Assembly (NCBI GenBank): GCA_949710005.1
Contig: OX453273.1
Coordinates: 6,802,706-6,866,705 of the forward strand
Source of the DNA: Ricordea florida
Taxonomy: Eukaryota > Cnidaria > Anthozoa > Corallimorpharia > Ricordeidae
Direction of reading: 5' to 3'
Length of the DNA stretch: 64,000 nt
Shown: piece by piece, positions 1-64,000 of the stretch
Layout: every line of letters starts with the position of its first letter
How positions within the stretch are numbered: position 1 is the stretch's first letter
Translations under genes and position numbers: made by a program
The notes under the pieces: model-generated
Seen by the model: only the letters and a program-made list of their open reading frames with translations
What the model was told of the DNA's origin: nothing
The model's database searches: none

Positions 1-178
1 CCTCTCGTTTCAATTTTGGAGTGAGATATTGCAACTTTTACGCTCCAATGATTCCATACAAATCCTTCTAATTTTGCCTCTGTTCTAAACGTTTGGAACC
101 AAGACAAAATTAGAAGGATTTGTATGGAATCACTGGAGCGTAAACGTTGCAATATCTCACTCCAAAATTGAAACGAAA
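1..178. repeat. Palindromic (foldback) repeat
   Basis: Bases 1-78 and about 104-177 are near-perfect reverse complements, sharing blocks such as TTGGAGTGAGATATTGCAAC and ACAAATCCTTCTAATTTTG. A roughly 25-bp spacer separates the arms. This is the structure of a small non-autonomous palindromic element. The left end may be cut by the window boundary. Confidence 0.8.
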
Positions 179-666
179 GCCTGATTTTTGGCCTGGGGGC
201 ATTTTTCATCATGCTTCATTGAAATGTCTCAATAAATCCCATAACTTTAGAAATTTAGTTTTTGTGATGTCATCACTTTAGTACTCTATTGGATCTCGTA
301 AAACCAGATCAAAACAACTTGTTTGGCCAATCATTAGTGATGTACACAGTCCAATGAACCAATCGGAACTCAAAGCCAAATGCCGTTAGGACTACACTTG
401 GTAATCGCGCGTGCTGATTCGATTATGAATTAAGAACTACTGTAATTAAGCCCAACCTAATGAGGAACGAAGTAGTTCACATAGTTAAGTGATAATCTAT
501 TTCACCAAGGAGTGAAGGCAATAATTATAGTAATTGCCATTTTGATCTGGACTTATTCAGCATTCTTTTTCCAGTTATTTCACCTAATTGCTCAGAAATA
601 AAAGAAGACAGAATACCACGAAAAACTTAACACCTTTTATCATTTCACTTGAATTGTACGTCACAG
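179..666. other. Non-coding stretch, nothing recognised
   Basis: AT-rich sequence between two repeats. No plausible coding exon, tRNA-like promoter or terminal repeat was seen. Confidence 0.5.
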
Positions 667-962
667 CCCTTTTGTTTTCACGGCTTGAGGCATTGTTTGT
701 ATGAATTGTCCAGCTCTTATCTCATCAATCCTCTTCGCGGCCCTTTTGTTTTCACGGCTTGAGGCATTGTTTGTATGAATTGTTCAGCTCTTATCTCATC
801 AATCCTCTTCGCGGCCCTTTTGTTTTCACGGCTTGAGGCATTGTTTGTATGAATTGTTCAGCTCTTATCTCATCAATCCTCTTCGCGGCCCTTTTGTTTT
901 CACGGCTTGAGGCATTGTTTGTATGAATTGTCTAGCTCTTATCTCATCTATACTCCTCGCGC
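667..962. repeat. 74-bp tandem minisatellite, four copies
   Basis: Four head-to-tail copies of a 74-bp unit start at 667, 741, 815 and 889, each beginning CCCTTTTGTTTTCACGGC. The first three are nearly identical and the fourth diverges at its 3' end. There is no unique spacer between units, so this is a minisatellite and not a CRISPR-like array. Confidence 0.9.
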
Positions 963-1378
963 CCTGGCGGCACATAGGGCCTCCATGTTTGCTTGCCACT
1001 CGTTCCGCTGTTGTGCTTCAATGCGGACTTGTTAAAAGGATGTCCATCCAAAATTCGTTCTTTCCATTTCAACTATATCCTCCGCTGTAGTTTTGGGTCG
1101 TCCTCGTTTCAGAGGGTCCCCAGTCGAAGGCGACATAGCAACGTTGATCACATTATTCAAAAGACCAAATACTCAGTTGACAAGACATATATACGGTTGT
1201 CCAGTTAACCTGTGTGGCCGTCGTTCAAATTGGAAGGGGAGCTGGACTTTGGACGAGAGGAGTTAGAGCGCGATGCGGGAGGGCTGGGAGAGATCCCACC
1301 CGAAATACCCCGTCCTCTTTTCTTTGAACGCCGGCCACGCAGGCATTTACCTTACGTTTACCCTACTCTCCCTTCCAG

Positions 1379-1849
1379 GCTCTCTCCAAGCTTTTGTTCC
1401 GGAAGTGTAAGTGTCATGGCTTATCGGGCTCGTGTTCCATGGAGACATGCTGGATGCAACAGCCGTCCATCCGTCAAGTTGGCGACCACCTCAGACAAAA
1501 GTATGACAACGCTGTAGAAATGACCATCAAATTAAACAGGCGAGGAAAGGAGCGTCTTAAACCGCGTCACAGCCAGTCCAAGCGACCGTCAGAGACGGAT
1601 TTGATTTACTATCAACCGTCACCGAATTACTGCGACGCGAACCCAAGCGAAGGATCACTCGGGACTTCGGGTCGTGAGTGCAACATCTCGTCGTCGGGAA
1701 TTGATGGGTGTGAACTGCTTTGTTGTGGCCGAGGTCACAACATCCAACAGGCAAAGATAACAAGAAATTGCAATTGTAGATTTTTGTGGTGTTGTCAAGT
1801 GAAATGTCAAAAATGTAGAGAGATAGTTAATGTTTATACTTGTAAGTAA
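1379..1849 (+). CDS. Wnt ligand, terminal coding exon
   Basis: This exon encodes the C-terminal part of a secreted Wnt ligand, which binds Frizzled/LRP receptors. A pyrimidine-rich tract ending in CAG at 1378 is a good splice acceptor, and the frame is open from 1379 to a stop at 1849. The Wnt signature CKCHGLSGSC is present and includes the serine that is lipidated in the family. The cysteine-rich C-terminal domain follows, with CGRGHN and CNCRFLWCCQVKCQKC, ending in a typical C-terminal YTCK. Cysteine spacing matches Wnt C-terminal domains. The middle segment resembles Wnt4/Wnt16 types, but I would not assign an orthology group. Earlier exons lie outside the window to the left. Confidence 0.9.
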   Translation, partial: ALSKLLFRKCKCHGLSGSCSMETCWMQQPSIRQVGDHLRQKYDNAVEMTIKLNRRGKERLKPRHSQSKRPSETDLIYYQPSPNYCDANPSEGSLGTSGRECNISSSGIDGCELLCCGRGHNIQQAKITRNCNCRFLWCCQVKCQKCREIVNVYTCK

Positions 1850-2938
1850 GTTTAGTTTGAGAAAAAATATTCTGAAAAACGGGAAGATTAGGTGAGGCTT
1901 TATTAATGTATATTTTAAAAAGGCTTCAAAAACGAAAAGAAACACCAACTGCCTTCTAAGTTGGATAAACGGGTGAAACTTGGTTCCCTCGACTTAAACA
2001 GCGCTCTTGGCCTTCTAGTTTTTCTTTTATTGTCTGTTGAGAAACTCGCGGTAAACCGCAGGGGGAAAATGAAGTAGAGGAGAAAACGTGTCTTCCCAAG
2101 TGGAAGTGTGGCTTGGATAGTCAATAGTTATGGACAAGAGAAAATGAGGGTACAGATAAACCTTTTTAAGGTAAATTGTTTAATTGAAAATTATGTTGAT
2201 AGGCTCAAAGAACTGTGATATTTCTGATGCAAATGAGAAGACCTTCAGTTTTTTGTCTTAAATTAGCCACGAGTGAAGTTGTAATTCTATAAAGGCGCTA
2301 GGCCGTTTCTCGCAAGGGCTTCTGAACACTCTTAGTTATGAACCAGGATACACTCCTCCATTTTGGATCCGTCTTATGTGCGAGTCATTTACCAAGCGCT
2401 CGGCTCTAGTTGGATATTGATGTTATGGAGTAAACCTTTTTGAACCATATCACAAATAAGTCTAGATCGGAAGGTTTATTTGCATGTTTATCAAACGAAA
2501 ATAAATTAAATTCCGGATACACACCAAAAAGAGTAAAGCTCATGTAAAATGTTCGCATTACTTATGTCTAAAAAAATATTCGTTACGGGAACGTGCAAGA
2601 AATCCAGAATCAGGTCAGTCCATCTTGCCTGCTTGCACTGGAAGAAAATCAGCGTGTAAGATTGAATTCATCTTACCCGCTCGCTCAGCCATGGATATAC
2701 TCCTAGACTGACTGGCTTTTCTTTTATAGCGGAACAGTCCCGTATACTGGTAGCGGAGTTTTTGGTTCTAGAGAGTATAAAGTTACCTAATTGTACAAAG
2801 CGATTTCCAGTTGGTTATTTTTAAAAGTCGCTTTTGCCAAGCTGGATACGCAACAACTAGACCCTTTGTTGTAGCAAGTATTGTGGGGATAGTTTCTAAA
2901 GAAACTGGTGCTGCGTCGGTGGGAAATTGAAACACAAG
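1850..2938. other. Wnt 3' flank, nothing else recognised
   Basis: This stretch presumably includes the Wnt 3' UTR. No confident polyadenylation site, exon or repeat family was identified in the remaining kilobase. Confidence 0.4.
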
Positions 2939-3123
2939 AAATTGGATAAATCAAACGAGTTGATTAAGTAAGTTATACCACCGTAAGGTGAATGGGAGGT
3001 GCTGACGTTTCGAGCGTTAGCCCATTCGCTCCGACGAAGGGCTAACGCTCGAAACGTCAGCACCTCCCATTCACCTTACGGTGGTATAACTTACTTAATC
3101 AACTCGTTTGATTTATCCAATTT
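2939..3123. repeat. Near-perfect 185-bp palindrome with hammerhead-like core
   Basis: The arms 2939-3023 and 3039-3123 are almost exact reverse complements around a 15-nt centre. The right half carries CCGACGA at 3031-3037, a short stem-loop, then GAAAC at 3051-3055. This resembles a hammerhead ribozyme core (CUGANGA...GAAAC) with one change in the first box. Similar motifs occur in the PLE-derived palindromes later in the window. Confidence 0.75.
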
Positions 3124-4257
3124 CCTTTGTTATAGCGGGCCGTAATATGGAAACCATTAAGTGCTCTGTGTAAACATGTTTATTTGTTAGAATAGCATTT
3201 ACGGAGTTTCAATCTTAGGACACATATCTCTTGCTGTCTGTAGAAAGAAAAAGAAATTAAATAACCTATAAACCGCAAAAGCAAATTATGTCACGGTTAT
3301 GTTTGTCAGATTATGTAAAATCAGTGGTTTTTATAGAGCTTCAAGGTATACCCTCTGCTATGGTTAGGTCAATGGAAGAGTGCCCATTGCATAACACGCG
3401 CCTTGGTTGATTAGCAACTTTGACCGAATCAATGACAAGGGTTTCAGTCAATAAAACGTTTGCCATTTACAAGTGCAGCTATTGTTAAGAGTCCCAAGAC
3501 AATAGTTAAAAATCTAAATTAGGCTCAGTGATTATAGGTGAATATTCACCTCGACTTCGTCTCGGTGAATACTCACCGATAATCACTTCGCCTTCGGCGA
3601 ATAATTGCTAAATATTGGACACTCTGTAAGTTAAGCTGCTTTGTCTCCGTTTACACTTATCCAGGGGTGGTCGTGCCGTGGACATTTAGTGTTGACTTAC
3701 GTTTGTCTCGTGGTGTGGGTTTCCTTCGGTTTCCGAAGTTTTCAAAGTTTTGTTGTAACTCACGCGACAGTATCCACCATTTGCAACAGCAACAAACCAC
3801 AAAATACGAAAATTTTGAAATCTCAGTTGATATCGAATTGTCTGGTTCTTTTCCAAAGACGAACGGATACGGACGCAATTTTCAATTTATTCGCGGCTGC
3901 CGCCTTTCTCCTACTAGATACCTCTAAGAAATTCCTTCGAAATTTTCTTTTCAAAAGCCCAAAAAGTGTGCGGTTCCGTTCTCGCTGCTTTAATATGTTT
4001 CTCGCCTAATTTTGGTGGCTACCGCTTCAAAATTTTTTTCTTTTGCTATTTTATGGCATACGACTAATGAGACTCAATCTCTTAACTCTCAACGGAAACA
4101 GAAAAGGCCAAATAACATTGGAGAATAGGTTTACTGTGCGCAGATCAAACAATGATTAACATTCCAATCATAACTATGATAAAATTCTCAAACTTGATTG
4201 GTTATCAACTGTCCTGATTTCAGCTTGAATAGGACAGTAAGCGTCATGCCTAACAAG
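3124..4257. other. Intergenic stretch with one short hairpin
   Basis: A small imperfect inverted repeat lies at about 3530-3600 (GTGATTATAGGTGAATATTC and its partner). Overlapping reading frames at 3.64-4.0 kb show no recognisable domain, and I do not call them genes. Confidence 0.4.
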
Positions 4258-5295
4258 TAGGGACCTTTAGCAAGGACGACGTCGACGTCAACGAGAACGA
4301 CTACGAAAAACGTAATTCGCATTACTGCAATGAATTGCAATTATTCCAACACAGTCCTTGTGAAACTCATGCCAAGTGTCCAGGAATTTAACTTGCATGA
4401 ACGGCGTTGATGTTTTCCGAGTAAACTGAACATTTCTCTGCTTGTGCTCACGTCCTCCACAGAACTTTAAATTTGGTCATTTCACGTCGTTGTTTTGGAG
4501 AGAACGGCAAGAAAATGTACCAAAATGCGCAACGCACGTGTGGGGCGTGCAGAGCCATTGTTTTTGCTAATTATGCCTATTGTCTTTTTGTATGAAGGTA
4601 GATCGTGGACAAAATGTTCGACTCGTCGTTTCGTTATGGCGTTTCATCGTTTCTGCACACCGATACTTCTAGTCGAGTCGGTGATTTCGGGGTTCGAATC
4701 GTCGAATTGCCAGTTCGACTCGTCGTTTTGTCAAGTCGACTCATCGCCACGTCAGTTCGTCTCGTCATCATGTCAGTTCGATTCGTCGTTTTACGAGTTC
4801 GACTCATCACTGACCACATCGGTTCGTCGTCGTTTGTCGTTTTGCCTTTTCGTCGTGTCGTTTTGCCTTTTCGTCGTGTCGTTTTGCCTTTTCGTCGTGT
4901 CGTTTCGTCGTTTCGTCGTGTCGTTTCGCCGTTTCGTTATGTCGTTTCGACTCGTCCACTCAGAAAGGCTATAATTCAACTTTCATTACACGACGCGTTA
5001 CGTGATTCCATGCACTTATACATGACGTATTTTTCCATAATTTGCTTTCTCCCAACTGAAAATGGATTCTTTGACGAGCCATCTACGCAACAGAATAGAA
5101 TTCATCTTGAATCGAGTGAATGACCATTGTCATGAAAGTGAAAATGAATTTGCATATCTAGTATCACACCTTGACAGAGTTTTGTATCTTCTAGCTCGTG
5201 CATCTTCGTTATTTAACATCCCCCTCAGCTCGAATGTTTATGGCGAAGAGCTCATCAAATGTTTGTTGTTCTTGCTCATTTCAAAGGCGGTTGTT

Positions 5296-5510
5296 CAAGT
5301 TTACAGGATGCAGGGGTCGTCCCAGCATAGACATTCCTATAGAACTCCTGGAACAATACCTTGAGAACAATTTTACTTCTGAACAAATTGCTCGACTTTT
5401 CTGTGTGACTACCTAGAGGATCCGAAGACGCATCATTGAGTATCAACTCCACTTTGAAAAACACAGTTCTATAACCGACGGAAAATTAAACAGCTTTGAA
5501 GTCTTTGATA
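5296..5510 (+). pseudogene. DDE transposase N-terminal HTH fragment
   Basis: In one frame the text GRPSIDIPIELLEQYLENNF is followed by TSEQIARLFCVTT. This resembles the helix-turn-helix start of rve/DDE-type transposases common in cnidarian and fish genomes. An in-frame TAG at about 5414 interrupts it, and related residues (RIRRRIIEYQLHF) continue beyond. The catalytic domain is absent. The fragment lies inside the foldback element, so it is probably the remnant of the autonomous parent. Confidence 0.5.
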
Positions 5511-6121
5511 TCTCTAAATTCGTTTTATTTAAAATTATATTTTTTTTCCTACTTTTTCTCTTTTTCAACCATCTGTTAGTTTTAGTATATAAATGTAAAT
5601 GCAGCCATCCTTAGGAAAACGCCAAGTGGCCTCTTTACGGGGACTGGCTACTTTACAGCATTTGGCTAAATATTTGGCACACAAGTTGTGAAAGAAAAAA
5701 TCATTGAATATCAATGCAGCACCTGAGTCATCATATTTACACTGAAACATACGTGTAACATCACATTCTTTCATTGCAAATATGTAGGATATTTCTATGG
5801 GCGAAAAAACCAGAGGTCATGGGTTTGACTCCCAATAGCCACAGTATTGGAGAAACTGAGGTATTTTTTCTAAGCATTGGTATACCAATATTTCATTTAT
5901 TTAAGTTATGTGCCTGTGGTATTGGCTGAAAATACATTTTTAATGTATGCAATTATAAAAATATTAACATGTAATATTTATACTACAACATACATGATTA
6001 AACCTTGGATAACAAATATCACCTGGTGAAGTTGTCATTTGCACATCAGTGTAATGCAAGCATTGTAGTCCCAAATATGACAATGGGAGTATTCATACTT
6101 ACATGACATTATCTAATTCTT

Positions 6122-6122
6122 T

Positions 6123-6153
<31 letters not shown>
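6122..6153. repeat. (CAA)n microsatellite
   Basis: About ten uninterrupted CAA/ACA trinucleotides. Confidence 0.9.
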
Positions 6154-6155
<2 letters not shown>

Positions 6156-7559
6156 CTTTATTTACTTAACATACATACTTGAACAATAGTGCTGACACCC
6201 AAAGCAGCCACAACACTAATCAAGGCGGGTCAGGCACACATATAATACTAACTTATACTTACGTATATACTAAAACTAACAGGGGGTTGAAAAAGACAAA
6301 TACCAGCTGCCCTTCCAGCAAGTGAACGCGCTGCATTCTTCACGCCTACCCTCAAAGCTGTTTAATTTTCCGTCGGTTATAGAACTGTGTTTTTCAAAGT
6401 GGAGTTGATATTCAATGATGCGTCTTCGGATCCTACTAGATATGCAAATTCATTTTCACTTTCATGACAATGGTCATTCACTCGATTCAAGATGAATTCT
6501 ATTCTGTTGCGTAGATGGCTCGTCACAGAATCCATTTTCAGTTGGGAGAAAGCAAATTATGGAAAAATACGTCATGTATACGTGCATGGAATCACGTAAC
6601 GCGTCGTGTAATGAAAGTCGAATTATAGCCTTTCTGAGTGGACGAGTCGAAACGACGAAACGACATAACGAAAAGACGAAACGACATGACGAAACGACGA
6701 AACGACACGACGAAACGACACGGCGAAACGACACGACGAAACGACACGACGAAAAGGCAAAACGACAAACGACGACGAACCGATGTGGTCAGTGATGAGT
6801 CGAACTCGTAAAACGACGAATCGAACTGACATGATGACGAGACGAACTGACGTGGCGATGAGTCGACTTGACAAAACGACGAGTCGAACTGGCAATTCGA
6901 CGATTCGAACCCCGAAATCACCGACTCGACTAGAAGTATCGGTGTGCAGAAACGATGAAACGCCATAACGAAACGACGAGTCGAACATTTTGTCCACGAT
7001 CTACCTTCATATTTTTGGCGTTCTCGTTCTGGTCGACGTCGTCCTTGCTAAAGGTCCCTAGTAATAGGACAGAACGCGCCATCACGCGCGCTTTTAATGG
7101 CTTTGTTTTCACTGGTAGCAAAAAACAAAAATTCTTGGAATTTCTTGTGTTTTGCTTTAAAAACACCAAAGAGCTATATATTTTAGAAATTTTGTTAAAG
7201 GTACGATTAATTGCTAACAGAACTTCGCGGTAGTCCGATTTTGTTATTCACTGTTATGATTACAGACCGAATACCGGGACTCCACTCATTCTTGTTACCA
7301 TTACTTATCAAACGGACTTCTAAACTTTGATACGTTGAAACGAAGAGCAAAGTCTTCAATATATTCATTTGAATGTAACAAGAGTACAAAATGATTTTCA
7401 GTATAAAAGTCTTTATTTTAAAATTTAAGATTCAGAAATATCTTACATTTTTGGCTTGAACCGGCAAGCTTTTCACACATGCTAGTAACATTAATGAAAG
7501 GATGTTCTCAGAAACGGAGCTCTATGTTTCTATTTTGACTGTGGTCACTGATATTGCTT

Positions 7560-8304
<745 letters not shown>

Positions 8305-8377
8305 TTATGGCTTTTCACCTGTGTGGGTACGAAGGTGTCTGGTGAGATGACCAGAATGGTTAAACGCCTTACCACAC

Positions 8378-8409
<32 letters not shown>

Positions 8410-8461
8410 GGTACGAAGGTGACTGGTGAGATGACCAGCCTGGTTAAACGCCTTACCACAC

Positions 8462-8493
<32 letters not shown>

Positions 8494-8915
8494 GGTACGA
8501 AGGTGTGTGGTCAGATTATCAACGCGGTTAAACGCCTTACCACACTGTGTACACTGAAATGGCTTTTCACCTGTGTGGGTACGAAGGTGTGTGGTGAGAT
8601 GACCAGAAAGGTTAAACGCCTTACCACACTGTGTACACTGAAATGGCTTTTCACCTGTGTGGGTACGAAGGTGTCTGGTCAGATCACCAGCCTGGTTAAA
8701 CGCCTTACCACACTGTGTACACTGATATGGCTTTTCACCCGTATGAATCCAGTTATGTCGATTCAGTGATTGAAATGTTTTGAAATTTTTTCCGCATTGT
8801 TTACATTCCCATTTGCGTTCTTCCCTATCCAGTGGACAGCACAACCTCCTGTGCTTTTGCAAATACTCTAACATGGTATACATCCTTCCACATTTTCGGC
8901 ATCTGTAGCTGCTAC
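8305..8915 (-). CDS. PRDM9-like gene, zinc-finger exon (truncated)
   Basis: A splice acceptor (CGAATAG) before 8915 supplies the two bases needed after the phase-1 donor of the SET exon at 11302. The exon encodes a degenerate zinc finger ([10 protein letters not shown]...), a divergent finger ([10 protein letters not shown]...) and then nearly identical 28-residue C2H2 fingers. The linker is TGEKP and the frame is C-x2-C-x12-H-x3-H. Backbone residues are invariant, while helix positions differ from finger to finger ([35 protein letters not shown]). That is the signature of PRDM9, which specifies meiotic recombination sites through its fingers. Translation ends at TAA 8307-8305, where sister copies have CAA. 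Alternatively this is an independent ZNF gene whose own start lies at 8976. Confidence 0.7.
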
Positions 8916-9210
8916 CTATTCGAGAAAAATGCGCTGTGTCAAAATACGCATGACGCCAGGCAAAGTCCTGAGTCATTCTTGTCTATCATTTCGATCCGTC
9001 CAGTTTAAAAACCTTAAGCACAAAGCGCATTTATCTATTTCACTTTTATTACAAGCAAAAAAAGTAAGAAGCTCAGGAATGAAATTGAAGCAAGAGACTC
9101 TTTCAATATCTAATCTGAAGTTACTCAACTTTTGCCTGTATGCATAATGTGAGTTACGAAAACCACAACAGTGAAGGTCACTTACTGTGGTCCACTTACA
9201 ATTTCCAGAT

Positions 9211-9385
9211 AGAATTGGGATTTAGAGGTGTTGGTTTTTTATTGAGAGAGGAAAACCGGAGAACCCGGAGAAAAACCCTTAAAAGCAAGAAGAGAACCAA
9301 CAACAAACTCAACCCACATCAGACGACGGGAATCAAACTCGGAACACATAGGTGGGAGGATACTGCTCTCATGTTCTAACCTTGC
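9211..9385 (-). mobile_element. tRNA-derived SINE fragment
   Basis: The minus strand reads GTTTGATTCCCG (B-box-like), then GTGGGTTGAGTTTGTTG...TTTTTCTCCGGGTTCTCCGG. This is the same body sequence as the SINEs at 12.82 and 47.34 kb. Confidence 0.65.
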
Positions 9386-9427
9386 TCTCCTAATAGAGGC
9401 TCACAGCCAAGAATGATTAGTGGAACC

Positions 9428-10177
9428 AATAGACCACTTTACCGATACGGCGGCCATATTGAATAAATTAGATTTAATGAGTAATATGGGATTCCCAGGG
9501 GGCATAAACATCGATCTGTTATACACGAACAGTGTTATCGCGCCCTTTTCGAGGTAATATTTCTTAAAGTTTTACGACTTTTACAAGACAGTCTGAGATA
9601 TTGTTAAACTCGACTTCCGAGACATGTCCGCTTTCGTACAGATTTTTTCCCTCTTTCGCAGATTTCCTGTCATTACTTTTTGACAGGTAAAGTTCAATGT
9701 CGTTCATCGTCATATCGGGAAAATTATGGCTTCCGCTTACCCAGTTTTCCAATTCTTCCGGTAGAGGAAGCCAGATTCCGTCGATAAAGAGCTTTTCCTT
9801 TCGTCTCGCTTTGATTTGGGCATCGTCTTGTTCTTTAGTGCTACACAATGGCAAATCTAGACGACAAGCATGGTAAACTTTCGAAACCAAGTCGCGTTTA
9901 CGAGTATCAGTGGTGATAACAACTCCCCGATTTTTCAAGTATTTTCGCAGTGTCTCGACGTTCCATGCGTTCAGTTCCTCAATACTGAACTCCTTTTTGT
10001 TTTCATCCGAACGGTCGGCCATGATTAAGCAAATAAAACTACAAAATGCTCTCAGATAAAAAAACACTAGTGCTACACGTCTGTCACACGAGATTTTTTA
10101 TGCCCCCTGGGAATCCCGTAATACTCCTTTAACCTAATTTATTCAATATGGCTGCCGTATCGGTAAAAAGGTCTATT
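9428..10177. mobile_element. 750-bp TIR element carrying a SAP-domain ORF
   Basis: The outer 85 bp at each end are imperfect reverse complements: AATAGACC...ACCGATACGGCGGCCATATT on the left and its partner on the right, extending to GGGATTCCCAGGGGGCATAAA. The ends bracket exactly one reading frame. No clear target-site duplication was found. This is the structure of a non-autonomous DNA transposon or a captured gene fragment. Confidence 0.7.
9564..10022 (-). CDS. SAP-domain protein fragment (SWIM/YqaJ-type N-terminus)
   Basis: I start at the Met at 10022 (MADRSDENKK), because the upstream extension runs into the terminal repeat. The first 60 residues contain a SAP-like helix-extended-loop-helix (NVETLRKYLKNRGVVITTDT, then RKRDLVSKVY), usually a DNA-binding module. 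The later segment (FPDMTMNDIELYL, and GKNLYESGHVSEVEFNN) resembles the region that precedes SWIM zinc fingers and YqaJ nuclease domains in cnidarian transposon-linked proteins. Those catalytic parts are absent, and the 152-residue protein stops soon after. It could be a truncated transposon gene or a captured exon. Confidence 0.5.
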   Translation of the reverse strand: MADRSDENKKEFSIEELNAWNVETLRKYLKNRGVVITTDTRKRDLVSKVYHACRLDLPLCSTKEQDDAQIKARRKEKLFIDGIWLPLPEELENWVSGSHNFPDMTMNDIELYLSKSNDRKSAKEGKNLYESGHVSEVEFNNISDCLVKVVKL

Positions 10178-11170
10178 CTCCCTTGAAATAGTTTTACGCG
10201 GAGTGCGCAAAAGCAAAAATTGAATAAGGATGCAATTTGAAATGGTTATGAGAAATGCTTGCAAAGAAACTTCTAGAAATGTTCATTTAATTTCGTTAAA
10301 GCAGGTTTCAATTTACAGTCAGAAGTAAAGTTTTGTCTGCTTTTGGTTTGCATTGGTACAAAAGGTGATTGGCTTAGGAATCCCGACCCACTTTCTCAGA
10401 CAATTATAAGTGGCACTAGAACCAATCGCAGCTGGCTTGCACGCCTTTTCTTTGCGCTTAGTGCATACGAAATGAATTTGCGTTGAATTCTGATTGGTTT
10501 ATCACAAGTTGTGCATCTGTTGTAATTGACTTGAGTCATTTCTCAGCTATTCCTTAATTGTGCTTTCACGTCCATTTACCTTGAGGGTAACACAACCAGA
10601 GAAGCTACTCTCATAAGGTTGATAATTTAGTTAAACCGTTTTTTACCCAAACTGGGCCCAGTTCCCACCGAGTAAAATGCTATCTAGTGTTTATCTCAAC
10701 TTGAATGCTAGCGCCTATGCACTAGACAGAAGCCTCTCCTACAAAGACGTTCTTTGAGTTTCAGGCGTCCTCCACGACTTCCCTCCCCAACCCCCTTTCG
10801 AACGCGTAAAAAAAGAAACAAAACGTTTTCGTAGAAGGCTAAGTGGAGTGCGATTCATTGTTGGAAACCTTGGTGAGTGATGACCAGCCATTTTTGGGCG
10901 AACATAGTATTTTTTTTTATTGGCTCAAAAACTGGCGCGTGTAGGCTGGAAAATAACTTCTGCGCTAGTCGTTTTTAATTTGATTGGAAATGCAGAGTTC
11001 GCTCATGAACAAAAGATTTTATCAGGAATGGAAAAAACCTAAATAGTCTAGCCTAGAAAGCGCTAGGAAGTCAACTCGGAAATGGTTAAGGTAAAAAGTG
11101 GATGAGAGTACTAGTATACAGGCCAAAATTTGTCCCTCTTTGCTTAGCTGCAGACTAATCTAATTTTCCA
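10178..11170. other. PRDM9-like intron, nothing recognised
   Basis: No exon, terminal repeat or RNA gene was recognised in this interval. Confidence 0.4.
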
Positions 11171-11301
11171 AAATGCTTATTGAAAGCATCCACCGTCTAC
11201 CGCATTAGCTGACCTATGAGTATCATATCTTGTTAAAGATGGCAATAACTTTTGTTGACCAGACTTCATGGAAAAAGGAGTTAAGAAAACAAAAACGTTA
11301 C

Positions 11302-11557
11302 CTTTTGGTGTTGTCGGAGAAAGACTGTCGCTTGTTGATATCCCTAAGTCTCTGGCAAAGCTTTCGCCGTACCAGACCAGTAGTTCTTGTCCTGGAGGAA
11401 TGGCTTTGTATGTGCGATAATAAATCTTCCCTCGATGCTGAAACGACACCAAATTTTGTTCCTCTTCGCTCCGAGAGCAATTGACAAATCGCATCCAGTT
11501 ACCCGAGGACTCGTCTTGCCCGTCTAGGAAATGACTGAATTTCCCATCCTTGACAAC
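11302..11557 (-). CDS. PRDM9-like gene, second SET-domain exon
   Basis: The exon is flanked by an acceptor (CTATCAG before 11557) and a donor (GTAACG after 11302). It encodes 85 residues plus one base. VVKDGKFSHFLDG, GNWMRFVNCSR, EEEQNLVSFQ, KIYYRTYKAIPPGQELLVWY and GESFARDLGI match the second half of the PR/SET methyltransferase domain of PRDM7/9, which places H3K4/K36 methyl marks. Conserved pieces are the NWMRFVNC cofactor-side loop and the ELLVWYG motif. It starts in phase 0 and exactly continues the exon ending at 43554, which ends TSYMWE. It ends in phase 1, matching the acceptor at 8915. The intron to the upstream exon would be about 32 kb. Confidence 0.85.
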
Positions 11558-11607
11558 CTGATAGAGACAAGATTACGGCCCGAGTTGAGTAAAAATTTGG
11601 TACTGAA

Positions 11608-12098
11608 TGACTAATATTTCGAAATCTTAACCTGGTTGCCACCTCACGCCATGACATGGGTGTGCAGGCAAGTCTGCTCCAGAATTACGCCCAAGCCGAA
11701 GGCATTAGGCAATTGGGCAATAAAAGGAAACAAACTAAGAAAGTAAACCCAGTTAATCATATATTTTAAATGTTAGATAGCAGCGCAATATTAAGAAATA
11801 AACATTATTAAACCCAAGGAAATACGCCATTTAGATGATTGAAAAAATTGTGGATGATGATCCACGAAGAAACGAAAATAATAATAATAATAATAATTAT
11901 AATGTTTATTTCTTAATATTGCGCTGCTATCTAACATTTAAAATATATGATCAAGTGGGTTTACTTTGTTAGTTTGTTTCCTTTTATTGCCCAATTGCCT
12001 AATACCTTCGGCTTGGGCGTAATTCTGGAGCAGATTTGCCTGGGCACCCATGTCATGGCGTGAGGTGGTAACCAGGTTAAGATTTCGAAATATTAGTC
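11608..12098. repeat. About 490-bp palindromic element
   Basis: Bases 11608-11813 and 11900-12098 are reverse complements with few mismatches (shared block ATTTCGAAATCTTAACCTGG). A roughly 85-bp centre contains an AAT/ATA microsatellite at 11878-11897. Confidence 0.8.
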
Positions 12099-12104
12099 AG
12101 TCAG

Positions 12105-12410
12105 TACAGAAATGAGACCAACAAATCATACCAACTGAGATAGCAAGAAGGAAATGGGTTTGGATAGGCCACACACTAAGAAACCAGGCACTGATAGCAC
12201 CAAGCAGGCCGTAAAGTGGGATCCGCAGGATAAAAGAATGGTGGGAAAACCTGCTAAGACCTGGAGAAAATAAACCGAGGAGGAGTTGAAGAAAGCTGAC
12301 ATCAGCTGGAATGCAGCAGAGAAGGCGGCAGCAAATAGAGTTCGATGGCGAAGTATTGTTGATGCCCTTTGCTCCACGAGGAGCCAAAAGGAATAAGCTA
12401 AGCTAATTGA
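12105..12410 (+). pseudogene. Non-LTR retrotransposon 3' end remnant
   Basis: Translated in shifting frames, this stretch reads ARRKWVWIGHTLRNQALIAP, then RRQQIEFD and finally CSTRSQKE. That is the typical C-terminal tail of a non-LTR retrotransposon reverse transcriptase (W-GH-LR...W...R..W). Stops and shifts interrupt it. The catalytic part is missing. Confidence 0.6.
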
Positions 12411-12419
12411 AATGATGCT

Positions 12420-12815
12420 AATTACGCTTTATAGTGGAATCTATGATTCAAACTTTACAGTGAATAAACAAATAAGATATACATACGAACTATCCGTAAA
12501 AGGTCTGATATCAATATTAAGAATACTTAATGTAAGCTAATTTAAAGTCTTAAAACTGCCGAATGACTCGCACTGTCTTATTTCTATAGAAGGTCTGTTC
12601 TACACCTTTGGCATTGCATTAACAAAAGCTCTATTACCTAGTGTGATTTATTGTTTTTAAAGTGCGCCCTGATTTGATTTCAAACGATAGCGTGTTTCTC
12701 TAATTCTAATTAGGTTGAGTGCATACTGTGGCGCAATGTCGTAAATACACATAGCTATTTACATTGTATTCGGGATTTCGCTGGAAGCCAGTGTAGGCTG
12801 ATCAGTGCCGGAGTT
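12420..12815. other. Intronic stretch, nothing recognised
   Basis: AT-rich sequence without recognisable exons or repeat ends. Confidence 0.35.
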
Positions 12816-12825
12816 ATGCGATCAT

Positions 12826-13118
12826 GTCTAGCTGGGTTGGCACAGTGGTGAGAGCGCTTAACTTCCACCAAGTGAACCGGGTTCGATTCCCGGCCCCGGC
12901 GTTATATGTGGGCTGAGTTTGTTGGTTCTCTACTCTTCTCCGAGAGGTTTTTCTCCGGGTACTCCGGTTTTCCCCTCTTCACAAAACCAACAATTGATTT
13001 GGTTTAGATTCAATTTAATTTAATTTGATTTGATTTCATTTGTGCTTCACAGTGTCCCCAATTAGTACGTCAGGGCTAGATACAGTTGACACTCAAATAA
13101 AGGTTATTATTATGTCCA
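12826..13118 (+). mobile_element. tRNA-derived SINE, full length
   Basis: The head has polymerase III box A-like (TGGCACAGTGGTGAGAGCGC) and box B-like (GGTTCGATTCC) elements spaced as in a tRNA. The body (GTGGGCTGAGTTTGTTGG...TTTTTCTCCGGGTACTCCGG) and a TTATTAT tail follow. Truncated relatives lie at 9.2 kb (-) and 47.34 kb (+). Confidence 0.8.
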
Positions 13119-13485
13119 TTCCTTGTAGACTCAGGCTAAACTAGGATGTTCAGCCTGGTATATAGTCCTTTGGAGCGGGTTACAACAAGTCACCACAGGT
13201 CCCAGGACTCTCTTTTCCTTCTTTTTTACAGAGTCGGTACTTTCCTTAGTATCTTTGCTGTCCCCAACAATGCTGTTTTCTGGATAACTTCCAGCCTCAT
13301 GTTGACGCCGACTCGCTTCATGTACTCCTTAAAGTTGACTGATACGGCTCCAAGAGCCCCAATAACAGGCACTACGATGACTTTTCCCATGCACCAGACT
13401 TTTGCAATTTCATCTTTCAATGGTTGGTATTTCTCTACCTTCTCAAGATCCTTCTTTCACCCTGTCATCACCTGGGATGGCAACA

Positions 13486-13977
13486 TCAATCACAAGAACC
13501 TCTCTCCTTATCAATAAAGACAATGTCTGGTCTTCTAGCCTCTATTTTCCGATCACACTGGATTGTGAAGTCCCACAGTATTTTGAAATTTTCACTCTCC
13601 ACCCCTCCCTCCGGTTTCTGTTCATACCAGCAATTAGCTCTTTCCAATCCACATTTACCACAAAGTTGCCAGTGGATATACCGTGCCACGTTATGCCTCA
13701 GCCTGCCTTTATATTCTGTCTGCGCCAACTTACTGCATTCACTCACCACATGGGCCACCGTTTCTCCCTTACTACCGCACATTCTACACAAAGGGGATTC
13801 TGCGGTGTGATCAATATGAAATCTCGTATAATTTGTTCTCAATGATTGTTCCTGAGCGCTGCATATCAGGGCCTCAGTACACCCTTTCAAATCTCCTTTA
13901 GCAATCCACTGCCAAGTTCCATCCCAATCAATACCTTCCTTTTCTCTCACCATGCATTCTTTTCCGCTTCCATTCAT
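13486..13977 (-). pseudogene. Retrotransposon restriction-like endonuclease domain
   Basis: This is the C-terminal part of the same retrotransposon, in another frame. CRMCGSKGETVAHVVSECSK is the CCHC knuckle, and the RRPDIVFIDK segment is the probable nuclease core. The sequence continues in a third frame to about 13226 (MKDEIAKVWCMGKVIVVPVI). Confidence 0.65.
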
Positions 13978-15124
13978 TCTCCGTCTCCTTTACTTCATTC
14001 ACTTTGAACTTCTTTGGGTCCACAGCGTCCGAGATGTTGACTACATTACTATCTCCAACCTTCCTGAGTAATACCTCTTCACTATTCCTTAGATACCAAC
14101 TCAAGTTGTCCTCTTCCCTCCTGACGCAACACTCGCAACTGATCAAGCCTCTTCCTCCCTTCTTTCTGGGTACGCATATTCTGGCAACATCACTTCTAGG
14201 GTGTACTTCCTTATTCATTGTCCTGATTTTTCTAGACTTCCTATCTATTTCCTGAAGTCCCTCCTTATTCCAATTAATTGTTCCTGCTCCATATCTCATG
14301 AGCGACACAGCCCAAGTATTTACTGCTTTGATCTTGTTCTTGCCATTGAGCTGAGATTTCATGACAAGTTTAAACCGCCTTAAGTAGTCTGTTCGAAATA
14401 TTTCTTTCATTTCCCTTTCCTTAAACTTGTCCAGCTCTAGAATGCCCAGATACTTGTAACCTTGTTCATCAACTTCTTTTATCGTCTGTCCATTTATCAA
14501 GTTAATACCCTCACTTTTGCACAACTTCCCCCGCTTCAGTACCACAACACCACATTTCTTTACCCCAAATTCCATTCCTATATCTTGGCTAATCAACTGC
14601 ACCGTCGAAACAAGGCTTTCAATGTCTGCTTTATCCTTGCCATAAACCTTCAAGTCATGATTTATTTTAACATCTCCTAATGTATATCCAGCTTTCGCAT
14701 CTTGCAAGATCTTGGTCAAGGGTACCATGCAAACAGTGAAGATAAGGAGGGACAAACTGTCTCCTTGAAAGATAACCGGCTTAATATCAACTACACCAAG
14801 TGTCTCTCCACAAGTAGTCAGTTCTGTCTTCCAGTTTACCATAGATTTCTGCAGAAAAGTTATTATATTTTCCGCCACTTGTGCCATTTTTAGGCTTTCA
14901 ATAATCCAAGAGTGAGGCACCATATCATATGCTTTCTTATAGTCCACCCACGACATAGCCAAGTTCTTATGCTTTCTTTTGCAATCAACAAGGACCATCT
15001 TATCAATGAACAACTGATCTTTTGTGCCTCTACTCTTTCTCCTACACCCCTTCTGTTCTACAGGCAAAGCATCGTTTTCTTCAAAGAACTCATACATACT
15101 GTCAGCTATGATCCCTGTCATCAA
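13928..15124 (-). pseudogene. Reverse transcriptase with deleted catalytic motif
   Basis: The frame is open for 398 codons and aligns by eye with R2/NeSL-type reverse transcriptases ([11 protein letters not shown] motif, [23 protein letters not shown]). At the expected [YF]xDD active site the text reads [15 protein letters not shown]. The usual LL-x-MD residues before DLKxYG are missing, consistent with a 15-nt in-frame deletion. Without both aspartates the enzyme would be inactive. The 5' end is truncated. Confidence 0.7.
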
Positions 15125-15186
15125 TTTCCAAGCAAGTGGTAGACAGGATATGGGTCGATAGTTATCAACAGCAGTACCTCTTTCTT

Positions 15187-15300
15187 AGTCTTTGATTAAA
15201 CACCCTCGGCGTTTATTTCAAACTTGGCCTTGTGGACCCGGCGTTTATACGAGGCCGGCGTTTGATCGGGGTCCGGCGTTTAATTGAGAAAATACGGTAA
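15187..15300. repeat. GGCGTTTAT-type repeat, transposon end
   Basis: Four spaced copies of CGGCGTTTAT/GA followed by AAAATACGGTA. The terminal AAATACGGTA also ends the pogo-like element at 58.39 kb, which suggests the end of a pogo/Tigger-type element. Confidence 0.4.
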
Positions 15301-15577
15301 ACGGACTGGCGTGTCCTGTTTGTATTGGTAGTCGCACTCATATTTGCATCAAACCAGGCACCCAGATTTTTTGACCGAGTGCGCAGCGGATACTTAAGCC
15401 TGGCCTACTTGCTATTCCACTAGCGCATCTTTATTCTACTGTGCTCGCGCACCCCTAACTAAAACTCTAACTTATTATCATTTAGCTTAAGCTTATCATC
15501 AATCATCCAAGTCCTAATATTCTTGTTGCAAGCTTGCAAAGCAGCAACAGCATCTGCCTCACCTGGCTTGAGTGATA

Positions 15578-16610
15578 GATATGTACAGGACCCGAAATGA
15601 TCCCGGCATTTTTTTGCACGCTGCCCGGAAATGATCCCCATTTATGGAAATTGCATTTGATACAAAGGACTGTGGAATGTGCAAGAAAAGCTTAAATCAG
15701 ATAACTTGTCCTCAGTAGTGCCAAAAACTGCAACAAGTAACGAAACAGTCATGATCGAAAAATGCTGTGAAAGTCTATTCTTTTGAAATTCAAGAAAACT
15801 TGGAAAAAAAGTATAAATGATAATCATTCTGATTTACTTATCGACGAAACGTAAAATCTAAATTGTGTTGGGGGAATAAAATGACACTGTGCCTTAACAC
15901 AGCAGTAAAATTAAAAAAAAATGACCAAAAAAGAAGCCGGACTGCAAGAGGGGATGATATAATCTAAAATAATAACTTTGATATAATCTAAAATAATAAC
16001 TTTGTAGTAGGACATTTCAGTGATGTTAGCAGTAAAGCAATTTGATTTAATAGAAACGCTATTGTTTGGGACATTTAGTTTGATTTTTTTAAAGTTCAAC
16101 TCACCTTGGCATCGTTCTTTGCATCTGAATTAGGATTAACAGATTCATCTTCATTCCATGAGTTAACACTTGCCGCAAAACAGAACAGTAAAAGAATTAA
16201 CAACCTGATTACGATCTGGGTCTGTGAAGTGTCTACTGAGGACGGTGCAGAAGAATGAAGTGAAACACTTTTACAGTTTTTTCCTTCTTCCGAAAAGGAT
16301 AATTTGTTTTCCCTTAGAATTTCACAGACACTCGGGTTGATGTGATTCTTTGCAGTTTTTAGACTATTCATTACAATGATGACTTACACATTTAACATTT
16401 TTTAATTGACGAAAACGCAAGTGATATGTCAGTTAATTGAGATGAATAAATTCATAAATACCATTTACCTTGCACATTTTACAGTCCCCAGTTCCTGGAA
16501 TTACTTGGGGATCATTTCGGTGCCAGCGTGAAAAGAGAAAAAAAAAAGGGGATCATTTCGGGGCCAGGGATCATTTCAGGGTCGGCATCGTTTCGTAACC
16601 TGTACAGATA
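15578..16610. mobile_element. About 1-kb TIR element with GATCATTTCGGG repeats
   Basis: The outer left text GTACAGGACCCGAAATGATC, with a second GAAATGATCCCC nearby, recurs inverted at 16490-16605, where several GGGGATCATTTCGG units are followed by CCTGTACAGATA. This suggests a degenerate TIR-bounded element. Confidence 0.5.
16108..16371 (-). CDS. Candidate first exon, secreted or membrane protein
   Basis: The frame begins at an ATG at 16371 and runs to a strong splice donor (AAG|GTGAGT) after 16108. It encodes a hydrophilic N-terminal stretch, a hydrophobic segment (IRLLILLLFCFAASVNS) and an acidic/Asn-rich tail. The hydrophobic segment starts about 55 residues in, so it is an anchor or a late signal. 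It lies inside a degenerate transposon. It could be chance, and no partner exon was recognised. Confidence 0.25.
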
Positions 16611-16692
16611 AAGCTACGTGTCGTCAGCATAAGCATGAACGTCCGGAAGATGCATGGGACTCGGCAACATCAAAGAGATATATCATCCTTTT

Positions 16693-16724
16693 GCAAGAGA
16701 GGATGACGTAACATCCTCTCTTGC
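16693..16724. repeat. 13-bp perfect hairpin
   Basis: GCAAGAGAGGATG and CATCCTCTCTTGC flank ACGTAA. This is probably the centre of a small palindromic element. Confidence 0.6.
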
Positions 16725-17164
16725 CTTGTGTCGACATTTTCCCAATATCTAGCTGAAACTTTTTATTCTCTTGCATTTGTTATTAATTGAGTCAATTCCG
16801 TTGTAATAAAAAAAATTTTTTTCTGAAGCATCTCAGCGGGTCGGAATCCCAAATCCTCGAATCTGATTGGCTGATCACACGCTCGTAACCAGTCCAGCTT
16901 TTTACGATACGGACCACGGTCCGTAGTTTTATCCGCGCTATTCGCGGCAAATTGAAATTGTTGCGAAAGAAATGGGTTTTTTCTTTTCCTACATACCGAC
17001 TTGCAAGTGAAAATAAAATTAAACTTTCTATAAACATGCCACTTGAATTGATGCCCTATTTACATTTATTTCATAGGTTTTTGTCAGCACTTTCCTCCTC
17101 CAGCCTTAAACTCATACTCTTACACACGTCCCAGCGGAAAAAAGGAAACAAACAGAAAAAATGA

Positions 17165-17310
17165 AAAGTTATTTACCGGTCTACGTCGGTCCGTATGGGA
17201 AAAAACTGTGCCCTTGGTCTCGAGTACTGAGGCCTTCGGCCTCGGGCCGTACTCAAGACCTCGCGCACAGTTTTTTTCCCATACGGATCGACCTCCCGCC
17301 CGGTAAATAA
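17165..17310. repeat. Palindromic MITE
   Basis: The arms TTATTTACCGGTCTACGTCG...AAAAAACTGTGC and GCGCACAGTTTTTTTCCCAT...CCCGGTAAATAA pair with few mismatches around a GAGGCCTTCGGCCTC centre. Confidence 0.75.
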
Positions 17311-17404
17311 CATGTGTTTTCCAATAAGTTTAATTATTATTCAATCAAAGTATTTCTTCGTTTCTGATTGGCCAAAATGCCCTGCCTAATTCGTTATATC
17401 CAGC

Positions 17405-17905
17405 AAGATGACGTCAAGTGTCCAAAACTATATACTATTATCCTACAATTTACGTCAATTGTAGTATAATAGGATGGATTTTTGGACAGTTGACGTCACG
17501 GAACTTTCATATCTGAGAGAGAAGGAAAACGGCTGGTGAAAGGTTTTCAACATTGAATGAGGAGGATATCAGTAAGTTGCTAAGAGAAAAGGAGAGTTTT
17601 TACAGCCAAAAATCGACTAAAGCGAGTTTTCAATACCTATCTGGAGGATAAAACGTCTACAATCCACAAACAGCCCAGGAATTGGCGTCGATCTTCAAGT
17701 ATTTTACGCCAAAGTTGGAACAAAGATGAGAAAAAATGTCCGTTAAATGCTCTGGAACATGGGCTCCTGTCTGGAAATATTTGAATGCATAATAAAACAA
17801 TAATTGTATTCGGCTTCTGTATGATATGAAGAATTATGCAGATTTCGTAGAATGTCATCCGCCTCATCCTCGATCTGCATAATTCTTCATATCATACTCA
17901 GCCTC
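17405..17905. repeat. Two short inverted-repeat elements
   Basis: TGACGTCAAGTGTCC...CTATTATCCTAC at 17408-17447 pairs with the stretch ending GGACAGTTGACGTCA at about 17497. TATGATATGAAGAATTATGC at 17818 pairs with GCATAATTCTTCATATCATA at about 17877. Each looks like a small MITE or a transposon end. Confidence 0.55.
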
Positions 17906-18299
17906 ATCCAATAATTGTCATGCACTTATCATAACTTGCTCGCGCTAACATCGAAAAAAGAAAAGTCCACGGTCCGACCTTGTAGAGGTTTGTTTCGAGG
18001 ACTGAATTAGCCTGCAGTGCAGGCGTCTTATTAGGGCGAGTTAGCGTTACAACCTTGCGACCGCCATGTTAGACCGCCATGTTAGACGGTGGGGGAAGGG
18101 GGAGGGGGAAAATGAGAAGACGCCTGCTCGAAAAGACCGTTTAAATGCGAAACGCCTCCTGATTAGTTGCGCTTCACTGCATTTCCGGAAATGAGAGGGT
18201 AACCAATCAAAATGAGGTTTTCTCGACACCGGAAGTCTCTTCTTCCGACAAAAACACAAACACGTGGAGTCGAGCTGTCATACAGTAACATTTTCCGTA

Positions 18300-19050
18300 A
18301 TGTCGGAGGTGAGCGCGAATGAAAATTGTAGGCTTTGTGAAGTTTCTTTCAAAGTAAAGTTCGGCAATCGCCGTAAGCAAAGCCACTCTTCATCCGAGAA
18401 CCTTTTCAAACCCTCGAAACGGAAAGAGTGCTTTGGTGTTGTTTTGAGCGAAATTTGCCGTCAAGTTGGATTACCGTTGACACAAGAATCTTCAAAATAT
18501 TCCGATCGTGTCTGCAACCCATGTGGCCGCAAGATTCGAAACTTGGGCTAGTTGTGTCAGTTTGTCAAGAGGGCAGCAATTGCAACGACATCTACTCCGG
18601 TTAAAACAAGCAAAAAAACTCTAGACACGCCGGAGAAGGCTAGTCCGCCATGGAGGAAATCCAAATCAGTACGTATTACTTCCCCGGTAGGGAAGACTCC
18701 GTTCAGGGAAGTTTCTCCTGCGAAGTCAAGAAAGTCTCTCGCCTTTGCAGGCGAAAACATAGAGAACACCTCATCCGCTTCTTTGGAACGGGAAAACGAC
18801 ATGCTTTGTAAACTAAATGTGGAAATCTTCCTAGCGATGGCGTTAAAATCGTGTATGTTAATGAGTCCGGAAACGTGACTGTGAGAATTCCTAGAGATTC
18901 TCAAACTAAAACACTAGTGCAGAACATTGCCGCCAAGAAATGGCGAGAAGTTTCAAATGGAATCCTAAAGCATGTGGAAATTATGCCTGAACTATCCAAA
19001 GGAATCTGTAAACTCGTATCAAAGGAATCATCTCTTGGCGGTTTACGTGA
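18300..19050 (+). pseudogene. ZAD-like zinc-finger gene relic
   Basis: The ATG at 18300 opens a frame with CRLCEVSF...CNPCGRKI, a paired-cysteine arrangement like ZAD or treble-clef modules. A Ser/Thr/Lys-rich linker follows. An in-frame TAG at 18549-18551 sits where CAG would keep the frame (NLG-stop-LCQFVKRA). A frameshift near 18.83 kb moves the reading to VNESGNVTVRIPRDSQTKTL and WREVSNGILKHVEIMPEL. These blocks look like a gene family expanded in cnidarians whose function I do not know. The relic abuts the LINE at 19.05 kb. Confidence 0.45.
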
Positions 19051-19052
19051 AT

Positions 19053-19691
19053 ATGGCGGTCCTTCGTTGCTCCGTGATATTTCTGACCTGGCTGCTTTTC
19101 ACCGTTGTCTTCAACTCACCAAATGGCAACAATGGTCTGGATAAAAAAGTCTGCAGCATTGTGATAGCGAAAAGCTTGGATGTTAAACACTATCCAACAC
19201 GAAATTCTGGCCCAACTCGGCGGTTTACACGTTTCGCTCTCCTGCCTCCATCTTTAAAATGCATGGCCGGTTTGAAGCTCGCTAACGTCACTCTTTCTGC
19301 AACCTACTTTGTGCTCTTGGCGGGTGATATACAGCAGAACCCAGGACCAGCGAAGAACTATCCTTGCTCGTTGGGTCGGTCGAACGAAACCTGTGCAGTA
19401 CCTACGGTCAATTGCGGCCTGTGCGCAAAAACTGTGAGGAAAAATCAAAGCAGGGCGTCTTGCACATCATGCCTCAAGATCTTTCATTTGAGATGCTATG
19501 GCTCGGATTTCAGTGAATCTCTCTGCAATTTGTGCTACCTTTCCAACAGCGACGGGCAAGACAAATCCGATCAAATGCGGCCGGAAATTCTACAGCAATA
19601 TGATATCTCCGATCTCAACGAATTTTCCTCGAGGAAAGGCCTTAAAAATTCTACATCAAAACATCAGAGGACTGTTAACAAACAAGCATAG
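19053..19691 (+). pseudogene. LINE N-terminal part: hydrophobic leader, 2A-like motif, PHD-like finger
   Basis: After a hydrophobic N-terminus (CSVIFLTWLLFTVVF) the protein reads LLAGDIQQNPGPAK at about 19311-19355. DxExNPGP is the ribosome-skipping 2A motif known from CR1/L2-type retrotransposons. Here the glutamate position is Gln. A cysteine/histidine cluster (CGLCAKTVRKNQSRASCTSC, then HLRCYG and CNLC) follows, like a PHD finger. The frame shifts to the endonuclease frame near 19.65 kb. Confidence 0.7.
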
Positions 19692-20124
19692 TATCTGTCA
19701 AATTCTGGATGGCTTAAAGAATCTTCACATTTTTTCGCTAAGTGAAACTCATCTATCCGCCGATGACGAGGTTCAAGCACAGATTGAAGGATACGCATAC
19801 ATCGGGAAGGCAAGAATTTCAGGTCAAGGTGGAGGTGTTGGGGTTTACATCCCTTCATCTGTTCCCTACCAAAGAAGAACAGATCTAGAAGCTGATGACA
19901 TCGAATGCATCTGGATCGAGATTTTATTTCCAAAAACTAAAAGTTTTCTTATTGGAATTATTTACCGCCCTCCAGATTCTTCAAAACATCTCTGTGTGGA
20001 TTACAATTGCAAATTTGAATCAATGCTCTCGATAGTGTCATCAGAAGACAAAGAATGTATTGTTACTGGTGACATTAACTGCAATTATTTGGTCCCAGCG
20101 GATCACAAAGAAAATCAATTCTAG
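19640..20124 (+). pseudogene. LINE endonuclease domain
   Basis: The apurinic/apyrimidinic-type endonuclease motifs ILHQNIRGL, LSETHL, YRPPDSS and VTGDINCN are present in order. A 1-bp frameshift near 20.11 kb moves the continuation (SVGLKQLISTPTRIT) to the next frame, where LSDHEL completes the domain. Confidence 0.75.
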
Positions 20125-20186
20125 CCTCCGTTGGACTAAAACAGCTTATTTCAACCCCCACGAGAATTACGCGCGAATCCAAGACT

Positions 20187-22193
20187 TTGATTGACATCAT
20201 ATGCAGCAACGAACCCGAGAAAATCAACCATGTGAAAGTAATCCCTGCTGGCTTGAGCGATCATGAATTGATCTGCTGTTCTCGCAAAGTAAACCATGTG
20301 AAACATCATCCTAGAATCATTACCTGCCGAAATTTTGCAAACTACGATGCGAAATTATTTTGCGAAGAGCTTAAATCCATGAACTTTGTGCAAGTCTTTT
20401 CATCGTCCTGTGTCAACACCGCTTGGAGTGTTTTAAAGAATATCTTACAACAGTGTATCGACAAACATGCGCCGCTCATTGAAAAGAAGGTCAAAGGGAG
20501 ACTCTGCCCATGGTTGACTCAAGAGGTCAAACGGGAGATGAATTTGAGGGATGGTTTACTTAGGAAAGCTCGCAGGACTAACTGTGAATTGGACTGGTCA
20601 TCGTACAAGCGACAGCGTAACAGAGTAACAGGCCTTACTAAAAAATGCAAGAGCAAATATCATAAAGATATTCTAAGAGATAGTGCCGGCTCTCCTGATA
20701 AATTCTGGTGTGCCATTAAAAAGCTGTATCCAACGAAACTACCATCAGAACAAGGATCAGCGTTTCAGATAAATGGAACGAAGTCTACCGATAAGAAATT
20801 TATCTCAAACGGTTTTTGTGACTTTTTCACTAACGCTGCCATCAATTTAAAAAGAAAGTCGTTTTTGCTTCGTGATTTTGTTTGGTGCAAAAACGGAACG
20901 AAACCTCCTCTTAGCAAAGAGAAATTCCTTTTCAGAGCTGTGAAAGAAGCAGATATTTTGAGGGAGCTGAAAAAGCTTAAACGAAAGAAAGCGACTGGTC
21001 TAGATAATCTGCCCCCTGGATTACTTAAAGATGCCGCAGAAGTCATCACAAAGCCTTTAACTTTTATTATTAACTTATCCCTCGTAACTGGAGTTGTTCC
21101 AACCGATTGGAAAGTGGCCAAGGTGATTCCTCTGTTCAAGTCTGGTTCTACGGCAGAAATAGACAACTACAGACCAATTTCAATTCTCCCTACTCTATCA
21201 AAGATTTTGGAGAGAGCTGTCTATAAGCAAGTAGTGACACATCTCGAACGCAATGGCCTTATTTCCGAACACCAGTTTGGTTTTAGATCTAATCGCTCAA
21301 CTGAATTAGCGGTGACTCTGTTTACAGACTTAATCCGGAAAGAAGCAGATGGCGGGAAAGCTACAGGAGCTGTGTTCATTGACTTAACAAAGGCGTTTGA
21401 CACCATCAGCCACGCAGTTTTATTAGAAAAACTGTCCTGTTATGGCATACAGGACAACGAACTGAACTGGTTTACGGATTATCTGTTTCTCCGGAAGCAG
21501 CTCGTCCAATTTAAAGGAGTGCTGTCTAAACCTAATCCTGTTTTCACAGGTGTTCCCCAAGGAAGTATTCTAGGTCCGCTATTGTTCTTGATTCACTTTA
21601 AGGACGTCCATCAGCCGCTTCGTTACTCCAAAATTATCACCTATGCAGACGACACAGTTATTTTCACCTCCTCGAAAGACTTGGATGCTATACAACACAA
21701 TCTCGGTGAAGACATCAAAAGTCTCGCTGACTGGTTTAGAGAAAATGAACTTATCATCAATCTTAAAAAAGGAAAAACTGAAGTTATGTTGTTTGGAACA
21801 GCGAAAAGATTAAATTGTTTCAATGGCAAGGAATTAAACTTGATGGTAAACGGATGCCGCATAAACGCGACAACAACCTATAAATACCTCGGCGTTCATT
21901 TAGATCCCACACTAAATCTTGACACGCACTTTTTAAAAATGTACAAAAAAGCAGCTGGGAGAGTAAATTTATTGCGACGAATCCGTTCTAACATTGATGT
22001 CTTTAGCGCTGAACGCATCTACAGGACAATGATCATGCCCATTTTCACTTACTGTGGTCAAAGTACGCTTGGTTGGTCAGAAACACGTAAGCGCAAAATC
22101 AGAGACCTGGAACAACGAAGTCACAGGATCATTCTGTCAAATCCTACATGTCTTACTTGTGTACTCCGCCTACCCACAGTCGAGAACATTTAA
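20187..22193 (+). pseudogene. LINE reverse transcriptase
   Basis: The 668-codon open frame starts inside the endonuclease tail (LIDIICSNEPEKI, LSDHELI) and contains all RT blocks: KVIPLFKSG, NYRPISILPTLSKILE, HQFGFRSNRSTE, AVFIDLTKAFD, GVPQGSILGPLLFL, TYADDTVIF (intact YADD) and YKYLGVHLD. A TAA at 22191-22193 interrupts the tail, which continues in frame to 22457. The catalytic core itself looks intact. Confidence 0.85.
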
Positions 22194-22457
22194 ATGAGAA
22201 AAGCCTGTAATTTTGTTTTTGACTGCCTACAAGGCAACGTTTGCACCCCTTTTAAAAACTATTTTAATCTTTTAACGCATAATCGTGATACGAGGAACTG
22301 TAGAGCCATTGTTGTTCTACCTAAAGTGAAACTTGAATTTGCACGAAAAAGTTTTTATTTCTCTGGTGCAAATATTTGTAATTCTTTACCTTTAAAAACT
22401 AGACAAACTAGCAGTAGGGTTTTATTTAGGCAGTCTTTAAACGAATTATTTGTTTAG
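22194..22457 (+). pseudogene. LINE RT C-terminal tail after a stop codon
   Basis: It is in frame with the RT and separated only by a TAA. CFDCLQ-like and NIWNSLP-like (here NICNSLPLKTRQ) motifs are typical of CR1/L2 C-termini. Confidence 0.6.
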
Positions 22458-22639
22458 GTTAAATAAGCATAATTTAATAGATTTTTAATTTTTACTTTTT
22501 ATCCTTTTATATGAAGTATTTTTATTTTTATTCTTATATTGTTATATATATTTTTCTTTTTACAGGACCCCTTTGATAACAGTACGCATGTACTGAAGGG
22601 CCATCCTGTTTAAAAATTCGTTATTATTATTATTATTTG

Positions 22640-23551
22640 TTCGTCTAGTTTGATCGTCCGGGTGAGGGTAGTTCTGAAAAGAACTGTTGTTGGTGACTGA
22701 CGTTTCGACAACCTGAGCGGAAGTCATCTTCAGAGTCGAGTGAATAATGTTTGTCAGACGATGATGTTATAAGTCTGGTCTGTTAAACGTGATTGGTCAG
22801 TTTAGCCATGATGGTATTGGCTGAAAGACTCGTGTAAAGTTTGTTACCAGTCATTGGTCGGTTTCGATCCGTCTATTGTTTGTCAAATAGGTCGGTGTTT
22901 GGTCCGTCTATAGTTAGTCAAATTATGTCGGTTTGTTAGAAGTCCGTTTGTCGGTTTTGTTTTCGTCATGGATAAGTCGTTTGTAAGGCGCCGGTAGTTG
23001 TTGACATCTGTTAAGAGGTGTTCGTTCCAAGTTGGTGTACCAGCTTTCCAGAGTCAGTCGTTGAAAATAGTTTGTACTGTAGGTTAAGCAATGGGCAGAG
23101 TCCCAGTCAATGTTGTGGTTTGTCAGTTGATGATGTACAGCAATATGATTGTTGGTATCACCATTTCTTGTGGCTCGTTTGTGTTCAGTCAGTCTCGTGT
23201 TAAGGTTTCTGCCAGTCTCACCAATGTAAGAAGCCTGGCAGTCGGAGCATTTGATCTTGTAAACTGCTCCCTGTCTGTTGTTAGGTTCGACCTTGTCTTT
23301 TACCTTGGTCAGTAAATGTCGTAAGGTGATTGTAGGTTTGTGGGCTACACGGATGCTGTAGGGCTGTAGGATCCGTGAGATGATTTCAGAAGTGCCCTTA
23401 ATGTAAGGTATAGTCACTGTAGTAACCGGTGTTGGGTTCCTGTTCGTTGCGTCAGTTTCAGTAGGTCGGTAAATGTTTCGTCTAACAAAGTCAGCGTTAT
23501 AATTGTTTTTGTGAAAGACACGTTCTAGGTAACTGTTTTCGTCACGTAAGC
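22640..23551 (-). mobile_element. PLE copy A, 3' part (GIY-YIG half)
   Basis: This is the distal piece of a minus-strand Penelope-like element split by the virus. From 23417 to 22923 it encodes the GIY-YIG endonuclease region (KIKCSDCQASYIGETGRNLN). It is virtually identical to bases 41.5-42.39 kb read in the other direction. The TAAGC at 23547-23551 is the left copy of the virus target duplication. Confidence 0.9.
22923..23417 (-). pseudogene. PLE GIY-YIG endonuclease segment, copy A
   Basis: The reading frame is open and has the YIGETGRNLNTRLTEHK signature. It is severed from its RT domain by the 16-kb insertion, so it cannot make the full PLE protein. Confidence 0.85.
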
Positions 23552-23815
23552 AGTAGGGGGGAAACGACAGTTCTGGCGCAGCACTTCAAGACCAAAAACA
23601 CAAAAAATCCTGCACGCGTGCAGGATCCAAAATGCGATCAAAATCGTCTTAAAGGAATGACACTGTACATCCAAACACTCATCATGCCCAATCAACGTCA
23701 AACCGTCAAAGAGCTCCGCGCCATTGCCAAGGATCGCAAGATAGCCAAATATTATACGATGCGCCGGGGAGAGTTACTGGAGGCGCTGGGGATGGAAGAG
23801 GTACCTGGTGGTGGA
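23552..23815 (+). repeat. Virus left terminal inverted repeat
   Basis: About 264 bp, nearly identical to the complement of 39317-39580. A G-run length difference lies near the tip. It contains an internal palindrome, CCTGCACGCGTGCAGG. Its inner part codes for the first ~40 residues of the terminal gene, ending at the GGTACCT block. Confidence 0.9.
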
Positions 23816-24040
23816 AAATGTAACCATGGCAGGCGTAAGGTTCAGTGTAAGGATTGTATGGGATCACAAATATGCCCTCATCTAAGACAGAAAGCATATT
23901 GCAAAGAATGTGGTGGTAAGGGTATATGTATTCATGATAGAGTAAAGTACTCTTGCAAAGATTGTGGTGGTTCCCAAGTATGTTCTCATGGTAGAACTAG
24001 GTACAGATGTAAAGATTGTGGGGGGAAAGGGCATATGTGA
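23684..24040 (+). pseudogene. Virus terminal gene: SAP-like domain plus zinc-binding repeats
   Basis: The likely start is the ATG at 23684 (MPNQRQTVKELRAIAKDRKI), matching the PolB start at the other end; an ATG at 23657 is also possible. Residues 1-36 resemble a SAP/Rho-N-type nucleic-acid-binding fold and lie within the terminal repeat. After a short Gly linker come four C-x-H-x(7-8)-C-x2-C repeats (for example HGRTRYRCKDCGG), a zinc-binding repeat known from giant viruses and algae. A one-base length change in the G run at about 24019-24025 ends the frame at 24040. The repeat pattern resumes in the next frame up to a TAA at 24096-24098. The function is unknown; DNA or RNA binding is likely. 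Confidence 0.65.
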
Positions 24041-24108
24041 ACATTACAAACGTAAAGATCTTTGTAAAGATTGCCGTGATCTTATGAAGTCACAGTAATA
24101 TAGTGTGC

Positions 24109-24139
24109 ATTTTTGTAACGCGAACCACGTTACAAAAAT
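24109..24139. terminator. 12-bp perfect hairpin between convergent virus genes
   Basis: ATTTTTGTAACG, then the loop CGAACCA, then CGTTACAAAAAT. It lies 13 nt after the stop of the minus-strand 512-residue gene and 10 nt after the shifted-frame stop of the plus-strand terminal gene, so it could serve as a two-way 3' end signal. Confidence 0.6.
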
Positions 24140-24152
24140 CATATCGAGTCCA

Positions 24153-25691
24153 TCAACGGAATAAAGCCCAAGCCAATCCACCAACTACGATTATCAATGC
24201 AATCATATTATATTCATGTTGTGTGGTTTCAGGCTCTTTGATTTCAGGTTTAACATCCGTTTTTGGTGTTTTCACCTGTACAGTTTCAGTTCTGGTAGCT
24301 GCATGTGGTAACATAACTTTCGAAGAGCCTAAGTTATGGCTTATCCCTACAGTCTTGGTCTCGAGGTTTACATTTGAGTTGATACCAAACTTCATGTCAC
24401 CCGTGGCCTTCATTAGGTTGTTGTTGTACCCAACTATACTCTCCGTGTTTATGATCATATTACTGGGCATCAGCCAAACTCCAGGTGCAATTGCCAGATC
24501 CAATCTTAGCTTCGCTTCCTGGGTTGCGAGTTGGTACCTTTGTACTGAACTTGATATGTCGTTCTCAATCACACTGCTTTCAAATAGAGCCAAGAACTCT
24601 TGCTGTGTCTCAATTGCCCCACCACCCGTGCCCACAATCGAGTTTCGCGTATTGACTTGCGATCCCAGCACACAGTAAACGAAGGACTCAGCAGATCGAT
24701 TCAGTCTGCCGAGCCCAGGCTTGGTGAGCCCATAACCACTCGTTGGAATGAACCAAGCATACTTGTACCCAGCAAAGTCATCATTGCGAATGAGGTTACC
24801 TTTTTCTTTCTTACCACCATCATCTGAGAATTCACCACCATCACCAGGCCATTGGTTTGCGTCTTCATCATAGTTTCGAATCAAATGTACATTTTGAAAT
24901 CCCCCACCTCTTCCTTGGTAACCAGCACCATAGTCAAGGAATATGTCACCAAGACCATGGTTTCGCCCGCCTTTCCATCTGAAATCAGAACCATTACCGA
25001 TATCGAATTCAGCGCATAATCTTTGGTAAGCAACCTTACTGTAAGGGTTGTTAGCTATGGCGAATGGTTGTTCATCAGGCAAAGGCACATTCAATTCGTA
25101 CAGTATTCGCCTTATGGTGAAATACACGTGAAAGTTTACAAAGCCAGCCACCACTTTGGGGTAGTTCAAACTTTCAAAGGGGCTGACACCACAGCCAGAG
25201 GTCGCACACCACACTGCAAAGTTAAGCTGTTGAGGCCAGTAGTTCATGTCGGGCGCGTTCAACCACTTTCGACTTTGCTTTCCAAACTTGAATGTGACAA
25301 CTTGTGATGTGAACATGTTTCGCATCTTAGCGGTGAACTTTTTCGTATTGGACACGTATATGTCCAGTGATGTCAGCATGTTTGTTGTATCACTGGTGAA
25401 GTCATCAAAGTCAATGGCTGGTATTGGGTACGAGCGATTGGTCATGGTCAAACTCTTTGGGAATGAAGATGCATCATCATCATCATTCAATCCTAAATCT
25501 GCCCACAGCAGTCTTTTCAAACGGGGTGAGAGGTCTTCAGTCCATGTCTTACCAGTGGGGTCGTCATAAGACATGATTGTTGTCCCATTAACTTTCCACC
25601 TCATGTAACCTCCATATTGATCAGTCACAAATACGAATTGGTCACGGTCAGCCTTTGGATACTTATTCCTAAAGTCATTGAGTAAGCCCAT
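24153..25691 (-). CDS. Virus structural candidate with C-terminal membrane anchor (512 aa)
   Basis: This is the second-longest viral frame. It starts at MGLLNDFRNKYPK directly after a hairpin. The bulk is a soluble domain rich in aromatic and Gly/Asn residues (FLDYGAGYQGRGGG, EDANQWPGDGGEFSDDGGKK). It is followed by a Lys/Glu/Thr/Pro linker and one C-terminal membrane helix (NMIALIIVVGGLAWALFR). No catalytic motif was recognised. Size, composition and anchor would suit a virion surface or internal-membrane protein, such as a spike or vertex protein. That is inference, and I do not recognise the family. Confidence 0.7.
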   Translation of the reverse strand: MGLLNDFRNKYPKADRDQFVFVTDQYGGYMRWKVNGTTIMSYDDPTGKTWTEDLSPRLKRLLWADLGLNDDDDASSFPKSLTMTNRSYPIPAIDFDDFTSDTTNMLTSLDIYVSNTKKFTAKMRNMFTSQVVTFKFGKQSRKWLNAPDMNYWPQQLNFAVWCATSGCGVSPFESLNYPKVVAGFVNFHVYFTIRRILYELNVPLPDEQPFAIANNPYSKVAYQRLCAEFDIGNGSDFRWKGGRNHGLGDIFLDYGAGYQGRGGGFQNVHLIRNYDEDANQWPGDGGEFSDDGGKKEKGNLIRNDDFAGYKYAWFIPTSGYGLTKPGLGRLNRSAESFVYCVLGSQVNTRNSIVGTGGGAIETQQEFLALFESSVIENDISSSVQRYQLATQEAKLRLDLAIAPGVWLMPSNMIINTESIVGYNNNLMKATGDMKFGINSNVNLETKTVGISHNLGSSKVMLPHAATRTETVQVKTPKTDVKPEIKEPETTQHEYNMIALIIVVGGLAWALFR

Positions 25692-25716
25692 CTTCTATCC
25701 AGTGTTTGGGTAGAAG
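25692..25716 (-). terminator. Hairpin upstream of the 512-aa gene
   Basis: CTTCTATCC / AGTGTTT / GGGTAGAAG: a 9-bp stem with one wobble. It lies 45 nt after the stop of the preceding gene and one base before the next start. Confidence 0.45.
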
Positions 25717-25761
25717 GGGTATAATGTTTAACTCAATAACACACCTTATCGTACGTTATGT

Positions 25762-26364
25762 TTAGGACTCTCCTTTTAGTTCTTTGAGGAGCTCTTCTCT
25801 CACTCTCTGTTTCACAACCGCAGGATCGTACTCCGTCACTGAATTTTTTTGATACTTGATTCGGATCTGAGCTTTCAGTACTTCAAACTTCTTGAGCTCC
25901 TTGATTATCATGGAGAACTCCTCGTCAGAGATCTCATTATCGCGAAGCGCCTTGGACACCAAGTCCTCGATTGTGTTTATCTTGGCCTTGGCCAGAGTAA
26001 CTGTATTTTGGTGCTTGACCGCTTTCTTTGCCAGTCTCTTGGAGATTTGTTCACACGCTATAGACGCGCAAACAAGTATCCCACTCGTCACTCCCAAGGG
26101 TATGGCTACCACAATTCCCACACCACTCAGAGATGAACCCAAACCGCCAGCTGCCAAAATACAAGATAGGATACCACAGGTCGAGCTTACGTTTATGAGC
26201 GTGCCTTTGGACCGGTTGTACTTTTTGAGTACCCTCTCGTAATGATTCAATTCAGCCTTCAGCTTATTCAAAATGTCACAACATTGTTGTAATCTGAAAC
26301 TAGCGCCATCAGGGGGAGGCGCCGTCGGAGGCAAGTTGGGGTAGATTCCTTTGTACTCACCCAT
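25762..26364 (-). CDS. Virus membrane protein with proline-rich start (200 aa)
   Basis: The start context is AAACATG. The N-terminus is proline-rich (YPNLPPTAPPPDGASFRLQ), followed by a helical segment and a long hydrophobic Gly/Ala/Ser region at about 60-108 (LINVSSTCGILSCILAAGGL...). A charged C-terminal helical domain includes ISDEEFSMIIKELKKF. Look-alikes of the YPNLPxAPPPxGASFRLQ pattern are familiar from many cnidarian Polinton-type copies, but I know no function. The double-length hydrophobic core suggests insertion into the virion membrane or membrane remodelling. Confidence 0.7.
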   Translation of the reverse strand: MGEYKGIYPNLPPTAPPPDGASFRLQQCCDILNKLKAELNHYERVLKKYNRSKGTLINVSSTCGILSCILAAGGLGSSLSGVGIVVAIPLGVTSGILVCASIACEQISKRLAKKAVKHQNTVTLAKAKINTIEDLVSKALRDNEISDEEFSMIIKELKKFEVLKAQIRIKYQKNSVTEYDPAVVKQRVREELLKELKGES

Positions 26365-26396
26365 GTTTGGTTACAGTTCTCACGTACTTTTAAATG

Positions 26397-27032
26397 TTAT
26401 TTGAATCTCAAACTGAAGGTGATTGGAGACCCATTCAGATTTAATTTGTTCCATTCACTGTCGAGGATGCTCAGATCGAAGTGATTTACGGGGGTTTTGG
26501 ATTTGTGAACGGGAATGACTGGATAATCCTGTGATGGTATGTTGGCAAGGAGGTATGATGGGGAGATCTTCACAGAGCCCATGGATGGGGTCTTATTCAT
26601 ATAGGATGAGTGTTTGTCCACTAGACTGCACATAATTCTCAGAGGCCCCTTGATCTGTATTTTTATGTTGTAAATCTTGTTAGGAATTAAGGTTTCAGGT
26701 ACCCCTAGAGCAATTTGTAGCCCTCTACTAAGTTTAATGTTGAATCTCTTGGTGTTGGTTATAAAGTAACCAGTATTATTCTCCACGATAAAGATTTTAT
26801 TATAATCATCATCATCGAGAAATATCTGACATAAATCACATAGTGAATATGAAATGGGATCAAATCCTATTAAGATTTCACCATCCTCCTTGCGTACGTA
26901 CTGCGGATCCTTGAAATTCACCCATCGTTTGGTTTTTATATTACAATCCAGGAGTTGTATCTCTCGAACCTTGTCCTGGGGAGGGTCCAAGTACACCCTG
27001 GTTTCAGACTCGTACATTGTTATGCTCAACAT
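26397..27032 (-). CDS. Virus candidate minor capsid (penton) protein (211 aa)
   Basis: The protein is predicted to be beta-rich throughout, with no membrane segment. Its middle (NIKIQIKGPLRIMCSLVDKH) and C-terminus (FDLSILDSEWNKLNLNGSPI, ending FSLRFK) resemble the last strands of Polinton/adintovirus penton-like proteins, which end with a hydrophobic-aromatic strand. Size fits a single jelly-roll. It sits 5 nt after the coiled-coil membrane protein, in the same packed group. Homology is suggested by pattern only. Confidence 0.5.
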   Translation of the reverse strand: MLSITMYESETRVYLDPPQDKVREIQLLDCNIKTKRWVNFKDPQYVRKEDGEILIGFDPISYSLCDLCQIFLDDDDYNKIFIVENNTGYFITNTKRFNIKLSRGLQIALGVPETLIPNKIYNIKIQIKGPLRIMCSLVDKHSSYMNKTPSMGSVKISPSYLLANIPSQDYPVIPVHKSKTPVNHFDLSILDSEWNKLNLNGSPITFSLRFK

Positions 27033-27037
27033 TTACA

Positions 27038-28006
27038 TTAACGACGCCTCTTTTTTAATTCGTCTACAAAGTACACTACAACAGCGAGGATCAACAGCCA
27101 AGCGTTCTTACCCAGGAATGAAATGACCTCCCCAGCGGTCTTGAAAAGGAAACTCACGATCGCCCCCACCATACCAGGCAATAACTCACCAAGTTTCTTA
27201 CCGATGGTCTTCAGCCCGTCACCCACACCTTTGCCCAATCTGGATAGGCCCTTGGAAAGATTAGATACGATAACGCTAATGACCACACCAACGGCGCTCA
27301 CAATGGCAAATACCGTGAAACCATATTTCTTGAAGATCGCTTTCACCCGGTGTCGCAATGACATTCGCTCCTGGATTTGCTCATTCTCCACTTCCAAGTT
27401 AGCTATCTTTTGCTCTTGTTCAGCAATTTGTTCCTTGATGGTCTCTATTTGACTTACTTCTTCCGGAGTTTTCAATGCCTTTTCTCGATGGAATCTTACC
27501 TTCTCCTTCAATTTACTAACGAACTCTTTTCTCTTGGTTATCTCACCATCATTGGCTTCCACAATTTCTTCCGCGCTTGGACCTAGATCTTTTGTAATTG
27601 TTTTGGGTAATCCTTTGTTCACATCACCATTCGCATCGAATAATAGATGCCATACATTTCTGTCTGGATCTTTGCCGGTGATTTTGACATTGATTCTACC
27701 CCATTCATCAAATTTGAAATGAAACTTCTTAGGTTTGGCATTTGGGAATTTTTCTACAATCTTGGTCCAGACTTCATCTTTGTTTTCTTCCATAGCCTGC
27801 ATCTCTATCTCTTCACGTGGTAATTGAAGATACCCTGATTTACGTCTAGCACCCTTGGTCGTGGATGTTTCCAAGACTTTGTTTGGTGTTGGAGGCTGCC
27901 TACCAAGTAGCGGGGTATCTTCGAAATAATCGGGATCTTCTTGTTTGTCTTCTTCCCCCAACCCGAAAGGATCGTTTTCTTCTCCTTCAGGATAAGCAGT
28001 TGCCAT
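27038..28006 (-). CDS. Virus coiled-coil membrane protein (322 aa)
   Basis: I start at the ATG at 28006 (MATAYPEGEE), because the longer frame upstream would need a TTG start. The N-terminal 65 residues are acidic and proline-rich. A compact domain (KPKKFHFKFDEWGRINVKIT) follows, then a long coiled coil (about 150-225, IKEQIAEQEQKIANLEVENE) and two or three hydrophobic helices (FTVFAIVSAVGVVISVIV; LLPGMVGAIVSFLFKTAGEV; LLILAVVVYFV) with a basic end. The layout suggests an internal-membrane or fusion-type virion protein, but no family was recognised. Confidence 0.65.
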   Translation of the reverse strand: MATAYPEGEENDPFGLGEEDKQEDPDYFEDTPLLGRQPPTPNKVLETSTTKGARRKSGYLQLPREEIEMQAMEENKDEVWTKIVEKFPNAKPKKFHFKFDEWGRINVKITGKDPDRNVWHLLFDANGDVNKGLPKTITKDLGPSAEEIVEANDGEITKRKEFVSKLKEKVRFHREKALKTPEEVSQIETIKEQIAEQEQKIANLEVENEQIQERMSLRHRVKAIFKKYGFTVFAIVSAVGVVISVIVSNLSKGLSRLGKGVGDGLKTIGKKLGELLPGMVGAIVSFLFKTAGEVISFLGKNAWLLILAVVVYFVDELKKRRR

Positions 28007-28028
28007 ATTTGATGTCGAATATGGCAAC
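27999..28028 (-). terminator. 11-bp perfect hairpin
   Basis: GTTGCCATATT / TGATGTCG / AATATGGCAAC. It starts 12 nt after the stop of the 126-codon gene (28041) and spans the start codon of the next gene. Confidence 0.5.
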
Positions 28029-28040
28029 TTCTAAGTTAGT

Positions 28041-28449
28041 TTATCGCACCCACTTGCTAACTATATATACCAGGATTAACATCCCAACCGCGACAAAGAC
28101 CATCTGAGCCATTCTTTGGTCTTCATTCGGTCGGTAATAGTCGGAGAACTTGGGAGGATCGCCTATTTGATTGTACAATCTCATCGCTTCATCCGTCTCC
28201 GATATGTTCTCAGATGCCTGGTCAGCATCACTCTTCCTCTTATTCATAAAGTCAATATATGCCAAGCGCCTCTGTTCATGCGCAGCGTAATCTTTTTGGT
28301 ACTCCTCCATTGCTTTGTCATGCCTTTTCCTTTCCTTTTCGAGTTCTTCGGGTGATGATCCAGTGAGGGTATGTGTTATGTAGGTACCAATTGCCATGTA
28401 GGTACCAATTACCGATTGCACCTCCGATAACGATCGCTATAGTCGCCAT
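28041..28449 (-). pseudogene. Virus small protein with C-terminal membrane helix, start disrupted
   Basis: The open part (from 28397) has a helical, charged middle (SPEELEKERKRHDKAMEEYQ) and a C-terminal membrane helix (MVFVAVGMLILVYIVSKWV). A good ATG at 28449 begins a hydrophobic leader (MATIAIVIGGAIG) in another frame. A roughly 25-bp partial duplication (AATTGGTACCTACAT occurs twice, 28390-28420) separates the two. The ancestral protein probably began at 28449 and had hydrophobic segments at both ends. I do not recognise its function. Confidence 0.5.
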
Positions 28450-28476
28450 TTGTCAATCTATTGAGGATTCCTTAAT

Positions 28477-28674
28477 TCAATGTTGAAAAAAGTCCTCCAA
28501 CTTGGGACCGTCCTTCAAATGATCGAGTACAGCCATACTGAACCCTTTCTCGTCAAAGGATATTACGGACCCATCGCCATCTTTGGTTATGAAGTCACTC
28601 AAAACAGGCCCATCTTTCATATACTCATTCAAGGCAAGTTTGAATCTTTTAGGATCAAGTGTCACTGTGGCCAT
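28477..28674 (-). CDS. Virus small acidic protein (65 aa)
   Basis: A short hydrophilic protein (MATVTLDPKRFKLALNEYMK...) with two related segments, YMKDGPVLSDFI and HLKDGPKLEDFF, suggesting an internal duplication. It starts 4 nt after the ancestral stop (28678) of the preceding small gene. Function unknown. Confidence 0.55.
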   Translation of the reverse strand: MATVTLDPKRFKLALNEYMKDGPVLSDFITKDGDGSVISFDEKGFSMAVLDHLKDGPKLEDFFQH

Positions 28675-28677
28675 TAC

Positions 28678-28924
28678 TCAAAGCTCTTTTGGTAAGATCT
28701 TTTGATCTTCTAAATAAGTTTTGAGGTACATACTCGCGGACAAAACAGCGACCCATTTGGCGTAATTCATGATATTGGACGATGGATCGCCCAGTAACGA
28801 TTCTTTTTTCTCTCTCTCTCTCTCTCTCTCTCAGGACCTTCTTACCCACATAGCCCACAGCAGCAGCGAGTCCCATTAGAACTGCAGAATCTGTAACAGT
28901 CTTCACAAGCTTGTTGTCTGACAT
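28678..28924 (-). pseudogene. Virus two-helix membrane protein broken by a (GA)n expansion
   Basis: The frame from ATG 28924 encodes MSDNKLVKTVTDSAVLMGLA and a membrane segment, then enters a GA/CT microsatellite (28811-28832) that gives an REREREREK run. Beyond the repeat the original-type reading appears in another frame. It includes a second hydrophobic stretch (AKWVAVLSASMYL) and ends with TGA at 28678, just before the next start. In the current frame translation continues to 28655 with an unrelated tail. Function unknown. Confidence 0.6.
28811..28832. repeat. (CT)n microsatellite inside a viral gene
   Basis: About ten CT units. The length change accounts for the frameshift in the overlapping gene. 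Confidence 0.9.
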
Positions 28925-28932
28925 TTTGTGTA

Positions 28933-29355
28933 TTACATCAGCTCATCATTTAAGCTGTTTTCTATGTTTGGGGGTGTTTTGACCTCATTCATGTCCTTGA
29001 CAGGAGGTGGTTCGAAGTTTACAGAAGGTACGAAGTTGGGTATTCTGTCTTTGTATCTCTTGTATAAAAAATAACCAATCCCTCCTATTATGGAACCACC
29101 GATTAACAAATTATCGAAGGATAGGCTAGGTATCCAGGCATCATCCTTTTTCACCAATGCATCTTGCTGCTGCTGATGCTCCTTTTCTTTCTGACCATCT
29201 ATCAATGCATCCCGTTGCTCTTTTTCCTTCAATGCCTCCTTAGCCTTCTTGTGGTAGTCGGCCAGTTTCTTCCCGGCCTCCACCTTCTTGGGATCCTTTA
29301 CTCTATCCTTGACATCGGGTTCTCTTGTGATTTGCTCAACAGCTTGCTCAGACAT
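28933..29355 (-). CDS. Virus single-helix membrane protein, Lys/Gln-rich (140 aa)
   Basis: The start context is AAACATG. The N-terminal 75 residues are charged and helical (KKLADYHKKAKEALKEKEQR), then comes one membrane segment (NLLIGGSIIGGIGYFLYKRY), then a proline/asparagine-rich tail (FEPPPVKDMNEVKTPPN). The layout is that of a small internal-membrane protein. The family is not recognised. Confidence 0.65.
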   Translation of the reverse strand: MSEQAVEQITREPDVKDRVKDPKKVEAGKKLADYHKKAKEALKEKEQRDALIDGQKEKEHQQQQDALVKKDDAWIPSLSFDNLLIGGSIIGGIGYFLYKRYKDRIPNFVPSVNFEPPPVKDMNEVKTPPNIENSLNDELM

Positions 29356-29387
29356 GTTTGTATCTCTCTTATCACTTAGCTTTAACT

Positions 29388-29412
29388 CTCCTAATAGGTT
29401 GTCTATTACGAG
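29388..29412 (-). terminator. Hairpin after the 326-aa gene
   Basis: CTCCTAATAG / GTTGT / CTATTACGAG: a 10-bp stem with one mismatch, starting 13 nt after the stop at 29426. Confidence 0.5.
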
Positions 29413-29425
29413 AAGTAAGTCTTAA

Positions 29426-30406
29426 TTAACAATGTCCTATCACATACTCATCTTCTGACTCTTGTGGCTCGGCATCATTGGGAGCCAACATACGAGATTC
29501 CGATTTTTGCGGTGTGGCATCATTGGAGGGTAACATGCTAGATTCTGGTTCTTGTGTTGTGGCATTATTGGAGGGTAACATTCGAAAACTAGTCATGCTG
29601 TAGAAATCACTTGGAGTGAAATTCATCTCAGTAACACGAAGACGGGCTGAGGCACCGTAACCGGTCTGCCCGTGGGATCCCCAGAATATACCATCCCAAC
29701 GGATAACAGGATGACCAAAACCGCTTACATACTTGTCGGGTTGCCACATGTATTCAAGTGGGTTAACCATTTCATCATCTGGACCGTATACACAAGTTGT
29801 GGATAGGATGTTGCAACCCTTACCCCAGGTTATGAATTTGAGGTAGGCACGCTGTGGGCTGCTTTTGTCCTTTCTCTTCTCACCCGTTTGTTGGTCCGTG
29901 ATGTTTGTGTAACCGTATATTGGCTTCACAGCCAATGACCAATCATTTTCACTCTTGGCAGTCATGTATGCATTGAAAGTTGCGGGTGGAACGGACCTCT
30001 CTGATTTTGGTTTCTTACAAAACTTTTTGAGTGCATTCAATGTGATCTTCACTACATTGTCAAGTGCTTTTCGAGTCTTGATCTCTTCGGTTGTTGGGCA
30101 ATCCATGGTACCAATCGATGTCATTGGGTATGAAATTTGGAAGTCCTCCAGAGTCTCAAGTCTGCGACTGTCTTTGTCGGTTCCAAATGGCCACACCCCC
30201 GATATACCCGAAAAGAATTGCTTGGTCAATTCAATGAAAATCGGTCGCTTCACACCGTTGGGACCTTGTACGTAAACATCTGAACTAACCCATTGGTTTT
30301 GTGGTTTACTTTGGCCTTTGTTGAAGGATTTACTCTTTGGTTCAGAAACAACAATGGTGTTCCAGTCAAAATCAGAGTCAAGTGCAATGAAGATTGGTTC
30401 ACTCAT
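29426..30406 (-). CDS. Virus 326-aa protein, possible ssDNA-binding-type
   Basis: The start context is AAACATG. A soluble N-terminal domain of about 270 residues contains KRPIFIELTKQFFSGISGVW, QRAYLKFITWGKGCNI and ASARLRVTEMNF, which look like beta-strand repeats. Three tandem copies of a [MLP]SND/NAT-x-[QP]ESE-type motif (positions ~275-318) and an acidic C-terminus (SEDEYVIG) follow. An OB-like core with an acidic tail recalls viral single-stranded-DNA-binding proteins such as the gp2.5-like ones of large DNA viruses. That is weak inference from layout, and I do not recognise the family. Confidence 0.6.
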   Translation of the reverse strand: MSEPIFIALDSDFDWNTIVVSEPKSKSFNKGQSKPQNQWVSSDVYVQGPNGVKRPIFIELTKQFFSGISGVWPFGTDKDSRRLETLEDFQISYPMTSIGTMDCPTTEEIKTRKALDNVVKITLNALKKFCKKPKSERSVPPATFNAYMTAKSENDWSLAVKPIYGYTNITDQQTGEKRKDKSSPQRAYLKFITWGKGCNILSTTCVYGPDDEMVNPLEYMWQPDKYVSGFGHPVIRWDGIFWGSHGQTGYGASARLRVTEMNFTPSDFYSMTSFRMLPSNNATTQEPESSMLPSNDATPQKSESRMLAPNDAEPQESEDEYVIGHC

Positions 30407-30455
30407 GTTTCAACACTTTACCTTTCGGTTATGACATAGTACATAACTCTCTTTA

Positions 30456-30562
30456 AGCCACTTTGTATGTCACCACTAAGTGGCTCACAAGTGGTTATTT
30501 AGTCCTAAAAGTTGTGTTGGGGCTTTGCTGCTTGGGTCTCTTAGTAGGTCATCTACTAAGAG
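30456..30562 (-). terminator. Two hairpins in the widest virus gene gap
   Basis: A perfect 10-bp stem CTCTTAGTAG / GTCAT / CTACTAAGAG lies at 30538-30562, 15 nt after the stop at 30578. A second 8-bp stem, AGCCACTT / AAGTGGCT, lies at 30456-30485. The 171-nt gap also contains the presumed promoter of the 326-aa gene. Confidence 0.5.
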
Positions 30563-30577
30563 GCTCAAAATCGGTTC

Positions 30578-31228
30578 TTACATATTCCATCGTTCTTTCA
30601 TGTCTCTCAATTCCTCGTGGCCAATACACCAGTCTAGCGCTCGATCGGGATGCCATGCTGCACCCTCTAATTCATCAAAAACACGTTTGAATTCTAGTCT
30701 ATGTAATTCCTTGTCATAGTTCAACATTTTGACTCTAATGTATGAAAGATTAGACTCCATTCCATTTGCAACATGATTAACCATGGGTCTAGCCAGACTA
30801 GGGTTTTCTAAAACATCCTCTAGATCCCAATCCCAATCCCAATCATCATCATCATCATCATCATAGGGTCCAAATATGTCACAGTCATCAACTTTTCCAT
30901 TAAGACACACTTGGAGTCCATCCATTAAAGCATTCCTAATCCTAGATCTCAAAACTCTCACAATACGATTGATTGTATCATCCATAGAATCAACATCATC
31001 ATCGTAATGGTCTACTATCATCTGTTGAAGTTTCTTTTTGTTTTGTAGCTCAAAATTAAACTCAAGTCTTGTGTATCTAGGGTTGATTTTCTCGAAGCAA
31101 TCAAGAACCTCTGGTCCTACTCTATTGAAGAATGCATCAAAGTCAGAGTCATTCTCGTTGGCATATCCGGTGAATATGTCGAAACGTGTTTCTGTGGTTT
31201 GCATGATGGGGTGCTTTTCCCATGGCAT
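30578..31228 (-). CDS. Virus acidic protein of unknown function (216 aa)
   Basis: I start at the ATG at 31228 (MPWEKHPIMQTT), because the longer frame needs GTG. It is a soluble protein with an Asp/Trp run at about 128-142 (YDDDDDDDWDWDWDLEDVLE) encoded by a TCATCATC repeat. The flanking domains have RYTRLEFNFELQNKKKLQQM and HRLEFKRVFDELEGAAWHPD. It belongs to the packed group that follows MCP and ATPase. No known domain was recognised. Confidence 0.6.
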   Translation of the reverse strand: MPWEKHPIMQTTETRFDIFTGYANENDSDFDAFFNRVGPEVLDCFEKINPRYTRLEFNFELQNKKKLQQMIVDHYDDDVDSMDDTINRIVRVLRSRIRNALMDGLQVCLNGKVDDCDIFGPYDDDDDDDWDWDWDLEDVLENPSLARPMVNHVANGMESNLSYIRVKMLNYDKELHRLEFKRVFDELEGAAWHPDRALDWCIGHEELRDMKERWNM

Positions 31229-31263
31229 AACCAGTCTTGAAGACACTTTTCCTAGAATCCACT

Positions 31264-31875
31264 TTAGTCCTCGAGTTTTGTTGGGTCTTGCTCAAGTTGT
31301 GTTGGATTGGTGCTTAGGTCCTGCTCAAGTTGTGTTGGAGTGGTGCTTAGTTCCTGCTCAAGTTGTGTTGGATTGGTGCTTAGGTCCTGCTCAAGTTGTC
31401 TTGGGTATCCATCCTCTCTCAACTTGAAGTGATTTGCAAAATGAACAAATGCCGAAAGTAATGCTGTGAGTCTTCCACCTTTGCGTATAACTGAACCAGA
31501 TAGATCTGAGATCTCCTTCATTATCAATTCATCTTTCTTACAATCTTTCACAAGAGCCTCTTTGTCATCTATACTTCCGTAATTTCTCAAACCGTAATCC
31601 ATAGCCTTAGCCATCAATTTAAAAGAAGAGTCTGCCAAGTAATCGGCAATCTTCTGGCCCGACTTAACTTGGTATATTTTGTAATACTTTTCCACATCCT
31701 TGTCCGATAGTTTGGTTACATCGGGGAGGTCCATGACCACACCCGTGTATTCTTTTGTCGAACCCGTACAAGCCAGCATTGAAAGAGATTCCCTCTTTGA
31801 CTCCAAATCATCGATTGGTGATGGTGTTGTATCAACTGATGCTTCACCGTTCAGTATCTCTTCAAGGTTAGCCAT
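31264..31875 (-). CDS. Virus protein with C-terminal 11-residue repeats (203 aa)
   Basis: It overlaps the end of the ATPase gene by 8 nt. The start context is AAACATG. The N-terminal 150 residues form a helical domain (KLSDKDVEKYYKIYQVKSGQ; LSAFVHFANHFKLRED). The C-terminus is four copies of an 11-residue unit of QLEQ[DE]LST[NT]PT type (33-bp DNA repeats at about 31270-31400), the last degenerate. Position next to MCP/ATPase suggests a morphogenesis or virion role. The family is not recognised. Confidence 0.6.
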   Translation of the reverse strand: MANLEEILNGEASVDTTPSPIDDLESKRESLSMLACTGSTKEYTGVVMDLPDVTKLSDKDVEKYYKIYQVKSGQKIADYLADSSFKLMAKAMDYGLRNYGSIDDKEALVKDCKKDELIMKEISDLSGSVIRKGGRLTALLSAFVHFANHFKLREDGYPRQLEQDLSTNPTQLEQELSTTPTQLEQDLSTNPTQLEQDPTKLED

Positions 31876-32506
31876 GTTTAGCCTCGGACGCGGGTATCTC
31901 TAAGTATTTTTCAAACGGGTGACGCAGTGAAAAGCAAAGTCTGGCGTACTTTTCAGTCTCGAGTAGCTTCTTGTACCTCTTACGTTTTTCAGCATCTAAT
32001 GCACCACCATATTCCTCAAATAACATTTTCATCGCGGTTTCAGACGGGTTGTAAAACGACACTACGCATGCGACATTCTCTCGGAATGGTTTCGAGATCG
32101 ATGTTAGCTGTTGGGTGAGAACCCACACGGATATGCCAATGTGCCTCCCGGAGAAGGCCAGATTGATGAATTTGTTTGTCCGGTTCTTCAAGTATTTCGA
32201 AACAGCGCAATCGTCGAGTATTATGAGTGTGTTCTCACCCGAGAATAACGTTGAACAAAGCGCTAGCAAATAGTCAATCTCGTCCTCATTACTGGAGTCT
32301 GGTGAGAATACCCAAAATCTCTTGTCCCCCTTTGCAAAGCCTCTGTAAGTCTTGTTATGGATGTAAGTGGGGCAGATCAAGACAATGTGGTCGAACACGC
32401 CCCTAAAGTGTCCTCGAAGCTGGTCCACTATGTATTGAGTCTTTCCACAATTCGTAGGTCCAGTAATGATACAGTTGAATGGGATTTTGTCCACTAACTC
32501 ATTCAT
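31868..32506 (-). CDS. Virus DNA-packaging ATPase (A32/FtsK-HerA type)
   Basis: It is expected to pump viral DNA into the capsid. Walker A is GPTNCGKT at residues 16-23. Walker B is TLIILDDC at about 92-99, and a Gln-bearing sensor-like stretch, SVWVLTQQ, lies at about 121-128. Length (212 residues) is usual for Polinton/PLV/virophage packaging ATPases. It lies 13 nt downstream of the capsid candidate, the standard arrangement. No frameshift was seen. Confidence 0.88.
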   Translation of the reverse strand: MNELVDKIPFNCIITGPTNCGKTQYIVDQLRGHFRGVFDHIVLICPTYIHNKTYRGFAKGDKRFWVFSPDSSNEDEIDYLLALCSTLFSGENTLIILDDCAVSKYLKNRTNKFINLAFSGRHIGISVWVLTQQLTSISKPFRENVACVVSFYNPSETAMKMLFEEYGGALDAEKRKRYKKLLETEKYARLCFSLRHPFEKYLEIPASEAKHG

Positions 32507-32519
32507 GGTTTGATTATGT

Positions 32520-33755
32520 TTAGTACGTTATCTCTCTTAAGTTTGAATTCTTAATTGACATGGCAGCGTCAGCAACCACGAACATGTAGCAGGTAAGAAC
32601 CCTGCCTCCTCTCTTCTCCCTATTAATCTCGAGTCTTATGCCATCCCGAGTACTAGTCAGCTCCAAACCGTTCCCATGAACATCGTTGTCAGGGTAAGTC
32701 CTCAGATCGATCCACAGAGCAAACTTGTTCGTATAGAAATCAGACTCCTTGATGGAATCATCGATACCAACTCGTTTAATTATGGCCTGCCATAAATCAG
32801 TTGGTAACATGCCTTTCGAATAAAGTTTGTTTGGTTCTCCATCTTTGTCAATCTTGACCGATGTGATCTTTGGGTTCACAAAAATCTCAGAGTCCCTGGC
32901 ACCTGCTGCATATGGGGCTGTGAAAATACATAGTATCCCAGTCATGGACTTCCTGGGCACGTTAATATGCTCATTGATCACACCATCAGTGTTCTCAGAG
33001 ATTGGGAAGGTTTTGTGAAGAAGTATCTTCTCATACAAGAAAACCCTTCCATTCTGGTACGAGGCAATGGCTTGACTGGCTAATCGGTCACTTGATATGC
33101 ATTGATACTCCAGCTCCATATTTGTTAGTTTGTAATCAGGTGTTGTTTCAGCGTTTGAGTAAACGACGACATCAGAGACTGGAGCTAGAGTTATTTCGAA
33201 TTTGAGTGGATGTGGTAAGGCTTTTGGATAGAAGATTCCATGATCTTTGAGTATCGTGTGGTCCAATGGTATTTCGTACCTAGTGTTATGGACTGCACCT
33301 AGAGTATTTTCTGCTGCATTTGAGGTAACTTTGTCACCGGCATTGGTTCTGATTTTCCTTACATTCTCGGATGATATGCCCTGTCTCAATCTGTTATTGC
33401 GCTCGGTCTCTGACAAAAACAAATCGTGGTAAGTCTTGAACAAATCAAACCTGTCAATGTCCTCTATGATTTCACCCCCGAATAGAACCCTGTATCGTGA
33501 AACCAGGTTCCTTCCCAAGTTGTTGACAAGTGTGTTGTTCTTGTGTCCTGTCACACTCATATCGAAAGTGATGTACACGCTGCCAGGCACAATCACCAGG
33601 TTGTCGGCCAGTTTTGGTATTTCAATGTATAATGTCTCGCCAGGATTGGCTGATGATGGGTTTAGCGTGATCCGATTTAATGAGGCCTCTGCCCTCAAAC
33701 CTTTACGCATCCTGGGAACACGATCAGTATCAAGAATGTATGATATTCCAGCCAT
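32520..33755 (-). CDS. Virus candidate major capsid protein (411 aa)
   Basis: This is a large beta-rich protein with no membrane segment, directly before the packaging ATPase, which is the MCP position in Polintons and relatives. It begins MAGISYILDTDRVPRMRKGL. RITLNPSSANPGETLYIEIP is followed by alternating hydrophobic strands (NLVIVPGSVYITFDM; RGGRVLTCYMFVVADAAMS near the end). Size is at the short end for double jelly-roll proteins. Its text differs from the canonical adintovirus MCP I know, so the assignment rests on position, length and strand pattern. The 25 bp between it and the integrase start must hold divergent promoters, unless promoters lie within genes. Confidence 0.55.
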   Translation of the reverse strand: MAGISYILDTDRVPRMRKGLRAEASLNRITLNPSSANPGETLYIEIPKLADNLVIVPGSVYITFDMSVTGHKNNTLVNNLGRNLVSRYRVLFGGEIIEDIDRFDLFKTYHDLFLSETERNNRLRQGISSENVRKIRTNAGDKVTSNAAENTLGAVHNTRYEIPLDHTILKDHGIFYPKALPHPLKFEITLAPVSDVVVYSNAETTPDYKLTNMELEYQCISSDRLASQAIASYQNGRVFLYEKILLHKTFPISENTDGVINEHINVPRKSMTGILCIFTAPYAAGARDSEIFVNPKITSVKIDKDGEPNKLYSKGMLPTDLWQAIIKRVGIDDSIKESDFYTNKFALWIDLRTYPDNDVHGNGLELTSTRDGIRLEINREKRGGRVLTCYMFVVADAAMSIKNSNLREITY

Positions 33756-33780
33756 TTAAGTGCACTGAATCTTGTTGTAA

Positions 33781-34768
33781 ATGTCTAGTGACGATGGTTT
33801 AAGTCGATTATACTACTCTACCGATGGATACTGGAAAGGGTACTCGGCCATAGCAAAGTTGGCGAGTGCGGCCAGTGACCGAAAGTGTTGCTAGAGATTG
33901 GTTGGAGAAGCAAGCATTGTGGCAGATTTATGTTCCTCCACCAAGGTACATACCCAGACCACATTGGGTCGTTGGCAAACCAAATCAAATTCATCAAGCG
34001 GACTTGCTGTTTCTTCCTCACGATACAGTGAGAAGAAAAACATACCGCTATGCGCTGGTTGTGGTTGATATCGCGTCTAGGTACAAAGATGCTGAGGCTC
34101 TGACCTCCAAAGATAGTGGTGAAGTAGCCAGGGCGTTTGAGAGGATTTATGCTCGGAGGCTAAAGTGGCCAAAGACATTAATGGTGGATCCCGGTAGAGA
34201 ATTCATGGGTAGTGTCACTCACTTGATGAATAAGCATCAAGTAGACGTACAGCGAAGTAAAGCTGGTAATCATCGAGCGCAGGCTTTTGTAGAGAGGGCT
34301 AATAGAACGCTTGGTGAGAAATTGTTTAGCCATCAATATGCGCAGGAGATGGTGAGTGATGTTAGGTCCAGGGTTTGGGTGAAAAGGCTGCCCGCCATCA
34401 TGAAGACTTTGAATTCTGAACCAACACGCATCACAGGTAAAGAGCCTGATGAAGCTTTGGAATTGAAAGAGGTTGATGTCAAACCTATGGAATACAAGAG
34501 AGCTGTGGGTTTGAATGAGAAGAGGTTGCCCCCGGGAGTCGAGGTTAGGTATTTGTATTCACCCGGTGAAGATGAAGGTGGTGACAAACGAAGAGCCACT
34601 GATCCTGTATGGAGCCTTGAGGTTTATGACATAGCGAGAACGGTAATTTCACCAGATCAGCCAGTGGTGTACTATTTAGATGGAGTACCGAAGCGAGGGT
34701 TTGTGCGCGAGGAACTCCAAGTTGTTCCCGATGATACTGAATTACCACCCTCTAGAGTACTTAAGTGA
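33781..34768 (+). pseudogene. Virus retroviral-type integrase (DD35E), frameshifted
   Basis: The integrase inserts the viral genome using its terminal repeats. The N-terminal helical segment begins at ATG 33781 (MSSDDGLSRLYYSTDGYWKG) in one frame, which closes at 33894. The rest is open from about 33866 in the next frame (VARDWLEKQALWQIY), so one extra base near 33.87 kb separates them. The catalytic core has Asp in HQADLLF, Asp in MVDPGREF and Glu in FVERANRT, with D-35-E spacing. The C-terminal SH3-like part (VRYLYSPGEDEG, YYLDGVPKRGF) is present. Its end overlaps the convergent TFIIB-like gene by 27 nt. Programmed +1 frameshifting is possible but unproven. Confidence 0.85.
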
Positions 34769-35575
34769 CGTTGTTGAGATGTCAGCCATTTCACGAACTA
34801 TCTTGATCAATGCAATGTCCGCAATTTTAACTTTATCGGCAAAGATCTTCTTCGTCATGCCTATTTGATTTTTATACTCCTGGTTCATACATAAGTAAAA
34901 GAAGACAATACCCGCTGCAACTACACCGCTAGTACAGCGCTCAAGAATCTGTGATGTTGCTCGAAAGTACTTGGCAATGGACAAAATACGTCTTTGATGA
35001 GATTCATCAACCCCAGTAACTCTCATTACCCAGGGAATAAGTTTCTCTGGTGTAATGTAGTTGGTTCTCGCCTCTGGGAATGCTTCCAAGTACATTTCTA
35101 AACCACGTGTCATGGCTCTTTTCTTGAGTCCAAACAAATTCCCAATGTAATCTAACGTACGATACTCACCAAATTCTTGGTATGTGTAAAACAAGCATGA
35201 AGCCACCAAAGACGTACGAATCTGGCCGCGATTTTTACACTTGGACTTTACGATCTCTTGATACTTGGCTTCTACGATATCGATCATCATAGAAGACACA
35301 TTCAAGTTATGTCTCTCGAATACAATACGAACTCCCTTTGGTTTTGATCTACGAAGATCATACCTAATGTCTGATGGGTTGTACGTCCATTGTAGTTTGG
35401 AATAGTCCATCCGTTCTAGTTCAGTCTTACAGAGGCTACAAACAACAATCCCTGTCTCATCCCTATACACACTTTCATGCTTACAGACCTGTTCGTCCTC
35501 TTCATCAGCTTTCTTGAACATAGACTGAAAATGATCGGCAAGGCTGTGGTAAGTTTCATCTGAATCGTAATCCAT
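34742..35575 (-). CDS. Virus TFIIB-like transcription initiation factor (277 aa)
   Basis: TFIIB bridges TATA-bound TBP and RNA polymerase II. Here an N-terminal zinc ribbon (C31-x-H33 ... C46-x2-C49, in QVCKHESVYRDETGIVVCSL) is followed by a linker and two cyclin-like repeats. Repeat 1 is about 85-170 (RTSLVASCLFYTYQEFGEYR; LDYIGNLFGLKKRAM). Repeat 2 is about 175-270 (CTSGVVAAGIVFFYLCM; MTKKIFADKVKIADIALIKI). The V(A)AxxxFxxx and final HTH-like helices are typical of TFIIB core repeats. Such a gene is normal in giant viruses but, to my knowledge, not standard in metazoan Polintons. It may direct host Pol II to viral promoters. Confidence 0.8.
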   Translation of the reverse strand: MDYDSDETYHSLADHFQSMFKKADEEDEQVCKHESVYRDETGIVVCSLCKTELERMDYSKLQWTYNPSDIRYDLRRSKPKGVRIVFERHNLNVSSMMIDIVEAKYQEIVKSKCKNRGQIRTSLVASCLFYTYQEFGEYRTLDYIGNLFGLKKRAMTRGLEMYLEAFPEARTNYITPEKLIPWVMRVTGVDESHQRRILSIAKYFRATSQILERCTSGVVAAGIVFFYLCMNQEYKNQIGMTKKIFADKVKIADIALIKIVREMADISTTSLKYSRGW

Positions 35576-35590
35576 ACCGACTTTGTCTAG

Positions 35591-35606
35591 TTGTATATAT
35601 GTACAA
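35591..35606 (-). terminator. Short hairpin after PolB
   Basis: TTGTA / TATATG / TACAA, 8 nt after the PolB stop at 35615. Weak on its own, but it agrees with the pattern at other gene ends. Confidence 0.3.
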
Positions 35607-35614
35607 TTAAATCC

Positions 35615-38600
35615 TTAAGTTTTTACCGAAATCAGAGTCCTAAAGTGACCATATGCATATGTGTGTATCCCATCCTCCCTTACCACCCTCTTGTCGTCTT
35701 CGCATGATAGTGCCACCTTGTTCACAGTCTCTGTGTACAAGTCGTGCAGGTGACTCCTGATGATATTCATCGTCCTCCTCTGTGATTTTTGATTGAAGAG
35801 GCAATCCTTGTAGTCTTTGAAGCTTATGCTCTTTTTCACCACAGCCTTCTTTACACCCTTGCACTTCTTTTCCTCCTTTCCCTCATCCATCATATATGAA
35901 TATAGTTTGGCCCTGAGACCCACGAATTCTATGATCTGTTGGCCACCCGCCTCATCCTTGAACATGCCCCCGACTTTCTTGTTCACACCCACCTCAATGC
36001 CGGATGGATGGTCTTCAGGGTAGTTGCTGGTGTCAAACCTGTCCCTCACATCTGGGCTAATGTCTTTGTAGAAGTCATCCGTCTCCACCTCGTATGCCAG
36101 TGAATCTGTGTCTGTAAATAACAACTTGGCCTTGCTACCATACTTGGGCTTGATGTAGTTGTAGTGAAAGTCGTACATTATGGTCTTGCTTATTTCCAGG
36201 ACTGAAAAGCCTAGGTAAATGGGTTTGTCCAGCACCAAGTTCGTCTTTTTCATTTGTACTGCAACCAGATTTTCGCAAAAGATCGTGCTGTGGTGGTAAT
36301 TCGGCTTCGATACCAACTTCTTGGCTTTTGCCTCTTCAGTGACCAAACGAACGTCCACCCTGTTCCTCACGTTCTCCATCGTTTTCCCAAAGACTGAGTT
36401 GTTCATCAACTTGAAAAAGTCCTTCTCGAAATCGTTTGTTGCTTTGGTCCTTAGTTCGGTGTTCAGGTCAATATAGGGCTTCAGCCACGCGGACTCTTTG
36501 AATGTGATGCCCCTGTATATATTGTAGACTTTCAACCCGAGACTCAAATACTGTTTCAGTGTCTCATGGTGAATGATGTATTTTCGTTTGTCCCTTAGGT
36601 TTGGAATTAGCTTATCCACACCATTTACCGTAACTCTCTCTGGTGCTAGTGGATAGTCATTATGCAGTTTGTGAAGGTGCTTTGGGTACATTAGATTAAC
36701 CTCTAGTATGCATGGTAGATCTTCCCACTTCGATACACGCTCTTCTTCAGTCAACCATCGAAAGTCATGTGTTGGTAAAGGTTTACTCATTGCACATCCG
36801 TACAAACCGTTTGCATCCATGTATGTGATGTACTTTGTTGGTAATGATGGGTCATAATCTTTCATGTATGGATTGTTGGCTTTGCCATATCTAGTTGAGA
36901 TCATGGAGATACCCCCTCGGATGCCCTCCTCAAACATGAGAAGCATGTCGGGGTCATTCAAAAGTTCCAATCTCACATTGGTCATTTTCAGGGCCGCGTC
37001 CCACGCCAATCCAGGTGCAGTGTAGTACCAAGCTGGATCCAAGTCGTAGTTCTTTCTACAAACTTCTCTGAAGTTCTCGAAAACATCAGCTAACAACAAG
37101 ACATCCAGTTCAAGGTAAAGGTCGTGGTATTCCCTGAAGTTCTCAATCCCAAAGACTTTCCACACGTTTTGAGCATGCTGGTAATCCTCATCCGATATTT
37201 CGGCATTGTAGAGCTTCGAGTAGAACTCATCCTTTGGTGGGAGATGAGTTTCACCGAGCTTATCAAACCCATCAAACCAATCGTACGGAAATACCCCCTT
37301 CCTAGTGAGTAACTGCAGGTCTGTGCCATCTTCCATCACCCTTTCAAACCAACTCTTTACATTCACCAGAGAAGATTGTGGTAGGTTGTCTGACAACCTT
37401 CTGAGGCCCGCTGCCATAAACCGAAAGCTGTCAATGAACCTGATTCCCCGTTTAATCTCAACCATTTTCCCTTTCTTGTTCTTGTAAGTGTCGACAACAA
37501 TCTCCTTCGTGAACGAAATGTATTTTTCATCGTTGACTGGTATGCAATCTAGCTTACCTTTCGATTCCCCTATGTTCCTCACAAATAAATGGCCATCGTA
37601 TCCGGATAGGTTATGGAATATAACTGGCATGAAATTAGGCACCTTGTAATTCAAGTTGCACTCTTGATGCGCGGCGCCTCTGTACTTTCCACTAAGATGA
37701 CAATGGTCCAACACCTTGTCATGGCCAAGCATCGATCCGCAGATGTGACAATGTGTGGCATTTTCATAGGCTATTCTCTCATCCTGACTGACACGAGGAT
37801 TTTTGGATAGCTTGAACCTATCATAGACTTGTTTGACATCCGACTCCAAGCTCTCCATAAACATCTTGGGTACATCTTCGTCTGGTGACTCAGCTGTGTG
37901 CCTCACAAGTTTGGGTTCGAATATAGCGTTATCAAAGCACTTGATCAGGTAACAGAAGCCTGATGGTTTATGCTTTTGATATCTATTGGTGAAGCTCCTA
38001 CCCTCATCTTGGTAACAAGTATACATCTTTTCAGTGTAGCACTCAAAATCTGCATACACAACAAACGGTACCTCCATCTTCCTGTTGTGATTCTTGAAAC
38101 GTAAGAACTGCGGGCTCCCATCTTCGTTCATGGGAACTGTCGTCTTGACCGCTTGATGATTGCTGCAAAACTCTAGATGCTTGTCCAGTGAGGATTGTGT
38201 ATTGAATGGGTTAAGACATCTGTGGCAAAAGTATTTTCTACCATCGTGTTTATCAACTTGTGATGACAAAAGCCTACTCAAGTTCTTAATCCAACAGTAG
38301 TGATTCGTTTTATCTTTGTGTAACAAAAGTAAGTTTATCACTGTCACCTCTCGCCTCTTACTGATTCTCAAAACGTTCACATCAGACCCGTATCCATATA
38401 CGTTAATGGCGTAAGGATTTTGCTTTTCAAACTTGGTAATGTCCCTTAGTGTAACAGGGAACTCCATTCCCGTCCAGTCAAACCTCTCAGAATTCTTTCT
38501 CATCTCAGCATTCAGTCTTTGACCATCTTTCTCTTTGGGAAATACAGCAGATGTCACCGCCCACTTGAAACACTCATGGTCATTCTCATTCTTGACATTG

Positions 38601-39448
38601 ATTATAGCCTTCTTATCAGCCAGAGCCTTTGGTAGAGGTATGTAAGAAGTCCCAGAGATAGGCTCAAATGGATTAATGTGTATATCAAAGTACTCAACTC
38701 GATCAAATTGCCACCCAGACTGTTCACCTTCAAACTTCGCAACCTTTTCAAGTTGTAATTCCGTCATTGCATCGAATAAGTTATTCGTGTCAGTTGAGTC
38801 CGTTACTATCTCAAGGTTAGTATGAAAGTACCCCTCAGTGTATTCAACATTACCCGTAACAAGATCCTCTTTTACGAATCTACAAATTAGTATAAACTTC
38901 ACCTTGATGGGTTTTCTTCTAGTATAAAGTAACTCCAAAACCTTTGATTTTATTTTCTTGATGAACTCTCGAGGACCGTACCCCCTCTTACCATCGATCC
39001 GATAGGTCTTGAAGAACCCTTTCATTGCAGTTTCCTTTTCTTTTACCCTGAACGGCTCCTTTGCAGCCCAGATGCTCCTTATTTCCTCCTTCAACTTCTT
39101 GAGTTTCTCTTTCACAGGCTTTTTGATTCTCTTTGGTACATAATTCAAAATCCAATTCGCAAACTTATTTATTTTCTTTTGTACATCTTTGTTATATCCC
39201 GAACGAAGTGTTCTATACCGACTAGGAGGTACATATCTTGTGGGCCTAAGAATCGGGACATTTATTTCTGGGACAGGCTCATCGAGAATATGCGTTGTTC
39301 CACCACCACCACCACCACCACCACTAGGTACCTCTTCCATCCCCAGCGCCTCCAGTAACTCTCCCCGGCGCATCGTATAATATTTGGCTATCTTGCGATC
39401 CTTGGCAATGGCGCGGAGCTCTTTGACAGTTTGACGTTGATTGGACAT
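35615..39448 (-). CDS. Virus protein-primed family-B DNA polymerase
   Basis: Replicates the viral genome. I start at MSNQRQTVKELRAIAKDRKI (39448), because that start lies in the terminal repeat and has a twin at the other end; MTLYIQTLIM at 39475 is also possible. In about 1277 residues: SAP-like 1-36; Gly run ~42-50; C2H2 zinc finger ~408 (FCHRCLNPF); ExoI YADFECY ~463; endonuclease-VII-like CHICG...DHCHLSGKYRGAAH ~566-590; ExoII FHNLSGYDGH ~612; ExoIII YLELDVLLLADV ~780; motif A DANGLYGCAM ~880; motif B with NNSVFGK ~1015; motif C FTDTDSLAY ~1112. All catalytic acids are present. Length is normal for Polinton PolB. The frame is uninterrupted and even continues upstream into PLE sequence. 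Confidence 0.93.
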   Translation of the reverse strand: MSNQRQTVKELRAIAKDRKIAKYYTMRRGELLEALGMEEVPSGGGGGGGGTTHILDEPVPEINVPILRPTRYVPPSRYRTLRSGYNKDVQKKINKFANWILNYVPKRIKKPVKEKLKKLKEEIRSIWAAKEPFRVKEKETAMKGFFKTYRIDGKRGYGPREFIKKIKSKVLELLYTRRKPIKVKFILICRFVKEDLVTGNVEYTEGYFHTNLEIVTDSTDTNNLFDAMTELQLEKVAKFEGEQSGWQFDRVEYFDIHINPFEPISGTSYIPLPKALADKKAIINVKNENDHECFKWAVTSAVFPKEKDGQRLNAEMRKNSERFDWTGMEFPVTLRDITKFEKQNPYAINVYGYGSDVNVLRISKRREVTVINLLLLHKDKTNHYCWIKNLSRLLSSQVDKHDGRKYFCHRCLNPFNTQSSLDKHLEFCSNHQAVKTTVPMNEDGSPQFLRFKNHNRKMEVPFVVYADFECYTEKMYTCYQDEGRSFTNRYQKHKPSGFCYLIKCFDNAIFEPKLVRHTAESPDEDVPKMFMESLESDVKQVYDRFKLSKNPRVSQDERIAYENATHCHICGSMLGHDKVLDHCHLSGKYRGAAHQECNLNYKVPNFMPVIFHNLSGYDGHLFVRNIGESKGKLDCIPVNDEKYISFTKEIVVDTYKNKKGKMVEIKRGIRFIDSFRFMAAGLRRLSDNLPQSSLVNVKSWFERVMEDGTDLQLLTRKGVFPYDWFDGFDKLGETHLPPKDEFYSKLYNAEISDEDYQHAQNVWKVFGIENFREYHDLYLELDVLLLADVFENFREVCRKNYDLDPAWYYTAPGLAWDAALKMTNVRLELLNDPDMLLMFEEGIRGGISMISTRYGKANNPYMKDYDPSLPTKYITYMDANGLYGCAMSKPLPTHDFRWLTEEERVSKWEDLPCILEVNLMYPKHLHKLHNDYPLAPERVTVNGVDKLIPNLRDKRKYIIHHETLKQYLSLGLKVYNIYRGITFKESAWLKPYIDLNTELRTKATNDFEKDFFKLMNNSVFGKTMENVRNRVDVRLVTEEAKAKKLVSKPNYHHSTIFCENLVAVQMKKTNLVLDKPIYLGFSVLEISKTIMYDFHYNYIKPKYGSKAKLLFTDTDSLAYEVETDDFYKDISPDVRDRFDTSNYPEDHPSGIEVGVNKKVGGMFKDEAGGQQIIEFVGLRAKLYSYMMDEGKEEKKCKGVKKAVVKKSISFKDYKDCLFNQKSQRRTMNIIRSHLHDLYTETVNKVALSCEDDKRVVREDGIHTYAYGHFRTLISVKT

Positions 39449-39580
39449 GATGAGTGTTTGGATGTACAGTGTCATTCCTTTAAGACGATTTTGATCGCAT
39501 TTTGGAATCCTGCACGCGTGCAGGATTTTTTGTGTTTTTGGTCTTGAAGTGCTGCGCCAGAACTGTCGTTTCCCCCTACT
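39317..39580 (-). repeat. Virus right terminal inverted repeat
   Basis: Reverse complement of 23552-23815 with few differences. It contains the PolB start codon and the SAP-like N-terminal coding segment. A (CCA)n run coding the Gly stretch lies immediately inside it (39299-39323). Confidence 0.9.
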
Positions 39581-40516
39581 TAAGCTGTCCGCTGTGTCAC
39601 AAACTAGTTGCGCTCGTCTCGTCAAAGTCTTTATAGTCGTGGCTTTGTGTGAAGTCGGGTTGTAGGATGATTGGTCAAGTAATCTGTCGGTATGTGTCGG
39701 TTTTCTGTATACTCTCGTTCGCAGTTCGTTGTTGTCGCGGCTTACCAAACAGTCTAGAAAAGGAAGTTTTCCATTTTCTTCGATCTCTTTAGTAAACTGG
39801 ATGTCGGCGTTCTGTTCGTTAAGGTGGTCGTGAAAACCGTCAATTTCGTCTTTGTGAACGGCGGTAAAGGTGTCGTCAACGTAGCGAAACCAAAGCGGTA
39901 TCGTCTGTCGGTAAGTTGCAAGGGCACGTTCCTCCACGTGTTGCATCACAATTTCCGCGACAACAAAGAAACAGGCGACCCCATGGCTGTTCCATGTAAC
40001 TGTTTGTAGTGTTTACCGTTGTACTGAAAGTACGTCGACGTAAGGCAAAGGTTCAGTAAGTCCATGATGTCTTCTGTCGGTAACGGAAGTTTAACTGTAG
40101 ATTGCTGTATAGCTGTCTCGGTACACTGTAATGCTAGTTGAAGTGGAATACTGGTGAACAGTGACTTCACATCAAAAGACAAAAGGTTGTAGTCGTCAGG
40201 TATCTGTGCTGTCTTAATAGCGTCAATAAAGTTCTCCGTACATTGTAGTTTAGATCTTGATTTGTTAGTTAGGGGTTGCAGTATGGTCGTCAAGTACTTG
40301 GACAGTTGATACGTAGGGGATCCACAGAATGACACTATAGGTCTCATCGGTATACCAGGTTTGTGCAGTTTAGGTAGTCCGTAAAGTCTCGGTGCTTGTG
40401 GTACTGAGCACCTCAGTCGGTAGTAGCGTTGAGTATCAATAGCGTCAGTCTTTTTAAGCGTAAGTATTTTGCTGTTAAGTTTACGTTGAAGTGCTGGCGT
40501 CGGGTCGCGTTTAAGC
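39581..40516 (-). pseudogene. PLE copy A, 5' part (reverse transcriptase half)
   Basis: This is the proximal part of the PLE split by the virus, minus strand, encoding RT blocks up to KTLTRRAQLVCDTADSL. At the active site it reads RYVDDTF where copy B has RYVDDIF. A short rearrangement after GSPVS shifts the frame at about 39948. From there the frame runs on into the virus terminal repeat and PolB. Confidence 0.85.
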
Positions 40517-40562
40517 TCTTCGTAAGTTTGTTTGTCGTAAACAAGTGCTTAAACGCGACCCG
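40501..40562. repeat. Head-to-head junction of the two PLE copies
   Basis: CGGGTCGCGTTTAAGC at 40501-40516 and its complement at 40547-40562 face each other across a 30-nt spacer. Both copies are 5'-truncated at the same base, making a large palindrome with 1.8-kb arms. Confidence 0.9.
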
Positions 40563-42107
40563 ACGCCAGCACTTCAACGTAAACTTAACAGCAAAATACT
40601 TACGCTTAAAAAGACTGACGCTATTGATACTCAACGCTACTACCGACTGAGGTGCTCAGTACCACAAGCACCGAGACTTTACGGACTACCTAAACTGCAC
40701 AAACCTGGTATACCGATGAGACCTATAGTGTCATTCTGTGGATCCCCTACGTATCAACTGTCCAAGTACTTGACGACCATACTGCAACCCCTAACTAACA
40801 AATCAAGATCTAAACTACAATGTACGGAGAACTTTATTGACGCTATTAAGACAGCACAGATACCTGACGACTACAACCTTTTGTCTTTTGATGTGAAGTC
40901 ACTGTTCACCAGTATTCCACTTCAACTAGCATTACAGTGTACCGAGACAGCTATACAGCAATCTACAGTTAAACTTCCGTTACCGACAGAAGACATCATG
41001 GACTTACTGAACCTTTGCCTTACGTCGACGTACTTTCAGTACAACGGTAAACACTACAAACAGTTACATGGAACAGCCATGGGGTCGCCTGTTTCTGTTG
41101 TTGTCGCGGAAATTGTGATGCAACACGTGGAGGAACGTGCCCTTGCAACTTACCGACAGACGATACCGCTTTGGTTTCGCTACGTTGACGACATCTTTAC
41201 CGCCGTTCACAAAGACGAAATTGACGGTTTTCACGACCACCTTAACGAACAGAACGCCGACATCCAGTTTACTAAAGAGATCGAAGAAAATGGAAAACTT
41301 CCTTTTCTAGACTGTTTGGTAAGCCGCGACAACAACGAACTGCGAACGAGAGTATACAGAAAACCGACACATACCGACAGATTACTTGACCAATCATCCT
41401 ACAACCCGACTTCACACAAAGCCACGACTATAAAGACTTTGACGAGACGAGCGCAACTAGTTTGTGACACAGCGGACAGCTTACGTGACGAAAACAGTTA
41501 CCTAGAACGTGTCTTTCACAAAAACAATTATAACGCTGACTTTGTTAGACGAAACATTTACCGACCTACTGAAACTGACGCAACGAACAGGAACCCAACA
41601 CCGGTTACTACAGTGACTATACCTTACATTAAGGGCACTTCTGAAATCATCTCACGGATCCTACAGCCCTACAGCATCCGTGTAGCCCACAAACCTACAA
41701 TCACCTTACGACATTTACTGACCAAGGTAAAAGACAAGGTCGAACCTAACAACAGACAGGGAGCAGTTTACAAGATCAAATGCTCCGACTGCCAGGCTTC
41801 TTACATTGGTGAGACTGGCAGAAACCTTAACACGAGACTGACTGAACACAAACGAGCCACAAGAAATGGTGATACCAACAATCATATTGCTGTACATCAT
41901 CAACTGACAAACCACAACATTGACTGGGACTCTGCCCATTGCTTAACCTACAGTACAAACTATTTTCAACGACTGACTCTGGAAAGCTGGTACACCAACT
42001 TGGAACGAACACCTCTTAACAGATGTCAACAACTACCGGCGCCTTACAAACGACTTATCCATGACGAAAACAAAACCGACAAACGGACTTCTAACAAACC
42101 GACATAA
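40545..42107 (+). CDS. PLE copy B: reverse transcriptase plus GIY-YIG endonuclease
   Basis: A 520-codon uninterrupted frame of a Penelope-like retroelement. RT blocks are PRLYGLPKLHKPG, RPIVSFCGSPTYQLSKYL, LLSFDVKSLFTSIPL, GTAMGSPVS and WFRYVDDIFTAVH (YVDD). A linker and a GIY-YIG nuclease follow (GAVYKIKCSDCQASYIGETG...RLTEHKRATRNG). It is 5'-truncated relative to full-length PLEs (about 800 residues), so the N-terminal RT part is missing. It is the intact reference for copy A, showing the uninterrupted TAAGC target. Confidence 0.9.
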   Translation: MLKRDPTPALQRKLNSKILTLKKTDAIDTQRYYRLRCSVPQAPRLYGLPKLHKPGIPMRPIVSFCGSPTYQLSKYLTTILQPLTNKSRSKLQCTENFIDAIKTAQIPDDYNLLSFDVKSLFTSIPLQLALQCTETAIQQSTVKLPLPTEDIMDLLNLCLTSTYFQYNGKHYKQLHGTAMGSPVSVVVAEIVMQHVEERALATYRQTIPLWFRYVDDIFTAVHKDEIDGFHDHLNEQNADIQFTKEIEENGKLPFLDCLVSRDNNELRTRVYRKPTHTDRLLDQSSYNPTSHKATTIKTLTRRAQLVCDTADSLRDENSYLERVFHKNNYNADFVRRNIYRPTETDATNRNPTPVTTVTIPYIKGTSEIISRILQPYSIRVAHKPTITLRHLLTKVKDKVEPNNRQGAVYKIKCSDCQASYIGETGRNLNTRLTEHKRATRNGDTNNHIAVHHQLTNHNIDWDSAHCLTYSTNYFQRLTLESWYTNLERTPLNRCQQLPAPYKRLIHDENKTDKRTSNKPT

Positions 42108-42296
42108 TTTGACTAACTATAGACGGACCAAACACCGACCTATTTGACAAACAATAGACGGATCGAAACCGACCAATGACTGGTAACAAACTTTACACGA
42201 GTCTTTCAGCCAATACCATCATGGCTAAACTGACCAATCACGTTTAACAGACCAGACTTATAACATCATCGTCTGACAAACATTATTCACTCGACT

Positions 42297-42328
42297 CTGA
42301 AGATGACTTCCGCTCAGGTTGTCGAAAC
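42297..42328 (+). ncRNA. Hammerhead-ribozyme-like core in PLE 3' region
   Basis: CTGAAGA at 42297-42303 and GAAAC at 42324-42328 are separated by a segment able to pair GAC/GTC. The complement occurs in copy A near 22.70-22.74 kb. PLEs are known to carry hammerhead motifs in their terminal repeats. The flanking stems were not verified. Confidence 0.4.
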
Positions 42329-42390
42329 GTCAGTCACCAACAACAGTTCTTTTCAGAACTACCCTCACCCGGACGATCAAACTAGACGAA

Positions 42391-42592
42391 CTACTGATAC
42401 TCCTGGGTTCAAACCTTTTACTATATTATTATTATTATTGGCGAATACATGAAGTCTGAATGTATGTTGAATGCGAGAAATCCGGACGAGTTGCCCAAAA
42501 GATTCACGGAAAGCAATTTTCTTCCCCCTCTTCGAAGATCTAAAATTGAGATAATTATGAGAGTACAATAAGTCTACGAGTATCCATAAAGA
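42391..42592. other. Short intronic stretch
   Basis: It contains an ATT microsatellite at about 42424-42440. Nothing else was recognised. Confidence 0.4.
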
Positions 42593-42663
42593 TCAGCAAG
42601 CCTTTTCGTACCAGTAAAGGAAATAAATACAGGTAAGCAATAGTTCGGTATAACAACAATAAT

Positions 42664-43187
42664 TTAAACGGAAACAAATCTTTGACCGGTCCAAGTGTCC
42701 ACAGTATGCGACTCGTCCACGATTATTGCACACATATTCTGATGGAACAGTGAGGCTGTTTTTTTCAATGAGAAAAGAAATGGCTTGGATAAAACCTCTT
42801 CTGCAGAAGCAAATATGAGTTGATATTTGCAGGACTCTATATCTTCCAAACGACAATCCGTGAGTGCAGCTGCTGTCAATCCCATTGACGAGGCTTCTGC
42901 TAACTGATCGTAGACGATACTTTGAAGCGGACACACGACAACCGCGCTCGAAGGTTTCCCCGTCATTATTTGTTTGACGAGTACCAACATCTGAAATATT
43001 AAGTTTTTCCCAAAGCCAGTGCGTGGGTAGCACTGCCAACAGATCTTTTCCGGCTACCAGTGTGGAAATTGCGTCTTTTTGCTCCGTTCGTAATTCGCAA
43101 GACATTCCAAGTTCACATAAATGCTTGAGAGATTCCTCGAGAGCGGAATCGAAACTAACGACATCACTTTCGACAGAGTCCGCCATG
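42664..43187 (-). pseudogene. RecQ-like helicase fragment, frameshifted
   Basis: The frame from MADSVESDVV (43187) contains CELRTEQKDAISTLVAGKDL and the start of motif I (LAVLPT). A 4-nt insertion then shifts the frame before GFGKNLIFQ-type residues. The continuation (42990-42664) has VVVCPLQSIVYDQ (motif Ia) and CAIIVDESHTVDTW (DEAH-like motif II) and then ends abruptly. Only the first helicase lobe is present. This is probably a retrocopy or gene relic in the PRDM9-like intron. Confidence 0.65.
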
Positions 43188-43257
43188 TTTCTTACCCGCA
43201 CGAACGAAACGAAATTGACTGACAGATAATTGACAGGCAGGGTCAAGCCGCACCAAT

Positions 43258-43290
43258 CAGAAACTCCGTTCGTGGGCGAACGGAGTTTCC
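43258..43290. repeat. 13-bp perfect hairpin
   Basis: GAAACTCCGTTCG / TGGG / CGAACGGAGTTTC, just upstream of the RecQ-like fragment on its strand. Confidence 0.6.
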
Positions 43291-43553
43291 GAAAAGAACA
43301 ATGACCTCGGACAGGCGAGATTTTCTTCGCCCCACCCCCTCCCCTATCCTTCGTCTTGCCTATCGCTCACCCCCTTGGTAAAACTTTCTTTCTCTCCCCA
43401 GTCTTCCACTGCATGAAAAATTCAAGATGGCGCTGTGAGCGCTCCCTCGAAAAAATCTCGCCTGCTCTGCAGGCTAGGACTGAATAGACTTTCAATTTAT
43501 CATTCTTAGAATTTTGCTAATCTTTAATAATAATGCTATTGTATTTTAAATAC

Positions 43554-43828
43554 CTCCCACATATAGCTCGTGTTTGTTTCATCTGTGATATCTTTCCATC
43601 CAACCTTTTTTCCCTTGTACGGACCAAACCTCACACGTTTTGGTATGAAGGTAGTGCTGAAAACCCCCAATCCTGCACCAGGAATGGAAGAACGGCGAAT
43701 CTCAAGTTTACTGGGAAGAGTAGCTCTCGCACACGATAATTCAGAGTCCCAATGTGTGTCGTCAATAACCTGCAGGGCACCATGTTCTGGGCAATCTCCG
43801 TAATGCAATTCCTGACACTCTTCGCAGA
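43554..43828 (-). CDS. PRDM9-like gene, first SET-domain exon
   Basis: Acceptor TTATTTGCAG before 43828, donor GTATTT after 43554. The exon encodes CEECQELHYGDCPEHG, the knuckle preceding the SET domain in PRDM7/9. It continues with LPSKLEIRRSSIPGAGLGVF, FGPYKGKKVGWKDI and NTSYMWE, the first half of the PR/SET fold. Phase 2 at entry joins the upstream exon ending ...DHYIF, and phase 0 at exit joins exon 11557-11302 (...YMWE|VVKDGKF). Together they give a contiguous SET domain of normal length. Minus strand throughout. Confidence 0.85.
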
Positions 43829-44218
43829 CTGCAAATAAGACAAAGGTAGTCATCTAACTCAGTTTTTTGTGGAATATGGCGTCCGAACGAGTAAGTAGAA
43901 GAGAGAGGGAGGGAGAGCTTGGATTTGCTTTTTCCTAGTCTGCTAGTTTGTCCGTGACCATGCTTAAAATACATCTGTCACAAATTCTTCTTGTTCAACA
44001 TAATCATTTCAATTATTTTTCAACTAGACTATATGCTATAAATCATATATCCGGCGTTCTACGAATAGAGACGTAGATTTGACCTTGACTCGGTATTCAC
44101 GCGATTTGGCCTGAAAATGTTGGTACATGAACTGCTTGAAAATAATGGCATTTTCAGCAAAGAACTGAGGCTAAACATTTCACTGAACCTCGATAATTCA
44201 TTTTATTGGACAACTTAC

Positions 44219-44424
44219 AAATGTAGTGGTCGTCATCTGGCACCTCTGCCTCACAATAGAAGTGTCTGTTTCCTCTAGTGGCATATTGATAACTTTGTTT
44301 CGTCGAGGATTCTGACCCGTTAGCTCTCGTCCCTAATGTGATGTTGTTTAGGCCCGACATATCGTCCACTTTCTCTGCCAATCGACCCAGATCTTCAAAT
44401 GCAGTCGCACTTCCATTCTTTGCC
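44219..44424 (-). CDS. PRDM9-like gene, exon upstream of SET
   Basis: Donor GTAAGT after 44219; the acceptor is near 44424 (TTTCAAAG, alternative a few bases away). The encoded text LGRLAEKVDDMSGLNNITLG is followed by FYCEAEVPDDDHYI. The latter joins the next exon to give an acidic DDDHYIFCEEC stretch equivalent to the PRDM9 sequence before its first zinc knuckle. No KRAB or SSXRD was recognised here. Confidence 0.65.
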
Positions 44425-44446
44425 TTTGAAAGAACGGGACACGGAT

Positions 44447-44449
<3 letters not shown>

Positions 44450-44479
<30 letters not shown>
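44450..44479. repeat. (TA)n microsatellite
   Basis: Uninterrupted TA dinucleotides, next to the left end of the palindromic PLE relic. Confidence 0.85.
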
Positions 44480-44483
<4 letters not shown>

Positions 44484-46131
44484 GTTAAAAAGCGACCGAA
44501 AATGGACAACTTTTGGTTTAAAAAGATAAAAAGTAGATAAAACTTTATAAAACGTTTCGGTCTCTCGACATTCGTCAGTTACAAAAAGTGCATAAACAGC
44601 TCACAACTTAAATACGATTTTCACAACAATGAATGATAGACAAATTACATACCAAATGGAAAGAAACAATAGGTGCGCAAAAACGTGAAACAGCTACAAC
44701 AAGTTAGATTGGAAACAATTAAACTAGGAACAAAAGCTATGTAATTGCCACAGCGCAACAGGTTCCCCAGCAGGAGCCTCTGCATCACCAAACACGCCGG
44801 TATCATAACAAAATCCCCAAGGAGGGCCGTTAAACAATTTCCCAACCAGGAGCCTTTGAATGACCCAGGTAGTACAAAAATATCAGAATCCCTGAGCGCT
44901 GAAACGACCTCAATTAACGACTTTAATTATTTATTTAGTGTACACAACGGTTGGTTAAAAATTTTCGCAATAAAAATGCAACTCAAGAAAATCACAAACC
45001 ATCGCCCAAACTCGGTAAGATTTCCCTACAGGTCCCTACTTCATTATGCATTCTGTAATTATATTCTTTCTTTCTTCGAACACAAAAAAATATTTGCACG
45101 TGCATTACACCAGACAAGACAGCTTCAGCATGCATAATAAAGTAGGGACCTGTGCGGAAATCTTATCCCAAAGTCTGCCATAAATACGTTTTACCAGTTT
45201 GTGCTCAAACAAACTGGTAAAACGTATTTTGTTCGACAGAAACTCTCGTGCAATTTATCCAATGTGATCTATTTGGTTCATTGCAAGAAATGCAATCACC
45301 AGTATGTAGGCTCGACTACAACGGAATTTAAAGTGAGATTTAGAAATCACAAATCTTCTACGAAAACAAAGAAAAAAACCTTTCAAAAACATTTCAATGT
45401 AAAGCACGTCCAAAAATACTGTACCAGCACGTCCAAAAATACTGAATACTTACTAATTACAAAAGAAGCATACTGGTGTGCGCAGTTATTTTCTCTTTCA
45501 CCTTTTGGGCTTAACAAAAGACATGAATTTCATTCTTCAAATCGTATCCACTATACTTAATTTTGCGGACTTTGGGCAATGGCTTGTGATTTTCTTGAGT
45601 TGCATTTTTATTGCGAAAATTTTGTTAACCAATCGTTGTGTACGCACTAAATAAATAATTACGGTCGTTAATTGTGGTCGTTTCAGCGCTCAGGGACCCC
45701 TTTAAGGATTCTGTTATTTTTGTACTAGCTGGGTCATTCAAAGGCTCCTGGTTGGGAAATTATTAATTACTGTTTAACGGCCCTCCTTGGGGATTTTGTT
45801 ATGATACCGGCGTAATTGGTGATGCAGAGGCGCCTGTTGGGGAGCCTGTTGCGCTGTGGCAATTACATAGCTTTTGTTACTAGTTTAATTGTTTCTAATC
45901 TAACTTGTTGTAGCTGTTTCACGTTTTTGCGCACCTATTGTTTTTTCCCATTTGGTGTGTAACTTGTCTATCATTCATTGTTGTGTAAATCGTATTTAAG
46001 TTGTGAACTGTCTATATACTGTTTGTAACTGACGAATGTCGAGAGACCGAAACGTTTTATAAAGTATTATCTATTTTTTATCTTTTTAAACCAAAAGTTG
46101 TCCATTTTCGGTCGCTTTTTAACAAGTTTAT
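44480..46131. mobile_element. Palindromic PLE relic with GIY-YIG remnant
   Basis: Arms of about 0.55 kb (44480-45010 and 45565-46131) are reverse complements, beginning AGTTAAAAAGCGACCGAAAA and ending with its partner. The centre encodes a GIY-YIG domain (see next entry). Each arm has a CTGACGA...GTC-GAGA-GAC...GAAAC motif, like a hammerhead core (44554-44578 minus, 46029-46053 plus). Inverted terminal modules around a PLE nuclease remnant fit a decayed PLE. Confidence 0.75.
45201..45560 (+). pseudogene. PLE GIY-YIG endonuclease fragment
   Basis: NVIYLVHCKKCNHQYVGSTT and EFKVRFRNHKS form a GIY-YIG core (Y...CxxC...YVGST, R...H). The RT domain is missing and a short internal duplication (CCAAAAATACTG) is present. 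Confidence 0.7.
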
Positions 46132-46526
46132 AATATTATTCACCGAACCGGGACTGTGAATCCTCGTGATCGTTTTGGTTTACATCTTTTTTGGCTCGGG
46201 AAGCATTTTTAACCGTCTATATTATATATGTATATATATGTATAGATTTTTTTTCTTAAGGATAGCTAGAAATAAGTATTTTTGCTGGTAAGAATTCCCA
46301 AAACGAACCGACCAAGACCGGAAAATCAACCATGATAGCATTTCTCTTTTTTTTCTTGAGACGGGCAATAATAATAATAACTTTATCGTTACGTTATCTG
46401 CACCGGTACCTGAAGAAACACCCACTTTATAGCACACGAGGTGCTAGTTTGACCGAGCATTAATTAATAATTGATTACAATAAGACTTTACGAAGGTCAA
46501 CCACACCACCGGGGTCTATTTTGCGG

Positions 46527-46640
46527 TTCAATTTTATCCTTGGTTTACATTTTATTTTCGTTTGTTTCAAACTCATTGTCATACATTACCATGTCAAAAA
46601 CAAAGGAAAGCAAAATTTAAACCAAGGATAAAATTGAACA
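46527..46640. repeat. Short palindromic repeat
   Basis: GTTCAATTTTATCCTTGGTT at 46527 pairs with ACCAAGGATAAAATTGAAC at about 46620-46639. Confidence 0.6.
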
Positions 46641-46824
46641 GCAACATGTACATCCTCTACTCTTTTCAAACAGTTTTGTGGATCTATTAGAGCAGTGCTG
46701 TGAGACGGGGCCTTCGGTTTTTCGTCCTTATCCGAGAAGAGTAGAATGCCTAACCATCTGCAGATGTCATAGCAAAGGAAGCACATTCTCCTTAGTTTTT
46801 AAGACCTTGAGCGTTGGTCCGGCC

Positions 46825-46920
46825 ATAGTTAGTCTACTAACTATGGTCCGGCCGAGTTTTGAACTCGCAACCGCCAGCTCGACAGGCCGGTGCTCAACCA
46901 ACTGAGTCAACCGGGCGGCA
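46825..46920 (-). mobile_element. tRNA-like SINE head
   Basis: The minus strand has CCGCCCGGTTGACTCAGTTG...GAGCACCGG (box-A-like) and GGTTGCGAGTTCAAAACTC (box B). The clover-leaf is imperfect and there is no proper acceptor stem, so I call it tRNA-derived and not a tRNA gene. Confidence 0.6.
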
Positions 46921-47339
46921 AAGTGTGCTAGGAACCCTTTAAAACGCCGGGCTTTTTTCTTTCCGTCGGGATACTTGATAAAAGTCGTTTACACTGTGAC
47001 AATAGCGTCAACTATATATTTGACATCATGAAACCCAACATGGCAGCGTGCGGAAAAATCAAAAAGGGAAACGTGCGAGAAATATGTCCAGTTTATAGTA
47101 AGAGCAAAAATCTGGCTAATTTAAATCTTATTCATTTAAGACGGGAGGTTTCTGATAACAGCCAAAATTCTGTTAGTAATACAATTAAGGACACACCTTT
47201 AAACTGCTACGTGTGTTTTCCTTATTTTGCATCATTTCAGGAACTATTTGAGGTCTCTTTTGGAAATCTGTAAGATACGAAAATTGAAAAAAATTAGTGT
47301 TTCAGCACTAAGTCGATTAACGCCTTTTACTACACGAAT

Positions 47340-47605
47340 TGCATGCAAATGTGGTCCGGGTTCGATTCCTGGTCCCGGCGTCATATGTGGGCTGAGCTTT
47401 TTGGTTCTCTACTCTGCTCCAAGAGGTTTTTCTCCGGGTTCTCCGAATTTACCCTCTCCACAAAACCAACATTTAATTTTATTTAATATGATTTGATTTC
47501 AATTCATTTGTGTTTTTCAGTGTCCCAAATTAGAACGTCAGTGCTAGATAGAGTTTAAACTTAAATATAGCTCATTATCGTTATTATTATTATTATTATT
47601 ATTAT
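47340..47605 (+). mobile_element. tRNA-derived SINE, 5'-truncated
   Basis: Begins at the B box (GGGTTCGATTCCTGG) and continues with the same body as the 12.82-kb copy, ending in a long (TTA)n tail at 47578-47605. Confidence 0.75.
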
Positions 47606-48587
47606 GGCCTTCTCAAAACCAAAATAATGCGACAAGAAGAGAAATGCCTTTGATTTTTTTATTTTGTTGATAACAAAATTTTTGCAAGAATGAAAAAGGT
47701 TAGGAGTCCGCAGGGTGTAGTGTTATATTAGGGACCTTAAGACTGAGGTTTTTCCTCGTTTCCCTCAAACCGCAAACGGTAAAAAGTCACGTGACTCCAA
47801 TCTTGCCGTCGCGTTTGACCGGTTAGAGGTTCAGGTTTCAACTTCGCGGACGGTGTCTAGCGGTAACTGATTTACGGCAGGGTTTTTCGCCAGTTTTACG
47901 AACATAAAGCCACGTTCGAGCTTCAAATTCGCTTTCTTTGAAGATCCATCTCGATGACTAGGAGGTCAGTCGGGAGATTACAAGAATTACCAGCCGCATT
48001 ACTTAGCCGCATTATTACGAAGACATTTGAAGGTCACAATGGTTTTAAAGTTATATCACAGCTGACAATGAAACATAATTATCATGTTCATTAAATATCA
48101 GAACTCTCAGTTAATGTATTTTGACAAGTAGTGCTGATTTCCAAATCATACTACTACCGTCACATCGGATGCCTTGATAAAACTAGCCCTCAAATCTTAA
48201 AGCTAGATTTTGCAAATACGGCGAACGTCAGTTAAGTCAGTGATACGATGTGGGCTTAACTGTTAAACGAATTCAGCTCCTTAAACGGCCGAATTTGAAG
48301 TTCAATGTCGTTTCAAAAACTGATCACACTTTATTCATCGGTCTGTGAAATTCTCGAATTAGACTTAATTTGAGTTTTTCTAGTATCCAGGACGTTTTTT
48401 TCAATATTAAGCTTTTTCATTCAAGCAAATCTTAAATCATTGACCATGCTGTTGTCTGATAATAATAATAGTTCAAAATGGACATGTGACTCAGTCTTAG
48501 TTACTTGTTTTAGATCGCAACTTATTGGGAAAATTCGAATTCCACATCTTGGTTTCAAAGTTATATTACAGGGAGGGACCAAAACAT
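47606..48587. other. Non-coding stretch, nothing recognised
   Basis: No exon or repeat end could be supported. Confidence 0.4.
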
Positions 48588-48814
48588 TCAGACAAAGCTG
48601 CCATAACCTGGTATGAATCTTTTCATCATTTTTTTGCGCTGTCTAATTTCTTCTGATCCGGGCACCCAATCGTCATCACTATCGACACTGCTATCACTTG
48701 AACTCTCCTCATCATCAGTCAGAGTCCTTGCGCTTGGCTTACATGTTGTCCTTGATCTAGAGGAATTGCACACGGAGGTGAAGAGGCGTGGTGGAGCAGT
48801 TGGAACAGGAAGTC
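48588..48814 (-). CDS. Candidate exon 2 of a minus-strand gene (acidic Ser/Asp-rich)
   Basis: An acceptor (TTTTCAAAG before 48814) gives exactly the phase required by the donor at 50560. The exon encodes LPVPTAPPRLFTS, then a Ser/Asp-rich acidic segment (DDEESSSDSSVDSDDDWVPG) and a basic end (RQRKKMMKRF), reaching a stop at 48588. A weak donor (CCAG|GTTATG) precedes the stop. It may be the upstream part of the PRDM9-like gene or a separate gene. Confidence 0.4.
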
Positions 48815-49177
48815 CTTTGAAAATCAAGGATAATAGTCAGTTTGGCAAGAGTTCTTGGTATCGTCTTCGATCTGAAGTACCATGCAGATTTCTTTGCCAT
48901 AAAATCTTTTATATATCTAGGTGTGTTTTAGAGAACCTACTTGCAGAATGCAAGGTAACTTTTAGGCCTAAAGCAGGGCGATGCGCTGTTCGTTTGAGTC
49001 TGGTGCTCTTGTTTTGTCGGGAGTGGGGTGGGAGAATTTTGGTTTTAAGGCTAAACATCTCTGCTATTTGATTCAATTTCACATCTCAGTAGTTTCAGTC
49101 TGTAATCAAAGCTTCCGTGAGGTACTTTATTTTGTCTGTGGACCCTAGAAAGAAGGTCTCAATGTTTGATGACTTTT

Positions 49178-49310
49178 ACGGCTAACGGTTAATATTTTTG
49201 GCTGTTTTACGGCTAACAGTTAGTATTTTTTACGGCTAACGGCTAAAATTTTTCAATATTTACGGCTAACGGCTAATTTTTTTGTCCGTTTTACGGCTAA
49301 CGGTTAACCC
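49178..49310. repeat. Degenerate TACGGCTAACGG tandem repeat
   Basis: Five spaced copies of TTTACGGCTAACGGYTAA-like text, separated by T-rich spacers. Confidence 0.75.
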
Positions 49311-50559
49311 CATTGAGACCCTCTAGAAACATAGTTAGTGACGCTGCCGGGGGGGGGGGGGAGAACAGGGGGCTGTAGGGGGAGGGGTCTAGACGGGTTT
49401 GGTTTATGTCTGGTTAAAGTAATTGGTCTGAAATATATATATCTATAAAGTGTAAAAGTTGATTGACGTAAAACAGTGCTCAGTACATGGAAGTAGAGCA
49501 AAGTAGAATGTTTGTGTGTTTGTGCTTGTGTGTTTTTTCTCCCGCAACATCTTTATACATGTATAACAAATACAACGCATTAGTAAAGGAATGAAAATCA
49601 ATTTGGATCGACCCTTAACTACCATTTCGTTCGCCTCATATAAAATTCGACGTTTGGCCTAGGCCGAAGAAAATTTTCAAGTCCTTTGTAGGTTTGATTG
49701 ACACTTTCTGTTGTAATTTTGGTCTTCACTTCGATCAGTAATTTTTGGAATGTGACTTGAAAAGAATCTGTTTCTATTTGAAATTTGGCGCGCCTAGCAA
49801 TGTTGGTTAAGGCAAAGAAACCGTAATGAGAAACACTTATGCCTCGTTGTCTAGTTAAACGAGGTTTTAAAACGTGAAAATTAGCTACCAAACACAGGAA
49901 CACGGGCTTTTACACTGGATTCAAATATACTTTAACATTTTCTTTCTATTTGTGCTAAATTTGTAGTCGACAACGTCAGTAAGCAGCTATTATAGAGGAA
50001 TTAGTTTCGTGTTTAACCAAACAGCATTTAAATATGTTTTAGCTTTGGTGTGAACGGGGTATTAGTCAATTAAAGTAGTTTGTTTTCAAAGTCTCCGTTT
50101 AGGAAATTTTTCGGACTGGCGACTAGCAAGTTTCACTTTAACTTGGCAAAACAAGAGAAGCATTTATAAAGGGTAATGGGGCAGTGCTGGAATTGGGAAA
50201 AATAACAGATGGACAGAATATATAGAACATCAGTACTTTTATTTAGTTGGCGATGAACTAGTCAAGTCAAAAATTCATTCAGTATTTATATTATTTTTAT
50301 TCAGTATTCAGTATTAGTATACATTCAGGAAGCGAGGACTTCCCAGAGCATGACCAAGAATATCAGCTTACATGTGAATTGTTTTTCAATGCTATCGACG
50401 AACAAATAGTCATTAAACCGGAGTTTCGAACACTGTGCAGCTGTATTGTATACAAATTTACCTTGCCAGGAAACAAGTTGCAGACAAGCGCAAAGTCAGG
50501 TTAAGGATCTTAATTTGAGGATTTTAGAAAAGAACTGGAAAATGTACAATCCAACTTAC
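49311..50559. other. Non-coding stretch
   Basis: It contains a poly-G tract at about 49349-49361. No supported exon or element. Confidence 0.4.
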
Positions 50560-50641
50560 CAAGATTTTTCAAGAAGTCGTGGTTCCTCTTGATATTTCTC
50601 TGGCGCATCAGCTCGTATTCCGATAGTCCCGAGTCATTCAT
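50560..50641 (-). CDS. Candidate first coding exon of a minus-strand gene
   Basis: An acceptor-like TTGCAG, an ATG at 50641 and a strong donor (CTTG|GTAAGT) frame 27 codons plus one base. The text MNDSGLSEYELMRQRNIKRN and HDFLKNL resembles the YExxRxxNIxRNxxFLxxLGL start found in several animal chromatin proteins (for example WDR76-like). The join to 48814 reads on as ...LKNL-G-LPVP. It could belong to the PRDM9-like gene on the same strand. That is unproven. Confidence 0.45.
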
Positions 50642-50649
50642 ATTAACTG

Positions 50650-52690
50650 CAAGCCGAAATTAGAAGTAAAAAGTGTAAATGCATTAACTGGTTTTTGAGT
50701 ACTTTTTGCAGCTAATCAGATGAACAATGTAGCATTACATGTAAGTAGCCCAATGGTGAAATGCTTTTAAGGTCTTTTATTTTTATATGAAACAGGTAAA
50801 AAAAGAACACAGAAATCCTGAAATAAAGTAATTTTCTTTTTCCGGAATTCTTTTTTTCCAAATTCTTTTCCTGTAAGACATTAATTAAATGAAACGAAAC
50901 CTACAAAAGTTAATTCTTTGTTGGGGTTTAACACAGCAAAATAACTTTCGAAGCAAAATTAGGAGCTTACTTGAAGCTTATTCTTCACTGAAACACATAC
51001 AACTTCTCTAACCTTCTCTCAACAACTAGAGTGACCCTCTTTCTGTTCAGTTTCGTTAAAATTCGATAGGCAGGCTTAAAACCGTATTAGAACTGAAACA
51101 ATTTATCATCCACTTTGCCAACAAACTCAACTTTTCCAAACTGGGAAAAAACCTTTCGCTCGTATTTTTTTACAACGCGCTAATACGTCATCAAGGTCTC
51201 TTGCTCGGATTGGCTATCGATTTTCCAAACAGTAGAAAAGGCGGGAAAGTTCACGAGCCGGCTGCACACGGTACAAATAGTTTTTTTGGGGGGTGGGTGT
51301 CGGATGGTTTGGCATTCAAACCATCATTTTAGTTTTTGTGGTCTTCTCTTCAGAATTTACGCTAGTGTAAGATGTTATCTCTCTCGGTGGCGACGGATTT
51401 CTTTGTCCACTTTCCAGAATCGGGGGTGGGAAGGGGGGGGGGGAGGGGAAGTGAAGAGGAAGAATCGGGTGTTCATTATTCCTCCTCATCCCCAATACTA
51501 TAGGGAAATGTTAAGATGGATGTTGGTGTATTTGTCATTCATTATTCCAAACTCAACAAATCGATTATTCCAAATTTATTCTCCGTTCTTCTTCTTCCCC
51601 ATAAAACAGAGCTAGTACTAGTTGTCACTACAACTGCCCCCTGCAAGCTGAGAGATCTATGATTTTCTACAGGCGGTGTTTAAGTAGTTAGAGAGCATGA
51701 TAGTATGTGAAGGAAAAGTACTTGAAGATGTCAACACAACTGAACTTTTATTTAAGTCTGAAATACAGGTGTTTGGGTACACTGGAGTTACAATCTATCC
51801 TCAAAAGTGTGAAAAGGGATTTTCAACAGCAACAATTTTGAACAACAACAATGAAGAGGTTTTTTTCTTTTTTCAGTCATCTCTGTCAATTGAGAAATTA
51901 TAACTTTTGTAGCAACTGAAACAACGCAACTGGCATTTTTAATGGCTGAAGTTGAGAGTTAATCCTTGTAATAAAAAATATTGGAATAGCCTACTATTGT
52001 AATTCCTTTTGTTATGTGATGAAAAGGCTTTTAGTTTGTCTCACTTATGGAAAAATGAGAAAAATCAACTGAGAAATGGGAGAAACTGTATAACTATTTT
52101 CTGCATTGTTTTCAGGTGAGCAGCTGTAACACAAGTTAATTATTTTATTAAAAGAACTGCACATTCTAACAGGGATTTGTCATTGTTTTTTGTTGTAATG
52201 TTCTCACAGTTGCTTTCAGAATGGGCCGTAGTCCTCTTGATAGTATTTTACTATAGTTTGTCCTAATCTGACTTAAGATACTCCTGATCATGATCTATCT
52301 GGTTGTCAGTATGATGCTGTGCTGATGACCCCTGATCTGCCTCAAGCTATCGGTATTTGGCTTGAAGTTCTGGAAAAAATAAAACAGAGCGATATATTTA
52401 AACTCTGCTAGCATACTGTCATAGAACGCGTAATAAAAAGTTTATGTATATAAAGTTTGGTAATGATTTTGGCTGCACAGACTGAAAAGATCACTGTTTT
52501 CATGACTTTTGGTTGTGGATCGAGTCTTTCGGTCGTGGTTTCATCATCGATTTGTCTGTCGATTTTTTGTCTGAGAAATCAACTTTTGGATTGATTATTT
52601 CTCTCAACCTTATGAATATTCAATAGAAATAACTCAAAACAACTCACCTAAAAAACTGAGAACACTACACTGCAAACCGACCGCAAGAAT
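50650..52690. other. Non-coding stretch
   Basis: A poly-G tract lies near 51430-51445. Short open frames at 51.3-51.9 kb show no recognisable domain. No repeat ends were identified. Confidence 0.35.
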
Positions 52691-52804
52691 CTGATATATA
52701 CTTCATGCAAGTTTGCCATATAGTCTACCGCGCCCATCACAATAGTGCAGGAGACTATATGGCATGCTGGCATGAAGCAAAAACCCTCCCAGTATGCCAT
52801 ATAG

Positions 52805-53342
52805 GGTGCTTTCCATTCACCAAAAATTTTCGGTTTTAATTTTTGGAAGTATCGGTTTCGAATGGATCGGGCTTATTCTCGGTAGGTTAGTTTTTGCCCC
52901 AGCCTTCTTGATGCCGCTTATCGTATGTGTTCAAAATGGCGGGTGTTTTAAAAATTTACGCAGCAACTGATTATGATCCCGATTTCATTTTCAATTCGCT
53001 CTTGTTCGATGATGAAAACGAAATACCCTTACTGGCTGCAGTTTCGTGCTTCATGCGGAGAAGTCGGAAGCGGATGAATGGCTTCATGCAAGAAACGATT
53101 CCTTCGTATTCGCAGTCGGAATTTTGTTTTCTTTTCTTCCAAAGAAGTATCCGAGTAGACTGGAGAACAGTCCGACTGGAAGCTTTTGAATGGAACACGA
53201 GAATTTTCGAAAATACCGAAATTTCCACTTTTCGGGATCACTGAAAAGGTTGTCCTAAATTTTCGAAAATCTTTTCCGGAAAAGATCTGTTCCATTCGAT
53301 TCCCACCCGAGATTTTCGAAAATTTCGTCGAATGGAAAGCGC
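52805..53342. mobile_element. PIF/Harbinger-like non-autonomous element
   Basis: The ends GGGTGCTTTCCATTCACC and GGTG-like/TCGAATGGAAAGCGCCC are inverted repeats, flanked on both sides by ATA (possible 3-bp target duplication). It carries the transposase N-terminal fragment listed next. Confidence 0.6.
52936..53244 (+). pseudogene. Harbinger transposase N-terminal fragment
   Basis: LLAAVSCFMRRSRKRMNGFM followed by QETIPSYSQSEF resembles the segment before the DDE nuclease of HARBI1-type transposases. The nuclease itself is absent and the frame runs into the terminal repeat. Confidence 0.5.
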
Positions 53343-53856
53343 CCATAGTCTCCCGCACCATTGTGATGGGCGCTGGGGACTATATGGTATACTGGCATGA
53401 AGTATATCCCAATAATCCCCTCGTGGTCTTTATATTCCCGAGAGCACCATGCGCACCTGGAAAGTTTTTACCCATAACGTCACGCGCCTCGCTGTGTTCA
53501 ATCATGGTTCAACTGATATTTCATCCGGTAGACAAATCGATTTATATCCTATATACCAACATATAAGATTTAACTCCTTATTTACTCGGGGACTACTGGG
53601 ATGCCTAGGCCTCTTCGGGTTTCGGCCTCTGTACCAAAGCCCCGTTTTCTCTTTTTCCGCATTACTCCACACGCGTGACGTTCAGCTTCAACCACGTGGG
53701 ACAGTTTACCAAATATGGCAACTAAACTTTACAGCTCAAAGAACTATTGCTAAGAGTATATCCCTCCTCCGAGTTTTGGTACATTCGTGGTTCTTCTTTA
53801 ATGCAGGTGCGTACATCGTTTCACTATCTTTTGAATAACTGGTCGTTTTATACTTG

Positions 53857-54112
53857 GGTACGCATTATCCGTCTGGATGAACTTGGCCAAACATTTGTAG
53901 TTCGCCTGGTTATGCGTCTCTAGTACAGACGGGCACAAGACTCATTATGCGTCCAGACGAACAACCTTTAGCAATGCATCGTTCAAGAAGGATTACGAGG
54001 GGTAGTTCGTTTAGACGCAAAACACGTCTTGTACCCGTCTTTATGGTAGAGACGCATAACTAGACGAACTACGAAAGTTTACCCAAGTTCGTCCAGACGG
54101 ATAATGCGTCTC
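53857..54112. repeat. Palindromic MITE, about 256 bp
   Basis: TACGCATTATCCGTCTGGAT...GGGCACAAGAC and its near-complement ending GACGGATAATGCGTC pair across the whole element. Confidence 0.75.
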
Positions 54113-54197
54113 CTAGTATTATCAAAGTGTCACTGTCGTTGACTTGTGAATGTGGAAGTGACCGTTGATAATTGGCAAGTCGAAGGTGGCTTTATAA

Positions 54198-54412
54198 CGG
54201 CAGGTTTCTTTTACAGGTCAAATTCCACAGGTCAGTGGTACAGGTCACTGTTTTATGGATTGGTAACTAAGCAAAACAGTTGCACACCGATCTAGAACAA
54301 ATTTTTGTATAGTCATTAGGGCTAGGAGACTATTTTGAGCTTGTTTATTTATCTGTAGAGCGGCGACATGTGCTTTGACCTGTGGAATGTGACCTGTAAA
54401 AGAAACCTGCCG
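54198..54412. mobile_element. Mutator-like MITE, 215 bp, with 9-bp target duplication
   Basis: Termini CGGCAGGTTTCTTTTACAGG and CCTGTAAAAGAAACCTGCCG are perfect inverted repeats. GCTTTATAA flanks both sides (54189-54197 and 54413-54421). A 9-bp duplication is typical of MuDR-type elements. Confidence 0.8.
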
Positions 54413-54421
54413 GCTTTATAA

Positions 54422-55719
54422 TGGTTTCAAATACTCGTCATATAACAGTTGGATAGTGGTGTGATTGCCAAAGACAGCAACATATGCTTTTGTCTTCTGA
54501 GTTCATCATAGTGAGAAATGTGGCTATTTTCAGAACAGGGAAATCTGAATTCAGTAGCTTTTATGGGATTGACAGAGGCTATTGTCTTCTCACTGAGTGT
54601 CAATTCAATTTTGACATGAAGATTAACACCTTGCATATTGGCGAGTGATAGACAAGTGATAATCGGTCTTAATTACTCAGGCTGGCCCTAAGAGGTATTA
54701 AATTCCAGGTATTACATTGCCTAGAATTTTATTGTTTTCTTTTTCTCTGTGTCAGAAATTGGAAAAATCGCTCAGTGGGAGATTAACTAGTACACTCAAG
54801 AGGAATATTGCATTGATTTTAATGGCAGTGAAATGGATTTAACATGAATGGTGTTTTATTCCATCTGTAAACAAATATGGAGCATTATGGAGCGGAAGAA
54901 TGAAGCTTAAAAAGTCATGGCTATAAGCTTTGGTCCTGACTGAGCATTTGCTGTCCACTGTCTGGGACAAATTTAACTATCTAGATCCAATTTGTTGCAC
55001 AACTGCAATCTCAGCTTCTGTTAATGTTTTGAAGTCATGCGTTAAACTCAAATTGTACAGTGATTCATTTGAAATACTATCCACCTGGTGATTGGCCAAC
55101 TAAAATTATGGAACTTCCGTTTACGATTGAGCAAGTGAGTGGTGATCATTTGCATAGAAATCCCCCGTAACACTTGTGGATGCTTTCGCATATCCACGAG
55201 TAAAAACGGCCATTCCTACTTTGTGTAGGATATTATGCATGGCTATGCTTTGACTCAAAAAAGTGTAGTTGGTTAGAAAGGCAATTCTGCAACTTCAATT
55301 CATCTCAAAGTAAATTAAACATTCAGAAAACTATTGGTCTTTTCATTTCCTTTTTATGGACGTTTATGCATGTCACCTTTTGTTAACTTGCATAGAAGAA
55401 TATGTTTTCCTAAAGTAATAATTAATTTGAAATTCAAAAAAAGGACTAATTAGATCTAAGGTTAGCTTTAATGAATGTTTTGGATACTTTCTGTATTGGT
55501 AAAACAATGAACTGTGACCTGTGTTTTGTAGCTGCCCCAACGTGATGTAGGTTGAAACAACTTAATCTTAATCAAGTTGACTTAGGTTGAAACAAGTTGA
55601 CCTAGGTTGAAACAAATAAACTAGTTTAAAAGTAGAATAACCTAAAAATAATTTTGACCTGTAACATATATATTGCAGTGATGCATGTCTTGTTTGCTTA
55701 ACTTCTAAAAATAGGTAAT
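54422..55719. other. Upstream region of the oxygenase gene
   Basis: No element was recognised. An acceptor-like TAAAAATAG lies just before the start codon at 55720, so a 5' UTR intron is possible. Confidence 0.35.
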
Positions 55720-55887
55720 ATGGGAGACAAAACTATTCCTGTTGTGGATTTTGCCGTGTTGAGTCTGGATAAACAACATCCTCAATATGATCACGAGTCT
55801 GTACAAACAATTGCTAATTTGGTACACACAGCTTTTAGTAACATTGGTTTTGTATATCTTAAAAATCATGGAATTACTGAAGCAGAG
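55720..55887 (+). CDS. 2OG/Fe(II) oxygenase, exon 1
   Basis: The ATG at 55720 begins MGDKTIPVVDFAVLSL, the typical N-terminus of isopenicillin-N-synthase-type dioxygenases (IPxxDF). NLVHTAFSNIGFVYLKNHGI is the DIOX_N signature (GFxYxxNHGI). It ends at AGAG|GTAAGC in phase 0. These cytosolic enzymes oxidise small molecules using 2-oxoglutarate, Fe(II) and oxygen. The Fe-binding HxD...H part lies downstream of the window. Confidence 0.85.
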
Positions 55888-56124
55888 GTAAGCTTGTGTA
55901 AACTTCCTCATTTAAATACATCATTTTGAACAACTGGCTACAGACATTGATTAAAGTAGTTACTGTAGAAGGGTTAAGATCTAACTGTCTGTTCGGAAGA
56001 ATTCTATATTTATATGCTTGCCTGAGACTCCAGCATCTCATTTGGGTTGATCCTGGTCAACAATAACCAGGAATGTATTCTCAGTATACTGATTGGATGA
56101 AAGTAACTAAGTCCATTTTCAAAT

Positions 56125-56515
56125 TAAGTTGAAGCGACACATATGTACACTGAGGCGACAGTGGTAGAAGGGATAAAACCCTGTTGCTACCAAAAAAGAT
56201 GAAAAAATTGAGCTCAAAAGTCAGCAGCCATGGACAGCTGTTTCCGCCTTGTTAGGCCTCATCACTGTTGCCTCAGTGTGCATATCAGTGGCTTCAACTT
56301 ACCCTTTAACATTTTGACATATTTGGCATTCATAATGTGAGAACCCCGAGCTCATCTGCTAGCTGTGCCATGCTGATGAGGCCTAACAAAGCCAAAACAG
56401 CTGTCCATGGCTGCTGGCATTTGAGCTCAATTTTTTCATCTTTTTGTTTGGTAGCAACAGGGTTTTATCGATCCCTTCTACCACTGTTGCCTCAGTGTGC
56501 ATGTGTGTCGCTTCA
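56125..56515. repeat. Inverted repeat in oxygenase intron 1
   Basis: GTTGAAGCGACACATATG...CATGGACAGCTG and CAGCTGTCCATGGCTGC...TGTCGCTTCAAC pair as arms of about 140 bp. Confidence 0.7.
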
Positions 56516-56604
56516 ACTTACCCTTATTACATTTTGGCATTGTCATATCAAGCCACATCCCAGTTGTACCCTACCATTTTTCATCACATTAACTCCATTT
56601 TCAG

Positions 56605-56723
56605 ATTTCTGAAGTTCGTGAAGCTGGTGACAGTTTTTTCAATCTAAGTGCTGATGTAAAAGGACAGTTCTTGCGTCCCACTGTTGGCCATAACTTTGGC
56701 TGGGTTTCACTTGAAAGAGAAAG
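56605..56723 (+). CDS. 2OG/Fe(II) oxygenase, exon 2
   Basis: Acceptor TTTTCAG, donor AAAG|GTGAAT. It encodes ISEVREAGDSFFNLSADVKG, then QFLRPTVGHNFGWVSLERE. The FFxLxxxxK and GxxGWVxxxxE pattern continues the DIOX_N domain. Enters in phase 0, leaves in phase 2. Confidence 0.85.
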
Positions 56724-56829
56724 GTGAATATTGTTATGCTCCTTTCAGCAATATAACTTGATCATTTTTCATTGCTCTAAATGTAACAGCAGTCATTTGT
56801 CAATAAATCAGTATAATATCACATCACAC

Positions 56830-57560
56830 AGTTGAACCATGGTTATCCAGACTCATATGGCCTTGTGCGAAATGTCCAGATAATCAAGAGTCCAAATAAT
56901 TGAAAATATGAATATTAGTGAGACCCGAGATAAAACAACAGAATCAAAGAAAATTGACAATGTGAATAGATCATACTCAAATGTAGAGATGTTATGTGGT
57001 GATGGTTTTAAACTTGTCTAACCAGCTGGTTGATGCTCTAATCGAGGCTTTCACCGTCGTCCAACTCAACAATTATGCTACTTAAGGTTTTGACTTACTA
57101 ATGTTGCATCTTATTAATAGTTACTATGAAAATCAATGAACCATGGAATAGGTATTAAGTTTCATATTGCTACCTGACAGCCACAAGCACTTTGTGGTCT
57201 TTCTGGTCTAAGACTTGTCTAAGCATCAACACATGAGATACTGTGAATAAGAGGTCGATGAAAGCAGTTTTCACAATGGAAAGGTTCAAGTTTAAGGTAA
57301 AGGACCAAAAGAGAAATGAATAAACTTACCCTGTCTTGGTCATGTGCACCATCGTGCACACAGCGTCTGTGATCAAATTGTTGGTATTCTTTGACAAAAA
57401 AGGCAGAGCACCAACAAAAAGTGGGTGTGGCAGAAATATAAAAATTTGCACCCATTCCACAGTTTGGTGATTTCAGTAATGTTACAAAAAATTAATGGGA
57501 GAAGAGAAACAAGTCTGGCTAATCAAAATGCCCAGATAATCAAGATTTGGACACTTGAAG
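56830..57560. mobile_element. Pogo/Tigger-type MITE
   Basis: CAGTTGAACCATGGTTATCC and AGAC at the left, and an inverted relative (GCCCAGATAATCAAGATTTG) at the right, are pogo/Tigger-like terminal repeats. A second copy begins at about 63870. Confidence 0.5.
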
Positions 57561-57637
57561 TTTGGCTGTAGTATTACTGACAAGAATATCTGTAAACAGA
57601 ATAGTTATCATTACAATTCAACGAACCGTCGCTGCTA

Positions 57638-58075
57638 GTGTGGGATTCGTTCAGAGCTCACCTAACCGATGCCGTCAAAAGCGATCTCCAACGGCGCAAC
57701 ATCGACGTAGCAGTCATCCCTGGAGGTCTAACCCCTGTTTTGCAGCCCTTGGATAAATGCCTGAATAAGCCATTTAAAGATCACATCCGGAAAAAGTACT
57801 TGGCGTGGATGATCACTGGGCCATTTGAGTTCACCCCGGCAGGAAAGAAGAAGGCGCCAACTAGAAACCTTGTCCTTCGATGGATTAAAGAAGCATGGCA
57901 AGAGATTCCAGAGGAGATGGTAAAGAAGTCTTTTAAGAGCTGTGGAATTTCCAATGCCATGGACGGAACGGAAGACGACGCAATCTACTCCGAGGACTCA
58001 CAGGAACTCGATGATGATGAAGAAATGGAGGATGAGTTCGAGACCGACAGCGAAGACGAGACTGATGGCGAGTAA
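57638..58075 (+). pseudogene. Pogo/Tigger transposase C-terminal fragment
   Basis: The open frame has WDSFRAHLTDAVK, VIPGGLTPVLQPLDKCLNKP, RWIKEAWQEIPEEM and KSCGISNAMDGTEDD with an acidic tail. These are typical of the last third of DDE_1 (pogo/Tigger/jerky) transposases. The first two catalytic Asp residues are missing, since the copy is 5'-truncated. The 3' terminal sequence follows to AAATACGGTA at 58392. Confidence 0.75.
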
Positions 58076-59040
58076 ACTTTCAGTTGAAAGCTAATAACTC
58101 CAGTATCACACACAAACGGCTCCTTTAGGAGCCACCAATTATATAAAAGTTCAATGACCAACTTTTGACTTGTTTTTGTTGTGTTTTACTATAATTTCAT
58201 GAAACTGACTTGGCTATAAGCCAAATCAGAAATATCTATGATGATTTTTACTTTGTTGATGACGCTTCGAAAAAAAAAATCATTCTAAACTCTCGGCTAT
58301 AAGCCGAACCCCCCTTTTCGGAAAGAAATTCCCAAAACTGAGTAAAATTTTTTGCAAAAATCGCTCGGCTTATAGGTGAATAAATACGGTAGATAATGTT
58401 GTACTTAATCCACAAATTTATATATTCAGTAGTAAAAACCATTTTGCATTGGTTCCAGCTCTCTATGGTCTGAATGTTCAAGAAAGGCCATGTACTCACC
58501 TTTTGCTTTTGTCATTCTTTTAATACTTACTCTTTTGTAATTTGCACAGTTGATAATATCAGAAACCTTGTCTTGGCATTTTATGGCTAGCTTAAAGGTC
58601 TGCATCCAAGTTTGGACAGTATCGTGTCTGTTGGGGGATAAGGAAAAGTGTTAAATCCTTGGGCAGTGATTTGTACTTAAAGTCTAAAATTAATTATAAA
58701 ATATGCTCTGATTTGGCCTCCCTTGTTATGCATCAAGCTGCTAACTCAACTTCATGTGTTGATTCATGAAAGAATTGAATAATGGCAGCATTGAATTCAT
58801 TTCAGGGAGTTTAATTTGAGTTAACATAAACTTTAGAACTATCATAAACTCACCTGTATTTTGTATTACATTTTTATTTCTTTGTTTGCTATTGCCTGTA
58901 CAACTTTTTTTTTGAAACTGCCAAAAAGGCATAACCAGAGAAGTGAACAAATATAGTGCACTTGTTTTGAATGAAAAGCATTGTCATCAAGACCTTATTT
59001 GTAAATACCCTATTTGTAATTATGGAACAAACATGTTTAA
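58076..59040. other. Pogo-like 3' end and intronic sequence
   Basis: 58.08-58.39 kb is the non-coding end of the pogo-like element, with repeated CGGCTATAAGCC text. Nothing further was recognised. Confidence 0.4.
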
Positions 59041-59139
59041 GTAATTGTGTCTAAAGCTGGTAGGCAGGTCGGTCTGTTAGGACGTGTTCGCCGTTACATC
59101 ACCACATATGCTTATGCTATTTATTTTATCTACGTCTGA

Positions 59140-59700
59140 TTGGACCGACTTTATCTTAGTACTGTGCTGAGGTCTGGGGGTGCTGTGGGGAAGTAGATAG
59201 TGGAACTCTAGAAACTCTGCAGAAATGCATTGGAAGAATTCTAATTAAAACATCGAGTAGTGACACTGCGTTGAAAGCTTTGAAATGGCCAAGTCTTTGG
59301 TCCAGATGCAATGAGCACATCCCAAAACTTATTAGGAAATGTATACATGGCCAGTGCCCAGAGTATTTTAAGCACTACTTTGTTTTTAACAAGGACATTT
59401 GTGCTCATTCAACCTGCCAGAGCAATCTCTTGCATCTGCCTGCTATAAGAACAGAAGTGGCCAAGAGATCCTTTTATTACCATGGAAGTATGGTTTTTAA
59501 TAGTTATTGTAAATGTCCCTAATCTTAAATGATCTTGTTTTAGTTCTTTTGTTATATTACCTTGTATATATTTTATTATTATTATTTATAGTCTAATTAG
59601 GGAACTCAGGGCTCTTATTGATAGCAGCTGGTATGCTCTGTAAGCTCCCTGAGTGGACTACCCTGGGAAATTACTTTTTTTGATTTCAAATAAAGGCATC
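59140..59700 (+). pseudogene. LINE 3' end remnant
   Basis: The frame at 59271-59522 reads ALKWPSLWSRCNEHIPKLIR, ECFKHYF-like and HSTCQSNLLHLPAIRTEVAK, the C-terminal tail of L2/CR1-type reverse transcriptases. The 3' UTR (GGGAACTCAGGGCTCTTATTG...GCTCCCTGAGTGGACTACC) and an AATAAAG end follow. Confidence 0.65.
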
Positions 59701-60576
59701 TATATATCTAAAATTCTTTCCAACCAAATGCAGGGCTAATGGCATAACCATCTTAAACCAAAATATTGGATGTTATTACTTAAAATGTTTTGCTTAAAAT
59801 TGACTTCTCTAGGGGGTAAAATGAGGGGAAAAATTATGGCAAAAAATATGGAACAATGCTTTTCTAGAGAATCAAAGGCTACATGCTTGCTCTCAGCCCT
59901 TCAAATTTATTTGTATAGATTTTAAACCAGAAATACAGATGATTAGCAGTTAAAAGATATTTGCATAGAAAGGGTGCAAACAAAATTAAAGCACACATAT
60001 AGCCAGGCTCACATAATCAACATCAGACATCTTCTGGTCTCATGCTTTCTTTGTCAATTTTAGTTTCTTTGCCCAACCAAATGACCAGCTTTCACAAAAG
60101 GCATGGCAGTGGGAAATGAAATATTCTATGGAGAAGGATTTAAAAACAGTTCATGGTCCAGGGGAGAACGGCAACTATGTGTAATTGACTGGGCTCCGTG
60201 AATTGTATAATTGTGGTTTTAATTATTCAATCTAAAAGAAAGGTAATACATTTTCCGTTCATAAAATCTTCCTTAAACTGTGGTTTCAATTGAGCGAATA
60301 AATACTGTCAATAGTTCTAACATTCAGCATTTACACTTCTGTGATGGTATCCATTAGATTACAAATATAAACTTCAGTCTTATAATTAAGACAGCTGCAG
60401 GTTAGCAAACAGGTCAGCTAGAAGATAGGTCTTCTCAGTAAAGCTTGTCTTCCAAACTAAAGATATCTAGATTATTCATTAACTTAATTATGTAATCAAT
60501 TTCTGCTTTCAATCAATAAATCAATAAACAGAACCTAATTGTCTTTATATTAAACTGAAAGTTTTTTTTCTTCCAG

Positions 60577-60646
60577 ATTAAACCCAGCCAGACCAGGAGA
60601 TTTGAAAGAAGCTTTTAATGTCAGTGAAATCCATGATGAGACCCTG
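60577..60646 (+). CDS. 2OG/Fe(II) oxygenase, exon 3
   Basis: Acceptor TTCTTCCAG, donor CCTG|GTGTGT. It encodes LNPARPGDLKEAFNVSEIHD. The P-x-DLKExFxxxD pattern is characteristic of the family. The one-base entry phase matches exon 2. Confidence 0.85.
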
Positions 60647-60799
60647 GTGTGTAACACCTCGCCTAGTAGTGAAGTACTTGTTGCATAGTTAACTATAAAG
60701 AGAGGAATCATTGGTTTATAGTTTTGTTTATATTAGCCCATATATAAAGAAGGTTTTGACAACCCCTTGAAAGCAACCGGTAGAATTATTTGAGCTATT

Positions 60800-61150
60800 A
60801 TTGAATGAATGAATGAATGACACCTTTATTTGAAAGCAAAAAAATAAATAGGTACAATCCGTTGAGGGAGCTACAAAGCATCTTTGCTATCAATATAGGA
60901 GCCCTGAGGTTATTACAAAACATAGGAAATACAATAATAAGATATATACAAGAAATAAAGACCTAAAATATAAGGGCCTAAATTTATGTACATTTGCAGC
61001 AATTCACAAAACACATCTACCATCTTTGAACTGGCTTATGTCAGAAACCCAGAAACCCATGAAACTTGAAACTTGCAAGTGCTTCTGAATGCATTAAATT
61101 GTTGACTCCTAAGAGGTCTCCCTGTGATGAGTAAAACTGTCTAGCATTAG
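60800..61150 (-). mobile_element. LINE 3' end, opposite orientation
   Basis: A GAATGAATGAATGA tail is followed by the complement of the LINE 3' UTR seen at 59.6 kb (CCTTTATTTGAAA...GTTGAGGGAGCTAC). It is 5'-truncated. Confidence 0.6.
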
Positions 61151-61489
61151 CCAGAGTAAAATCTATTAAGTCACTCTTAGGTGGGAAAGTGTTGAATCAC
61201 AGCTTGTCTGCATTTAATCCCAACTACCATATTTGGAAAGCTACAGAAACCTTAGTAACCAATCAAACTGGCTTCACTACTGTGCTTGAAATGTAAAAAA
61301 AATCCAGGTTGTCCCTATTTCAAAAAAGGGACAACCAAACCTGTGAATTTGGTTGCCCTGATAAATTCTTGGTTTACCCTGCAGTACACAAAAAAACATA
61401 CATTTTTGTCTTCTTGTATCCCTTAGTTCTTATTGTGTGCCAATAGGCCATTTTACAGTTTTGTCCTTAGGAACCTAGCCTTTGAATAG

Positions 61490-61615
61490 AAGCAAGGCTG
61501 GAGGTGACCTTGCTTGGTTACAAACCTCCCCGCTGTTCATGTGCAAATCATATTATTTACATATGAAGAACACAAAGGTTTGTAACAAAACAAGGTCACC
61601 TCCAGCCTCACTCCC
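61490..61615. repeat. Palindromic MITE
   Basis: GGCTGGAGGTGACCTTGCTT...GTTACAAACCT and AGGTTTGTAAC...CAAGGTCACCTCCAGCC are inverted arms around an AT-rich centre. Confidence 0.75.
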
Positions 61616-61996
61616 ATTTGTGGTCAGGGTACCAAGCACGTAACTGTAGAATGGTATATTGTTTTCACAGAAGTGTGGGGTTACCTAAGTTGTGGCATAA
61701 ATTACTCAAAATGGCATCTTTGATCTTGATTGTTTCCAGACATGAAACTTTGGGTTTGTCTCTTAAATTTTCATTCCTGGCAATGTTTTGTATAATTTAC
61801 AGATCTCCAAAACACAGGAAAATGCTCAGCAGAGGCAAGCTGATTATTATTTTAACTTCCTATTGTTGGACAATGACAATCCAAAAAGTCACATGATAAG
61901 TTTAATTTTTCTGTTTGGCTGGGTTGTCCGTTGTTTATTAATTGGGTAACCAACCTCTTAATTTTACCAACAATTGGTTGCCTGGTAAACTTTATG

Positions 61997-62786
61997 CAGG
62001 CCTTCTGACAGGGTGCGCGGGTGCGGGACCGCACAATTCGATCAAAGCTGCACAATCCCGCACAATTTCTGAAAATCCGCGAAATCCCGCACAATATGGA
62101 AAGATTTGGTTAAAAATGTAATTAAATCAGTATTCCCATCGATTGCCAAGGTTTAAAGAAACTTTTTAGGCTATTTAACTAGCAAAACAATTGAGAAATC
62201 CGCCGCTTTCCGATTGAACAGCTCGAGCAGATACAAAAACAACAAGGCGGCTCTTCATAGCTCCGTGCCAGCCTGGGCACTAGTCTCAGTCTAATCTTGT
62301 CTCGGTGTTGCGGTTTTTGCAGCAATTTCAAGCGTGAAGAGTTTTAAACCTTCAGGAGATAATATTCGCTGTACATATCAAAGAAAGTACAAAAATGTCG
62401 GGATGTTTCATAAAGTAACTTGTTCTGGTCAGAAAACATTTTATTTCGAAGCGGAATTATGCCGGGGAATTACGGTTTTGAATAAACTTAATCGGCCGTG
62501 TCACGCAACATGATTTTGTTGATACAAACTTTGGCCAAAGTTGTAACAAAATAGAAATTTGGTTTATGTTTAATTGCCAAACTAAGAGGGGAGTTGTTGC
62601 ACTTTTCATTTATTCAGAAATTCCTCCATGTCGGTTTTTTTTGGGCCCGGTGATCGAATATTTGTTTGTTTACAAGATTGCGCAATCCAGCACAATTCCC
62701 GCACAATCGCCGTTTTTTACCGCACAATTTGCCTCCTAAAACCCGCACAATTTTCTTTTTTTTCCCGCACCCTGTCAGAAGGCCTG
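61997..62786. mobile_element. 790-bp TIR element with 6-bp target duplication
   Basis: Ends CAGGCCTTCTGACAGGGTGC and GCACCCTGTCAGAAGGCCTG are perfect inverted repeats, flanked by TTTATG on both sides (61991-61996 and 62787-62792). The subterminal regions carry many CCCGCACAATT units. No transposase is encoded. Confidence 0.8.
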
Positions 62787-62792
62787 TTTATG

Positions 62793-63711
62793 GTTGTCTC
62801 AGACAACCGGTAAGTTCGAGCACTGACAGTAGTGTGATGTACGTAATGGGAAATATATACCTCTACTCAAGACATGGCAGACATGTCATTGTTGCAAATG
62901 CAAGCTTTTACAATGTGCTATGGAAGCGACACAATGCCAGCAAGCTCAAAGACTGGGAAAAGCAGTTTTGAAATATGCTACTTGGGAAACATTGAATCTG
63001 AAGAAGTTGTGAACATGCATTAGTTGTTTCAATCAAGTCTCATGAGTTTCCGAGCTTATACAAACCTGTGTATTTGGTAGAATTCTTGAAATGAATAATA
63101 AGAAATACTAAGTTGTAATAAGCTTGTCTTCTGTAGGAGTATGTGGTTGAAGTTCCAAGTTTTCAAGTTTTTTTATTAATTTCCACATAGCAAAAGAGAT
63201 TATATTCATACATGAGAATTTAGAAAAAGAAACAGAGGTGTTCAAAAACCCTTGGGCTTAAAAAGAGTTTATACACCTAATGTCATATTTACCAGATGAT
63301 ATTGCTTAAATAAAGGCTCATAATCAAGCGTTTGAACTTCTACCACCTAAAATTTCCAATTTCATTTGTTATAGAGATATGGATATATTTTGGAACAGCA
63401 GAGTGCTACTGTTGTTAAGTTTAAGAATGGGAATACATGTAGTGCAACTGTATCATTGTACATATCAGATGATGATAAACTAATTACAAAATGGTAAGGC
63501 ATAGAAAGATAAATTTTACATGTAGAACAGAACATTTGCCACTACCAGCTGAATTAGATGACTCATCTGTAGTTTTCAAATTTAAACTTAGATTATTACT
63601 CTCAGCACCATTCAAACCACCTTGATTCTGTAAGTATAGTGAACTGTAGACAATTACTATTCATACATCTAGTCAATTAATTGCAAGAGAATACTCATTT
63701 TTTTGTTGCAG
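62793..63711. other. Oxygenase intron 3 remainder
   Basis: No exon or repeat end could be supported in this stretch. Confidence 0.4.
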
Positions 63712-63828
63712 AAATGGCCTGAAACAGAAGCTCCAAATTTCAAACCTGTTGTTTCATCCTTCTTTGACAAGTGTAAAGAGTTGACATTTAGAATACTTCA
63801 TGTTATGGGAATAGGACTCAAGCTGAAG
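63712..63828 (+). CDS. 2OG/Fe(II) oxygenase, exon 4
   Basis: Acceptor TTGTTGCAG, donor GAAG|GTGAAT. It encodes KWPETEAPNFKPVVSSFFDK, CKELTFRILHVMGIGLKLK. WP...FK..V..F...C..L...IL..M..GL is the family's helical segment before the catalytic jelly-roll. Later exons with the iron ligands lie beyond the window. Confidence 0.85.
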
Positions 63829-63867
63829 GTGAATCAGAAATTATGTAGTCATGTGATTACCCCCAGC

Positions 63868-64000
63868 ATATTACAGTTGAATCTTGATTATCCAGACTGG
63901 CTCAAGCAAAAAGTCTGGATAATTGACAATATGCATATTTATGAGACAGTGTATATAAGGAAAACAAAATTTAATATTGAATAGATCATACTTGTGTATG
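63868..64000. mobile_element. Pogo/Tigger-type repeat, truncated by window end
   Basis: ACAGTTGAATCTTGATTATC then CAGACTGG repeats the terminal text of the element at 56.83 kb. Confidence 0.5.

Follow-up and report, generated by a model that had tools for sequence, protein, structure and literature searches.

We found that a Polinton/Maverick present in many copies in the genome of the corallimorpharian Ricordea florida almost certainly encodes a divergent TFIIB, which probably acts as the element's own initiation factor. The window, a 64,000-nucleotide stretch of DNA, contains one copy of this element (Table 1). The TFIIB-like protein (P0001) is read from a single open frame on the minus strand, with an ATG at 35575 and a stop at 34742-34744, while frame 1 of the plus strand across 34742-35575 contains many stops. 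A first-pass annotation had proposed a frame with exactly these ends and this length without naming a strand; its coordinates are borne out, as is its placement of the gene in the block beside PolB. Only 39 bases separate the gene from the PolB-type ORF, a putative PolB by its polymerase motifs and its identity to IMG/VR ORFs, and on its 3' side the gene shares 27 bases with the convergent integrase ORF.

Table 1. Coordinates of the TFIIB-like gene, the domain parts of its product, and the surrounding Polinton/Maverick features in the window.
Feature	Coordinates	Strand	Basis or remark
TFIIB-like gene, P0001	34742..35575	-	277 aa
Zinc-ribbon ligands C31, H33, C46, C49 (residues 31-49)	35429..35485	-	sequence; TFB alignment
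B-reader/linker-like stretch, residues 58-81	35333..35404	-	alignment with 25 TFBs
Cyclin-like repeat 1, about residues 91-165	35081..35305	-	profile and TFB-guided model
Cyclin-like repeat 2, about residues 176-273	34757..35050	-	profile and TFB-guided model
PolB-type ORF	35615..39949	-	IMG/VR ORF identity; upstream part fused to retroelement/terminal inverted repeat sequence
rve integrase	33866..34768	+	Pfam rve 6.5e-9
Major capsid protein (MCP)	32520..33755	-	Pfam Capsid_N 1.7e-6
A32-type packaging ATPase	31868..32506	-	Pfam Pox_A32 1.7e-12
Left terminal inverted repeat	22631..23814	.	
Right terminal inverted repeat	39318..42399	.	palindromic insertion with reverse-transcriptase sequence inside

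The rve integrase, MCP, A32 ATPase, and terminal inverted repeats identify the surrounding element as a Polinton/Maverick. The element had been called a Polinton-like virus; its Polinton membership stands, but Polinton/Maverick is the better name given the rve integrase and the PolB-type ORF. This ORF is 46-51% identical to ORFs on two IMG/VR contigs (L001/L003 and L002), which a DNA pattern and an alignment, both of PolB, brought up, and the examined parts of these contigs contain no TFIIB-like ORF. The PolB segment had no match in Pfam or the PDB, and IMG/VR scans with the MCP and with a PolB segment found nothing. No maturation protease was recognized by Pfam or by a clear PHROG match among the unnamed window ORFs, and none of the 15 longer ORFs scanned was identified by Pfam as an RNA polymerase subunit.

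The terminal repeats also contain sequences for a reverse transcriptase with a GIY-YIG domain (39578-41486 and 22923-23417), presumably Penelope-like. In the right repeat this forms a near-perfect palindrome of 1.9 kb, and the left repeat has no palindrome. The inverted repeat further holds a Rho_N domain (23618-24040), which on the right side is read in frame into the start of the PolB-type ORF. Residues 721-766 of that ORF have an Endonuclease VII-like match slightly below the Pfam cut-off. Beyond the ATPase, positions 24153-31875 hold nine ORFs without a Pfam name above cut-off.

Searching the genome (538 Mb, 48 contigs) for copies of P0001 uncovered 293 candidate places, the best 140 of which were scored. 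All of these 140 had E <1e-143 and 78-100% identity, and internal stops occurred in only six of them; scoring the best 140 makes the copy number a lower bound and the open-frame share an upper bound, biased upwards. We fetched 20 further copies spanning the identity range, and in each the gene is flanked by the PolB segment and, on the opposite side, by the integrase. Among these copies and the window gene, pairwise dN/dS had a median of 0.58, with 204 of 208 pairs below 1 (two of the 210 pairs were excluded for low dS), a pattern that we interpret as mild constraint mixed with post-insertion decay. An alignment of 18 rows was made from the window protein and 17 of the 20 copies, with two truncated copies (L206 and L207) and one stop-bearing copy (L214) excluded.

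The TFIIB-like identity proposed for P0001 at first pass is supported by several tests that agree. PHROG 20431 matched residues 108-266 at 1.7e-7; this family has no name, but scores of 1.1e-65 to 3.4e-83 were obtained with it for three TFB proteins. A profile was built from 89 TFB ORFs, filtered by length (85 kept) and by redundancy (25 kept); it gave P0001 18.1 bits, compared with 12.2 for the top of 2000 shuffles. Across 288 window ORFs, the same profile gave P0001 18.3 bits and the next ORF 3.4. Profile-profile comparison of the 18 rows with the 25 TFBs returned 92.3% and E 5.4e-7 over 143 columns. Among 25 candidate stretches, tblastn with P0001 picked out a TFB carried by two IMG/VR contigs (3e-5). 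A weaker tool, phmmer against the PDB, ranked two archaeal TFBs first, though only at 0.063. The structure comparison with TFIIB also agreed: a good model, built with the TFB alignment (a single-sequence model was useless, pLDDT 38), matches TFIIB. Its best viral match is the TFIIB of LCMAC102, a marseillevirus-like giant virus (UniProt A0A481YU70; 34% identity, 257 columns), followed by that of Marseillevirus (UniProt D2XAL5; 21% identity, 253 columns).

It is very improbable that P0001 is instead another cyclin-fold or helical protein, or that the resemblance is due to chance. Such an explanation could draw on the guidance of the model by the TFB alignment and on the Pfam results, in which a scan of P0001 gave no TFIIB match at E 1 and PF00382 stayed below its cut-off on the 18 rows (three matched, the best at 0.014). 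It is opposed by the PHROG match from an independent library, the shuffle control, the extent of identity to the LCMAC102 protein, and the tblastn matches among the 25 candidate stretches. The Pfam cut-off for PF00382 is a detection threshold and does not define a structure. Three unrelated Pfam families reached 0.0045-0.009, in more of the 18 rows than PF00382; the NCBIfam TFIIB model gave 0.0059 and 15.7 bits (cut-off 384); and with a profile of the genomic copies the PDB chain 1ais_B scored no better than 0.28 and came after two unrelated chains. P0001 had no match in the IMG/VR scan, phage records, or GTDB contigs. Separately, a zinc-ribbon DNA pattern recovered 95 stretches from IMG/VR, the source of 21 divergent viral TFB-like ORFs; contigs with very divergent ones include L111, L141, L153, L164, and L167. 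A profile of these 21 ORFs gave no signal against P0001.

The aligned parts of P0001 follow each other as in TFB: zinc ribbon, reader, repeat 1, repeat 2. The C-x-H...C-x2-C ribbon noted at first pass is present, and C31-x-H33...C46-x2-C49 is invariant in all 18 rows; its first pair, however, is atypical compared with TFBs, with C31 of the C-x-H aligned to the second Cys of the canonical C-x2-C. C31 and C46-x2-C49 align with the TFB zinc ribbon, where the pLDDT of the model is about 64-67. Within the reader/linker stretch, which is shorter than in TFBs and modeled with low confidence, W63, R75, and G81 sit in columns invariant across the 25 TFBs. The two cyclin-like repeats, also part of the initial description, are backed by the TFB profile (residues 105-230 align to TFB positions 149-272), by PHROG 20431, and by the TFB-guided model, which has helices within residues 91-165 and 176-276. 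The TFIIB arrangement of two such repeats is found both in the sequence and in the alignment-guided model.

We give almost no credence to P0001 being a pseudogene of the host TFIIB, as nothing that we found speaks for it. A host TFIIB exon, which shares 89% identity with human TFIIB across 37 aa, did not match P0001, which yielded only a chance piece elsewhere on the same stretch (E 0.86), and BLAST of P0001 against human TFIIB core fragments returned chance pieces only (E 1.3). Neither comparison turned up a close host counterpart, in line with the first-pass reading. Further against a pseudogene, P0001 is one open frame and lies within the element in all 20 fetched copies.

A search of the host genome with PF00382 itself gave 22 matches, each above cut-off. 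Seven appear to be host exons, judging from their clustering and, for two of them, from tblastn with human core fragments, and 12 of the 15 other places were examined (L220, L221, L225-L227, L230-L236). At all 12, pieces of a Polinton MCP, ATPase, or integrase occur beside the TFIIB piece in the same ~3.2 kb stretch, with identities to the window's proteins of 37-56% (MCP), 50-66% (ATPase), and 47-68% (integrase). The sole stretch with both MCP and ATPase (L226) has the order MCP, TFIIB, ATPase, which the other stretches fit; the place of TFIIB therefore differs from that in the window (PolB, TFIIB, integrase). None of the 12 examined stretches contains a full-length open TFIIB frame (the longest piece is 154 aa), and in four there are stops inside the matched TFIIB part. 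This second Polinton lineage is apparently older and broken. A profile of its TFIIB pieces showed no similarity to P0001 (1.4 bits, below 76 other shuffle-control rows). Because the second-lineage pieces adjoin Polinton genes, the occurrence of TFIIB in Polintons does not depend on P0001 alone, and either two acquisitions or one very old gene is possible.

The likeliest role of P0001 is that of the element's own promoter-selection factor. Transcription of small Polintons is generally assumed to depend on the host. Once expressed, P0001 would bind TBP and promoter DNA through its cyclin repeats, would dock host RNA polymerase II through its zinc ribbon, and would direct the host polymerase to element promoters during replication. 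Because no RNA polymerase subunit was named among the 15 ORFs, P0001 probably serves an outside polymerase, and host Pol II is probably the plain choice. At position 257, P0001 has Ile in a column where TFBs have a near-invariant Arg that contacts promoter DNA upstream of TATA; if this contact holds, the promoter preference of P0001 would differ from that of the host factor. No shared promoter motif was established upstream of 13 frames: ACTTAAA, with one mismatch allowed, occurred in 10 of the 13 upstream stretches compared with 6-9 in 15 shuffles, and two other settings were at chance.

Three other roles were considered. P0001 could mimic TFIIB, competing with the host protein and damping host transcription without serving element promoters, as the altered reader region and the Arg-257 column could leave Pol II or TBP binding without normal initiation. 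We regard this as unlikely: the aligned copies retain the full order of domains. The constant position of the gene next to PolB and the integrase fits either idea and does not discriminate between them. A virophage-like dependence, in which P0001 partners an RNA polymerase supplied by a co-infecting giant virus rather than host Pol II, would be in keeping with the marseillevirus-like TFIIB as closest viral structure match, well ahead of the next in identity. Similarity between factors reflects descent, however, and not the partner polymerase, and we find such a partnership quite unlikely. It is more doubtful still that a protein of TFIIB ancestry has taken on another job, for example as a DNA-binding accessory in replication or packaging: high divergence, the atypical first zinc pair, and PolB as neighbor would suit this, whereas the order from ribbon to repeat 2 is recognizable despite that divergence. 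If P0001 is a dedicated initiation factor, some Polintons would choose their own promoters. With so many open copies, expression, promoters, and selection can be tested directly in a single host.

Homologues of TFIIB are familiar mainly from cells, giant viruses, and viruses of archaea. Compared with known systems, P0001 has no BLAST similarity above chance to eukaryotic TFIIB or Brf, based on the human core fragments and the host exon, and it presumably lacks a C-terminal extension of the Brf type. Alignment with TFBs of archaea and archaeal viruses (PHROG 20431) recovers, in matching order, the zinc ribbon, the W63-type reader motif, and both repeats at 15-22% identity, the differences being the first zinc pair and the Arg-257 column. 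The window element shares a PolB-type ORF, rve integrase, MCP, A32 ATPase, and terminal inverted repeats with metazoan Polintons/Mavericks and adintoviruses, from which the TFIIB gene sets it apart. According to Bellas 2023 (PMC10120064), cnidarian MCPs are the only metazoan MCPs outside the main Maverick-Polinton cluster. A full-text literature search, with subscription papers mostly outside its coverage, returned no report of TFIIB in a Polinton, and the passages retrieved from papers that name both concern giant-virus TFIIB or marker sets.

For LCMAC102, PMC6401483 counts TFIIB and RNA polymerase subunits in the same table, in contrast to the window element, where Pfam recognized no such subunit in the 15 ORFs. 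We suggest, tentatively, that TFIIB may be a standing old gene of a distinct group of animal Polintons that gives them promoter autonomy like that of giant viruses and links them at the gene level to Nucleocytoviricota, by transfer or common descent. The idea of an old gene builds on TFIIB in two lineages of one genome, at two different places, and the gene-level link, if true, on a marseillevirus-like factor being the nearest relative. Since TFIIB is used as a marker gene nearly universal among giant viruses (PMC12638062), its occurrence in Polintons provides a new character for the question of how Polintons and giant viruses are related, as well as a caution for marker use: TFIIB alone is no proof that a contig is a giant virus.
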